This document shows, piece by piece, positions 1 through 64,000 of a DNA stretch of 64,000 bases (the stretch's first letter is position 1; the number at the start of each line of letters is the position of its first letter). The DNA is from Lamellibrachia columna. Lineage: Eukaryota; Annelida; Polychaeta; Sabellida; Siboglinidae. Made by a program: the position numbers and the translations under genes. The notes beneath the pieces are model-generated. The model was not told the DNA's origin. It saw only the letters and a list, made by a program, of their open reading frames with translations, and did no database searches. Location of the stretch: contig OY759266.1 in assembly GCA_963662155.1 (NCBI GenBank), forward strand, positions 61,464,911-61,528,910. The letters run 5' to 3'.

Positions 1-870
1 GGCTAGCCAGGCTATATCGGGTTATTGGGAATATCGGCTATAATATAATCTATATGCAAGCTTACCGATTCCTCAACTTCAAGGCTCAATGATCAGAACA
101 TCGTCTTCAGTATCTAATAATACTCAAGAAGTTCCATTTTGTATATTATAAATATTGCTTAATGTTGTAAAGTTGAGTGATTTGCGCCGTCATTTCAAAG
201 TCCCCGAAAATGTCAATGAGTGGGTGCACTGCCACGCACTGGTTGCGGCAATTATTGGTATACTTAGTCTTAGAGGATATGCCTTTTTTGACGAACATTT
301 TTAGAATGGCTCTATATATTATAGATGAGTCAAAATTATTTCATCGATTGAATGCAAACAAATTGTTAGTATTTTTTGGCGATGTACTTACTATTACAGA
401 ACAACGAAGACGTTTTATTTCCTAAAAGACGCCACTGCACAAACATGCTACGTATGGCAAGACATTTATTCCTGTACTGTAGATCCAAGTACAAGGAAAA
501 ACAGTTTTTTTCACCTGATCTAATATATCTAGCTATCAGAAGCTATTATCAAAATGTTGTGTTTATTTTGTTTTGAATAAACTGCTATCATTATATATCA
601 AATAATTGTACTAGATTTTGAGAGTGAACTTATGCCATTGTCTTCCTTACGTTACACTATTGTTGTTCTAAAGTTGAATTTAGTTTTCTATCTCCCTATA
701 TCTCTTGTTGTCTCCCCATCATATACGCGCACGTACGCACGCACACTCACCCTCCCTCCCTTCTCCCTTAGGGAATATTCAGAAAATGTACTGCTATGCA
801 TTATATTTTCAGAATGGCTACTTACCGAGACAGCACTAGTATGAGTACTAATAGGCTCACATTGTTACTA
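1..870. other. AT-rich intergenic or intronic DNA, nothing recognised
   Basis: I see no protein family, RNA gene or repeat here in either strand. The short open frames are unremarkable for AT-rich sequence. A pyrimidine-rich stretch with some ACGC-type microsatellite character lies near 725-775. Confidence 0.5.
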
Positions 871-1245
871 GTTGGACACAGTTTCGTGCATTTTCGTGCA
901 GTATGCAACAGCAAGTGTGCTGGAACATTGCTGTGTTGCTGTTCCTTACAAACATTGCTGCACTGCTGTGGAAATACAAACATTGCTGTGTTGCTGTACC
1001 TGCTGGACCTTACACACATTGATGCACTGCTATGGAATTACAAACATTGCTGTGTTGCTGTATCTGCAGGACTTTACAAACATTGCTGCACTGCTGTGGA
1101 ATTACAAACTTTGCTATGTTGCTGTACCTGCTGGTCCTTACAAACATTGCTGCACTGCTGTGGAATTACAAATATTGCTGTACCTGCAATAATTGCTATT
1201 CTATATATCTGCAGGACCTTACGAACATTGTTACACTGTGCTTGC
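871..1245. repeat. 64-bp minisatellite, about 4-5 copies
   Basis: Units rich in ATTGCTG and CTGCTGTGGAATTACAAA recur with a 64-bp period; equivalent positions fall near 980, 1044, 1108 and 1172. Copies differ by scattered substitutions, and flanking copies near 925 and 1215 are partial. Because 64 is not a multiple of three, several frames stay open by chance, so the predicted Cys/Leu-rich peptides here are by-products of the repeat. Confidence 0.85.
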
Positions 1246-1454
1246 ATGGATTTATGAACATTTATACAATATACCTGCATGAACACCAGTATGGACTTCT
1301 GAACATTATCTTCCATGAAATTATGACTGTTGCTGCATGGCTGGAATGTTATAATAAATTGTCTTGATAATTGTGCAGTGACATTATGTTCCATCCATTA
1401 ATTCCCCATCTATTTACCTGTTATGACATACTAATTACAATAACTTTCTATAAT

Positions 1455-1875
1455 ACAAGGTCATAACGTATTCAAGTCGATGTATTGACAATTTTTATCC
1501 CCTCAAAAGTTTAACTGATCCGGTATATAATAAATTACAGCTAAATTATTCCATTAATCTTGGTATAGGTTAAATGTATGTCAACTAATTAGGTTATGTC
1601 CAAATAATAAACACTAGGCCACATAGTATTCAAGTTAACAATTTGACCATTTCCATCCACCAAAACTTAAATAGGCCTATTACCAAATTACTTACAGCTA
1701 AACTGCCATTAATCCACGTATATAATTCAAATGTGTCTGTCTGTCTCTGTATCGCTCTTTCATACTCTATATCTTTCTGACTTCTGCCATTAATCCACGT
1801 ATATAAGTCAAATGTGTCTTGGTCTGTCCTTGTCTAGCTCACTCTTTCATACTCTCCCTATCTTTCTGACTTGGC
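1455..1875. repeat. Old, diverged direct repeats
   Basis: Two roughly 80-bp copies (about 1706-1783 and 1786-1872) share the GCCATTAATCCACGTATATA start and the CTTTCATACTCT...TATCTTTCTGACTT end. The blocks at 1460-1580 and 1620-1736 also resemble one another (TATTCAAGT, then a CCA/CCC-rich stretch, then TTACAGCTAAA, then CCATTAATC). This looks like an ancient tandem duplication followed by a local one. Confidence 0.6.
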
Positions 1876-2939
1876 ATGTATATTATATATTAGGTTTTTG
1901 GACATGTCTTCTCTTGGTAAAAGCTGTGCAACGACATCAATGTGGAAACCTGATGCACAGTTTCTTCTAACACTTAATTACATGCTAATGTCACATCACA
2001 AATGTTGGATCAGAAATTTGAAGACTGATTATGTGATTTTAGACCTATATTTAATAAACAGTCATAAGGATAGATGACAGTCAATTTATGTTTTTAATTT
2101 GTTTCATATAAGCAGCTTTAGAAATCATGAATGGCACAAATGGTATCAACATAATGCTGTAATATAGACATATGCTTAATGCATTCTGTACATGTATTAC
2201 ACAGGATCCCCAAATTACATCACTGGTTGTTGTACCCCATGGGTAAATAATTTTTATTAGATGTGACATCAGCATTCAACCCACGAAGAACCATACGTGG
2301 GACAGCCCAATGCCCAATGCACGTAAGAAAACTGGGTGGTATAAATGTGAACAAACTAGAACAAGAATCTTAAAATTTTAACTAAAATTTATTTTAATAA
2401 AAGTACATGTATTATGTGTATTCCTGTCTTGTCAAGTCGATATGTCACTGAGTAGTGGTCAGACACTTGCATCACTAGCAAGGAAATGGTAACCACACTG
2501 TCACTCCCCAGCATCAAAAGTGTGCAAACCAACCAATTATCCTAAGTTGTAACATTAGTGTACTAAAGCCCCTATACAGCTAAGATAATTGTGTACCATA
2601 AGCTAAAGATAATATTATGATTCCAAACTGGCACACTAACCAATTAAATCAACACATGCTATCTTAGGTATGTATTGGCAAGAGACCCATATAGTAGCAC
2701 CCTCACTGATGTTTAAGCAGTACTAATTTCGATAACCTCTTTCTAATCTTTCACCTGGCAACACATCTGTGTGTTGCTTCCCAAGATGACACATCTTGAT
2801 CTTTGAATAACACTGGGAACAACATTTGATTAGAGAAAACATATGGTTACTGAGTCAGGTTGAATCAAACATATGATTATTCAATGATTCAAATACATTG
2901 ACCTCTGCATACACCTGCAAGACTGCTGTTGAAATAGCA
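1876..2939. other. AT-rich DNA, nothing recognised
   Basis: No coding family, RNA gene or clear repeat is seen. It lies downstream of the THAP-like exon on the minus strand and could hold its continuation, but I cannot identify further exons. Confidence 0.4.
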
Positions 2940-3114
2940 CTAGGTTGCCCTGGATCCTGGGGAAGATTGCACAATTTTATCAGTCCTATTGATAAAACTA
3001 TCCTCAAAATGTGCTGAACAAATGTTGCTAAATTTGGTTGGCTTGAAACCTTCACGCCACAAATTAACCAACCATCTGCGGTGTTGTTCAGGTGCTGTGG
3101 TCACATCGGGAAGC
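2940..3114 (-). CDS. Partial THAP zinc-finger exon (second half of domain)
   Basis: Read on the minus strand from a strong splice acceptor (long pyrimidine tract ending TTTCAG, with the exon starting at 3114), the frame encodes a Trp in RRWLVNLWRE, then FKPT, then ICSAHF, then DSF. In THAP domains (C2CH zinc-dependent DNA binding) these are the invariant Trp, the F-x-PT motif and the final Cys-x2-His pair. The frame meets TAG at 2940-2942. The first Cys-x2-4-Cys pair must lie in an upstream exon, which I could not find. THAP domains occur in cellular DNA-binding proteins and in P-element-type or Kolobok-like transposases, so this may be a gene exon or a transposon relic. The predicted peptide in the shifted frame over 2855-3055 is a shadow. 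Confidence 0.5.
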
Positions 3115-3204
3115 CTGAAATGACATAGAGGAGGAATACAATAAGAAATGAAAACGAACTGGTGACTGAAAATGAAGGATGAATTGTGTTGTAGGATGGC
3201 GACC

Positions 3205-3214
3205 CTATTTATAG
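3205..3214 (-). promoter_or_regulatory. TATA-box-like sequence upstream of the THAP-like exon
   Basis: The minus strand reads ACTATAAATAGGG, a good match to a metazoan TATA box, about 90 bp before the THAP-like exon acceptor. There is no room for the first THAP half between the two, so its link to that exon is doubtful. It could drive another transcript or be chance in AT-rich DNA. Confidence 0.25.
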
Positions 3215-3660
3215 TAGGTCACGTAAGGCGTGTGGCCAAACACATACACGTATTAATACTTAAATTATATAATTAATTCAGCATCATGCTATCCAGCATT
3301 TAGAATTATTAATTCATTATAGTATAACATACAATTATCAATCATCACATAGTAGACTGGGCTCAGTCCTCGGCCTGAGTTTTGAGCGATAAAATGAGCT
3401 ATTGCCATTAAAGGGCAAAATAAATAAGTGTGTGAATAATTAAATTAACACAAAATATTTTTGCAATATAATTGGTCAAATTTATATTAATGTGTAAAGT
3501 CAGACTGATAAATGGCATCACAAACATTGATTCTTAAACGTAATAGTAGCGTAGCCTAGGGCAGGCCGTAGGCGTGGCCAAAAATGTAAACACTGTCACT
3601 GCCCATCACAAAATGCAACATAAAATACAAGGTACGAAAAGTCAGAAAATACTTATTTAA
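3215..3660. other. AT-rich DNA between THAP-like exon and LINE
   Basis: Nothing recognised. The LINE 3' untranslated end lies somewhere near 3600-3740 and its exact boundary is not visible. Confidence 0.4.
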
Positions 3661-3746
3661 CAAGATTGCCATCTCGAACAACAAGTTCCAGATGGCAAGT
3701 GGACAAGGAAGCCATTGGCTTATCAAGAGTCCAACAATTTTCTCAT

Positions 3747-5501
3747 CTATGTGTAGCCCGCCCTTATCAGATATCTGTCAATTCTATTTTTAAACATATT
3801 CACACTACTAGCATTAACACAATCATTTGGCAGTTTGTTCCATTCATTTATCACCCTCTGTGAGAAAGAGTACTTTCTCATGTCCAACCTACACTGCTCC
3901 TTAAGTAATGCTGCTTTGTGTCCTCTGGTTCTACTGCCTTCTTTAAGTTTGAAAAACATATTCCTATCAACATCCTCATAACCGTTCACTATTTTAAACA
4001 CTTCTATTTGGTCTCCTCTTAGTCTCCTGGTCTCTAGTGTTGTCAAACCACATTGTAATAAGCGACTTTCGTAACTAAGGTCTTTTAATTCTGGAATCAT
4101 CTTAGTTGCTCTTCGTTGTATTCTTTCTAGCTTATCTATGTCTTTTTTACGATATGGCCTCCATGCTTGAATACAATATTCCAAATGTGGTCTAACTATT
4201 GCTTTGTACAGGGGTACAATTATATGTTTCTCCTTATACGTGATAGTTCTCCTAATTAGCCCTAGAATTTGATTTCCTTTCGAAGCAGCAATCCCACATT
4301 GCTCTGAAACTTTCATGTCAGCATTAAATGTTACTCCTAAATCCTTTTCTTGTGTGGTTCTACCTAGTACAGCATCCCCCATTTTATATTCCTCGTCCAT
4401 ATTTCCATGTCCTATGTGTATACATTTACACTTCCCAAAATTGAATAACATTTGCCATTTTTCTGACCATTTAACTAATTTTTCCAGATCATCCTGTAAA
4501 CTGTGTTTATCTGTATCATTAGTAACCTTTCTGAATACTTTTGTGTCATCTGCAAATTTGAGTACTTTGCTAGATATGTCATCCTCCAAATCATTTATAT
4601 ATATTAAAAACAGTATAGGGCCTAATACTGATCCCTGTGGTACACCACTCAAAACAGATTTCCAGTTTGAAATCTCACCATCTACTATTACTCTCTGTCT
4701 TCTGTGTGTAAGCCACTTTTCTATCCAGTTGATTACATCATTGCCTATACCATGGGCTTTTAGTTTAAGTAACAATCTTTGATGTGGCACTTTATCGAAA
4801 GCTTTCTGAAAATCTAAGTAGACAACATCCACTGGTGACCCGTCATCTACCCACTTTGTAATTTCTTCTAAAAAACATAAGAGATTGGTTAGACATGACC
4901 TTGCTTTTAGGAATCCATGTTGAGATGTATTTATTAATTTATGTTTTACGAGGAATTCCACCATGTGGTCTCTAATTAATGTTTCGAGTAATTTACATAC
5001 AACTGATGTTAAACTCACTGGTCTGTAATTTTCTGGCTTCTTCCTCGATCCCGTCTTAAATAGCGGCGTAATGTTTGCTTCTTTCCATTCTGAAGGAACT
5101 ATTCCTTCTTCTAATGACAAGTTAAATAAGTTTGCAAGTGGTGTACTAATTTGATCAACAATTTCCTTTAGCAGTTTTGGTGGTATCCCATCAACTCCAG
5201 GTGATTTATTATCTTTCATCTTCTTAATTTTCTTTGCTATCATTTCAGGAGTTACAAATAACTGCCCTAAATGTTCTGATTTATTGCCCTCAAATTTAGT
5301 CAATGGAAATGGAAGTGAGCTGATATCTTCTGTGGTAAAAACAGAGCTGAAATACTCATTCAGGACCTCTGCCATTTGGAACCCATCTGAAATTATGTTT
5401 TCACTGTTGTTTTCCAGTGGTCCGACCTTATCTCGAACTTTCTGTTTACTCCTTACATAAGCATAGAAACTCTTGCTGTCATTTTTTATATTACCTGCCA
5501 A
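3747..5501 (-). CDS. CR1-like ORF2, reverse transcriptase part
   Basis: This 584-codon frame holds a complete RT domain: SPGVDGIPPKLLKE, NYRPVSLTSVVCKLLE, the catalytic YLDFQKAFDKVPH segment (first Asp), GVPQGSVLGPILF and FADD (the YADD-box variant). It ends with the C-terminal CR1 region (RPHLEYCIQAWRPY, RNMFFKLKEGS) and stops at 3747. It copies the element's RNA into DNA at a nicked target. It continues the endonuclease frame after a one-base shift at an A run near 5500, so the start Met at 5501 is probably not a real start. Apart from that frame break the reading frame is clean. Confidence 0.9.
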   Translation of the reverse strand: MAGNIKNDSKSFYAYVRSKQKVRDKVGPLENNSENIISDGFQMAEVLNEYFSSVFTTEDISSLPFPLTKFEGNKSEHLGQLFVTPEMIAKKIKKMKDNKSPGVDGIPPKLLKEIVDQISTPLANLFNLSLEEGIVPSEWKEANITPLFKTGSRKKPENYRPVSLTSVVCKLLETLIRDHMVEFLVKHKLINTSQHGFLKARSCLTNLLCFLEEITKWVDDGSPVDVVYLDFQKAFDKVPHQRLLLKLKAHGIGNDVINWIEKWLTHRRQRVIVDGEISNWKSVLSGVPQGSVLGPILFLIYINDLEDDISSKVLKFADDTKVFRKVTNDTDKHSLQDDLEKLVKWSEKWQMLFNFGKCKCIHIGHGNMDEEYKMGDAVLGRTTQEKDLGVTFNADMKVSEQCGIAASKGNQILGLIRRTITYKEKHIIVPLYKAIVRPHLEYCIQAWRPYRKKDIDKLERIQRRATKMIPELKDLSYESRLLQCGLTTLETRRLRGDQIEVFKIVNGYEDVDRNMFFKLKEGSRTRGHKAALLKEQCRLDMRKYSFSQRVINEWNKLPNDCVNASSVNMFKNRIDRYLIRAGYT

Positions 5502-6625
5502 TTTTTTTCAAAGGTTCTTTTAGATTTTCTAATTTCAGTTGTAGCTAGGTTAAGTGCCTCTTTGTAGTTTGTGTAGTCTTCTACATTTCCAGTGTGTTTA
5601 TAGACCCTCCACAGCATCTGTTTGTGAGCAATTTTTCTAATAGCTTCTTTTGACAGGTATTTTTTCCTGGATCTTTTCCCTTGTTTTCTTAATGGAATAA
5701 ATTTCTCAATAATGCCTTCAATCTCATATTTTAAACAAGTCCAGCATTCTGTTGCTGTCTTGTTCTTCAGCAAGTTATTCCAATCTATATTTGCCAGATA
5801 TGTTCTCATCACTTTATATTTGCCTTTGTTGAAGTTCCTCCTCCATTGTTTTTTATATGTATTCCCTGTCTTTACTTTTATAGTAAAATGGATTTGGTTA
5901 TGGTCACTTGAACCCAAAGGTTCGTGTACTTTAACATTGTCAACTAATTCATTTTGAGAAGACAAAATTAAATCTAACACATTCCCACCTCTGGTTGGTT
6001 CCAAGACATGTTGAGTAAGGAAACAATCCTGTGTTAGAAGTAGAAACTGATGGTCGTCACCTCCAGCACTCTCTAATGATTCCCATTGTATATGGCCATG
6101 GTTAAAATCACCCATTATAACACATTCTCCCTTGCTCACCTCCCTTATCGCCTTTTGTAATTTTACATCTTCCTCTTGTCCTATGTTAGGACTACGATAA
6201 ACTACTCCTATTGTTAATGTTGAGTTCCTGGTAACTATGTTACACCAAATTGCTTCCACACTATCTGCTTCACTTTTCAGTGTAATTTCATATGCTTGGA
6301 TAGATTCTTTAATATACAAAATTACTCCACCTCCCCTTCTTTCTCGTCTATCCTTCCTAAACATTACATAGCCTGTCAGTGCTAACTCAGCATCTACTAT
6401 ATCTTCATTTGCCCATGATTCTGTGATGCCTATTACATGAGGATCAATATCTGCTACCATAATGTCTAACTCACTTTTTTTATTTACTATGCTCCTGGCA
6501 TTTAAGCATACACATTTAAGTTCATTGTCTGAAATTATTGGTGAACATTTCTTTGGATGTGTATTTGTAGTAGTACTCCTTTGAGTTTTCTCTGTCAGTT
6601 CCCCCTGCGCATTTAGTTTAAATAA
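5486..6625 (-). CDS. CR1-like ORF2, APE endonuclease part
   Basis: The frame contains APE-type endonuclease signatures: NARSIVNKKSELD at the N-terminus, VIGITESWANEDI (catalytic Glu), GGGVILYIKE, GVVYRSPN, IMGDFNHG and SSDHNQIHF (catalytic Asp-His). It nicks target DNA to prime reverse transcription. The first in-frame Met is at 6460, but the conserved N-terminus lies upstream of it. The open frame runs back past 6610 and overlaps the ORF1 stop in the -1 frame relative to ORF1. ORF2 may therefore start by reinitiation or a frameshift rather than its own Met. The frame ends at 5486 in a 16-nt overlap with the RT frame. Confidence 0.88.
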   Translation of the reverse strand, partial: LFKLNAQGELTEKTQRSTTTNTHPKKCSPIISDNELKCVCLNARSIVNKKSELDIMVADIDPHVIGITESWANEDIVDAELALTGYVMFRKDRRERRGGGVILYIKESIQAYEITLKSEADSVEAIWCNIVTRNSTLTIGVVYRSPNIGQEEDVKLQKAIREVSKGECVIMGDFNHGHIQWESLESAGGDDHQFLLLTQDCFLTQHVLEPTRGGNVLDLILSSQNELVDNVKVHEPLGSSDHNQIHFTIKVKTGNTYKKQWRRNFNKGKYKVMRTYLANIDWNNLLKNKTATECWTCLKYEIEGIIEKFIPLRKQGKRSRKKYLSKEAIRKIAHKQMLWRVYKHTGNVEDYTNYKEALNLATTEIRKSKRTFEKNWQVI

Positions 6626-7695
6626 TTTATGGTACCTGTGCCCTCGTCGACAACTCTGACAAACTCACACGCAAGAACTGCAGCGCCCTTCCCTGTCAGA
6701 TGAAGTCCATCTCTCATGAAAAAGTCACCTCTTCCCACAAAGTTTAACCACATGTCTACGAAGCCTACTCCCTCCTCCATACATACCTTCTGTACCTGTG
6801 TGTTGATCGCCATCCTTCTACAGTTCCTATATTCCTCACCCCTGCCTCCCATTATTAGTAATATCCCCGACAATACGATATGCCCAACTCGAGCCTCTTT
6901 AAGTGTCTTGATCAACCTCCTGTACTTACCAACGATGGCTGACGTTCCCTCCTTCTCTGCATTGTTCGTTCCCACATGCACGAGAACAGCACCTCCCGTG
7001 CCACCACCCATGACCTGTCCTGCCTTCTCTGCTATATCCTCTACTTTTGCCCCTGGTAGGCATACTGTTATGTCATCTCCTCTATTTACAATTTTATCCA
7101 CTTTCCTAATGATGGAATCCCCCATAAATACCCGGGCTTTCCTCGCTTTCCCCTGTGATACTACATCAGCAAAGCTCCTTTCCTGTTGCACACTACTAGT
7201 ATGCCCCCTTTCTCTCATATCATCAACCGTTACTGTCTTACCACCTGGCAATCCCTCTCCACTCACCCGCTTACCTCTCTTTTGTTGCATTCTCTGCCTT
7301 CTGTCATCTTTCTTCTTCTTACCAGCTTTCTCCCTCACATTGCCACTGCTCTCCTTGTTCTCCTCGGTCTCACCACCTCTGCTCTCCTCGGTCTCACCAC
7401 CTCTGCTCTCCTCGGTCTCACCACCTCTGATCTCCTCGGTCTCACCACCTCTGCTCTCATCATTCTCACCACCTCTGCTCACTTCTGTCTCACCCTGCCC
7501 TATCATCATCAAAATCATATGCCTTAGCTCAATCACCTGCTCCTGCAGATATTTCACTGTCTTACACCCCCTACACACGAAATGGAAATCATCCGCCTGC
7601 ACCTCACACCCGGACTTTGCAAAGTCTATCCAGCTGTCGCAGCTAGAACATATCAAATTACGTTTCGCCTTTACTTGGCGTTTGCACGGCACCAT
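6613..7695 (-). CDS. CR1-like ORF1: zinc finger plus SGNH-type esterase
   Basis: This 360-aa protein starts at the Met at 7695. Residues about 15-45 hold a Cys-rich PHD-like finger (CSSCDSWIDF...FVCRGC). Residues about 72-110 contain a repeated eight-residue Glu/Gly-rich motif (ESRGGETE) in tandem, followed by a basic stretch. Residues about 185-345 form an SGNH hydrolase-like domain: GDSI (nucleophile Ser block), HVGTNNAE and DGLHLTGKG (Asp-x2-His block). Esterase-bearing ORF1 proteins are known from the CR1 group and are thought to act in RNP formation or membrane interaction. The apparent 344-aa plus-strand frame here is a shadow. Confidence 0.88.
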   Translation of the reverse strand: MVPCKRQVKAKRNLICSSCDSWIDFAKSGCEVQADDFHFVCRGCKTVKYLQEQVIELRHMILMMIGQGETEVSRGGENDESRGGETEEIRGGETEESRGGETEESRGGETEENKESSGNVREKAGKKKKDDRRQRMQQKRGKRVSGEGLPGGKTVTVDDMRERGHTSSVQQERSFADVVSQGKARKARVFMGDSIIRKVDKIVNRGDDITVCLPGAKVEDIAEKAGQVMGGGTGGAVLVHVGTNNAEKEGTSAIVGKYRRLIKTLKEARVGHIVLSGILLIMGGRGEEYRNCRRMAINTQVQKVCMEEGVGFVDMWLNFVGRGDFFMRDGLHLTGKGAAVLACEFVRVVDEGTGTINYLN

Positions 7696-7760
7696 GTTAG
7701 AAATTAAATTTGTATTCGTTTATAATCCGTTTATAATCAATTTATACTAGGTAGTCTTCA

Positions 7761-8180
7761 CAAAGACTGTTTTTGTGTTGTAATACACACTTTATAGTAT
7801 GCTACTTATGTCTTAATTAAATTTACAGCTACTGCCTTGCAACTTACTTTCTATGTAACAGCTGACTAACAAAACGTAATATCGCTCGCGCTAACGAAAT
7901 TTCAGTGACCTTATTTAAGTAACACTGAATTACTACCTACGGCTAACTTTTAACAATAAATGTTGCTAAAACAAAATATTTAGGTTTTCAATATTTAATA
8001 TGTACTAAATTATTTACAATAATATTACGTCTCGTATTATGTACCCAATCAACTGAAAACAACAACCCTTAATTATCGCTCGCGCTACCGAGTCCTCGGA
8101 GACCTACGATATAAACTACCCTAAATTACTCCTATAGCTAAATTTTAACAGCAACTATTGATTAAACAAGGACTCTTGTA
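7761..8180 (-). other. Probable CR1 5' leader with two diverged monomers
   Basis: Two related blocks, roughly 7850-7975 and 8045-8170, share ATCGCTCGCGCTA, then AATTACTACCTA/AATTACTCCTA, then GCTAA(C/A)TTTTAACA. The offset is about 190 bp. Repeated 5' monomers in LINEs can carry the internal promoter; that role is inferred here from position only. Confidence 0.45.
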
Positions 8181-8594
8181 AGTTTATGTTTAATATACAC
8201 GCAATAATAATACTTATCCGATCAATATTCCACGCTTTAGACAAATATAAAATCCACCAAATTCAATCCCGTGTTCTCCTCAAGATTTCCCAAGATGCTT
8301 ATGCATGGAATGAGATCCCATGGTCCTTACGTAGTTTTGCAGATCATCGATTTGAGCACCCGAATGCACAACAGCATGTAATTTTCCGGTTATTCGGTTC
8401 AAACATACACACAGACATGTTAATCTATAGCGATGCAGCGTTTAGGTGATGTATCCAATATGGCGGTTTTGGACTTCCGCAAGCGTCACCTGGCGCTATA
8501 TAGCCTCGATTATCCAGGCTCCGCGCTGTGGCGCCACCGTTTGTCGCACACATCACCGCCTGGACACAGAGTGGGGTTCCCATTGTGACGGAAA
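8181..8594. other. Unassigned DNA upstream of palindrome
   Basis: Open frames exist but match nothing I recognise. The GC-rich part from about 8500 (GGCGCCACCG and similar) may be the edge of the small mobile element that carries the palindrome and the fragments described next. Confidence 0.35.
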
Positions 8595-8629
8595 TTATGT
8601 ATGCGCCCAGAATCTGGGCGCATACATAA
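8595..8629. repeat. Perfect 35-bp palindrome
   Basis: Two 17-bp arms (TTATGTATGCGCCCAGA and its exact reverse complement) are separated by a single A. It could form a hairpin or cruciform. It sits just before the helicase-like fragment and may be a transposon end-to-end junction. Confidence 0.95.
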
Positions 8630-8659
8630 GTAGCTCATTAAGCTCGATGATGACGCTGA

Positions 8660-8951
8660 TTGGCAGCTGGCACTTCATCCGGTAACGCCTACGGAAGTGC
8701 AAATGAACCTACAGAAATGCAAATGGCGTCGTTACGAGTCGCACGTGCAATTGACAGAGCAAAAGAGTCATTAAATTTAGAGTTTGCACTGAAAGAAAAA
8801 CAGTTTGCCTGCATCCAGAACATTGTTGATGGACGTGATTGGAATACTTCCTACAGGGTACGGAAAAACTCTCATATACACAATTCTGCCATGTGATTTA
8901 GCACTTACACCACTGCCACTGGCACTGGCCCTAGGAATGGCCGGCTTGTAG
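8660..8951 (+). pseudogene. RecQ-like SF2 helicase N-terminal fragment, frameshifted
   Basis: The plus strand encodes LRVARAIDRAKESLNLEFAL followed by KEKQFACIQNIVDGRD. After a frame change near 8840 it continues as GILPTGYGKTLIYTILP. The latter is the Walker A (motif I) segment of RecQ-type superfamily 2 helicases, and the preceding KxKQ...I..GRD is the motif 0/Q-motif region that normally directly precedes it. The two residues usually found between GRD and GILPTG are missing together with the frame. No downstream helicase motifs follow, and the homology stops near 8900, where an unrelated antisense fragment begins. A RecQ-like gene remnant or the helicase of an Academ-type transposon are both possible. 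Confidence 0.6.
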
Positions 8952-9507
8952 CTAACACCATGGGCATGGTCAGAGACAGTCACAGTGTCTGTAGAGTTTG
9001 GCTCAGCAGTTGTACGTTCAACGTCACTGCCATTGGTGTCAGCGAGGTTGCATGGTTTTGCTGTTGCATTTGGTGCAGTTTCAATAGCCGATGGCGATGG
9101 TGCATAGCGATGCCTCTTAGCCTGTCTACCACTCGGAGTCGTTCTATTACTGGCCAGTGGCAGTGCCAGTGGTGATTTCGTTTGCCGTTCACAACGCGAA
9201 CTGTGGCAAATTTCTGTGCATCATTGTAAAGTTTATGTTTCAAGTGTTCCAACGATTTAACTATCGCATCGTATCTGTCGAACAGCTTTCTACATGTTTT
9301 GCACAAGTGTGTGCCATAATTGGTTTCACATATAGCAAATTTTATGCCATAAAAGTTCTCAATAATTTGACAAGCCACGCCCCGTCTACCGTTGCAATCT
9401 ATAATTACGTATCTGTTGCCAGGCTTAGATCGACACTTACATGCAACGCACAAATCGGCTGTTTCTACAGTCACTCCGCGTCTGTTTACCTTTATTGGCG
9501 TCTCCAT
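8905..9507 (-). pseudogene. Zinc-binding (ZAD-like) protein fragment, frameshifted
   Basis: From the Met at 9507 the frame encodes an N-terminal Cys-rich module: LCVACKC near residue 20, a Cys near 39, then HLCKTCRKLFDRYDAIVKSL. The spacing of two Cys-x2-Cys pairs with a terminal helix resembles a ZAD-type zinc module, though I cannot name the family with certainty. After about residue 110 the frame degenerates into a His/Trp-rich shadow. A +/-1 shift near 9180 (an AAA run) restores a Ser/Thr/Pro-rich linker that continues to about 8905. It converges on the RecQ-like fragment, so the two were joined by rearrangement or by a chimeric element. Confidence 0.5.
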
Positions 9508-11276
9508 TTGACAACCATCCTGTCTAAAAAAAACACTGCGAAGTATCCAGAAAAAAGCTCAGCTAATAAAATACGATCATAACAGGTCACTAGTCTCGAG
9601 GCTAAACTGGTCACAAGATCACGAAAACGCGGCAATACGTCAGATCACTTCAAAGGTAGATGACGCCATAATTTTTGCGTATACATGTGGTGCCACCTGA
9701 CGACGGTAACAGTCAAAACATGCTTCTGTTGCCAGACGGTATTCTCGGCGGATTCACGAAGCCGAGAGAGAGTCGGATAAGCGAGATTAGGCGCTATACA
9801 AATGAGTACGGCGTGCGCCATCCATATATATATAGGTCAGTGGTTTTACCGTTATCATTTTATATGCGACTGGCGCGCCACAAGACAAGGTACGTGTATA
9901 CAAATTCCTTTGTGAATCTTTGGCTGTATTTTGTACTATCCAATACATTGATTTTTAGCATTATATAAATTATTTTTGTTCGCAAAGCATACGAAAGTAG
10001 AACTATGCACATCGTAATTTTAGGCGCCAAACTCAAACGGCAAAGGCCGTGAACTGCTTAATTCGTTCTCGATCAATATACTTGTTTTATAGTTGTAAAA
10101 TGCTGTATACATTGTAAACTGTGGTATACCATGGTTTACCTGTTTCAAAACAACATGGTCATGGTATTTTACCATGGCTTCCCTGTTTCATAGCACTATG
10201 GATTACCATGGTTTCTATTGTATACCATGGCATTTACCATGGTATATTTTCATAAGGGATTTGCCCAATTCCATGGGCCGTGGACACTTGGTATTGTTAA
10301 CTTAATTGTTATGTTAATATTTCAGATGCTGTCCGAAACAATGAAGTGACAACAAATGGCACAACTTAAACCATGAGCATGACATAAATCGAGTCATCCA
10401 GGAATGGTTCCGATCTGCCTCTGTCTCTGATCAAAACATTTGTGATAAAATGTTAACAATATATAAGATAATATGCTTGTATTGAAAGTAATGACTTGGT
10501 GCTTTGCCTTTGGTGGCATTGCATTGAACAGTTAAAAAAATCCAAGAGCATTGTTTATTTAAAAGGGAACCTGGAAAAATCATAGTAAAATTATACTGTA
10601 TAATCTGTATTCATAAATATACATTTGAAAGGTTAACTGGCAGTTTAAGTTTGAATGAGCACATATATATTCATAGCAATGTCTAGGAAGGTTGCACAGT
10701 ACATTGAAATTATATAGGTCGTTGTGTACATACTGAAGCCTTTTAAGAGAGTGAGTGTGGATTTTGACTGATTGGATTAGGGGTGTTATTGAATATTCAA
10801 GTGATGCTATCTGTAATGCGTTTGTTTGCCAGTTCAGTGTTTGTACTTTCAATGTTGATATTCCCACGACTTTTGTGCCATATGCATGCTCCCCAGAATT
10901 AGGAATTACTTACTTTTTTAGGTATTCAGGAAGGTTTCTGTTGACATATTAGTGGTAACAGTTTAATTGTCATTTAAAGTTATCTTCAACTTTTATTTAG
11001 CAGTTTGACACTTTTTAGCAATGGATAGAAGTGTGTGCATTATATACTGACTGTTTGTTATAATTTTTGTCGCCCACTTCTGTAGTTTTGTTATTATGTA
11101 TACCTGTTACAATAGTTTATATGGGGTGACTTAATGTTAATAGGTATAATAAAATACATTGTGGAAGGTATCTTATTAAAACTACAACTCATATTGGTTA
11201 ATAAATTTTAAATGCCTTTGTTGGGCCTATTTCAATCTACATTGGACTTGTTGTTTTTCTGCTAATATATATTAGA
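9508..11276. other. AT-rich non-coding DNA with a cluster of CCATGG sites
   Basis: No gene recognised. Between 10129 and 10243 the hexamer CCATGG occurs five times, mostly as (T)ACCATGG(T), interleaved with GTATACCATGG. This gives overlapping short inverted repeats. The rest is AT-rich with short frames only. Confidence 0.45.
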
Positions 11277-11436
11277 CGATGATTAGCTGCTCATAGGCCT
11301 ACTGTGCCTAGTTTTGCCAAAATTAATATGTATGTGTGTGTATATATATACATATGTGTGCATATAATAATTACATATATATATATATATATTTATCAAA
11401 ACTAGGCATAGTCGGCCAATGAGCGGCTAAACATCG
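11277..11436. repeat. 40-bp imperfect inverted repeat flanking a (TA)n tract
   Basis: The left arm (11277-11316) and the reverse complement of the right arm (11397-11436) agree over 40 bp with about six mismatches. Both contain GCCTAGTTTTG and (G/A)GC(T/C)GCTCAT. The 80-bp spacer is (TA)n-rich with TATGTGTGTG. This has the form of a small MITE-like or foldback element. Confidence 0.8.
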
Positions 11437-11502
11437 GTTCAGAGGCGGCTTCCTATCGGCAGCCGCTTATGAGCCGTCATCGGCCCGCACGCGGAAGCCG
11501 AT

Positions 11503-12250
11503 TGTAGCCTCGGGCCCCATATTGAAAACAACTTCGTCTTTTGGTTGAGATACTGATGTTTATTGTGTAACACCGTGAAAACTGTGAAAAGAAATAATAA
11601 CTATTAACAAACAGTTTTGCACCATATCTATATGTAAATGGTATACTATACTAAAGGTGGCTGACTCATTTACTCATCAATGATTAAAATAGTCACACTA
11701 AGTGGTCTAAAGCTGGTTGCACGTATGTTATCTTGTAAGTATTCCCATATATTAACACATCTAACACATAGCATTGATATGATCAAGGCACAGACACATG
11801 CACTAACACAATGAATGTATAATCGAATAAGTAATGTCACTATAGATACAACTGTCTCATATTTATACAGTACTATGTGGATAGATAGCCTTATATTTGA
11901 TAATGATAAGTTCATAACATTTGGGAAAGTACATGGTACAGCGTACTATATCGTGAGAATGATCTTAACATCAAGTTTAACCATGGAAAACAAGACATTT
12001 GTAATACTAATACAGTCTAAGTGATTCTTGGTTATTCATTAGTTTGCTACATACCTCGTTGCGTCTAATATGGCACTCAGGTAGTCAGATGTTCATAGAT
12101 TGAGTTCTTTGTTCTATTCTGTGGAAGCTGCCATGCCATTGCTGTAGGACAGATCACTCGGCAGAACACTGTGTTCCTACTCAATTTTGATTACAAGTTT
12201 AGATAATTATAGTGTCAACTAGTAACATATATCATTTGGACTGATATACA
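11503..12250 (-). repeat. BEL/Pao 3' LTR (left)
   Basis: Aligns with 19852-20596 from TGTAGCCTCGGG to GATATACA. The only sizeable difference is a short indel region just after the start (GGGCCCCATATTGAAAACAA versus GGGTTATATTATAATAA). Short frames in both LTRs are shadows. Confidence 0.93.
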
Positions 12251-12634
12251 ATTATGTGTTACATGAAACTATTATCATAATCAGTTAGACACACAGACTC
12301 TTACTGCTAGGTAACATAAACAAAACTATGTTGCTCAGCGTGTGAATCAACCATCTCCTGTCACTAATACAGGGGCCACAGGGTTTCCCTAAGGTGGACA
12401 ATTCACCTCCCATGACCTGTAAAGTCCCAAACACAGGCTGTCTACACTAATGGGTTTCAGGGATCCCCTGGTCAATGGCTCTCGGTGACAGCGCTGAGTG
12501 ATGTGCTCACTAGACTGAGAGTGAATCAGCTGTTGTGTTCACTGTCATTTACACTCCCACCCAAATCACATGTGATTTTTTTTCTGAGAAACGAAATAAT
12601 AAATTCTTTACTCCCACCCGTAGGCAGAGTACAA
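12251..12634 (-). other. BEL/Pao 3' untranslated region
   Basis: Lies between the end of the integrase/DUF5641 frame and the 3' LTR. No reading frame of note. I do not see a clear polypurine tract next to the LTR on the minus strand. Confidence 0.6.
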
Positions 12635-14484
12635 TTATTTAGAGTCTACATCTGCTCCGTTTTCCACCAACAACGTCAGCTTGTGGATTGGCCTCTCCAA
12701 ATATGTGGCCCTCTTGGTTCGCTTGCCCTGCTTCGTGAGGCTAGAGTCAGCCACAAGCAACCTCACCTTCCGCACAAGATTGTCCTTGCTGGGCATTGTT
12801 TCAACTACCCGTGCCAACTTCCAGTGGCTTCGCACAAGATCCTCTTCCTTCAACAGTACTACATCTCCCACTTGAATGTTTCTTTGTTTCTTATTCCACT
12901 TTTGTCTGATTTGTAAATTTGCCAGATATTCCCTTTTCCACCTAGACCAGAACTGGTTCGCCAGATACTGTAAGCGTCTCCATCGCTTTCTGGCATAGAC
13001 ATCTTCTTTCTGGAAGTTTCCTGGTGGTGGCATCACAATTCCTGATTTCATTGTGAGTAAATGGTTAGGCGTCAGCGCTTCTGGTCCACACGGGTCGTTG
13101 ATGTTCTCAATGGCGAGTGGTCGGCTGTTTACAATCGCCATTGTTTCATACAGGAAAGTCCTGAGGGAAGAGTTGTCCAGCCTTGAGTTGGTCTGACTGA
13201 AGATGGCCGTCAAGATATTTCAGATCGTACGTATCTTCCGTTCCCAAACACCTCCCATATGACTGGAGGAGGGCACATTCAGCACGAAATCACATCCATG
13301 TGCCTCAAGAAACACTTGTACGCTCTTTTCGTTGATTTCTTTAAACGCTCTTGCCAGTTCATGCTGCGCTCCGATGAAGTTGGTGCCCTGGTCAGACTGT
13401 AGTAGCCTCACTGTGCCGCGCAGGGCGATGAAACATCGTAGTGCATTGATGAAGGCATCAGTCGTCATATCATCAAGCATCTCAATGTGTGAACTGCTCG
13501 GGATGACATGCAGGTGAAGAGCAGTCCGAATCTTTTGAGCTCCTTCCGTCCCTCCTTGACGATGAATGGGCCGAAACAGTCAAAGCCACAGTATGTGAAT
13601 GGTGATGAGGGCTCCACCCTTTCTTCTGGTAAGTCTGCCATCTTCTGAACTTTGGTTCGACCACGGAGTCTTCTGCACTGCACACATTTGTAGATATGAG
13701 ATGAGACGGCAGAGCTGATTCCTACTATCCAGAATTCTCTTGACCGCATTTCATTCACGGTCATGCCTCTTCTCTGGTGTGCCACCTTCTCGTGACAGTG
13801 TTTGATCACCAACTGTGTGACATGACCCTTTTTTGGGAGGATCATTGGATGTTTCACACGGTAGTGGAGAGAATATGACATTGTGAGCCGTCCTCCAACT
13901 CTTAGGATTCCATCTTTGTCCAGGAATGGGTCCAGCATGTAGAGTTGACTCCGTTCCTTCATCATCTCATCACTCGAACCATTCTTGAGTTGACCGATCT
14001 CTTCAGCGAAGGCTTCGTACTGGACCATCTTTACGATCATCTGTTGAGCCTTTTCTCTGTCGTCCTCAGAAGCCACTTGGTTATTACCCTCCTTCATTGG
14101 GTTTCTTCTTCTTGAGAGGAATCGTTGCAGTACGGCTATTCCTTTGGCAGCTCTTGACCAGTTGGAGAAGTGTTCTAGGCGTCTAAGCATTGATGTTTCG
14201 CCTTGGGACCTTAATGCGTGGACATGTCCGTGTTTCACTTCTGGGTCATCTGGAAGCAGTTCTCTGTGATTGTTCTCTTCCTCAGGTAATTCTCGCTCCC
14301 ACAAAAAGGAGGGTCCTGAGAATCAGTTCGACGAAATCAATTCCGTTGCGCCCAAACCACGGGATGCGTAGTCGGCCGGGTTCTTCTCTGTGGCGACATA
14401 GTTCAATTGGTTCGGTTCAGTGGCTTCTTTAATCAATTGAATCCGATTTGCTACGTAAACGTGAAAGCGTTTTGCATCGTTTCA
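12635..14484 (-). pseudogene. BEL/Pao integrase and C-terminal DUF5641 domain, broken
   Basis: In minus-strand order: a C-terminal RNase H tail (HVYVANRIQLIKEAT, NPADYASRG); an HHCC-type zinc module (HCHEKVAHQRRGM...CVQCRRLRG); the integrase core with DCFGPF, LQSDQGTNF and GVWERKIRT (the D, D and E blocks); then the DUF5641 region (MAIVNSRPL, ALTPNHLL, FWSRWKREYLANLQ, VGDVVLLKEE). It would insert the DNA copy into the host genome. The breaks are in-frame TGA codons at 14482-14484, near 14321 and at 13220-13222, and a frameshift near 13470 inside the core after SSRAVH. Confidence 0.9.
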
Positions 14485-14838
14485 AATATATCCCAGGACG
14501 ACCTTTGAGACTGTCCAGAAATACTCGGACACGTCTTCATACTCCAGCTCCTGATGGAGTAAGGTGCTGACTTTCACAGAGACCATTGCAGCTTGTAGTT
14601 CCAATCTTGGAATTGTGACGACCCGTAATGGTGTCACTCTGGCCTTTCCCATGACAAGGGAGCAGTGCACATTGTTCGCATCATCAACCAGTCTCAGATA
14701 CGAACATTGGCCATAACCTGTCATACTTGCATCAGAGAAGTGGTGCAGTTCGTGCTTCTCCACCTTCCCCAACGTCTCTGGCTGGAAGCCTCTTGGGATC
14801 TTGATGTTGGCTAATTCAGGTAGATCTTCTCTCCATCT
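14485..14838 (-). pseudogene. BEL/Pao RNase H region
   Basis: Directly follows the minisatellite on the minus strand: RWREDLPELANIKIPRGF, HHFSDASMTGYGQCSYLRL (first catalytic Asp), VMGKARVTPL, TIPRLELQAAMV (Glu) and EYFWTVSKVVLGYI. BEL elements normally have WTDSK at the last motif. Here the Asp is Val, which should abolish RNase H activity. The frame ends at the TGA at 14482. Confidence 0.85.
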
Positions 14839-14839
14839 T

Positions 14840-15663
14840 GGTCGCAGTTCTTCTGACCGTGGCTCGTCCCAGCCTGCACCGTCCCTGCACCTCTGGTCGC
14901 AGTTCTTCTGACCGTGGCTCGTCCCAGCCTGCACCGTCCCTGCACCTCTGGTCGCAGTTCTTCTGACCGTGGCTCGTCCCAGCCTGCGACGCCCCTGCAC
15001 CTCTGGTCGCAGTTCTTCTGACCGTGGCTCGTCCCAGCCTGCGCCGTCCCTCACCTCTGGTCGCAGTTCTTCTGACCGTGGCTCGTCCCAGCCTGCACCT
15101 TCCCTGCACCTCTGATCGCAGTTCTTCTGACCGTGGCTCGTCCCAGCCTGCGCCGTCCCTGCACCTCTGGTCGCAGTTCTTCTGACCGTGGCTCGTCCCA
15201 GCCTGCACCTTCCCTGCTCCTCTGGTCGCAGTTCTTCTGACCGTGGCTCGTCCCAGCCTGCGCCGTCCCTGCACCTCTGGTCGCAGTTCTTCTCACCGTG
15301 GCTCGTCCCAGCCTGCGACGCCCCTGCACCTCTGGTCGCAGTTCTTCTGACCGTGGCTTGTCCCAGCCTGCGCCGTCCCTGCACCTCTGGTCGCAGTTCT
15401 TCCGACCGTGGCTCGTCCCAGCCTGCGCCGCCCCTGCACCTCTGGTCGCAGTTCTTCTGACCGTGGCTCGTCCCAGCCTGCGCCGCCCCCGCACCTCTGG
15501 TCGCAGTTCTTCTGATCGCGGCTCGTCCCAGCCTGCGCCGCCCCTGCACCTCTGGTCGCAGTTCTTCTGACCGTGGCTCGTGCCAGCCTGCGCCGCCCCT
15601 GCACCTCTGGTCGCAGTTCTTCTGAAAGTGGCTCGTCCCAGCCTGCGCCGCCCCTGCACCTCT
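14840..15663 (-). repeat. 55-bp minisatellite made from BEL pol coding sequence, 15 copies
   Basis: Unit starts fall at 14840, 14895, 14950, 15005, 15059 (one copy is 54 bp), and then every 55 bp to 15609. Each unit encodes on the minus strand the segment CR(D/G)GAGWDEPxSEELRP. This is the single-copy linker between the RT thumb and RNase H in BEL pol. The flanking pol sequence is in place: ILQE on the RT side and RWREDLPELANIKIPRGF on the RNase H side. Because 55 is 3 x 18 + 1, all three minus frames stay open, giving spurious long frames of up to 403 aa. Confidence 0.95.
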
Positions 15664-15821
15664 CTTGCAAGATCTACTTCCCGGTAAGCACAAATGGTGC
15701 CAGAAAGCCCAGTGTGTCGTAAACAGATGCTACAGTGGACAGGATGTATCGACGGGTCAGTGGACAGGATGTCTCGACGGGTCAGTGGTTGATGCTACAG
15801 TGGACAGGATGCCGCGACGGG
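15664..15821 (-). pseudogene. BEL/Pao RT thumb with small internal duplication
   Basis: The minus strand encodes [19 protein letters not shown], then two further partial copies of the TGACCCGTCG...CATCCTGTCCAC segment, before resuming with the expected ASVYD-like region (here frame-broken), LGFLAPF-like sequence and a TAG in place of a Gln codon before ILQE. The three related segments near 15735-15835 form a 25-40 bp tandem duplication. Confidence 0.7.
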
Positions 15822-17726
15822 TCAGTGGTTGATCCATGAGCACAAGTCGGAACTGGAAACTGTCTGATTCCACATTCCGAGTGCTCTTTCAATCAGTAGA
15901 TCATCAAAGGACAAGTCTAGGTCATTGATGTCGTTTGCGCGCTCAGAGCCTGGAATCATCCCCATTACCTCACGACTGTTGGAAATGAACTTGTGTAGTC
16001 TGAGATTCCCCACATATCTCTTGCTTCCTTGATCAGCTTCTTGGCACTTTTGACTGAATCCACACTTGTCAGGCCATCATCGACGTAGAAATTCTTCCTA
16101 ATGAAGTAGGCCGCTTCTGGGCTATCTTCTTCATAATCTTTGGCGATCTGCTTGAGCTCATAATTGGCACATCCAGGTGAGGAAGTGGCTCCGAACAAAT
16201 GGACATTCATTCTGTAGTCCTTTTTCATCCAGGAACCTGATGTAATTTCGGTCTTTCTCGTCCACTCTGAATTGATGGAACATCTTCTCCACATCGCACA
16301 TTAGTGCGATGCGTTCTTGTCGGAATCTGACCAGAACACCTATCAGACCGTTGGTCAGATCGGGTCCCTGCAGAATGTGGTCGTTAAGGGAAGTTCCTTG
16401 ACAATATGCACTACAGTCAAAAACAACTCTTATCTTATCTGGTTTCTTCGGGTGGTACACCCCGTGATGTGGTACGTACCAGGCTGGCACACCGTTGAGC
16501 TCTTCTGCAGGGTTTCTCCGTGTCGCCATGAGCTCTGTAAGCTCGTCCATGAATGTTTTATAGTCTCGGAAATAGTTCTCGTCTGATTTGAAACGGCGTC
16601 TGAGATGACTGAACCGGCGCAGTGCTACGTTTCCGTTGTTGGGTAGGCCGTGTCCTGAATGGCAGTGGCATGCTGTAGGCTCATCCTCCTGTTGGTGGGT
16701 GCCATTGCCAATTTTCTCCAAGAACAGCATATCCTCCTGGGACATATGTTTGTCCCCCTTTGAGCCATATGTGAAGTCTGATTCAAGTATTCTGGTTATT
16801 TCCGTTGGCGGAATATCCATCACTTCTTTCACCGTTGTCTTGGCGACGAATCGCACTTCTTGGCGATGTGCCTCCTGTTCAGTGCGAGGTCTTAGCTGCT
16901 CTTGGATTTCTTTCACCACAACTATGTGTGTTGTTTCTATCGCATCCCCGTCCTCGTATGGATCGGTGCCTCCCACAGTACTCCAACCTAGGTCCGTCTG
17001 TATAGCGAAAGGTTGGTTACCCTCTCCTGTGATGTAGCTTCTTGGGGCCAGAGCCAGAGGACAGTTGTATCCTATCAACAGTCCTACCTCACAGTCTTGC
17101 ATTGGATGCATCAGGTGCGCGATTCGTCTCAGGTGGGGCCACTTCTTGGCAAAGGTTGGTGTCGGGATGTGAGATCTGTCGGTAGGGATAAAGTTCCTTG
17201 AGTAAGTGATGGGCAGGTCGATAAACATGTCTGAATCGTAGCCCCTCACCTGGAGACCTCTTAGCTTCTGGTAACGTATCAAGTTGTCACGCGCTGACAT
17301 TATTGACAGCCGTAGGTTCGCTGTTTCCGAGTTTGGATCTAAGATGTCAGCGGTTTCTTCCAGTATGAAGGTGGTGTCTGATTGAGTGTCTAACAGCGCA
17401 TACAATAGGTAATCATCTCTAGGGCTGCTCTTTGACGATACCCAAACTGGTACGATCATGGTTGACATACACTCACTTCCAATGTTTGACACCTTGCTGC
17501 AGACTGCTTCTTTCTCGGGTTTCGTTACATCCTTCGACTTGTTAGATTTCTCTAGCGTCTTTGTCATTGATTCTTCACCCGATGGTTTCTGCTCCATGTG
17601 GAGACTAGTTGGGTGTCTTTTATGACATATCTTGCACGTACTCTTCTGGATGCAGCCTTTGGACATGTGTCCGTGCTGCAGGCAGCCAAAGCACAGTCCA
17701 TTCTTCTTGACGAATTCTTGTTTTTA
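15822..17726 (-). pseudogene. BEL/Pao zinc knuckle, protease and reverse transcriptase, frameshifted
   Basis: From 17726 leftward: a second zinc knuckle (CFGCLQHGHMSKGC), CKICHKRH, the A17-type protease (LLYALLDTQSDTTFI, active-site Asp), GLLIGYNCP, and the RT with VVFDCSA, GTSLNDHILQGPDLTN, FHQFRVDEKDR, HLFGATSSPGCANY and the catalytic FYVDDGLTS. Three frames are needed. The first shift is near 16230 (after RFLDEKGL) and the second near 16000 (after EARDM), followed by [13 protein letters not shown] and ERALGMWN. In the intact element this part would process gag-pol and synthesise cDNA. Confidence 0.92.
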
Positions 17727-19075
17727 TCCAACAGGTTTAACTCCGAAGGTTCGACATTCGGCCAAGACGTGACTGTTTCTTTTACACAAGAAACATGAAA
17801 GAGACTCATTGTCTTGAGTGTGTGATGCTAGTGTCCTAGCTGCATGGTTCCTTTTCTTCCTTTCGTTCATCGTCGTGCCTTTCTCCCTTTCTTTCTCTTC
17901 TTGCTCTGGGATGCCTCGTAATGATCCCAGAGATGTGACTGTATCACAGGCGATACTGGCCTCCTCAGTTATGAATTCAGCAAATTGGCCGAAGGAAGGG
18001 TACATGCCTTTGCTTTTCCACGACGCTGAAACAATTCGGCTCCAACGATTAACAACCCAATCGGGTAGTTTCTGCAGCAGCTTACGATTCTCCCTGTTGT
18101 CATTCAGGATATCCAGGCCTTTCATATCCATCATAGCGGCATGACACTGGTTGGCTCGCTCAATGGCAGAGTCGCTCCTCAACAGAAAATAGCCGCTTAT
18201 AGCTTCTCTTGTCGGTCCACTAAAGTACCTCTTCAAATAGTGGATTTTATCTTCCAATCGTTGTATTTGAGAGGATCTCCATCAAATACGGTTGGCTCTG
18301 GCGCTGGCAAACGAATCAAACTCATTGATGCAGCGAAGGTCTCAGCTAGGGCAGAGAGGTCATTGGGATGGCTGTACAGGTGTTCTCTGTTGCACCTGGG
18401 TTGGTGTGCTGTCAATGTTGATTGCAGGCAGCGTCTTTACAAACAAGTTTGACTGTTTGCTCTCCAAACCGAGCTCCTCCCTGTTGTACACGCTGACCTT
18501 TGGTTCTTCCATGCGAAGCAGTTTCTCTATCCCCTGTTGATCAAGTGCTCTTCTTTTTCTTTACATTGCAGCGTCTGCCTCCGCTCGTCTTTTTGTCTCT
18601 TCTAATTCCAGGTTATTCAATTCTTCTTCCTTCCTGGCTACTTCTCTCTGGGCCTCCAACTCAGCCCTGTGAGCGGCGGCATTCGCTTCAGCTTCCCTTG
18701 CCTTTGATGAAGTGGTGGTTGACCCGGACCGTCTCGATCTCTGGGACGATCTAAGCTCTTGGACGCTTGCGTCGATCTTGTGTTGGATGAATGTTGAGAA
18801 ATATCATCACTGGTCATTCTGAGTAGTGCCGCAGCTACAAGCAAATCCTTATCTGCCTTGAGCCGATCTATACTAAGACGGACATTTTGATCAGGAACAG
18901 CGGTGGACGTGTTCTTAAATTTTTCGTAGGTAGCTTCAGTCTGTTGACCACTTCTTCATTTTCATCAGAGGGTTGGTTGGCTGCGGTTGTCTTGGTCCAC
19001 CTCTTCGTGTTGGGAAGGATCGTATGTCATTTCCTTCGCTCTCAGTTTATACATTATGTTAGCACAGGTTAAGCA
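17724..19075 (-). pseudogene. BEL/Pao gag (DUF1759-like), degraded
   Basis: The best part (17724-18257) reads EDKIHYLKRYFSGPTREAIS, LLRSDSAIERA, LLQKLPDWVVNRWSR and FAEFITEEA, ending with a first zinc knuckle CFLCKRNSHVLAEC (Cys-x2-Cys-x4-His-x4-Cys). The adjoining LPAPEPTVFDGDPLKYNDW segment (about 18255-18310) is in another frame, so a shift lies near 18245. An in-frame TAA at 17724-17726 separates the two zinc knuckles. The N-terminal third up to about 19070 is spread over several frames and includes an Arg/Glu-rich coiled stretch. Gag would assemble the particle. Confidence 0.85.
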
Positions 19076-19107
19076 GCTAACATGGACAGCTCACAGCACA
19101 CAACAAA

Positions 19108-19430
19108 TGTACCTTGATCACCTTGACCTGATATGTACCTTGATCACCTTGACCTGATATGTACCTTGATCACCTTGACTTGATATGTACTTTGATCACC
19201 TTGACCTGATATGTACCTTGATCACCTTGACCTGATATGTACCTTGATCACCTTGACCTGATATGTACCTTGATCACCTTGACCTGATATGTATCTTGAT
19301 CACCTTGACCTGATATGTACCTTGATCACCCTGACCTGATATGTACCTTGATCACCTTGACCTGATATGTACCTTGATCACCTTGATATGATATGGACCT
19401 TAATCACCTTGACCTGATATGCAATTTGAA
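19108..19430. repeat. 26-bp minisatellite in the BEL leader, about 12 copies
   Basis: TGTACCTTGATCACCTTGACCTGATA repeats head to tail with few substitutions. It lies between gag and the 5' LTR, in the untranslated leader of the element. Confidence 0.93.
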
Positions 19431-19851
19431 CAGTGATTAGCAACACTAATGACACAAGTACAAATAATAGATATCAAACCACTTTTCTAACAAAAACTAA
19501 TGAACCACATATAAATCAAATGTTCATTATACTTCTTGTTCACCTTTGTGACCTCTTCTTTTGCTCTATGTCGAGTGTCACTTTAACTAACAACTTGCAA
19601 CCAATTCTTGTATTGTTTACGACTGTTTCTATGGTCCTTATGACCATAACACACCCAACTTATTTGAGTGTGCTCGTGGTTGATCGTAAACAATTGCAAT
19701 CGTTGGTTACAGTCACTCGAAGTCGGCGAATGTCATCACTGTTGCTGGGGTTCTGTGTAGGACGTCTTACTTAATCGTCGTCCATCAGAAGTCTTGGGTC
19801 GTTGTCATCTCATGTCGACGTCGTCGTTCTCGGAAGACGTCGAGTTTTCAC
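19431..19851 (-). other. BEL/Pao leader next to the 5' LTR
   Basis: Non-coding leader. The sequence abutting the LTR on the minus strand (GTGAAAACTCGACG) does not start with TGG, so I cannot name a tRNA primer. The stretch 19790-19840 is rich in GTCGTC/GACGTCG. Confidence 0.5.
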
Positions 19852-20596
19852 TGTAGCCTCGGGTTATATTATAATAACTTCGTCTTTTGGTTGAGATACT
19901 GATGTTTATTGTGTAACACCGTGAAAACTGTGAAAAGAAATAATAACTATTAACAAACAGTTTTGCACCATATCTATATGTAAATGGTATACTATACTAA
20001 AGGTGGCTGACTCATTTACTCATCAATGATTAAAATAGTCACACTAAGTGGTCTAAAGCTGGTTGCACGTATGTTATCTTGTAAGTATTCCCATATATTA
20101 ACACATCTAACACATAGCATTGATATGATCAAAGCATAGACACATGCACTAACACAATGAATGTATAATCGAATAAGTAATGTCACTATAGTTACAACTG
20201 TCTCATATTTATACAGTACTATGTAGATAGACAGCCTTATATTTGATAATGATAAGTTCATAACATTTGGGAAAGTACATGGTACAGCGTACTATATCGT
20301 GAGACTGATCTTAACATCAAGTTTAACCATGGAAAACAAGACATTTGTAATACTAATACAGTCTAAGTGATTCTTGGTTATTCATTAGTTTGCTACATAC
20401 CTCGTTGCGTCTAATATGGCACTCAGGTAGTCAGATGTTCATAGATTGAGTTCTTTGTTCTATTCTGTGTAAGCTGCCATGCCATTGCTGTAAGACAGAT
20501 CACTCGGCAGAACACTGTGTTCCTACTCAATTTTGATTACAAGTTTAGATAATTATAGTGTCAACTAGTAATACATATCATTTGGACTGATATACA
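19852..20596 (-). repeat. BEL/Pao 5' LTR (right)
   Basis: Partner of 11503-12250. It starts TGTAGCCTCGGG and ends GATATACA on the plus strand. It would contain the promoter for the minus-strand element. Confidence 0.93.
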
Positions 20597-20637
20597 CCAA
20601 TTGAGTCTAGGGCACTGCCTACCCTAGACACAATTGG
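20597..20637. repeat. 16-bp hairpin directly abutting the BEL LTR
   Basis: CCAATTGAGTCTAGGG and the reverse complement of CCCTAGACACAATTGG match at 15 of 16 positions around a nine-base loop. It begins at the first base after the LTR, so it belongs to the pre-insertion target, perhaps the 5' end of the LINE fragment that follows. Confidence 0.85.
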
Positions 20638-20726
20638 CCTGCGACTGCTGTGTGTAATTCGAGAACTCTTTATAGAACTGCCCACAGACAACCTGCGTAG
20701 GTGGTCCAACGTGTGGTCCAACGACA

Positions 20727-21190
20727 ATGCCGAAAAGTAGATGTACCAATGACAAACCAACAATGCCTGAACAGTCCGAAGAGATCAATGACCTGAAACG
20801 ATCGGTAAACTTCATCAACGACAAGTTGGATGAAATCCTGAAATCGAAGAGAGAAATCTCAGAGATACTCTCACTCGAAAAAATAAACGCAGAAAAGGAT
20901 GAAAAAATAAGAGACCTTCAAAACCGTGTAGACAATCTAGAACAATATTCCCGAATGGAAAATGTCATAATATCAGGACTTCGAACAACACCTGATGCAC
21001 ATCTTCAACACACACCTGGAGAGAACGATGCCCTGGAAGAAAATGTCCTCGCATTGTTCAACAAACAGATGGATGTGCCCATAACAAAGAACGATATTTC
21101 CGTGTGTCACACGCTAAGACGACGATCAAATGACAGTATCAACGGCAACAACCAGCAGCGAGACATCATCGTCCGTTTCGTCAGTACCAA
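20727..21190 (+). pseudogene. LINE ORF1 (coiled-coil, L1/Tx1-like ORF1p), truncated
   Basis: From the Met at 20727 the frame encodes a Lys/Glu-rich coiled coil (EEINDLKRSVNFINDKLDEI, then EKDEKIRDLQNRVDNLEQYS) followed by RMENVIISGLR and an RRM-like part (ISVCHTLRRR, then RDIIVRFVS). This pattern is typical of nucleic-acid-binding ORF1 proteins in several invertebrate LINEs. The homology stops near 21190, inside the domain, where unrelated antisense sequence begins. The remaining residues to 21266 are read-through. No RT follows, so the element is truncated or rearranged. Confidence 0.7.
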
Positions 21191-21345
21191 GTGTGCGGAT
21201 ACTGGACTTCAGCCAACCCACACTCCCACTCGCCGGTCAGATCGATGCGTTGAGGTAAGTGCGTGACGTAATGGGTCAAGGTGTTGTCGGGGTGCATCTC
21301 CATGGAAGCGTTGCTGGGCAGCGTCATGTAGAAATCAGTCGCCAT
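21190..21345 (-). pseudogene. Fragment of a virus-like structural-type protein
   Basis: From the Met at 21345 the minus frame encodes about 50 residues with a Phe-Tyr-x-x-Leu-Pro-Ser-Asn start, a Gly-Glu-Trp-Glu centre and a Tyr-Pro-His-x-Trp end before a break at the junction with the LINE fragment. From memory, proteins of this type sit beside capsid-like genes in Maverick/adintovirus-like insertions of aquatic invertebrates. That assignment is an inference. Its start overlaps the end of the preceding small membrane protein by 11 bp, which suggests compact, virus-like gene packing. Confidence 0.4.
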
Positions 21346-21658
21346 TGCGTCTCAACGTGGGATTGGGCAGTAGGTAACCCAAAGAACTACTCAACAGAGC
21401 CGTCCACAGATTAGAATCGCCGTGACCTGTCGTCAGGTTGTAAATGCTGATCAGAATGACCGTGTACAGGACGACGACCTGACACAGAAACACGATCTCC
21501 TCTTTGGGACACGCGGTACCGAACAGATGCCAGGGAGTGCTGTCTGGCTCGTTCGGTGCAACGTCAGTACAATCCTCGTGGTCGTCCACCTCCTTCTCCT
21601 CCTCGTCTATGGTGGTGGTGCAGGTCGGTGGTGGTGGTGGTGTCGCGTCGTGTGTCAT
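21335..21658 (-). CDS. Small membrane protein of a Maverick/adintovirus-like remnant
   Basis: This 107-aa frame has a Pro-rich start, an acidic stretch around residues 18-40, then a hydrophobic segment of about 20 residues (about 58-78) followed by a polar break and a second weaker hydrophobic stretch ending near Leu-Gly-Tyr-Leu-Leu-Pro. It overlaps the next minus-strand gene by 11 bp. The pair looks like neighbouring genes of one integrated element. No polymerase, integrase or ATPase is present in the window, so only a relic remains. The function is unknown and the element class is inferred. Confidence 0.4.
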   Translation of the reverse strand: MTHDATPPPPPTCTTTIDEEEKEVDDHEDCTDVAPNEPDSTPWHLFGTACPKEEIVFLCQVVVLYTVILISIYNLTTGHGDSNLWTALLSSSLGYLLPNPTLRRNGD

Positions 21659-21660
21659 TT

Positions 21661-22070
21661 CTCGAATGCAGTGTCGTCATGTGCGCGGCTAGTCTTTATA
21701 GTTGACGAGTCCCCTGGCATCGATACCACAATCTACTGTGCCTGGGTCTTGTTATTGTGCATATGGCACAAAAAACCTGTCCAAAACATAGACTCGGCCT
21801 CACTTTTCTTGTAAATTACCCAGTGGCCTTGTCCATTGTGATGTTATGATGATTTGTACTGTTGGTGCTGCACGGTATTCACATTTGGTTGTGTGTGTAT
21901 TGCCAACAATTCTTCTTTTCATCAAATATTTGTGTAAACAGTGTAATTTGGAAACCATTTATACTTGGTAAACGTGTAATTAAAATTTTATTTATCAAGT
22001 CAAATATGTCCGATGTCATTTCTTTATTGCCAAGGATTTATGCATGTAATTTGTTCCCTTTCAAAGATTA
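21661..22070. other. Unassigned DNA before the satellite
   Basis: No gene recognised. It may include the flank of the virus-like remnant. The 54-bp array starts abruptly at about 22075. Confidence 0.4.
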
Positions 22071-22071
22071 G

Positions 22072-25000
22072 GATTTATCGAAGTTTAAGGTACATTGTAC
22101 TGGATGACGACTAGCAGTAGGGTTGAATTTATCCAACTTTAAGGTACATTGTACTGGATAATGACTAGCAGTAGGGTTGAATTTATCCAACTTTAAGGTA
22201 CTTTGCACTGGATGATGACTAGCCGTAGGGTTGAATTTATCCAACTTTAAGGTACATTGTACTGTATGATGACTAGCAGTAGGGTTGAATTTATCCAACT
22301 TTAAGGTACATCGTACTGGATGATGACTAGCAGTAGGGTTGAATTTATCCAACTTTAAGGTACATCGTACTGGATGATGACTAGCAGTAGGGTTGAATTT
22401 ATCCAACTTTAAGGTACGTCGTACTGGATGATAACTAGCAGTAGGGTTGAATTTATCCAACTTTAAGGTACTTTGCACTGGATGATGACTAGCCGTAGGG
22501 TTGAATTTATCCAACTTTAAGGTACATTGTACTGTATGATGACTAGCAGTAGGGTTGAATTTATCCAACTTTAAGGTACATCGTACTGGATGATGACTAG
22601 CAGTAGGGTTGAATTTATCCAACTTTAAGGTACATCGTACTGGATGATGACTAGCAGTAGGGTTGAATTTATCCAACTTTAAGGTACGTCGTACTGGATG
22701 ATAACTAGCAGTAGGGTTGAATTTATCCAACTTTAAGGTACATCGTACTGGATGATGACTAGCAGTAGGGTTGAATTTATCCAACTTTAAGGTACATTGT
22801 ACTGGATGATGACTAGCAGTAGGGTTGAATTTATCCATCTTTAAGGTACGTCGTACTGGATGATGACTAGCAGTATGGTTGAATTTATCCAACTTTAAGG
22901 TACGTCGTACTGGATGATGACTAGCAGTATGGTTGAATTTATCCAACTTTAAGGTACATTGTACTGGATGATGACTAGCAGTAGGGTTGAATTTATCCAA
23001 CTTTAAGGTACATCGTACTGTATGATGACTAGCAGTATGGTTGAATTTATCCAACTTTAAGGTACATCGTACTGTATGATGACTAGCAGTATGGTTGAAT
23101 TTATCCAACTTTAAGGTACATTGTACTGTATGATGACTAGCAGTAGGGTTGAATTTATCCAACTTTAAGGTACATTGTACTGTATGATGACTAGCAGTAT
23201 GGTTGAATTTATCCAACTTTAAGGTACATTGTACTGTATGATGACTAGCAGTAGAGTTGAATTTATCCAACTTTAAGGTACATTGTACTGGATGATGACT
23301 AGCAGTAGGGTTGAATTTATCCAACTTTAAGGTACATCGTACTGTATGATGACTAGCAGTAGGGTTGAATTTATCCAACTTTAAGGTACATCGTACTGTA
23401 TGATGACTAGCAGTATGGTTGAATTTATCCAACTTTAAGGTACATTGTACTGGATGATGACTAGCAGTATGGTTGAATTTATCCAACTTTAAGGTACATC
23501 GTACTGTATGATGACTAGCAGTAGGGTTGAATTTATCCAACTTTAAGGTACATCGTACTGTATGATGACTAGCAGTATGGTTGAATTTATCCAACTTTAA
23601 GGTACATTGTACTGGATGATGACTAGCAGTATGGTTGAATTTATCCAACTTTAAGGTACGTCGTACTGGATGATGTCTAGCAGTAGGGTTGAATTTATCC
23701 AACTTTAAGGTACATCGTACTGTATGATGACTAGCAGTATGGTTGAATTTATCCAACTTTAAGGTACATTGTACTGGATGATGACTAGCAGTATGGTTGA
23801 ATTTATCCAACTTTAAGGTACGTCGTACTGGATGATGTCTAGCAGTATGGTTGAATTTATCCAACTTTAAGGTACATTGTACTGGATGATGACTAGCAGT
23901 AGGGTTGAATTTATCCAACTTTAATGTACATTGTACTGTATGATGACTAGCAGTAGGGTTGAATTTATCCATCTTTAAGGTACATCGTACTGGATGATGA
24001 CTAGCAGTAGGGTTGAATTTATCCAACTTTAAGGTACATCGTACTGGATGATGACTAGCAGTAGGGTTGAATTTATCCAACTTTAATGTACATTGTACTG
24101 GATGATGACTAGCAGTAGGGTTGAATTTATCCAACTTTAAGGTACATCGAACTGGATGATGACTATTTATCCAACTTTAATGTACATTGTACTGGATGAT
24201 GACTAGCAGTATGGTTGAATTTATCCATCTTTAAGGTACATCGTACTGTATGATGACTAGCAGTATGGTTGAATTTATCCAACTTTAAGGTACATTGTAC
24301 TGGATGATGATTAGCAGTATGGTTGAATTTATCCAACTTTAAGGTACATTGTACTGTATGATGACTAGCAGTATGATTGAATTTATCCAACTTTAAGGTA
24401 CATCGTACTGGATGATGACAAGCAGTATGGTTGAATTTATCCAACTTTAAGGTACATTGTACTGGATGATGACTAGCAGTAGGGTTGAATTTATCCAACT
24501 TTAATGTACATTGTACTGTATGATGACTAGCAGTAGGGTTGAATTTATCCATCTTTAAGGTACATCGTACTGGATGATGACTAGCAGTAGGGTTGAATTT
24601 ATCCAACTTTAAGGTACATCGTACTGGATGATGACTAGCAGTAGGGTTGAATTTATCCAACTTTAATGTACATTGTACTGGATGATGACTAGCAGTATGG
24701 TTGAATTTATCCATCTTTAAGGTACATCGAACTGGATGATGACTATTTATCCAACTTTAATGTACATTGTACTGGATGATGACTAGCAGTATGGTTGAAT
24801 TTATCCATCTTTAAGGTACATCGTACTGTATGATGACTAGCAGTATGGTTGAATTTATCCAACTTTAAGGTACATTGTACTGGATGATGACTAGCAGTAT
24901 GGTTGAATTTATCCAACTTTAAGGTACATTGTACTGTATGATGACTAGCAGTATGATTGAATTTATCCAACTTTAAGGTACATCGTACTGGATGATGACA

Positions 25001-28000
25001 AGCAGTATGGTTGAATTTATCCAACTTTAAGGTACATTGTACTGGATGATGACTAGCAGTAGGGTTGAATTTATCCAACTTTAATGTACATTGTACTGTA
25101 TGATGACTAGCAGTAGGGTTGAATTTATCCATCTTTAAGGTACATCGTACTGGATGATGACTAGCAGTAGGGTTGAATTTATCCAACTTTAAGGTACATC
25201 GTACTGGATGATGACTAGCAGTAGGGTTGAATTTATCCAACTTTAATGTACATTGTACTGGATGATGACTAGCAGTATGGTTGAATTTATCCATCTTTAA
25301 GGTACATCGTACTGGATGATGACTAGCAGTAGGGTTGAATTTATCCAACTTTAAGGTACATCGTACTGGATGATGACTAGCAGTAGGATTGAATTTATCC
25401 AACTTTAAGGTACATCGTACTGGATGATGACTAGCAGTAGGGTTGAATTTATCCAACTTTAAGGTACATCGTACTGGATGATGACTAGCAGTAGGGTTGA
25501 ATTTATCCAACTTTAATGTACATTGTACTGGATGATGACTAGCAGTAGGGTTGAATTTATCCAACTTTAAGGTACATCGAACTGGATGATGACTATTTAT
25601 CCAACTTTAATGTACATTGTACTGGATGATGACTAGCAGTATGGTTGAATTTATCCATCTTTAAGGTACATCGTACTGTATGATGACTAGCAGTATGGTT
25701 GAATTTATCCAACTTTAAGGTACATTGTACTGGATGATGACTAGCAGTATGGTTGAATTTATCCAACTTTAAGGTACATTGTACTGTATGATGACTAGCA
25801 GTATGATTGAATTTATCCAACTTTAAGGTACATCGTACTGGATGATGACAAGCAGTATGGTTGAATTTATCCAACTTTAAGGTACATTGTACTGGATGAT
25901 GACTAGCAGTAGGGTTGAATTTATCCAACTTTAATGTACATTGTACTGTATGATGACTAGCAGTAGGGTTGAATTTATCCATCTTTAAGGTACATCGTAC
26001 TGGATGATGACTAGCAGTAGGGTTGAATTTATCCAACTTTAAGGTACATCGTACTGGATGATGACTAGCAGTAGGGTTGAATTTATCCAACTTTAATGTA
26101 CATTGTACTGGATGATGACTAGCAGTATGGTTGAATTTATCCATCTTTAAGGTACATCGAACTGGATGATGACTATTTATCCAACTTTAATGTACATTGT
26201 ACTGGATGATGAATAGCAGTATGGTTGAATTTATCCATCTTTAAGGTACATCGTACTGTATGATGACTAGCAGTATGGTTGAATTTATCCAACTTTAAGG
26301 TACATTGTACTGGATGATGACTAGCAGTATGGTTGAATTTATCCAACTTTGAGGTACATTGTACTGTATGATGACTAGCAGTATGATTGAATTTATCCAA
26401 CTTTAAGGTACATCGTACTGGATGATGACAAGCAGTATGGTTGAATTTATCCAACTTTAAGGTACATTGTACTGGATGATGACTAGCAGTAGGGTTGAAT
26501 TTATCCAACTTTAATGTACATTGTACTGTATGATGACTAGCAGTAGGGTTGAATTTATCCATCTTTAAGGTACATCGTACTGGATGATGACTAGCAGTAG
26601 GGTTGAATTTATCCAACTTTAAGGTACATCGTACTGGATGATGACTAGCAGTAGGGTTGAATTTATCCAACTTTAATGTACATTGTACTGGATGATGACT
26701 AGCAGTATGGTTGAATTTATCCATCTTTAAGGTACATCGTACTGGATGATGACTAGCAGTAGGGTTGAATTTATCCAACTTTAAGGTACATCGTACTGGA
26801 TGATGACTAGCAGTAGGATTGAATTTATCCAACTTTAAGGTACATCGTACTGGATGATGACTAGCAGTAGGGTTGAATTTATCCAACTTTAAGGTACATT
26901 GTACTGGATGATGACTAGCAGTAGGGTTGAATTTATCCATCTTTAAGGTACATTGTACTGTATGATGACTAGCAGTAGGGTTGAATTTATCCAACTTTAA
27001 GGTACATCGAACTGGATGATGACTAGCAATAGGGTTGAATTTATCCAACTTTAAGGTACATTGTACTGTATGATGACTAGCAGTAGGGTTGAATTTATCC
27101 AACTTTAAGGTACATCGTACTGGATGATGACTAGCAGTAGGATTGAATTTATCCAACTTTAAGGTACATTGTACTGTATGATGACCAGCAGTAGGGTTGA
27201 ATTTATCCAACTTTAAGGTACATTGTACTGTATGATGACTAGCAGTAGGGTTGAATTTATCCAACTTTAAGGTACATTGTACTGTATGATGACTAGCAGT
27301 AGGGTTGAATTTATCCAACTTTAAGGTACATTGTACTGTATGATGACTAGCAGTAGGGTTGAATTTATTCAACTTTAAGGTACATTGTACTGTATGATGA
27401 CTAGCAGTAGGGTTGAATTTATCCAACTTTAAGGTACATTGTACTGTATGATGACTAGCAGTAGGGTTGAATTTATCCAACTTTAAGGTACATTGTACTG
27501 TATGATGACTAGCCGTAGGGTTGAATTTATCCATCTTTAAGGTACGTCGTACTGGATGATGACTAGCAGTAGGGTTGAATTTATCCAACTTTAAGGTACA
27601 TTGTACTGTATGATGACTAGCAGTAGGGTTGAATTTATCCAACTTTAAGGTACGTCGTACTGGATGACGACTAGCAGTAGGGTTGAATTTATCCAACTTT
27701 AAGGTACGTCGTACTGGATGATGACTAGCAGTAGGGTTGAATTTATCCAACTTTAAGGTACATCGTGCTGGATGATGACTAGCAGTAGGGTTGAATTTAT
27801 CCAACTTTAAGGTACGTCGTACTGGATGATGACTAGCCGTAGGGTTGAATTTATCCATCTTTAAGGTACGTCGTACTGGATGATGACTAGCAGTATCGTT
27901 GAATTTATCCAACTTTAAGGTACATCGTACTGGATGATGACTAGCAGTAGGGTTGAATTTATCCAACTTTAAGGTACATCGTACTGGATGATGACTAGCA

Positions 28001-31000
28001 GTAGGGTTGAATTTATCCAACTTTAAGGTACATCGTACTGGATGATGACTAGCAGTAGGGTTGAATTTATCCAACTTTAAGGTACATCGTACTGGATGAT
28101 GACTAGCAGTAGGGTTGAATTTATCCAACTTTAAGGTACATCGTACTGGATGATGACTAGCAGTAGGGTTGAATTTAAACAAATTTTAAGGTACATCGTA
28201 CTGGATGATGACTAGCAGTAGGGTTGAATTCATCCAAATTTAAGGTACATCGTACTGGATGATGACTAGCAGTAGTGTTGAATTTATCCAACTTTAAGGT
28301 ACATTGTACTGTATGATGACTAGCCGTAGGGTTGAATTTATCCATCTTTAAGGTACGTCGTACTGGATGATGACTAGCAGTAGGGTTGAATTTATCCAAC
28401 TTTAATGTACATTGTACTGGATGATGACTAGCAGTAGGGTTGAATTTATCCAACTATAAGGTACATTGTACTGTATGATGACTAGCCGTAGGGTTGAATT
28501 TATCCAACTTGAAGGTACGTCGTACTGGATGATGACTAGCAGTAGGGTTGAATTTATCCAACTTTAAGGTACATTGTACTGTATGATGACTAGCAGTAGG
28601 GTTGAATTTATCCAACTTTAAGGTACATTGTACTGTATGATGACTAGCCGTAGGGTTGAATTTATCCAACTTTAATGTACATTGTACTGTATGATGACTA
28701 GCAGTAGGGTTGAATTTATCCAACTATAAGGTACATTGTACTGTATGATGACTAGCCGTAGGGTTGAATTTATCCAACTTGAAGGTACGTCGTACTGGAT
28801 GATGACTAGCAGTAGGGTTGAATTTATCCAACTTTAAGGTACATTGTACTGTATGATGACTAGCAGTAGTGTTGAATTTATCCAACTTTAAGGTACATTG
28901 TACTGTATGATGACTAGCCGTAGGGTTGAATTTATCCATCTTTAAGGTACGTCGTACTGGATGATGACTAGCAGTAGGGTTGAATTTATCCAACTTTAAG
29001 GTACATTGTACTGTATGATGACTAGCAGTAGGGTTGAATTTATCCAACTTTAAGGTACATTGTACTGTATGATGACTAGCCGTAGGGTTGAATTTATCCA
29101 ACTTGAAGGTACGTCGTACTGGATGATGACTAGCAGTAGGGTTGAATTTATCCAACTTTAATGTACATTGTACTGGATGATGACTAGCAGTAGGGTTGAA
29201 TTTATCCAACTTTAAGGTACATCGAACTGGATGATGACTATTTATCCAACTTTAATGTACATTGTACTGGATGATGACTAGCAGTATGGTTGAATTTATC
29301 CATCTTTAAGGTACATCGTACTGTATGATGACTAGCAGTATGGTTGAATTTATCCAACTTTAAGGTACATTGTACTGGATGATGACTAGCAGTATGGTTG
29401 AATTTATCCAACTTTAATGTACATTGTACTGTATGATGACTAGCAGTAGGGTTGAATTTATCCATCTTTAAGGTACATCATACTGGATGATGACTAGCAG
29501 TAGGGTTGAATTTATCCAACTTTAATGTACATTGTACTGGATGATGACTAGCAGTATGGTTGAATTTATCCATCTTTAAGGTACATCGTACTGGATGATG
29601 ACTAGCAGTAGGGTTGAATTTATCCAACTTTAAGGTACATCGTACTGGATGATGACTAGCAGTAGGATTGAATTTATCCAACTTTAAGGTACATCGTACT
29701 GGATGATGAATAGCAGTAGGGTTGAATTTATCCAACTTTAAGGTACATTGTACTGTATGATGACTAGCAGTAGGGTTGAATTTATCCAACTTTAAGGTAC
29801 ATTGTACTGTATGATGACTAGCAGTAGGGTTGAATTTATTCAACTTTAAGGTACATTGTACTGTATGATGACTAGCAGTAGGGTTGAATTTATCCAACTT
29901 TAAGGTACATTGTACTGTATGATGACTAGCAGTAGGGTTGAATTTATCCAACTTTAAGGTACATTGTACTGTATGATAACTAGCCGTAGGGTTGAATTTA
30001 TCCATCTTTAAGGTACGTCGTACTGGATGATGACTAGCAGTAGGGTTGAATTTATCCAACTTTAAGGTACATTGTACTGTATGATGACTAGCAGTAGGGT
30101 TGAATTTATCCAACTTTAAGGTACGTCGTACTGGATGACGACTAGCAGTAGGGTTGAATTTATCCAACTTTAAGGTACATTGTACTGTATGATGACTAGC
30201 AGTAGGGTTGAATTTATCCAACTTTAAGGTACATCGTGCTGGATGATGACTAGCAGTAGGGTTGAATTTATCCAACTTTAAGGTACGTCGTACTGGATGA
30301 TGACTAGCCGTAGGGTTGAATTTATCCATCTTTAAGGTACGTCGTACTGGATGATGACTAGCAGTAGGGTTGAATTTATCCAACTTTAAGGTACATCGTA
30401 CTGGATGATGACTAGCAGTAGGGTTGAATTTATCCAACTTTAAGGTACATCGTACTGGATGATGACTAGCAGTAGGGTTGAATTTATCCAACTTTAAGGT
30501 ACATCGTACTGGATGATGACTAGCAGTAGGGTTGAATTTATCCAACTTTAAGGTACATCGTACTGGATGATGACTAGCAGTAGGGTTGAATTTTTTCCAA
30601 CTTTAAGGTACATCGTACTGGATGATGGCTAGCAGTAGGGTTGAATTTATCCAACTTTAAGGTACATCGTACTGGATGATGACTAGCAGTAGGGTTGAAT
30701 TTATCCAACTTTAAGGTACATCGTACTGGATGATGACTAGCAGTAGGGTTGAATTTAAACAAATTTTAAGGTACATCGTACTGGATGATGACTAGCAGTA
30801 GGGTTGAATTCATCCAACTTTAAGGTACATCGTACTGGATGATGACTAGCAGTAGTGTTGAATTTATCCAACTTTAAGGTACGTCGTACTGTATGATGAC
30901 TAGCAGTAGGGTTGAATTTATCCAACTATAAGGTACATTGTACTGTATGATGACTAGCAGTAGGGTTGAATTTATCCAACTTTAAGGTACATTGTACTGT

Positions 31001-34000
31001 ATGATGACTAGCCGTAGGGTTGAATTTATCCATCTTTAAGGTACGTCGTACTGGATGATGACTAGCAGTAGGGTTGAATTTATCCAACTTTAAGGTACAT
31101 TGTACTGGATGATGACTAGCCGTAGGGTTGAATTTATCCATCTTTAAGGTACGTCGTACTGGATGATGACTAGCAGTAGGGTTGAATTTATCCAACTTTA
31201 AGGTACGTCGTACTGGATGATGACTAGCAGTAGGGTTGAATTTATCCAACTTTAAGGTACGTCGTACTGGATGATGACTAGCAGTAGGGTTGAATTTATC
31301 CAACTTTAAGGTACATCGTACTGGATGATGACTAGCAGTAGGGTTGAATTTATCCAACTTTAAGGTACATCGTACTGGATGATGACTAGCAGTAGGGTTG
31401 AATTTATCCAACTTTAAGGTACATCGTACTGGATGATGACTAGCCGTAGGGTTGAATTTATCCATCTTTAAGGTACGTCGTACTGGATGATGACTAGCAG
31501 TAGGGTTGAATTTATCCAACTTTAAGGTACGTCGTACTGGATGATGACTAGCAGTAGGGTTGAATTTATCCAACTTTAAGGTACATCGTACTGGATGATG
31601 ACTAGCAGTAGGGTTGAATTTATCCAACTTTAAGGTACATCGTACTGGATGATGACTAGCAGTAGGGTTGAATTTATCCAACTTTAAGGTACATCGTACT
31701 GGATGATGACTAGCAGTAGGGTTGAATTTATCCAACTTTAAGGTACATCGTACTGGATGATGACTAGCAGTAGGGTTGAATTTATCCAACTTTAAGGTAC
31801 ATCGTACTGGATGATGACTAGCAGTAGGGTTGAATTTAAACAAATTTTAAGGTACATCGTACTGGATGATGACTAGCAGTAGGGTTGAATTCATCCAACT
31901 TTAAGGTACATCGTACTGGATGATGACTAGCAGTAGTGTTGAATTTATCCAACTTTAAGGTACGTCGTACTGGATGATGACTAGCCGTAGGGTTGAATTT
32001 ATCCATCTTTAAGGTACATCGTACTGGATGATGACTAGCAGTAGGGTTGAATTTATCCAACTTTAAGGTACATCGTACTGGATGATGACTAGCAGTAGGG
32101 TTGAATTTATCCAACTTTAAGGTACATCGTACTGGATGATGACTAGCAGTAGGGTTGAATTTATCCATCTTTAAGGTACATCGTACTGTATGATGACTAG
32201 CAGTAGGGTTGAATTTATCCATCTTTAAGGTACGTCGTACTGGATGATGACTAGCAGTAGGGTTGAATTTATCCATCTTTAAGGTACATCGTACTGTATG
32301 ATGACTAGCAGTAGGGTTGAATTTATCCATCTTTAAGGTACGTCGTACTGGATGATGACTAGCAGTAGGGTTGAATTTATCCATCTTTAAGGTACATCGT
32401 ACTGGATGATGACTAGCAGTAGGGTTGAATTTATCCAACTTTAAGGTACGTCGTACTGGATGATGACTAGCAGTAGTGTTGAATTTATCCAACTTTAAGG
32501 TACGTCGTACTGGATGATGACTAGCCGTAGGGTTGAATTTATCCAACTTTAAGGTACATCGTACTGGATGATGACTAGCAGTAGTGTTGAATTTATCCAA
32601 CTTTAAGGTACGTCGTACTGGATGATGACTAGCCGTAGGGTTGAATTTATCCAACTTTAAGGTTCGTCGTACTGGATGATGACTAGCAGTAGGGTTGAAT
32701 TTATCCAACTTTAAGGTACGTCGTACTGGATGATGACTAGCAGTAGGGTTGAATTTATCCATCTTTAAGGTACATCGTACTGTATGATGACTAGCAGTAG
32801 GGTTGAATTTATCTATCTTTAAGGTACATCGTACTGGATGATGACTAGCAGTAGGGTTGAATTTATCCATCTTTAAGGTACATCGTACTGTATGATGACT
32901 AGCAGTAGGGTTGAATTTATCCAACTTTAAGGTACATCGTACTGGATGATGACTAGCAGTAGGGTTGAATTTATCCATCTTTAAGGTACATCGTACTGTA
33001 TGATGACTAGCAGTAGGGTTGAATTTATCTATCTTTAAGGTACGTCGTACTGGATGATGACTAGCAGTAGGGTTGAATTTATCCAACTTTAAGGTACATT
33101 GTACTGGATGATGACTAGCCGTAGGGTTGAATTTATCCATCTTTAAGGTACATCGTACTGGATGATGACTAGCAGTAGGGTTGAATTTATCCAACTTGAA
33201 GGTACGTCGTACTGGATGATGACTAGCAGTAGGGTTGAATTTATCCAACTTTAAGGTACGTCGTACTGGATGATGACTAGCAGTAGGGTTGAATTTATCC
33301 AACTTTAAGGTACATCGTACTGGATGATGACTAGCAGTAGGATTGAATTTATTCAACTTTAAGGTACATCGTACTGGATGATGACTAGCAGTAGGGTTGA
33401 ATTTATCCAACTTTAAGGTACATCGTACTGGATGATGACTAGCAGTAGGGTTGAATTTATCCAACTTTAAGGTACATCGTACTGGATGATGACTAGCAGT
33501 AGGGTTGAATTTATCCAACTTTAAGGTACATCGTACTGGATGATGACTAGCAGTAGGGTTGAATTTAAACAAATTTTAAGGTACATCGTACTGGATGATG
33601 ACTAGCAGTAGGGTTGAATTCATCCAAATTTAAGGTACATCGTACTGGATGATGACTAGCAGTAGTGTTGAATTTATCCAACTTTAAGGTACGTCGTACT
33701 GTATGATGACTAGCAGTAGGGTTGAATTTATCCAACTTTAAGGTACATTGTACTGTATGATGACTAGCAGTAGGGTTGAATTTATCCAACTATAAGGTAC
33801 ATTGTACTGTATGATGACTAGCCGTAGGGTTGAATTTATCCAACTTGAAGGTACGTCGTACTGGATGATGACTAGCAGTAGGGTTGAATTTATCCAACTT
33901 TAAGGTACATTGTACTGTATGATGACTAGCAGTAGGGTTGAATTTATCCAACTTTAAGGTACATTGTACTGTATGATGACTAGCCGTAGGGTTGAATTTA

Positions 34001-37000
34001 TCCATCTTTAAGGTACGTCGTACTGGATGATGACTAGCAGTAGGGTTGAATTTATCCAACTTTAATGTACATTGTACTGGATGATGACTAGCAGTAGGGT
34101 TGAATTTATCCAACTATAAGGTACATTGTACTGTATGATGACTAGCCGTAGGGTTGAATTTATCCAACTTGAAGGTACGTCGTACTGGATGATGACTAGC
34201 AGTAGGGTTGAATTTATCCAACTTTAAGGTACATTGTACTGTATGATGACTAGCAGTAGGGTTGAATTTATCCAACTTTAAGGTACATTGTACTGTATGA
34301 TGACTAGCCGTAGGGTTGAATTTATCCAACTTTAATGTACATTGTACTGTATGATGACTAGCAGTAGGGTTGAATTTATCCAACTATAAGGTACATTGTA
34401 CTGTATGATGACTAGCCGTAGGGTTGAATTTATCCAACTTGAAGGTACGTCGTACTGGATGATGACTAGCAGTAGGGTTGAATTTATCCAACTTTAAGGT
34501 ACATTGTACTGTATGATGACTAGCAGTAGGGTTGAATTTATCCAACTTTAAGGTACATTGTACTGTATGATGACTAGCCGTAGGGTTGAATTTATCCATC
34601 TTTAAGGTACGTCGTACTGGATGATGACTAGCAGTAGGGTTGAATTTATCCAACTTTAATGTACATTGTACTGGATGATGACTAGCAGTAGGGTTGAATT
34701 TATCCAACTTTAAGGTACATCGAACTGGATGATGACTATTTATCCAACTTTAATGTACATTGTACTGGATGATGACTAGCAGTATGGTTGAATTTATCCA
34801 TCTTTAAGGTACATCGTACTGTATGATGACTAGCAGTATGGTTGAATTTATCCAACTTTAAGGTACATTGTACTGGATGATGACTAGCAGTATGGTTGAA
34901 TTTATCCAACTTTAATGTACATTGTACTGTATGATGACTAGCAGTAGGGTTGAATTTATCCATCTTTAAGGTACATCATACTGGATGATGACTAGCAGTA
35001 GGGTTGAATTTATCCAACTTTAATGTACATTGTACTGGATGATGACTAGCAGTATGGTTGAATTTATCCATCTTTAAGGTACATCGTACTGGATGATGAC
35101 TAGCAGTAGGGTTGAATTTATCCAACTTTAAGGTACATCGTACTGGATGATGACTAGCAGTAGGATTGAATTTATCCAACTTTAAGGTACATCGTACTGG
35201 ATGATGAATAGCAGTAGGGTTGAATTTATCCAACTTTAAGGTACATTGTACTGTATGATGACTAGCAGTAGGGTTGAATTTATCCAACTTTAAGGTACAT
35301 TGTACTGTATGATGACTAGCAGTAGGGTTGAATTTATTCAACTTTAAGGTACATTGTACTGTATGATGACTAGCAGTAGGGTTGAATTTATCCAACTTTA
35401 AGGTACATTGTACTGTATGATGACTAGCAGTAGGGTTGAATTTATCCAACTTTAAGGTACATTGTACTGTATGATAACTAGCCGTAGGGTTGAATTTATC
35501 CATCTTTAAGGTACGTCGTACTGGATGATGACTAGCAGTAGGGTTGAATTTATCCAACTTTAAGGTACATTGTACTGTATGATGACTAGCAGTAGGGTTG
35601 AATTTATCCAACTTTAAGGTACATTGTACTGTATGATAACTAGCCGTAGGGTTGAATTTATCCATCTTTAAGGTACGTCGTACTGGATGATGACTAGCAG
35701 TAGGGTTGAATTTATCCAACTTTAAGGTACATTGTACTGTATGATGACTAGCAGTAGGGTTGAATTTATCCAACTTTAAGGTACGTCGTACTGGATGACG
35801 ACTAGCAGTAGGGTTGAATTTATCCAACTTTAAGGTACATTGTACTGTATGATGACTAGCAGTAGGGTTGAATTTATCCAACTTTAAGGTACATCGTGCT
35901 GGATGATGACTAGCAGTAGGGTTGAATTTATCCAACTTTAAGGTACGTCGTACTGGATGATGACTAGCCGTAGGGTTGAATTTATCCAACTTTAAGGTAC
36001 ATCGTACTGGATGATGACTAGCAGTAGGGTTGAATTTATCCAACTTTAAGGTACATCGTACTGGATGATGACTAGCAGTAGGGTTGAATTTATCCAACTT
36101 TAAGGTACATCGTACTGGATGATGACTAGCAGTAGGGTTGAATTTATCCAACTTTAAGGTACATCGTACTGGATGATGACTAGCAGTAGGGTTGAATTTA
36201 TCCAACTTTAAGGTACATCGTACTGGATGATGGCTAGCAGTAGGGTTGAATTTATCCAACTTTAAGGTACATCGTACTGGATGATGACTAGCAGTAGGGT
36301 TGAATTTATCCAACTTTAAGGTACATCGTACTGGATGATGACTAGCAGTAGGGTTGAATTTAAACAAATTTTAAGGTACATCGTACTGGATGATGACTAG
36401 CAGTAGGGTTGAATTCATCCAACTTTAAGGTACATCGTACTGGATGATGACTAGCAGTAGTGTTGAATTTATCCAACTTTAAGGTACGTCGTACTGTATG
36501 ATGACTAGCAGTAGGGTTGAATTTATCCAACTATAAGGTACATTGTACTGTATGATGACTAGCAGTAGGGTTGAATTTATCCAACTTTAAGGTACATTGT
36601 ACTGTATGATGACTAGCCGTAGGGTTGAATTTATCCATCTTTAAGGTACGTCGTACTGGATGATGACTAGCAGTAGGGTTGAATTTATCCAACTTTAAGG
36701 TACATTGTACTGGATGATGACTAGCCGTAGGGTTGAATTTATCCATCTTTAAGGTACGTCGTACTGGATGATGACTAGCAGTAGGGTTGAATTTATCCAA
36801 CTTTAAGGTACGTCGTACTGGATGATGACTAGCAGTAGGGTTGAATTTATCCAACTTTAAGGTACATCGTACTGGATGATGACTAGCAGTAGGGTTGAAT
36901 TTATCCAACTTTAAGGTACATCGTACTGGATGATGACTAGCAGTAGGGTTGAATTTATCCAACTTTAAGGTACATCGTACTGGATGATGACTAGCCGTAG

Positions 37001-40000
37001 GGTTGAATTTATCCATCTTTAAGGTACGTCGTACTGGATGATGACTAGCAGTAGGGTTGAATTTATCCAACTTTAAGGTACGTCGTACTGGATGATGACT
37101 AGCAGTAGGGTTGAATTTATCCAACTTTAAGGTACATCGTACTGGATGATGACTAGCAGTAGGGTTGAATTTATCCAACTTTAAGGTACATCGTACTGGA
37201 TGATGACTAGCAGTAGGGTTGAATTTATCCAACTTTAAGGTACATCGTACTGGATGATGACTAGCAGTACGGTTGAATTTATCCAACTTTAAGGTACATC
37301 GTACTGGATGATGACTAGCAGTAGGGTTGAATTTATCCAACTTTAAGGTACATCGTACTGGATGATGACTAGCAGTAGGGTTGAATTTAAACAAATTTTA
37401 AGGTACATCGTACTGGATGATGACTAGCAGTAGGGTTGAATTCATCCAACTTTAAGGTACATCGTACTGGATGATGACTAGCAGTAGTGTTGAATTTATC
37501 CAACTTTAAGGTACGTCGTACTGGATGATGACTAGCCGTAGGGTTGAATTTATCCATCTTTAAGGTACATCGTACTGGATGATGACTAGCAGTAGGGTTG
37601 AATTTATCCAACTTTAAGGTACATCGTACTGGATGATGACTAGCAGTAGGGTTGAATTTATCCAACTTTAAGGTACATCGTACTGGATGATGACTAGCAG
37701 TAGGGTTGAATTTATCCATCTTTAAGGTACATCGTACTGTATGATGACTAGCAGTAGGGTTGAATTTATCCATCTTTAAGGTACGTCGTACTGGATGATG
37801 ACTAGCAGTAGGGTTGAATTTATCCATCTTTAAGGTACATCGTACTGTATGATGACTAGCAGTAGGGTTGAATTTATCCATCTTTAAGGTACGTCGTACT
37901 GGATGATGACTAGCAGTAGGGTTGAATTTATCCATCTTTAAGGTACATCGTACTGGATGATGACTAGCAGTAGGGTTGAATTTATCCAACTATAAGGTAC
38001 ATTGTACTGGATGATGACTAGCAGTAGGGTTGAATTTATCCATCTTTAAGGTACATCGTACTGTATGATGACTAGCAGTAGGGTTGAATTTATCCATCTT
38101 TAAGGTACGTCGTACTGGATGATGACTAGCAGTAGGGTTGAATTTATCCAACTTTAAGGTACATCGTACTGGATGATGACTAGCAGTAGTGTTGAATTTA
38201 TCCAACTTTAAGGTACGTCGTACTGGATGATGACTAGCCGTAGGGTTGAATTTATCCAACTTTAAGGTTCGTCGTACTGGATGATGACTAGCAGTAGGGT
38301 TGAATTTATCCAACTTTAAGGTACGTCGTACTGGATGATGACTAGCAGTAGGGTTGAATTTATCCATCTTTAAGGTACATCGTACTGTATGATGACTAGC
38401 AGTAGGGTTGAATTTATCTATCTTTAAGGTACATCGTACTGGATGATGACTAGCAGTAGGGTTGAATTTATCCATCTTTAAGGTACATCGTACTGTATGA
38501 TGACTAGCAGTAGGGTTGAATTTATCCAACTTTAAGGTACATCGTACTGGATGATGACTAGCAGTAGGGTTGAATTTATCCATCTTTAAGGTACATCGTA
38601 CTGTATGATGACTAGCAGTAGGGTTGAATTTATCTATCTTTAAGGTACGTCGTACTGGATGATGACTAGCAGTAGGGTTGAATTTATCCAACTTTAAGGT
38701 ACATTGTACTGGATGATGACTAGCCGTAGGGTTGAATTTATCCATCTTTAAGGTACATCGTACTGGATGATGACTAGCAGTAGGGTTGAATTTATCCAAC
38801 TTGAAGATACGTCGTACTGGATGATGACTAGCAGTAGGGTTGAATTTATCCAACTTTAAGGTACGTCGTACTGGATGATGACTAGCAGTAGGGTTGAATT
38901 TATCCAACTTTAAGGTACATCGTACTGGATGATGACTAGCAGTAGGATTGAATTTATCCAACTTTAAGGTACATCGTACTGGATGATGACTAGCAGTAGG
39001 GTTGAATTTATCCAACTTTAAGGTACATCGTACTGTATGATGACTAGCAGTAGGGTTGAATTTATCCAACTTTAAGGTACATCTTACTGGATGATGACTA
39101 GCAGTAGGGTTGAATTTATCCAACTTTAAGGTACATCGTACTGGATGATGACTAGCAGTAGGGTTGAATTTATCCAACTTTAAGGTACATTGTACTGGAT
39201 GATGACTAGCAGTAGGGTTGAATTGATCCATCTTTAAGGTACATCGTACTGTATGATGACTAGCAGTAGGGTTGAATTTATCCATCTTTAAGGTACGTCG
39301 TACTGGATGATGACTAGCAGTAGGGTTGAATTTATCCAACTTTAAGGTACATCGTACTGTATGATGACTAGCAGTAGGGTTGAATTTATCCAACTTTAAG
39401 GTACTTCGTACTGGATGATGACTAGCCGTAGGGTTGAATTTATCCAACTTTAAGGTACGTCGTACTGGATGATGACTAGCAGTAGGGTTGAATTTATCCA
39501 ACTTTAAGGTACATTGTACTGGATGATGACTAGCAGTAGGGTTGAATTTATCCAACTTGAAGGTACATCGTACTGGATGATGACTAGCAGTAGGGTTGAA
39601 TTTATCCAACTTTAAGGTACATTGTACTGTATGATGACTAGCAGTATGGTTGAATTTATCCAACTTTAAGGTACATTGTACTGGATGATGACTAGCAGTA
39701 GGGTTGAATTTATCCAACTTTAAGGTACATCGTACTGTATGATGACTAGCAGTAGGGTTGAATTTATCCATCTTTAAGGTACGTCGTACTGGATGATGAC
39801 TAGCAGTAGGGTTGAATTTATCCAACTTTAAGGTACATCGTACTGGATGATGACTAGCAGTAGGGTTGAATTTATCCAACTTTAAGGTACATCGTACTGG
39901 ATGATGACTAGCAGTAGGGTTGAATTTATCCAACTTTAAGGTACATTGTACTGTATGATGACTAGCAGTAGGGTTGAATTTATCCAACTTTAAGGTACAT

Positions 40001-40466
40001 TGTACTGTATGATGACTAGCAGTAGGGTTGAATTTATCCAACTTTAAGGTACATCGTACTGGATGATGACTAGCAGTAGGGTTGAATTTATCCATCTTTA
40101 AGGTACATCGTACTGGATGATGACTAGCAGTAGGGTTGAATTTATCCAACTTTAAGGTACGTCGTACTGGATGACGACTAGCAGTAGGGTTGAATTTATC
40201 CAACTTTAAGGTACATCGTACTGGATGATGACTAGCAGTAGGGTTGAATTTATCCAACTTTAAGGTACGTCGTACTGGATGATGACTAGCAGTAGGGTTG
40301 AATTTATCCATCTTTAAGGTACGTCGTACTGGATGATGACTAGCAGTAGGGTTGAATTTATCCATCTTTAAGGTACGTCGTACTGGATGATGACTAGCAG
40401 TAGGGTTGAATTTATCCATCTTTAAGGTACGTCGTACTGGATGATGACTAGCAGTAGGGTTGAATT
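22072..40466. repeat. 54-bp satellite array, about 340 copies (18.4 kb)
   Basis: The unit runs from GGGTTGAATTTATCCAAC to GATGACTAGCAGTA and repeats head to tail without foreign insertions. Variation concentrates at a few two-state sites: AGCAGT/AGCCGT, TAGGGTT/TATGGTT, CCAAC/CCATC, TACAT/TACGT, ATCG/ATTG and CTGGA/CTGTA. Because 54 is 18 codons, the one stop-free minus frame (LDKFNPTASHHPVRCTLK) stays open for up to 850 codons. It is broken only by a recurring 14-bp deletion, AAG-to-TAG changes and a recurring TTTAAACAAATT variant. Blocks are duplicated at several scales. I interpret it as satellite DNA, not a gene. Confidence 0.97.
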
Positions 40467-40572
40467 CAGTTTTCAAGATAGTTCCTATATCAAATGTTAC
40501 CATTTTCACACTGCATTTCGGAGTGTCACTAACGCTTAACATACTTGTACATTTTGGTAGGACCAGCTTTAT
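40467..40572 (-). other. Junction between satellite and transposase remnant
   Basis: The stop-free satellite frame continues here as a short non-repetitive stretch (VSDTPKCSVKMVTFDIG) up to Met 40542. It is in the same frame as the transposase remnant, from which a TAA at 40573-40575 separates it. It may be the former C-terminus of that protein. Confidence 0.4.
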
Positions 40573-41560
40573 TTATTTGTTATTGACTGGAGTGGAAGCT
40601 ATGAAATTGGCATCATCGACTTGTGTAGTTTCATTTAATATAGACAGACACAGCTGTGAATCAGATGATGGGTTGTAGTCTAATTTGCGGGGTTGTTTGG
40701 TGCCCAAATTCTTATCTAAGCGTTTCCTATTATTTCTCCGGAGCTGGGCGAGGTTAATGTTTTCATAGGACAGCCTTGTACACATTCCAATACTCATTTG
40801 TCGGCAACAGTATGGTGGCATTGACTTGTTGAAGGGCATTGACAGACTTCTTTTGGAAATAATTTGACTGCATATCGTGCATCATTGTTTCCCTTAACTA
40901 AAAGATATTCTATCTCTGGGGTGTGCATTACCCCTTTGTCTTGTGGCACTGCTTTAGCAAGAGCAAATTGAGATAACTTTTTTATGGAGGCATGTGTTCT
41001 GCACTATCCATGCTCTCAGTTTCTGTTAAAATAGTGGCATTTGCAGGCACACCATGTAAATTAATGTGATTACCAGATCGGTGTGCCTTTGGATCAGCAA
41101 TTTATATATCAGTGTTAAAAGTAAAGGACGTTTTGGCACTTTTCTTGGTTTTTATTGGGTTGTGTGCTTTGAATGTTATCAGATTTTCTGATAAATTAAA
41201 AATTTTCAGGAGAAATAATATTGCCCATATTGGGAATTTCTTCTGATGCAATTGAACAATTCCTAAATGATGATTTAAGATGGTACTGACCTACACCACC
41301 CTCACCCCTATAAATTTCCATTTGAAAATACCTTTGAAGGTGCCAGAGAGATAAATAATAAAGCACGGTCAACTGTGTGTTTTTTCCAACGTGTTAATTT
41401 TTCTTATTCAATTAATACTTTCGGATACATTGTTAGTGATACCACTGAATGGGTTAAACATATTAATTAATGGCATGATTAAAATATTCTAAATAGGAAC
41501 CAGTGCACATTATTGAAAGTTCATCATAATTTTATAATTTGTCAAACATTTCCTCATGTT
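40573..41560 (-). pseudogene. Transposase-derived remnant with SWIM zinc finger (MULE-like)
   Basis: Pieces readable in minus order: an EYFNHAIN region with NNVSES-IN (about 41420-41480), LQRYFQMEIYRG then GVGQYHLKSSF (about 41270-41345), RYAVKLFPKEVCQC PSTSQCHH (Cys-x-Cys...Cys-x-His, a SWIM finger, about 40820-40870), then MSIGM and NLAQLRRNNRKR (40700-40800). SWIM fingers plus an NN-x-SES-x-N block are found in MULE-type transposases and related domesticated proteins. Several stops (for example near 41465) and a shift at about 40805 make it non-functional. The family assignment is inferred from motif order. Confidence 0.6.
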
Positions 41561-42560
41561 TACAATGAAGTGGATCGTTTAGGTGATCTAAATAAATTGA
41601 TATTTCATCTGACTTCTGAATAGCACCACGAACTCTTTCAAGTTTATATTCTCCTGATTTGTTGCAAGGTACCTTTTCAACTGTGTCACAAGTGCTATAT
41701 CAAAGAAACGTCTCGTTAATACAGTGACTAGAGCTATTCCTTGTCTACAATTTTGTTTCATTGCAGAACACTAGCATAGCCATGAGTAGTTATCAAAGAA
41801 TTAGGAATATCTACTCAACTGCTCAATTAACAATGGAACAAATACTTAGCAGTTACATCAAACACTGTTAACATATTAGCAAAACCTCCAAATTACTCAC
41901 CTTACTGTTTGGTAATTGTGTTCAATAACAATGGTGTTCCATGAAAAACTTTACCGTTAGCCAAGTGATTATATCCTTTCCTGCCCTTAAATAAATCTAC
42001 ACCTAACTACAAATTTATAATTTTATTTGTTGTTTATCAGTTATTTTACAGTTTGTTCAAGTGTAGTTGCACAAAACGTCCTGTATAAAATATTAATCAA
42101 TAAAAAAAACAATCACGTGAATACAGTAGTTCACAAATAATGTCATACATATATATATATGTGTGTGCGTGTGCGTGTGTGTGTGTCATGCACAAATAAT
42201 GTCATACATATATGTTCATATATATTGGATATTATTACTGTAGCACAGTATACCTATTCAAATAAAACCAAACAAACAAGAAAATACTGTTATGATCATA
42301 TAGCGGCATGTGTAAGCCAAAGTTTCTATGTCGTCCGACTTTAACGCCGTGGAAAGGTGTGAACAGTTTTGTAGTGAATAGTATTGGTGAAACACAGTTT
42401 ATGTACTGCCATAACCATGTTCTTGTGGTATCCGCGGGTGTAAATCACTGGTAGAAGGCATGTTTGCGCAATAAATGTAGAGGTAGCGTCGTTTGTCGTT
42501 GGCCCTAGCAACCTGACACCTAGGACGTCAACGTGCGGGACGGGTCAAGACACTCGACAT
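41561..42560. other. AT-rich DNA, mostly unassigned
   Basis: The first 150 bp may still belong to the transposase remnant (SDEISIYLDHLND in a minus frame). At 42132-42154 and 42191-42213 a 23-bp segment beginning CACAAATAATGTCATACATA is directly repeated around a GT/GC microsatellite. Nothing else is recognised. Confidence 0.45.
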
Positions 42561-42640
42561 GACAACGCCACTGTGTAGTGTCAACGCCACTGTGTAGTGT
42601 CAACGCCACTATGTATTGTCAACGTCATTGTGTATTGTCG
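42561..42640. repeat. 19-bp short tandem repeat, 4 copies
   Basis: CAACGCCACTGTGTAGTGT and variants in tandem. The last copy carries CATTGTGTATTGT. Confidence 0.8.
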
Positions 42641-42887
42641 CCGCTTGTCACTCAGTCACAATGTCTGCTTTGTCGTCAGCCGCACGTACATTCCTACAAC
42701 CGTATGCTTGTTCGACGACGCGTGACTTGTTCACTTGTGTTCAGTCATATGTGTTGGGCTGTTTTCCACTGAGATCTGAGGCTTCTTTTTTAATTACAGT
42801 GCATGCGTCCGCTCTTACCAAATATTTGCATTCAACAGTAAAGCGGGGCTATGCGCAGAGCAATTTATTTGAGAACGATATATATAG

Positions 42888-43283
<396 letters not shown>

Positions 43284-44699
43284 GCGTTTGTTGCACTTTC
43301 AAATGCGTGTGTTCGCTGTACATGTTCTGTTATTGTTAAATCACTGAAAGCTGCACAGCCCACGAGCCTGTAGCGGCCTAGAGCACAACACCTGTGCATT
43401 GACGCCTCCGTGTACAAATATAGGTGTCGACCGCCGGCCGAGAGACCGCCGGCTGCGTCTCTCTATTGTAGGCTCTCTATAGAAAGTCCAAGTCGTCCGC
43501 ACCGGTGCTGTGGCTGACAAGGCGGAGACGAGACGACCCCGTTGTATATTGTCGCATAGTGTCGTGCCGTGACAGTGCCCCTTTGTTGTCAACCGCACAG
43601 CGCAGACATTCTCCGGGAAAGTATGCGTGCTCAGCGACGCGTGACGAGCTCAGCTGTGCGCACTCTAACCTCGTTGGCACGAGTGGATCTCTTATCACTG
43701 GCATTTGAAAAATCGGTAGGCTGACGGTCGGTCGAGGAGTAGTTGTCGGCAGATAAACTGTTGGCGACTACAGGTCGGTATGTGTATGGTAGGCTTAATG
43801 CGTATACAAATGTTAGGCCTTTCATTTCAGCAGACCAACCATTTTTTTAAAAGTTCCACTTCGACGACTTGTGTCATTAATATCGACTTGCTACTGAGCC
43901 AAAGAAGACCAATGAAATATAAATTAATGATCGACAGTTTCCGGGATCGTGAAATAAAAAAAAACAAAGCCAATACTCCGCAAAACTGTGCCTCTGTTCA
44001 TGCGCAGAAAGGGGTTCGATGGGGTCGTCCGCCCTGCCCCCCCCCCCGTTGAGCAACAAATCAAAGTTATGTCTCGGGGTATGCCCCCTCTGTACAAGAA
44101 CACATTCTAAATACGACCTACCCTCATTATTAACCCCCATTATTAACCTTTCATTATTAACCTTTCATTATTAACCTTTCATTATTAACCTTTCATTATT
44201 CTATACAAATCCATCGATGAATTACACATACTCGATTTTAAATCACCCAGATCAAATTTTTAAGAAAACTAAATTGGTAGCCAGGACAATAATAAACCCA
44301 TTGTCACCAATGACAATAATATAACATTCTAACTATGCAGTTTCTAATGATACCGCGTTGTATTCGTATTGGTAAAACCCACTACCGGAAGAATGTCGTA
44401 ATTCTAGAGCATGTGCAGTTAAGTGCAACTCGTTAAATGATAGAACACGAGCACAAGCCGCTGGTGAAGACTGGACAGGGTAACTGGACGACACTGGAAT
44501 GGAGGAGATGGGTTGGAACTTGATCGAGGAATCGTGACACGAAGGAGGCTTAGCTTAACCTGTCATTACTCTTTGAAGTAGAACAGTTGTCAAGAACACA
44601 AAACAAGGAGATTCCCTCGAGCCCAGGAAGTCAACGTCTCAAACTAATTTACGGAGATATTTTTGTCGTGAAATCTAAGATTGTAAACAGTTTCAGTAA

Positions 44700-44703
<4 letters not shown>
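43284..44703. other. Unassigned DNA with a short CTTTCATTATTAAC tandem
   Basis: Segment 43541-43660 is a diverged copy of 42626-42742. At about 44128-44200 a 14-bp unit (CTTTCATTATTAAC) repeats four to five times, and an 11-base C run lies at 44037-44047. No gene recognised. Confidence 0.5.

Positions 44704-44760
<57 letters not shown>
44704..44760. repeat. (GCC)19 trinucleotide run
   Basis: Nineteen uninterrupted GCC triplets directly abut the 38-bp minisatellite. Poly-Ala, poly-Arg or poly-Gly frames through it are not supported as genes. Confidence 0.98.
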
Positions 44761-44761
<1 letters not shown>

Positions 44762-45849
44762 GTAGTAGAATACCTTTGAGCAGGGCCCAGGAGCACCCAG
44801 TAGTAGAATACCTTTGAGCAGGGCCCAGGAGCACCCATTAGTAGAATACCTTTGAGCAGGGCCCAGGAGCACCCAGTAGTAGAATACCTTTGAGCAGGGC
44901 CCAGGAGCACCCAGTAGTAGAATACCTTTGAGCAGGACCCAGGAGCACCCAGTAGTAGAATACCTTTGAGCAGGGCCCAGGAGCACCCATTAGTAGAATA
45001 CCTTTGAGCAGGGCCCAGGAGCACCCAGTAGTAGAATACCTTTGAGCAGGGCCCAGGAGCACCCAGTAGTAGAATACCTTTGAGCAGGGCCCAGAAGCAC
45101 CCAGTAGTAGAATACCTTTGAGCAGGGCCCAGGAGCACCCAGTAGTAGAATACCTTTGAGCAGGGCCCAGAAGCACCCAGTAGTAGAATACCTTTGAGCA
45201 GGGCCCATGAGCACCCAGTAGTAGAATACCTTTGAGCAGGGCCCAGGAGCACCCAGTAGTAGAATACCTTTGAGCAGGGCGCAGGAGCACCCAGTAGTAG
45301 AATACCTTTGAGCAGGGCCCAGAAGCACCCAGTAGTAGAATACCTTTGAGCAGGGCCCATGAGCACCCAGTAGTAGAATACCTTTGAGCAGGGCCCAGGA
45401 GCACCCAGTAGTAGAATACCTTTGAGCAGGGCCCAGGAGCACCCAGTAGTAGAATACCTTTGAGCAGGGCGCAGGAGCACCCAGTAGTAGAATACCTTTG
45501 AGCAGGGCCCATGAGCACCCAGTAGTAGAATACCTTTGAGCAGGGCCCAGGAGCACCCAGTAGTAGAATACCTTTGAGCAGGGCGCAGGAGCACCCAGTA
45601 GTAGAATACCTTTGAGCAGGGCCCATGAGCACCCAGTAGTAGAATACCTTTGAGCAGGGCCCAGAAGAACCCAATAGTAGAATACCTTTGAGTAGGGCCC
45701 AGGAGCACCCAGTAGTAGAATACCTTTGAGCAGGGCCCAGGAGCACCCAGTAGTAGAATACCTTTGAGCAGGGCGCAGGAGCACCCAGTAGTAGAATACC
45801 TTTGAGCAGGGCGCAGAAGCACCCAGTAGTAGAATACCTTGCATTCCAT
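44761..45849. repeat. 38-bp minisatellite, about 28-29 copies
   Basis: AGTAGTAGAATACCTTTGAG then CAGGGCCCAGGAGCACCC repeats with a 38-bp period. Variants are GGCCC/GGCGC, AGGAG/AGAAG/ATGAG and CCAGT/CCATT. All three minus frames are open because the unit has no stop there and three units make 38 codons. I regard the up-to-401-aa frames as artefacts. Confidence 0.95.
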
Positions 45850-46811
45850 TTCGGGAAATTCCCTGCTGACTTTTGTTAACCAGCATTAAACGTTTCAGCC
45901 GGATCGCCGGTGGCAAAACACATTGTGATATATGGGAACTACACAGGGGGTAGTAGCAGGGTTGGTTGGTTGGTGGGGGCATCTACCGTCAGCCACCACT
46001 GGATGGCGTAACTGAGTGGAGCTGGTTACAGGAGTAGCCCTAGGCGTCTACCCGAGTCTCCCGGCCGCCACAGCTGTGTAGTATCACGGAGGCACTTTAA
46101 TTAAAATATTTGTCACGAGACGCGGGTTAATTGCTTCAGCGAGCGACCAGATGTTTCAGTGGATCGGTGCAATCGATCGCGGCCGGCCGGGCGCACTTCC
46201 GCTGCTCGCGGGGGGGGGAGGGTTGTCAGACGGCAGCCTTGTGGGAGCCTTCGTCGACGGCTTCTAATCCTCGGTCAGGTGACGAGACCAGACCGTCGGT
46301 TAACGCCGTAGAGTTGTTCGCAAGCTCTCCCGAACAGCAAGCCGGTTAGACGAAAACAGTTGGCTCTGCCCGTCCCCCGCCCGACCTGGCAGCGGTAGAG
46401 CCGCCGTACGGGTCGCTCTCGCCGCGCTAAATGGTTGTGCGTCTAACACCTGGCGAAGGTCCGTTATCTGAGGCTAGCAGGCCGCGTAGAAAAGTCTCAC
46501 AAAGCCGCCGCTTGTGCTATTTTGATATTCCAATGCATCGACGTTATACAGCTACTAGGGCGGTGGGGTGGCTCCGGCCGAGATGGGGGTGTGTCTAGTC
46601 CGGCCGCTACGCGCGCTGCAGGCGATAGCACTGAGGCGGCCGCGTCGCTTGAGCGATAGCCATCTGAATGCGGTTAGTCAATAAATAACGCGCATCTAAA
46701 GAATTCTTTAACGTTTCACATCTGGCCACTTGTCGTCGGCGCTGGCTCTAGCGGTGGCTGTGCAGTGGCGGCGGTGGCTGACTGGCTTGTAGGCTGCTGG
46801 CGGCGGCAGTC
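45850..46811 (+). promoter_or_regulatory. CpG-rich 5' region of ATOH8
   Basis: From about 46000 the DNA becomes strikingly GC- and CpG-rich compared with its surroundings (CCGGCCGCC, GCGGCCGC and many CG dinucleotides), continuing into ATOH8 exon 1. This resembles a CpG-rich promoter or 5' UTR of a developmental gene. Two E-box sequences, CATCTG and CACTTG, lie near 46719-46733, about 80 bp before the start codon. An AATAAATAA stretch near 46680 is the only TATA-like element. The transcription start cannot be placed. Confidence 0.5.
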
Positions 46812-47910
46812 ATGGATGAGGCGGCGGTGGAACACACCTGTTCTGACGGGCCGGCGGGCCTCGCTACACCGTCGCGCAAGAACAAACGCAAAATGAAGGA
46901 ACCTCGCAAGCGGAAGGACTCGGTCTCGAAGCGTCGGTGTCAGGACAGCACGGACTCCGACCCTGGCGAGGCTTCAGAGCTCGGAGGCCCACCGCGGGAG
47001 ACCCCTGACAGTACGCCGTCCCCGGCCGGGTCAGGCGGCTCCACGGCCGATAGTCGCTACCCGTTGACCGTACCGCATGTCTACAGCAGGTTTACTTCGA
47101 CATTCCGGGTGGACACACCCGACCCGGAGGCAGGCAGTGTAGACCTGTCCGTCTCGAGTGCCGAGTGGGCGATGGCCGCGCGGAAACAACGCAAGAACTA
47201 CAAAAACATGACCAGAGAACGACGGGTCGAGGCGAACGCCCGCGAGCGAACCCGGGTTCACGCCATCAGTGCGGCGTTTGAGGGTCTGCGGCGGGCTGTG
47301 CCGTCATACTCCTACAACCAGCGTCTCTCGAAACTCGCCATCCTGCGCATCGCATGCAGGTCTGTAACACGTAGCCTTATTGTCTGCGTTCGGTCTTGCA
47401 AATATGTACAGCGTATTTTGATTGGCTGCATATAGCAAGCTAGTCCGCAACCTACATTCTGATTGGCTGACACCGATATAGTAAGCACGTAACTGTTATT
47501 TTTATTGTTACGATTGATTCGATTTGGAAGCCAAATAACGGATAGCGTTTTAGATGTAGTAGGAATTATATACAGTAGAGATTATATTTGTTTTAATCAA
47601 TGTCTTTTCTAAAATGATATTTGCCTTTGAAGAATTGAAGAATTGAGGTTACAGTTAATGTGTTGCTATTTTCATTGTGAAGACTAGTGCGGACCAAACT
47701 ATCAATGTTCCAACAAGAAACGGACACAATACAGCCTGTGGCGATTTTTGCTGACGTTCCGTTGCTGTCTGTCACAGTTACATCCTGTCGTTGTCCCGCC
47801 TCGCACAGCTCGACTACAGTCACGACCAGAGCAGGCTCTCCTTCGCCGAGTGCGTCGACCTGTGCACCGACACCATACAGGCGGAGGGGCGCGCCAAACG
47901 CCGGCACTGA
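46812..47910 (+). CDS. ATOH8: ATOH8/net-family bHLH transcription factor, two coding exons
   Basis: Exon 1 is 46812-47359 (donor AG|GTCTGT), the intron is 418 bp, and exon 2 is 47778-47910 (acceptor CTGTCACAG), giving 226 aa. Residues 22-42 are basic (NKRKMKEPRKRK), a likely nuclear signal. Residues about 137-190 form the bHLH: basic region VEANARERTRVH, helix 1 ISAAFEGLRRAVP, loop SYSYNQ, helix 2 LSKLAILRIACSYILSL. The tail LSFAEC...IQAEGRAKRRH is the family's C-terminal extension. The intron splits a Ser codon within helix 2. In other animals ATOH8 binds E-boxes with E-proteins in neural, muscle and endothelial differentiation. The protein is shorter than the roughly 320 aa of vertebrates. 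The Met at 46812 sits at the end of the CpG-rich leader, and no upstream in-frame extension is evident. Confidence 0.95.
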
Positions 47911-48012
47911 CCACGGGTAAATACAGGCTCACTGCACTTTCACCCCATCTCATGTCTCACCTCGTAGCGTTTGTGTAGAAAAAACTTACCTGTCCCAGTA
48001 GTGGTGAAGGAC
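47911..48012 (+). other. Probable ATOH8 3' untranslated sequence
   Basis: Follows the stop codon. ACGG|GTAAAT at 47924-47930 could be a weak donor in the UTR. No AATAAA is evident in the next kilobase. Confidence 0.35.
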
Positions 48013-48016
48013 GCAC

Positions 48017-48068
<52 letters not shown>

Positions 48069-48091
48069 GCGCACTCGCGCACACGCACGCG

Positions 48092-48165
<74 letters not shown>

Positions 48166-48166
48166 T
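48013..48166. repeat. (ACGC)n followed by (AC)n microsatellite
   Basis: ACGC repeats (about 48013-48095, with interruptions) grade into an uninterrupted (AC)n tract to about 48164. The His-Ala-Arg-Thr and Val-Cys frames are artefacts. Confidence 0.97.
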
Positions 48167-49799
48167 TATGTCTGAATAATCGCCGCAATAAGCATAGGAG
48201 ACAGACAACGCTTTTAAGTTGAGCGGGGGACTCAGCGACTGTTGCCACGGCCACTGCTTATAGTAAACAGCAACACCTCAAGCAGCATTTGTGGAGAGCC
48301 CCTGATGCCGTTACTCCTTCACCCCTTGCCACCGTCTGCCACCTGTTTACTACCACCCTCCGTCGTTGTGCTAATCGCCGTCGAGCGAGGCGGGAGCCGT
48401 CGGTGCCAGCGGGCGATAGCGGCGACGGCAGGAAGCAGCCTAGGCGAGTCTGGCGGAATGCGGTGGCTGGTTCTTGTGGGCGGCGGCGCTGGTGGTTTAT
48501 TAATTGCGGGCAGACGGCAGGAGAGACGGGCGGCCGTCACTGTGCACTTTGATCGTGTAAACAGCGAGCGGCCAGATGGTTCATAAACTAACTCACTCAC
48601 AACGTGCCCTGTATGAGCGATAAGTCGTCCGTACGTCTCGTGCCTGGCGTGCGGTGTAGCGTTCGCCGGGCCGTGGTTCTTGACTCGGATTCTGTTCCCG
48701 CTGCGTGGTTTTGCAAAATATTCCTACAACTTATCAACTTATATCAACAGGTTATATATAGGTGCTTCCTCAATTCGATTTTTTTGCTAGTCTCATTTCA
48801 AATTAATTTTGCGAAAAACCAAACCGGTCTAGTATCAACTGCAACATGCTAGCTCGTTTGTGCAACCGTTGTAAGTAAATTATTAATTATAAATTAAATA
48901 ACTTAATAATGCTTAGGTGAAGTGAAAATCGAAATGCTGAAAAATGACGATTTTCACCCTTGATGAAATTTTATAACTTTGTCCTGTGATCGGCGAGAGG
49001 ATTGAAATCACACCCATGATCGGCATTCACTCGTACAGTGTTTACAATTTTGGATATCCACTATTGTGATCCTTACCAGATCTAACAACTGAAGTCAATT
49101 CTTTCGGTGATTTGAACAAAAATATGTATTTTTTATTAAACAGACTGCGTCCATTACTTACGCACTAGTCACAGACTACTCACCGGAACATAAACGAACC
49201 TGATTCGCGATGGGCTGAACCATTTGAGGAAACAGCGTTAAGGGTGTGGCTAAAGAGGGACAGAGAGTAAAAAGTTTGAAATCCGACAAGTAACCTGATT
49301 ATCAAATATAAATGCTTTGGGAGAGTTCGAAAAATGTGGATGTTCGAGAATAGGAATGAAATGACGATGGGTGTAACTTGTGCCAAGAACAAGAATGTGA
49401 AGAACATATTGTAGCTACTTGTACGACTCGTCTAGCAATGAATTAATATGCAAGCTTTACGGTCGATGTGCGACATCTGACCCTTTTGACAATGGATGGG
49501 GCGACGGTCCGGGTTGGTCTGGTTCACTTCGTTATTTCCTTGCAACAACGGACAGTGTGTTTCACGGCAGCATGGTGTCGTCTTCCTTGCTTTGTGTTCA
49601 GCAGACTGTCTCAGCTATCTGATCGATCTATTTCGCGTCCTTTGTCACACCTGACAATAATCAATATGCCCGCCAATCTGAACTTGTAACAAGTAGCCCT
49701 ACAGTTGTTGTTGTTGTTGTTGTGTGTCATTCGTTGTGTGTATTTCTCTGCCATCTGAAGTCGCTGACAGCCTGGTCACTGTTGCGTGCAGTTACGCTA
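48167..49799. other. Non-coding flank of ATOH8
   Basis: 48240-48560 is still CpG-rich with several open frames, none recognisable. From 48700 it becomes AT-rich. A short (TTG)n lies at 49704-49722. No gene seen. Confidence 0.5.
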
Positions 49800-50655
49800 T
49801 CTCTAGTGCCATTGTAACACAACCATTGTTATGTTACATCTAGTGCCATTGTTATGTTACATCTAGTGCCATTGTAACACAACCATTGTTATGTAACATC
49901 TAGTGCCATTGTAACACAACCATTGTTATGCTACCTCTAGTGCCATTGTAACACAACCATTGTTATGCTACCTCTAGTGCCATTGTAACACAACCATTGT
50001 TATGCTACCTCTAGTGCCATTGTAACACAACCATTGTTATGTTACATCTAGTGCCATTGTTATGCTACCTCTAGTGCCATTGTAACACAACCATTGTTAT
50101 GCTACCTCTAGTGCCATTGTAACACAACCATTGTTATGTTACATCTAGTGCCATTGTAACACAACCATTGTTATGCTACCTCTAGTGCCATTGTAACACA
50201 ACCATTGTTATGCTACCTCTAGTGCCATTGTAACACAACCATTGTTATGCTAGCTCTAGTGCCATTGTAACACAACCATTGTTATGTTACATCTAGTGCC
50301 ATTGTAACACAACCATTGTTATGCTACCTCTAGTGCCATTGTAACACAACCATTGTTATGCTACCTCTAGTGCCATTGTAACACAACCATTGTTATGTTA
50401 CATCTAGTGCCATTGTAACACAACCATTGTTATGCTACCTCTAGTGCCATTGTAACACAACCATTGTTATGTTACGTCTAGTGCCATTGTAACACAACCA
50501 TTGTTATGCTACCTCTAGTGCCATTGTAACACAACCATTGTTATTCTACCTCTAGTGCCATTGTAACACAACCATTGTTATGTTACATCTAGTGCCATTG
50601 TAACACAACCATTGTTATGCTACCTCTAGTGCCATTGTAACACAACCATTGTTCC
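49800..50655. repeat. 37-bp minisatellite, about 23 copies
   Basis: CTCTAGTGCCATTGTAACAC then AACCATTGTTATGCTAC repeats with a 37-bp period. CTACCTC alternates with TTACATC, and some early copies lack the TAACACAACCATTG part. Confidence 0.95.
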
Positions 50656-50801
50656 GCCATTGCTCAGCGACACACTTGACTGTGTTCGAAACATATATGT
50701 ATACATGTGTTCGAAGAATATACAATTCCAGAAGCCCTTCGTGTGATCAAACTAGTGTTCCAAGCAAATGGTGGGATACTGTATGTCCTTGCTCCCCCCC
50801 A

Positions 50802-50843
<42 letters not shown>

Positions 50844-51057
50844 CTGTACTCACTCGCTCGCTCTCTCACTCTCTCTCCCGCTCCGTCCTCTCTCTTCCTT
50901 CTCTCCCCCTCTGCGGTTGTCTGTGATTGACCTATGTGATCAGTGACCTATGTGATCACTGTAGTCTCAAATGCTGGTGACACGACCGCGACCATCACAG
51001 GTGCTCACTTCTGACCGTTGTCGATGTTCCGTAAGGAATTGACCGTGTCCATCTGAC
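50656..51057. other. Non-coding, with a (CT)n tract
   Basis: Contains an approximately 30-bp (CT)n run at about 50806-50839 within a pyrimidine-rich stretch to 50910. Nothing else recognised. Confidence 0.6.
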
Positions 51058-51352
51058 CGTGGAAGGAATTGACCGTGGAAGGAATTGACCGTGTACATCT
51101 GACCGTGGAAGGAATTGACCGTGTACATCTGACCGTGGAAGGAATTGACCGTGTACATCTGACAGTGGAAGGAATTGACCGTGTACATCTGACCGTGGAA
51201 GGAATTGACCGTGTACATCTGACCGTGGAAGGAATTGACCGTGTACATCTGACCGTGGAAGGAATTGACCGTGTACACCTGACCGTGGAAGGAATTGACC
51301 GTGTACATCTGACCGTGGAAGGAATTGACCGTGTACATCTGACCGTGGAAGG
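51058..51352. repeat. 30-bp minisatellite, about 10 copies
   Basis: GGAATTGACCGTGTACATCT then GACCGTGGAA repeats with a 30-bp (10-codon) period and only single changes (GACAGTG, ACACCT). The open frames on both strands are by-products. Confidence 0.95.
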
Positions 51353-54300
51353 TAGCCGTAGCCGCTAGACTCCGGAGGGCACCCGTGACGGCGCAAGGAG
51401 GCCTGTGTCACAGCGGTGTGTCACGAATAATAGAAGTGTACTTATTATGCAGTATATCCAGCTCCACTTATCCATCTTCCACAGACCGGCCATTTAGCTG
51501 GTGACAAACGACAGGTGTCACATCTAAGGCGAACACAAGACCGCCGTCTCCGTCTTAGACTAGCGCTGCTGGAGAGACGCTGGTCTGGGTGCTCACTGCT
51601 GCTGGTTGACGTCCTCCAATGAACGTCGAGTGGCACTGAGATGCTTCCCTGTTCAAACGGCGACAGACGTTTAGATAAGCTAATATAAACATGGTGTTAT
51701 GTGATCCTCTAGAAATGCTCCGTAGCCAAGGGTATTGTTGTTACGTCGTCTCAGATTTAACACTTTCACATTGCGACCGCGTGACGTCCGATTTCCGGAA
51801 CGAGCAACTTTATCACAAGTGTCGTGCAGTAGATGGTTGTATCTTGTGATGTGTCAGTTTACCCATTTTTTGGTGGTTCAGGCCATATAATTCCGTATTT
51901 TGATGTACACCTGTATTTTTACTTAAGTGTCTGTATGCACGGCGATGACCAGTAATATTGTCACTCTACACAATGTTAGTAGGCTTTGCTGAGCGCGTAT
52001 TCTGTTGTCGAGTTCTGTACTGCCAGCGAGGGTTGTAAATGCAAAAGCAGAATGGTGGTGAAGGGTGAAACTAAACGTATCAGGTGCGGTCGTCAAAGCA
52101 GGCTACGAGACTTCACAATGGGCCGTGTTGTGCGACAACAATGGTTTCTTTGAACTGTGAAAACGACCTTCTGTTGGGGAACACTAACTCGGCGAGACAG
52201 TGGACTGTTTGTCTCCGTCTACCAAGATGACATCGCAACCTCATCGCTGCCCGGGGGTTAATGTGTGACACAACTGTGTTATGCGACACATCTACGTTCA
52301 ATGTCTAACATAAGTATTTATGCATCACCAACAGAGTGTCTTTCTCGGCCTTCCCATGTATTGTCTCACGTCAGTTGATCTTCACTGTGTTTGGGGTTAG
52401 ACGTGTGGCATGTTTTAGTGATGTGCCAATAGCTCATTCGTGTCGCTCCCCAAGCTAGGGGGAGGGAGACAGAAGAGAGAGAAGAGAGAGATTAGTAATT
52501 AGCATGAGCCACAGAGAGATTGCAGGTCCAGCCACCTGAAGTGTCAACCCAATATTGCACGCAAGCTGACAGCGTCTCCTGCGCCGGTCCATACGCGACC
52601 TGGAGTGTCAGCCTAGTGCTGCTGCGATCTGTCTGTCTCTCCACTAATGTCCCAGTCTCATTCTCCCGTCGGAAGGCACGGTCGGTGGCCTTTCATTTGT
52701 ATCGATTTTGTCCTGACCATCTGCTGACTGTACCGAAGACGCCGCTCGCTGGAGTGACTCGTGTTATTGACATGCGGTCAACGATTATCTGGCCGGAGGG
52801 GACGGAGAGACCTTGTATCAGTCGGCCACCGTCTCGGTTGTATGTTGGCGTGGCCAGTGACCAGACATCGTTGACCAGTTGACCATGTAGTGACTAGATA
52901 TCACGAATATGATTAGGTCCATGGTATTGATTACGTGTGTGGTTATAAATGCGTGTGTTATTATGATTACCCGTGTGTTACAAGTCATGGTGTGGAGGCT
53001 GCAGTTTCGCGGTGATATGACTGAGTCGACATCCACCCAACAACTATTCTGTCTAACACAGCAGTCATGCTAACACAGCAGTCTGTCTAACACAGCAGTC
53101 AGGCGATTACACTTGATCTTGGCCATAATCTATATGTCCTGTCCACCTGCCTCCCGTTATTGGCTCAGTTCCACTATCCGGTGGCGAACTTTTCTGAAAC
53201 AGGGTGTAGACCGCACACCTGTCGGCGGCCGAGAGACGCCGCGTGGCTTTGAAGTGAGCACACCTGGGCCCGATCACGCATTCACTGGCGAGGCGGCTAA
53301 TGCCAGCGAAATGTCAGCCGCCACAGTCGCTTCATGTGTCGGGCGGCGGCCTGAGGCGCCGACAGCCCCGTCCATCACGGCGCAAGCTGAGGCAGACGCA
53401 CGCACGAACGCATGCACGCACGAACGCACGCACGCACGCGCGCATTTATTGCTCACAAAGCATAGTTGTTGTATAAACGTGTCTAGATCACATATACCAT
53501 GTCTTCTGTGAACGGGGACCCGTTTCATTAAGACAATGACCTCATAAGCAAAATCCACCGTACAATAGAAACCGTTTTAAATTGTATGGTCATTTTCAAA
53601 ATGCTTTTTTACTAAAACACTCATAAAAACAAACAGCTTATCAGCTCCATATTGCCACAAGTGGACATGACTGAAAGAAAAGTTGCCGAAAAATGGTTGA
53701 TATTTAGTCCTATTGACCAGGTTTCACAAATTGTTTTTTCCTAAAAAATATTTACCTTCACAACGCCACGAAAACGTGTCTATTTCGTGATGTAAACAAT
53801 ATAATAATAGGCATTTTCACGTCATTCATAAAAAAATTCGTGATAAAACAGGATCTTAGTATACAATGAGGTTCTATTGGTATTCAGTTATTGATATTCA
53901 GTTACCCATTTTACAGCATATGATGGATATGCTTTGCTTAAAGAGCGGTTCAACCTCGTCACTAATAATAAGCGTTTGATGCGCGGTTTTTATGATGATT
54001 CAATCATAAGCTAAAGAACGAATTCGATTTTTAAGAGTTAAACCTTGCTTATGAGCTCATAACTGACAGTGAAGCCGTACCAGGTGATGGCCGTGTCTTG
54101 TCTTATTTATATTTTCTGCTATTTTCAGAACGGTCAACAAACCTATCTTCAACACATGCCGTGTTACACAGCAGCGGACCTTTTTAACAGGTCATCGTCG
54201 AACAAAGGTTGTTCTGGATTGAATAGAAAAACCTGTTAAAACTTCCAGTGTTCGCGCCGCCTGTTGACAGTCATCAGAATGAGACGGCCTGCTATCAATC

Positions 54301-54900
54301 AACATGCTGAGCTGAACCACTGATCTGCTGAACGCGGGCGCCATCTTTACCCGACTGACCAACGTGCCCGAACGTGCCCGAACGTGCCCAAACGTGGAAC
54401 ATGTTATGATGCCTCGAGACGGTCGCTATATCTCCGTACCATTACGTGTGTAGACCGGTTAGGGTATGTGTACGTGCACGTAATGAACTTAGGCCTAAGT
54501 ATCATGTTCGTGCATCTAATTGAAATGTAGCACCCCGGACCATAGATAACACTAGACAGGAGAGCCCACTTTCATAGTTGGTCTCATTACGGTTGTTGGT
54601 CTCATTACGGTTGTTGGTCTCATTACGGTTCTGTTACGTTCTGGTTACTTGGTTGTTACGTTCATTACATGCACATGACGTCGGGTCAGTCGCCATGGAA
54701 TAAAAGAAACCCCAAAACAGCTAGTATCGTAGCTACACAACAATTTGCGACATGACTATCCGTATAATGTATTATCTATGAACAAACTGGACGAGCGTGT
54801 TGTAGCGGTGAATGGCGGGTCATTCGCTGTCCCACTGACGAGACTCAACTAGACTTGTTCGTGCTGTATGAAGCACTGTAAGTCTAGAGCGGGACGGAGA
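51353..54900. other. Non-coding DNA with scattered short repeats
   Basis: No exon recognised. Short items: three copies of CTAACACAGCAGTC at about 53053-53100, an ACGC-type microsatellite at 53400-53442, and three copies of GGTCTCATTACGGTTGTT at about 54580-54635. Confidence 0.45.
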
Positions 54901-55045
54901 TGTTAGTCACACAGATGACTGACAGTTGTTGTTAGTCACACAGATGACTGACAGTTGTTGTTAGTCACATAGATGACTGACAGTTGTTGTTAGTCACACA
55001 GATGACTGACAGTTGTTGTTAGTCACACAGATGACTGACAGTTGT
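54901..55045. repeat. 29-bp tandem repeat, 5 copies
   Basis: GTTAGTCACACAGATGACTG then ACAGTTGTT recurs at 54902, 54931, 54960 and onward with one substitution. Confidence 0.93.
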
Positions 55046-57012
55046 TTTGGTGACATGTTAACAACACAGCTACAGAGGCAGACTATAAATATGTCGATAT
55101 CAAAGTTCTGATGTGAACTTTGACACAGGACTGTGGTCAAGCAACTGGTGTGCGTGGACACATATCTACGAATGACCACTGTCCACTATGTCAGTCAGTG
55201 ACCACATTAGCCACGGATGTGATTATTCTTGACTTTCCGAAATCCTCTAATCATGTGCACCACGTTAGTGTTTCGCTGCGTTTCGACGTACACGTACCGA
55301 GCTGCTATAAAAGTTGCCCAGTTGGAATGGCGGCAGACAAACGAAATGTGATTCATGTTATGTTACATTTACCAAGTTGGCAGACATAGAGTGGATGCGT
55401 CAGGATTAACAATGTGTATATAAAGCAATTACAATTTACAATGTCCCAGTCTGTTTATGTCACGTTATATTTTTTTTCAGATTATTTTATTTTTATGTTG
55501 TTGCTGCCAATAATGGAATTGTATGTATATAAAATTACACACATATATATTATTTTATGTTATTAGTGAATATATATATCCGTATAGATCATTTGCATAA
55601 ATGAAGAAAGTAAACATTATTGTATTGTTGTCGTTGTTGTTGTAGACCTAACTGGAATACGTTATTTGCCAACATTGTGCACGCACGCACACACACACAC
55701 GAACGCGCACGCACACACACGTACACACACGTACACATACGCCTACAATAATTTATCAGCATAGGCCTACATAAAATATTATAATTATTATGAATCGGGA
55801 CCTGGGAGTGCGTATTTCACGAACATTAAATTCACAATCCAAGTTGGAGATTTTCAATTGTAATATTAGAATAAATGTGTGCAAAAACGATTTATATAAG
55901 AACTGCAGAATAATGACTGCCCGGTGATTGGTCCCGGCCGGACCGGACATATGGCGTCCACAGGCCACAGCCATCACTGCCACCTGGTCCACGGGGGTCG
56001 CTCAAAGGTCACGCCGACTGTTTGCGTTCACAGCCACTTACATAACTGTTAGTTCCGTGGCGCAGATGGTTCAGATGGTCGAACGACTTCATTAGTCGGT
56101 CGCCAGAGTCATCGCACACCTGCCGGTTCCTTGCTTTGCCCGCCAGGAGCGATGCATAGCAAACACAAGCAGGTGGTATTCTGACGTCACACATCGCGTG
56201 TACCGTTTTCGATGCAACCTAGCTACTACACCAGCCCTCTGGACACCAGCCATCCAGTCGGGCTGTGTGACGTCAGAGGTTGTCAATAGTCCGATAATCC
56301 TACCATTGTGGCTCCGAGTGAAACGAAGCTTTCAGATGGAGCTGTAATTTGTTGCATTAAAGTACTGAGCAATGCCGGGCTTTCTCACCAGTTCTCCTGT
56401 GATTACGAATAAACAGAACAGAAAATATGAATTATATAATCGCTGAATGTAGTGGGCAGAAATAAATCAGATCGTTTTAATATGAACCTCACCAGAAGAC
56501 CGGACACATATAGTACCGATCCGGTCAAATATTGGCTGACCCCAGAAGATACCGAGGCAGGCCATGTCCTGTCCCGTAGTGTTCCGTTAGTCTGCACCTC
56601 CTCGTAGACGAATGCTTCTTGAAAACATCGGATCCATTTAAAAAAACAATTTCTTCATTATTTTAACTTCAGCGCGCACACAGGGAAAGCAAACACGATG
56701 AGGACCACCACTGATTTCTGGCTGACCTTCAGTTAGTCCGAATCATTCCAACACGAATACGACATTTCTTACAAACTTTATAAACAAATAAATAAATGCT
56801 TGACATCGGCATTGATCAACTCTACAGAATAGTTGATGTTGCGGGTACAAAAACATATTCACGCTACAGCAACGATACGACAATCATACAGCAACGATAC
56901 GACAATCATACAACAACGATACAATGCCATCGACTAGTGGCGCCATCTTCTGAACCAATGCACAACTCTGGCTCTATGGGTTTTACCGAATCGTGATCGA
57001 CAGGCCAACCAA
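55046..57012. other. Non-coding DNA
   Basis: An ACAC/ACGC microsatellite lies at 55679-55740. Three ACAACGATACGACAATCAT-type units lie at 56868-56925. No coding family recognised. Confidence 0.45.
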
Positions 57013-57489
57013 GGCCGAGTTCGACTTGCCGACCAAAGCGACCAGTGGTCACTCTTAGTCGCGACCAGCGTAAGTCGAAATGTCTGACATTCTGTCTGAC
57101 CTGGTTTGGTCAGAATTACGTCACACCGACCAACCAACTTTGCCACCGCCTTCAGGCAGTGGAAACTCTGGTCACCATGGTAACAAACGTAGCTTCATCA
57201 GAAACAAGAAGAGCATTTGCCCGTATTGAAGTCATCTTCTTCATATCGTTTTTGTTTTGTAATATACCATTGTTTCCTGTGTGTGCTAGTATAGTGATAG
57301 ATATTGATGTTATTGATATTACATTTAGGTACGTTAGAAGCTGCTTGCCACCACTGTGAAACAACCAGCGTTGACTCATTCTATTCGGTTTAGATTAGTC
57401 AGATCTACATGTACGCATGCGTCATACGATATATGTTGGTTTTGTTCACCGACAACAGGTCGGTGTTAGTCGGCAAGTCGAACTCGGCC
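57013..57489. mobile_element. MITE-like element with 21-bp perfect terminal inverted repeats
   Basis: 57013-57033 and 57469-57489 are exact reverse complements over 21 bp (GGCCGAGTTCGACTTGCCGA plus one more base). The 477-bp element has no coding capacity. The left subterminal part is rich in GACCAG/GTCGCGACC. I see no convincing target duplication (flanks ACCAA and CTCAT). It lies just downstream of KAT8. Confidence 0.8.
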
Positions 57490-57786
57490 CTCATTTGTTG
57501 GTACAGCATCCAATAGTGGCCCGTCTGTGACCATAACACAGCAGTTCTTTTGCTGCAAGCTCCACGCATGCACAAGCTGCCAGAATCAATACTTCACAAA
57601 ATAAAAAGACATTTGAGTACATGCTTCCCAGCAGAATTTGGTCAAGGTAGACATTTTACAACGTCCGATTCGCAGTCAGTCCAGCCCGATGTACACTCTA
57701 TCAGTCAGTCACATCTCCCACATGTCATAAACACAGTTTGCTGTGACACGTGATCTCCAACAGTTTGTTTTCCACGTTGTTTGTGG
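57490..57786 (-). other. KAT8 3' untranslated region and flank
   Basis: Follows the KAT8 stop on the minus strand. No convincing AATAAA was found on that strand before the MITE-like element. Confidence 0.4.
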
Positions 57787-58003
57787 TCATTTCTTGTTGA
57801 TCTTTGGTACTCTCTGTGGAGGACACCACCTGAGACAGGCTGTGTCCACTACCATCACTGGCCGCTTGTACTGGGCACTCTTGATGTGTTCCTCCACTAG
57901 CTTTGGCGTCACACAGATGACATGCTGCCCCTTCCAGTACTTCACCATGTTGAGAGTCTGCAGCGTGGAGATGATGTCAGTCTGGGTGATGGAGGTCATC
58001 CGA
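57787..58003 (-). CDS. KAT8: KAT8 (MOF) MYST acetyltransferase, last coding exon
   Basis: From the acceptor (GTGACTCCTGCTTCCAG; exon starts at 58003) the frame reads [32 protein letters not shown] and on to the stop at 57787. This is the characteristic C-terminus of KAT8/MOF (winged-helix-like end of the MYST domain, then [13 protein letters not shown] and CLRWCPP with a Lys-rich tail). KAT6, KAT7 and KAT5 differ clearly here. The exon begins with the third base of a codon (T), which joins AG from the preceding exon as Ser (KDL-S-RMTS). KAT8 acetylates histone H4 Lys16 within MSL and NSL complexes. The Met at 58020 lies in the intron. The catalytic core is outside the window. Confidence 0.95.
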
Positions 58004-58117
58004 CTGGAAGCAGGAGTCACAAAGGTCAGTCTCTCTCAAGAATAACCAAGCACAATGGACTCTTGTTGCAAGGAACATCAACTTAAAAGGAACAAATTCC
58101 TGTTCTGGCCTGCACTG

Positions 58118-58227
58118 TTTTATGTACCCATGGACAAAAGAACATTTTATATATGGAAGAGTTTGACCAAGTGTTTTATGTACCCATGGACAAAAGAACA
58201 TTTTATATATGGAAGAGTTTGACCAAG
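58118..58227. repeat. 55-bp tandem duplication
   Basis: Two identical copies starting TTTTATGTACCCATGGACAA and ending GAGTTTGACCAAGTG. Confidence 0.97.
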
Positions 58228-58289
58228 TGCCAACATGTTCCTCGTATGAGAGTACACTATATAATAATAATAATTGACTTCTATGGCGC

Positions 58290-60020
58290 CTATATCCTCA
58301 GGAACCTGAGCTCAGAGGCGCAACAAAACAGAATCAGTAAGCGTAATCGTAAACAGGGACGCGCAAAAGTCAGTATCAGAACGAGGGACAACCGAACATT
58401 TATGGTGGGAATGCAATTTGGAATAGATGTCTTGAGTTTTTTTCGGAAAATAGCAATAGTTTCAGATGTTTTCAAAGTGATAGTGAGTTCATTCCGGACC
58501 CTAGGTGCAGCAACAGAGAAAGCGCGTTTACCCAAGTTAAGTTTTGTTTTAGGTACAATAAGTTGTTGTGAAGTTGATGATCTTAGCTGCCTAGGGATAT
58601 TTGAAAGATGCAGGAGACTAGCCAAGTAGGATGGTTGTTGTGTAGATAGAGCACGATATGCAAGAGTGGACAGCTTAAAATTAATTCGATAAGAAACTGG
58701 AAGCCAGTGTAACTGTTTAAGTAGTGGTAGTGATGGTGAAAACCGAGGCGCCCTGAGAACCACACGTGCCAGACAATTTTGTACTCATTGGAGTTTAGCC
58801 AAGTCTCTTTTAGCAATGTTATTTAGTAGTGAATTGCAATAGTCAAGGCGGCTGCTAATTAGTGCCGTTGATATTGTTTTAGCAGTAGATATAGATATGT
58901 GACGCCGAATTCGACGAATATGATAGAAACAGGATTTACATACTTGAGAGATATGCTGGCGAAAGTTGAAGTCACTGTCAAAGACAACACCTAGATTGCG
59001 AACAATATCTGATGGGAATGTATCACTGCCAAGCAGTTTAACTGGGAAATGGTTGATGACTTTATTTCGTTGTTGTTTAGTGCCAATAATAATAAGGTCT
59101 GTTTTATCTGGATTAAGCTTTAGCTTACTTGATTCCATCCACGACAAGATATCAGTGAGACAGTCACTTAAAGTCGAAAGAGATTCTTGTACATTTGATT
59201 GTGAAAGTGATATGTAAACCTGTGTGTCATCAGCATAAAGGTGATGACTGAGATTACGATTAGCAATAACTTGGCTGAGCATTGTAGTATATAAGCTGAA
59301 CAGAACAGGGCCAAGGACGGATCCTTGTGGCACTCCAAATGGTAGATGTGGGCTAGATAATGTGCCAGATATGTTAATACTTTGATATCTGTCTGATAAA
59401 ATGATTTGAACCACTGAAGAGCTGGGCTAGAAATTCCAAAATATCTATGGAGGCGTTGTAAAAGGATCGAATGATCAATTGTATCGAAAGCAGCTGAGAG
59501 ATCAAGTAAAGTGAGTGCTGTGACTTTGCCATTGTCCATGTTATCAACTATATCATTGTGTATCTTGAGAAGAGTTGTTTCGGTAGAGTGAAATTGTTTA
59601 TATGCAGACTGTAGATCATTTGATAAGTGATGGTTGTAAATATGTTCATGAAGGCGATTAGCAACTACTTTTCCAATATTTTTGACAGAAAACTGAGATT
59701 AGAGATAGGACGATAATTCCTTAGGTCATCTTTGCACAAAGTTTGTTTTTTAATAAGAGGATTTACAAGAGCTTGTTTGAAATCCTGCGGAACAACTCCC
59801 CTCTGCATTGAAAGGTTTATGATAGTAGTAATGGGAAAGATGAGTTGATCGATACAGCTTTTTAGTAGAAGTGTTGGAAATGGGTCAAGATCACACGATT
59901 TGTTAGGATATTTTTTAATAATGATGAGAACTTCATTAGTAGTTGCAGGTGTGAAACTCTGTAGTGTTTTTTCAGAAAGTGGTGGTTCAGGGAAAACGTA
60001 GTCATTATCATTAATGACAA
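58290..60020 (-). pseudogene. L2-type LINE reverse transcriptase, frameshifted
   Basis: In order: CDLDPFPTLLLKSCID and NYRPISNLSFLSKILEK (about 59680-59900, ending in a TAG), LLDLSAAFDTIDHSILLQRL (catalytic Asp block, about 59450-59510), then after a shift GVPQGSVLGPVLF, HHLYADDTQVYIS (YADD box) and KLKLNPDKTDLIIIGTK (58785-59414). After another shift come LKQLHWLPVSYRINFKLSTL and PSYLASLL (58290-58763). All blocks match the L2/CR1 pattern. At least three frame breaks make it inactive. Confidence 0.9.
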
Positions 60021-60024
60021 AATT

Positions 60025-61391
60025 TTATTGAATACGAGCAATCTTATCTGTAAAGTATTTTGAAAAAGAACTACACAATGTATCCAATGAAGAATGTTCA
60101 GGCAGTGCTTTTAATTTCTGCCGATGTAGAATTGTGTTAACAGATTTCCACATCTGGCGAGGGTTTTCAGAATTTGTTGTGATAAAATGTGTATAGTAAT
60201 CAGACTTTGCTTTTGACATCATGTGATTGCATATATGTAGCTGTTTAGTATAACGGGATCGATCAATTGGAGAACGAGTTCGTCGCCAAATTCTTTCAAG
60301 ATATCGATGACGACGTTTTCCTACAATTATATCATTAGACATCCATGGTGATAGAGGGCGAACTTGTACACTTTTGGTTTGTTTCGGAGCATGTTTATCC
60401 AGAAGTTTACTTAATGTTTCATTGTACTGATTAACAAGCTCGCATAGTGTAGATTTAGGTTTGATCAAAAGATCAGAATTTGCTAGATCGTCATGAAGGG
60501 TATTTATGTTTATTTTATTTATTGGTCGAAATGTGATAATTTTTTTTCTAGATCTTGAGCCAACTTGCAACCACAAATCAATGATGACACAATGGTGATC
60601 TGATAAACCATCAGTAGGGAATATTGCTTTAATGTTAGTGCAAGTAGATCTAGTAATAAACAGGTCGAGCCAATGACCATGAACATGTGAAGGAAATGAA
60701 ACGTGTTGATGTAATGCATATGTTTGAAGGACATCCATGAATGATCTAGTATTTGGACATGGTAGATCAAGGTGGATATTGAAATCTCCAAACATGTAAA
60801 TGTCTTCTTGGAATTGTAAGGTGGTTTCAAGGATATCTGGAAATTCATCAAAGAATGTATTTGTGCTTGCAAGAGGATGGTAGATGCATATAAAATTAGC
60901 AGATAAGGATGAATGTTTTATAACAATACATATTACCTCAAAGCTTTGGTATTGAGGTGTATGAATAGTTTCTACTTTATATATTTCAGGTACAAGGAAT
61001 GCGACTCCACCACCCCTACCTGAACGACGGGGTGATGGTATAGGCAAAAACCATTTGGACAAATATCAGCAAGACAGGCTGATGTATCAGATGCTAATAG
61101 CCATGTTTCTGTCAAAGCTAAAATGTCTATGTGTTTAGATAATATCAGATCAGAAAGGGCAGCAGATTTATGACATACAGATCGAACATTAGTAGTGGCA
61201 AAGCACATGTTTTGAAATGTTTTTGGTCCAGGATTTATTGAGACATCATCTGCAAGAAGGAGGATGATAGACAGTCTAAATGATGGGTTACAACCAGATT
61301 TAGTAGACCATTTTCTGTGTGTACACCATTTTTCTTTAAACAATGTAGACAAAGATAATAAACAAATGACCAGCACGAAGAGAAAATACAT
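60025..61391 (-). pseudogene. L2-type LINE N-terminus: 2A-like motif and APE endonuclease, frameshifted
   Basis: The frame from Met 61391 starts with a signal-peptide-like stretch (YFLFVLVICLLSLSTLF), then LLADDVSINPGP, then the endonuclease start TTNVRSVCHKSAALSDLI and ILALTETWL (catalytic Glu). After a shift near 61050 the frame 60025-61062 continues with GRGGGVAFLV, CIYHPLAS, MFGDFNIHLD, SFPSHVHGHWLDLFIT and LSDHHCVI (Asp-His). NPGP preceded by a D-V/I-E-x motif is a ribosome-skipping 2A peptide in several APE-type LINEs. Here the Glu position is Ser, so function is doubtful. Confidence 0.85.
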
Positions 61392-61440
61392 TATTATATG
61401 CTCAGTGATGAGTAAGGCTAAGTGCAGCTGCTGGGAAAGA

Positions 61441-62106
61441 AGTCACAATTCTGGGATTAAGACTAATTTATTTAATTAGAAATATTGACCAGGGCCGACT
61501 CTGATCACTAAATTGTGACTCCTAGGCCTGTTAGATGTTAACTAGGAGTTATAAGTGCATAGTCGCGTGCTGAATAATTAAAATATTACAAAATAGAAGC
61601 AACTATATTAAGAGCATACAATTATAACGTTTAATTTAAAAAATACCAAAACAACGAAAATGATTTGTGCCAGCGACAAGAATGGGCGATAATAAAAGCA
61701 GACAGTTAACGCATAACTGTCGAAGTATAAAACTTGATGTAAAAATACTTATCTTGACACTGACGTTGTGGTTAACATAAAACAGCCCATTTAAATATTA
61801 TATTACGTAACACTGATTTAAAACTAAAACACTGTAAAGTTTTAAAATGTATAAAATAGCGGAGAACCAAATGTTTGAAATAGTGAAGTTGGCAGCCTCG
61901 TTCTCGGTCACATGTATGTTAAAGTAGGTCAAATCAAATGCTATTTTTTCGATAAAGACGATTTATGCAATGAAAATCACTACTTTTTTACATTGTAGCT
62001 GTAAATTTGTTAAAATTAACGATATTTCTAATATTTCAACTATTTTCAAACAGTGATTCAATGCCCAGTATAATGCTTACTCAGCATTTAGCATTCTGTA
62101 GCTCAC
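61441..62106. other. AT-rich intronic DNA
   Basis: Nothing recognised between the LINE and the KAT8-derived array. Confidence 0.5.
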
Positions 62107-64000
62107 CTGTGTTCCTTGATAGACAGCGTTCCCTTGAAGTCCCTCAGTATCTCCAGTAACACACACGACCAGTAACTTCTGTTACTCACCTTAGATCCTT
62201 GACAGACAGCGTTCCCTTGAAGTCCCTCAGTATCTCCAGTAACACCCACGACCAGTAACTTCTGTTACTCACCTTAGATCCTTGACAGACAGCGTTCCCT
62301 TGAAGTCCCTCAGTATCTCCAGTAACACCCACGACCAGTAACTTCTGTTACTCACCTTAGATCCTTGATAGACAGCGTTCCCTTGAAGTCCCTCAGTATC
62401 TCCAGTAACACCCACGACCAGTAACTTCTGTTACTCACCTTAGATTCTTGACAGACAGCGTTCCCTTGAAGTCCCTCAGTATCTCCAGTAACACCCACGA
62501 TCAGTAACTTCTGTTACTCACCATAGATCATTGATAGACAGCGTTCCCTTGAAGTCCCTCAGTATCTCCAGTAACACCCACGACCAGTAACTTCTGTTAC
62601 TCACCTTAGATCCTTGATAGACAGCGTACCCTTGAAGTCCCTCAGTATCTCCAGTAACACACACGACCAGTAACTTATGTTACTCACCTTAGATCCTTGA
62701 TAGACAGCTTACCCTTGAAGTCCCTCAGTATCTCCAGTAACACCCACGACCAGTAACTTCTGTTACTCACCTTAGATCCTTGATAGACAGCGTTCCCTTG
62801 AAGTCCCTCAGTATCTCCAGTAACACCCACGACCAGTAACTTCTGTTACTCACCTTAGATCCTTGATAGACAGCGTTCCCTTGAAGTCCCTCAGTATCTC
62901 CAGTAACACCCACGACCAGTAACTTCTGTTACTCACCTTAGATCCTTGATAGACAGCGTTCCCTTGAAGTCCCTCAGTATCTCCAATAACACCCACGACC
63001 AGTAACTTCTGTTACTCACCTTAGATCCTTGATAGACAGCGTTCCCTTGAAGTCCCTGAGTATCTCCAGTAACACCCACGACCAGTAACTTCTGTTACTC
63101 ACCATAGATCCTTGATAGACAGCGTTCCCTTGAAGTCCCTCAGTATCTCCAGTAACACCCACGACCAGTAACTTCTGTTACTCACCTTAGATCCTTGATA
63201 GACAGTGTTCCCTTGAAGTCCCTCAGTATCTCCAGTAACACCCACGACCAGTAACTTCTGTTACTCACCTTAGATCCTTGATAGACAGCGTACCCTTGAA
63301 GTCCCTCAGTATCTCCAGTAACACCCACGACCAGTAACTTCTGTTACTCACCTTAGATCCTTGATAGACACCGTTCCCTTGAAGTCCCTCAGTATCTCCA
63401 GTAACACCCACGACCAGTAACTTCTGTTACTCACCATAGATCCTTGATAGACAGCGTTCCCTTGAAGTCCCTCAGTATCTCCAGTAACACCCACGACCAG
63501 TAACTTCTGTTACTCACCTTAGATCCTTGACAGACAGCGTTCCCTTGAAGTCCCTCAGTATCTCCAGTAACACCCACGACCAGTAACTTCTGTTACTCAC
63601 CTTAGATCCTTGACAGACAGCGTTCCCTTGAAGTCCCTCAGTATCTCCAGTAACACCCACGACCAGTAACTTCTGTTACTCACCTTAGATCCTTGATAGA
63701 CAGCGTTCCCTTGAAGTCCCTCAGTATCTCCAGTAACACCCACGACCAGTAACTTCTGTTACTCACCTTAGATTCTTGACAGACAGCGTTCCCTTGAAGT
63801 CCCTCAGTATCTCCAGTAACACCCACGATCAGTAACTTCTGTTACTCACCATAGATCATTGATAGACAGCGTTCCCTTGAAGTCCCTCAGTATCTCCAGT
63901 AACACCCACGACCAGTAACTTCTGTTACTCACCTTAGATCCTTGATAGACAGCGTACCCTTGAAGTCCCTCAGTATCTCCAGTAACACACACGACCAGTA
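62107..64000 (-). repeat. KAT8: 83-bp array of KAT8 penultimate exon end plus splice donor, at least 22 copies
   Basis: Units recur every 83 bp from 62107 to the window edge. On the minus strand each reads as 24 codons, [20 protein letters not shown] then IKDL, plus AG, then the donor GTGAGTAAC. This is the KAT8 segment that directly precedes the last exon (57787-58003); AG joins its first T to make Ser. The leftmost copy differs (Trp to Cys, KDL to KEH, donor GTGAGC followed by unique intron). Copies also vary at GATAG/GACAG, GCGTTCC/GCGTACC and CCTTAG/CCATAG. The unit lacks an acceptor, so at most one copy can be the true exon end; by position this should be the 5'-most copy, beyond the right edge. 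Confidence 0.93.

Follow-up and report, generated by a model that had tools for sequence, protein, structure and literature searches.

A 41-unit minisatellite across the 3' end of KAT8 exon 9, one of several splice-site arrays in an array-rich region

The window analysed here, a stretch of 64,000 nucleotides with a GC content of 41.6% (C6:61464911-61528910), lies on a 63.05-Mb contig, about 1.5 Mb short of its end, in an assembly of 880 Mb and 30 contigs. Most earthworms are listed at 40-41% GC (PMC12130307), which makes an earthworm-like host no more than a guess. Its minus strand holds the end of a KAT8 gene, the rest of which was found in the right flank, beyond the window. The gene has 10 exons with GT/AG borders and an open frame of 447 amino acids, and the peptide of the repeat unit described below, joined to the last exon, matched PDB chains of KAT8 (E 2e-49) as well as Pfam MOZ_SAS, in agreement with the name proposed in an earlier note on this DNA. 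Of 581 KAT8 relatives, the 120 listed reach at most 87% identity (84% over the full query), and no Branchiostoma is named among them. Amphioxus, first considered as the host, was dropped on these grounds, since a Branchiostoma would be expected to match KAT8 almost exactly, provided that the database contains one. The last coding exon, exon 10, occupies 57787..58003 (minus strand) up to the end of the stop codon. It begins at 58003, where the note had placed it, behind the acceptor CTTCCAG, which only 1.1% of the window's AG sites equal or surpass on a rough pyrimidine score, and it continues in the phase that had been claimed (S-R-MTSITQ...KINKK-stop). The whole of intron 9 measures 7423 nt (58004-65426, minus strand), with 58004..64000 inside the window, and includes the remains of a non-LTR retrotransposon (58290..61442, minus strand), named from its open reading frames by eye. 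A perfect 56-bp duplication at 58116-58229, little over 110 bp upstream of the exon 10 acceptor, is possibly a newborn minisatellite.

The 3' end of exon 9 and the start of this intron form a minisatellite. Within the 64-kb window, TRF placed it at 62094..64000 (minus strand), with a period of 83 bp, 23.0 copies and 97% matches, and splitting the minus strand into units yielded 22 full units (62098-63923) plus 77 bp of another at the window edge. The more than 22 tandem units counted previously are therefore present, in an array larger than was claimed: it continues past the window edge and comprises 41 units as assembled (62098-65500, in coordinates of the extended window). Its start had been set at 62107, which leaves out the intron-side end of the last unit (62098-62180). 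Each unit joins the last 74 nt of exon 9 to 9 nt of intron and includes a strong 5' splice site (AAG|GTGAGT). The minus-strand consensus encodes a 24-residue peptide plus AG, followed by the donor GTGAGTAAC, or GTGAGCTAC in the last unit. This composition, once ascribed to every unit, stands as a consensus, the exact peptide being encoded by 23 of the 41 units, and does not extend to unit 41, which has diverged. Units 1-40 show a mean identity of 97.6%; 14 of the 41 units, including units 1-4 at the exon edge, are identical to the consensus, and two of the 41 contain a stop codon. A tandem array of such length and identity is no chance match.

At its right end, unit 1 of the array joins the body of KAT8 exon 9 (CTATGAG...CTCAGCTACAGAAGTTAC, encoding 25 residues) without a break. 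The exon copy with its upstream coding sequence thus lies where the earlier note predicted that rightward extension would find it, and the fusion bears out the proposal that 74 nt of exon end and 9 nt of intron were amplified in place. That the units might instead form a dispersed pseudogene array, with a working KAT8 elsewhere, has an almost negligible probability: a complete open gene surrounds the array, all 13 array matches listed in the assembly fall in one place, and a whole-genome protein search of the 880 Mb showed no second KAT8 among the 60 matches listed. The other loci in that search, on C2, C6 (26.4 Mb) and C12, are all at most 73% identical and were taken for MYST paralogs.

The terminal, intron-most unit 41 (62098..62180, minus strand; SCV...KEH) differs from the remaining units by a mean of 6.9 changes, against 2.0 among units 1-40; its peptide has KEH for KDL and C for W, and its donor reads CAG|GTGAGC. 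A block of 16 units is present twice, first as units 9-24 (63509-64836) and again as units 25-40 (62181..63508, minus strand). The two blocks show 5 differences in 1328 bp (99.6% identical) and share an exact run of 509 bp, at shift 1328, inside the window part of the array, whereas the other unit shifts from 1 to 32 give a mean of 1.6-2.3 differences per unit. Judged from these alignments, the 16-unit block is a recent duplication. Two blocks this similar are also a place where copy number can go wrong; however, we regard multiplication of the tandem copies by the assembler as very unlikely, because variants are scattered over the units, both ends of the array are anchored in unique sequence, and a 54-bp array elsewhere in the window has a like block structure, with exact repeats of up to 1019 bp.

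Variation among the units looks neutral in kind. Units 1-40 contain 5 silent, 9 replacement and 1 stop variants, counted as distinct coding changes, and the possible single changes in a unit divide into 49 silent, 153 replacement and 14 stop. Among the window units, 4 of 12 variants were silent (P = 0.28). The comparison of silent with replacement variants revealed no coding constraint on the decoys, either in the window units or over units 1-40, and they look unconstrained as protein. Variants strike S5, W6 and, in unit 41, L24, three residues that are invariant in 117 KAT8 relatives (those of the 120 listed that contain YRSYW and at least 92 residues after it, a choice of rows that itself fixes R1 to W4). 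None of the nine intronic positions varies in the window units (P = 0.20 against exonic positions) and one of nine does over units 1-40. Homogenisation, gene conversion with the true exon and simple recency had all been offered as causes of the retained coding sequence; the neutral variants, and the 5 changes in 1328 bp between the 16-unit blocks, favour recency and block homogenisation.

GTGAG is retained throughout the 41 units. The donor 9-mer is AAGGTGAGT in 35 units, ATGGTGAGT in five and CAGGTGAGC in one, and that of donor 1 is identical to those of 34 other units; more than 20 near-identical 5' splice sites in a row, as had been claimed, do exist. On a rough matrix made for this analysis, AAGGTGAGT is the best of the nine KAT8 donors, and its level is reached by only 2 of 5078 GT sites on both strands of the window outside the 17 listed arrays. 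None of 13 units scored from other arrays of the window held a donor that comes close in strength to that of the KAT8 unit. U1 duplex energies simply reproduced the donor classes.

When donor 1 is used, the reading frame stays open up to the 58004 acceptor that precedes MTSITQ, giving a protein of normal length. In silico use of donors 2, 3 and 5 ended the protein after 376 amino acids each time, straight after SIKDLR, because use of a later donor meets a TGA within the first donor, in line with what had been noted for read-through. Since the stop sits in the first extension, donors beyond those tried must share it. Splicing most likely uses the first donor, because exon 9 then has an ordinary length (151 nt) with its upstream acceptor, and because this is the sole open mRNA that the 41 donors offer; first-donor use would keep KAT8 working. 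When two strong donors compete, the intron-proximal one tends to win, which would favour a decoy unless exon length decides, and exon length is our best guess as to what makes donor 1 win. In reporters, the choice among competing 5' splice sites depends on the intervening sequence (PMC1877881). Predicted accessibility did not set donor 1 apart, its opening energy of 7.38 kcal/mol being the commonest value in the array. The motif AGTAAC-AGAA-GTTACT, found at 36 of 40 unit junctions (62094-65502), could fold into a 6-bp hairpin that covers positions +4 to +9 of the donor; control of donor choice by this hairpin was considered and dropped, because opening energies do not distinguish donor 1. An Rfam search of 57000-64000 gave no match at gathering scores.

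Each unit also contains GTGAGTAACAG, and the array could in principle be read as a row of 72-nt exons, in which each unit-to-unit splice contributes 24 in-frame residues to a repeated domain. Joining the donor of one unit to the AG|AAG of a later unit does keep the frame, and a related intron-gain model is described for amphioxus globins (PMC3087553). Nevertheless, we consider such a row extremely improbable: the pseudo-acceptor lacks a pyrimidine tract (59% of the AG sites of the window score at least as high on the rough score that places the true acceptor at 1.1%), and in the 117 relatives the unit peptide directly precedes S-x-M, with no second copy.

The two ends of the array suggest how it arose. 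The sequence is CTC-AGCTACAGAA-GTTAC at the exon side and GTG-AGCTACAGAA-TGC on the side of the last unit that faces the intron, and this 10-bp word is the longest common to both ends. The exon-side copy lies at 65497-65506 and the intron-side copy at 62094..62103 (minus strand), where it overlaps the terminal donor; in a single-copy state, the two places would be parted by one unit length. This direct repeat is the likely founder of the array. In the single-copy ancestor that we infer, one AGCTACAGAA lay in the exon, as part of the codons S-Y-R, and a second, at a distance of 83 bp, straddled the donor (GTG|AGCTACAGAA). Unequal exchange or slippage involving these copies would have duplicated 74 nt of exon and 9 nt of intron in tandem, and later exchange, including the recent duplication of the 16-unit block, would have raised the number to 41 units. 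The internal junctions read AGTAACAGAA, or near it, rather than AGCTACAGAA. This difference counts against the founder model, which needs two changes that arose and spread after founding.

Altogether, it is highly probable that the array originated where it now stands, as a new minisatellite at the 3' end of exon 9 of KAT8, and grew to 41 units, with the exon-edge unit functional and the rest unconstrained. The unit at the exon-side edge would remain the functional end of the exon, and the 40 others would be intronic and free of coding constraint. Leaky use of a decoy would end the frame after residue 376, ahead of the final exon junction, and nonsense-mediated decay should remove the resulting mRNA. 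The 10-bp repeat suggests a route of donor capture, in which part of the donor serves as one arm of a short direct repeat.

KAT8 contains a second array of this sort, across the acceptor of exon 5 (38 bp × 7.2; extended window 72192-72467, L009:8692-8967). It comprises six exact copies of TGTTACAG|ATCACC, the true acceptor included, and splicing to the nearest upstream decoy would lengthen the protein by 13 in-frame residues. In the 283.5 kb around the window (C6:61364911-61648410), 111 arrays with a period of at least 15 make up 38% of the DNA. In the flanks of 11 arrays picked for splice-like signals, exons encoding ankyrin and KH domains revealed another minus-strand gene, at 122-181 kb of the extended window; four of five of its exon peptides had Pfam matches and the fifth had none. 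We take this neighbour of KAT8 to be an ANKHD1/ANKRD17-like gene, as human ANKHD1 segments match 20 places there. To its 20 exons we assigned 19 acceptors and 16 donors by eye, and six of these splice sites lie inside arrays of 3 to 42 copies. Four of the 11 picked arrays are such splice-site arrays, and two further ones were identified. All are on the minus strand, three at acceptors (178872, 60 bp × 36; 167105, 24 bp × 13; 155565, 41 bp × 41) and three at donors (175847, 44 bp × 42; 173490, 22 bp × 3.4; 155283, 58 bp × 3.2).

Thus, 8 of the 53 assigned splice sites lie in arrays, two of 18 in KAT8 and six in the ANKHD1-like gene. At all eight, the array is on the intron side and the apparent true site at its exon edge. 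The 38% coverage would predict about 20 such sites (P ~2e-4, computed with n = 54, one above the 53 assigned). Arrays drawn to splice sites were rejected as an explanation, because splice sites in arrays are rarer than coverage predicts; most array hits on splice sites have probably been lost. At three paralog loci inside contigs, we found few arrays and none at the end of an exon match, in a small sample of 18.25 kb and 18 exon matches. Against this small sample, array density looks regional.

These neighbouring arrays bear on whether the KAT8 array has a function, either because a variable number of decoys sets KAT8 dosage through a truncated, decay-prone isoform, or because U1 capture shapes the intron. 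The GTGAG of all 41 units, the identity of 35 of 41 donor 9-mers and the same early stop expected from every decoy count in favour of such a function. However, the units vary in a neutral manner, the intronic positions show no significantly greater constancy than the exonic ones, and like structures at seven other nearby splice sites suggest a mutational cause; we hold a functional array to be unlikely. On our preferred reading, a minisatellite born in place, the array itself would have no function, and its birth in an array-rich region would have been tolerated because the exon-side edge still holds the true site. A broader proposal is that this region, close to a chromosome end, repeatedly gives rise to minisatellites at splice sites, and that changes in decoy copy number produce allele-specific mis-spliced, decay-bound mRNA that tunes genes. 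We find it rather doubtful; if true, the region would provide a natural ladder of near-identical competing sites at fixed spacing.

The founding paper on the Adh mirage reportedly appeared in NAR in 2002. Mirages are exon-intron boundary minisatellites of amphioxus, described from Adh3, the globins BflGb6 and BflGb9, troponin C and PGBD5, with both donor and acceptor types (PMC3087553, PMC3902484). Reported are 3-6 units in BflGb6 and 2-7 in PGBD5, and regular mRNAs for Adh3, the globins and troponin C; the RT-PCR of the globins and the data on Adh3 suggest that regular splicing continues (PMC3087553, PMC3902484); units at the cluster edges of BflGb6 escape homogenisation (PMC3087553). Like amphioxus mirages, the KAT8 units (83 bp × 41) span a splice site within a gene and lie in place in an intact gene, with the true boundary, presumably in use to judge from the frame, at one edge. 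As in BflGb6, the intron-edge unit 41 stands outside homogenisation (6.9 against 2.0 differences); exon-edge units 1-4 equal the consensus. Unlike amphioxus mirages, the KAT8 array has a host that is probably a lophotrochozoan and not a cephalochordate, it has 41 units rather than the 3-6 of BflGb6 or the 2-7 of PGBD5, and several mirages occur in KAT8 and its neighbour gene.

A model attributed to Rogers reportedly explains intron gain by tandem duplication of segments bearing AG/GT, with cases in potato RdRp and Drosophila. The KAT8 duplication likewise carries splice signals; in contrast to that model, an existing intron grows, the exon is unchanged and, as far as the sequence shows, no new intron forms. 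Variable human tandem repeats in segmental duplications and young paralogs are mainly minisatellites, some of them at exon-intron boundaries, where they may form introns (PMC2812944). The available part of an earthworm study describes metallothionein genes with large first-intron minisatellites of repeated microstructure and, in one clone, duplicated fourth exons that are absent from the transcript (PMC12783039). These lophotrochozoan genes resemble KAT8 in having a large intronic minisatellite; unlike in the KAT8 array, the units are not described, in that part, as holding a splice site (PMC12783039).

We recognised no splice-site array from a lophotrochozoan among the papers listed in searches of the open-access literature, judged mostly by titles and the openings of abstracts. 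The kind of structure is already known from amphioxus, and what is new is its host, copy number and clustering. The KAT8 array extends mirages, by name, beyond amphioxus, to which the open-access papers that we found assign them, and links them with an array-rich region close to the end of a contig. Its 41 near-identical 5' splice sites, spaced at 83 nt in a gene that is widely conserved and was found once in the assembly, constitute a natural experiment in splice-site competition, in which donor choice could prove to follow exon length, the order of synthesis or proximity to the acceptor. Gene-finding programs and tools for short reads will probably go wrong at such loci.

The window contains other arrays and coding regions. 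The largest array, at 22073-40466, spans 18.4 kb with a 54-bp unit in about 340 copies and nested block duplications, exact over up to 1019 bp; its long minus-strand open frames are probably a by-product of the 54-bp period. A 15-copy, 55-bp minisatellite (14839-15663) lies inside the coding region of a BEL/Pao-like retrotransposon (12635-18955, minus strand, from open reading frames read by eye), and a 24-bp coding minisatellite with SRGGETEE repeats (7359-7494) in the first open reading frame of a CR1-like element, also identified by eye, the reverse transcriptase frame of which has thousands of relatives. On the plus strand, 46782-47435 holds the first exon of an ATOH8-like bHLH gene, with 73-77% identity to three other sequences; among relatives that carry a name, the best are from molluscs, an annelid and a nemertean. 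In a tree of 28 rows chosen from 120 listed, none of them from a cephalochordate, this exon falls in a lophotrochozoan set, outside the named molluscs (support 96/92).
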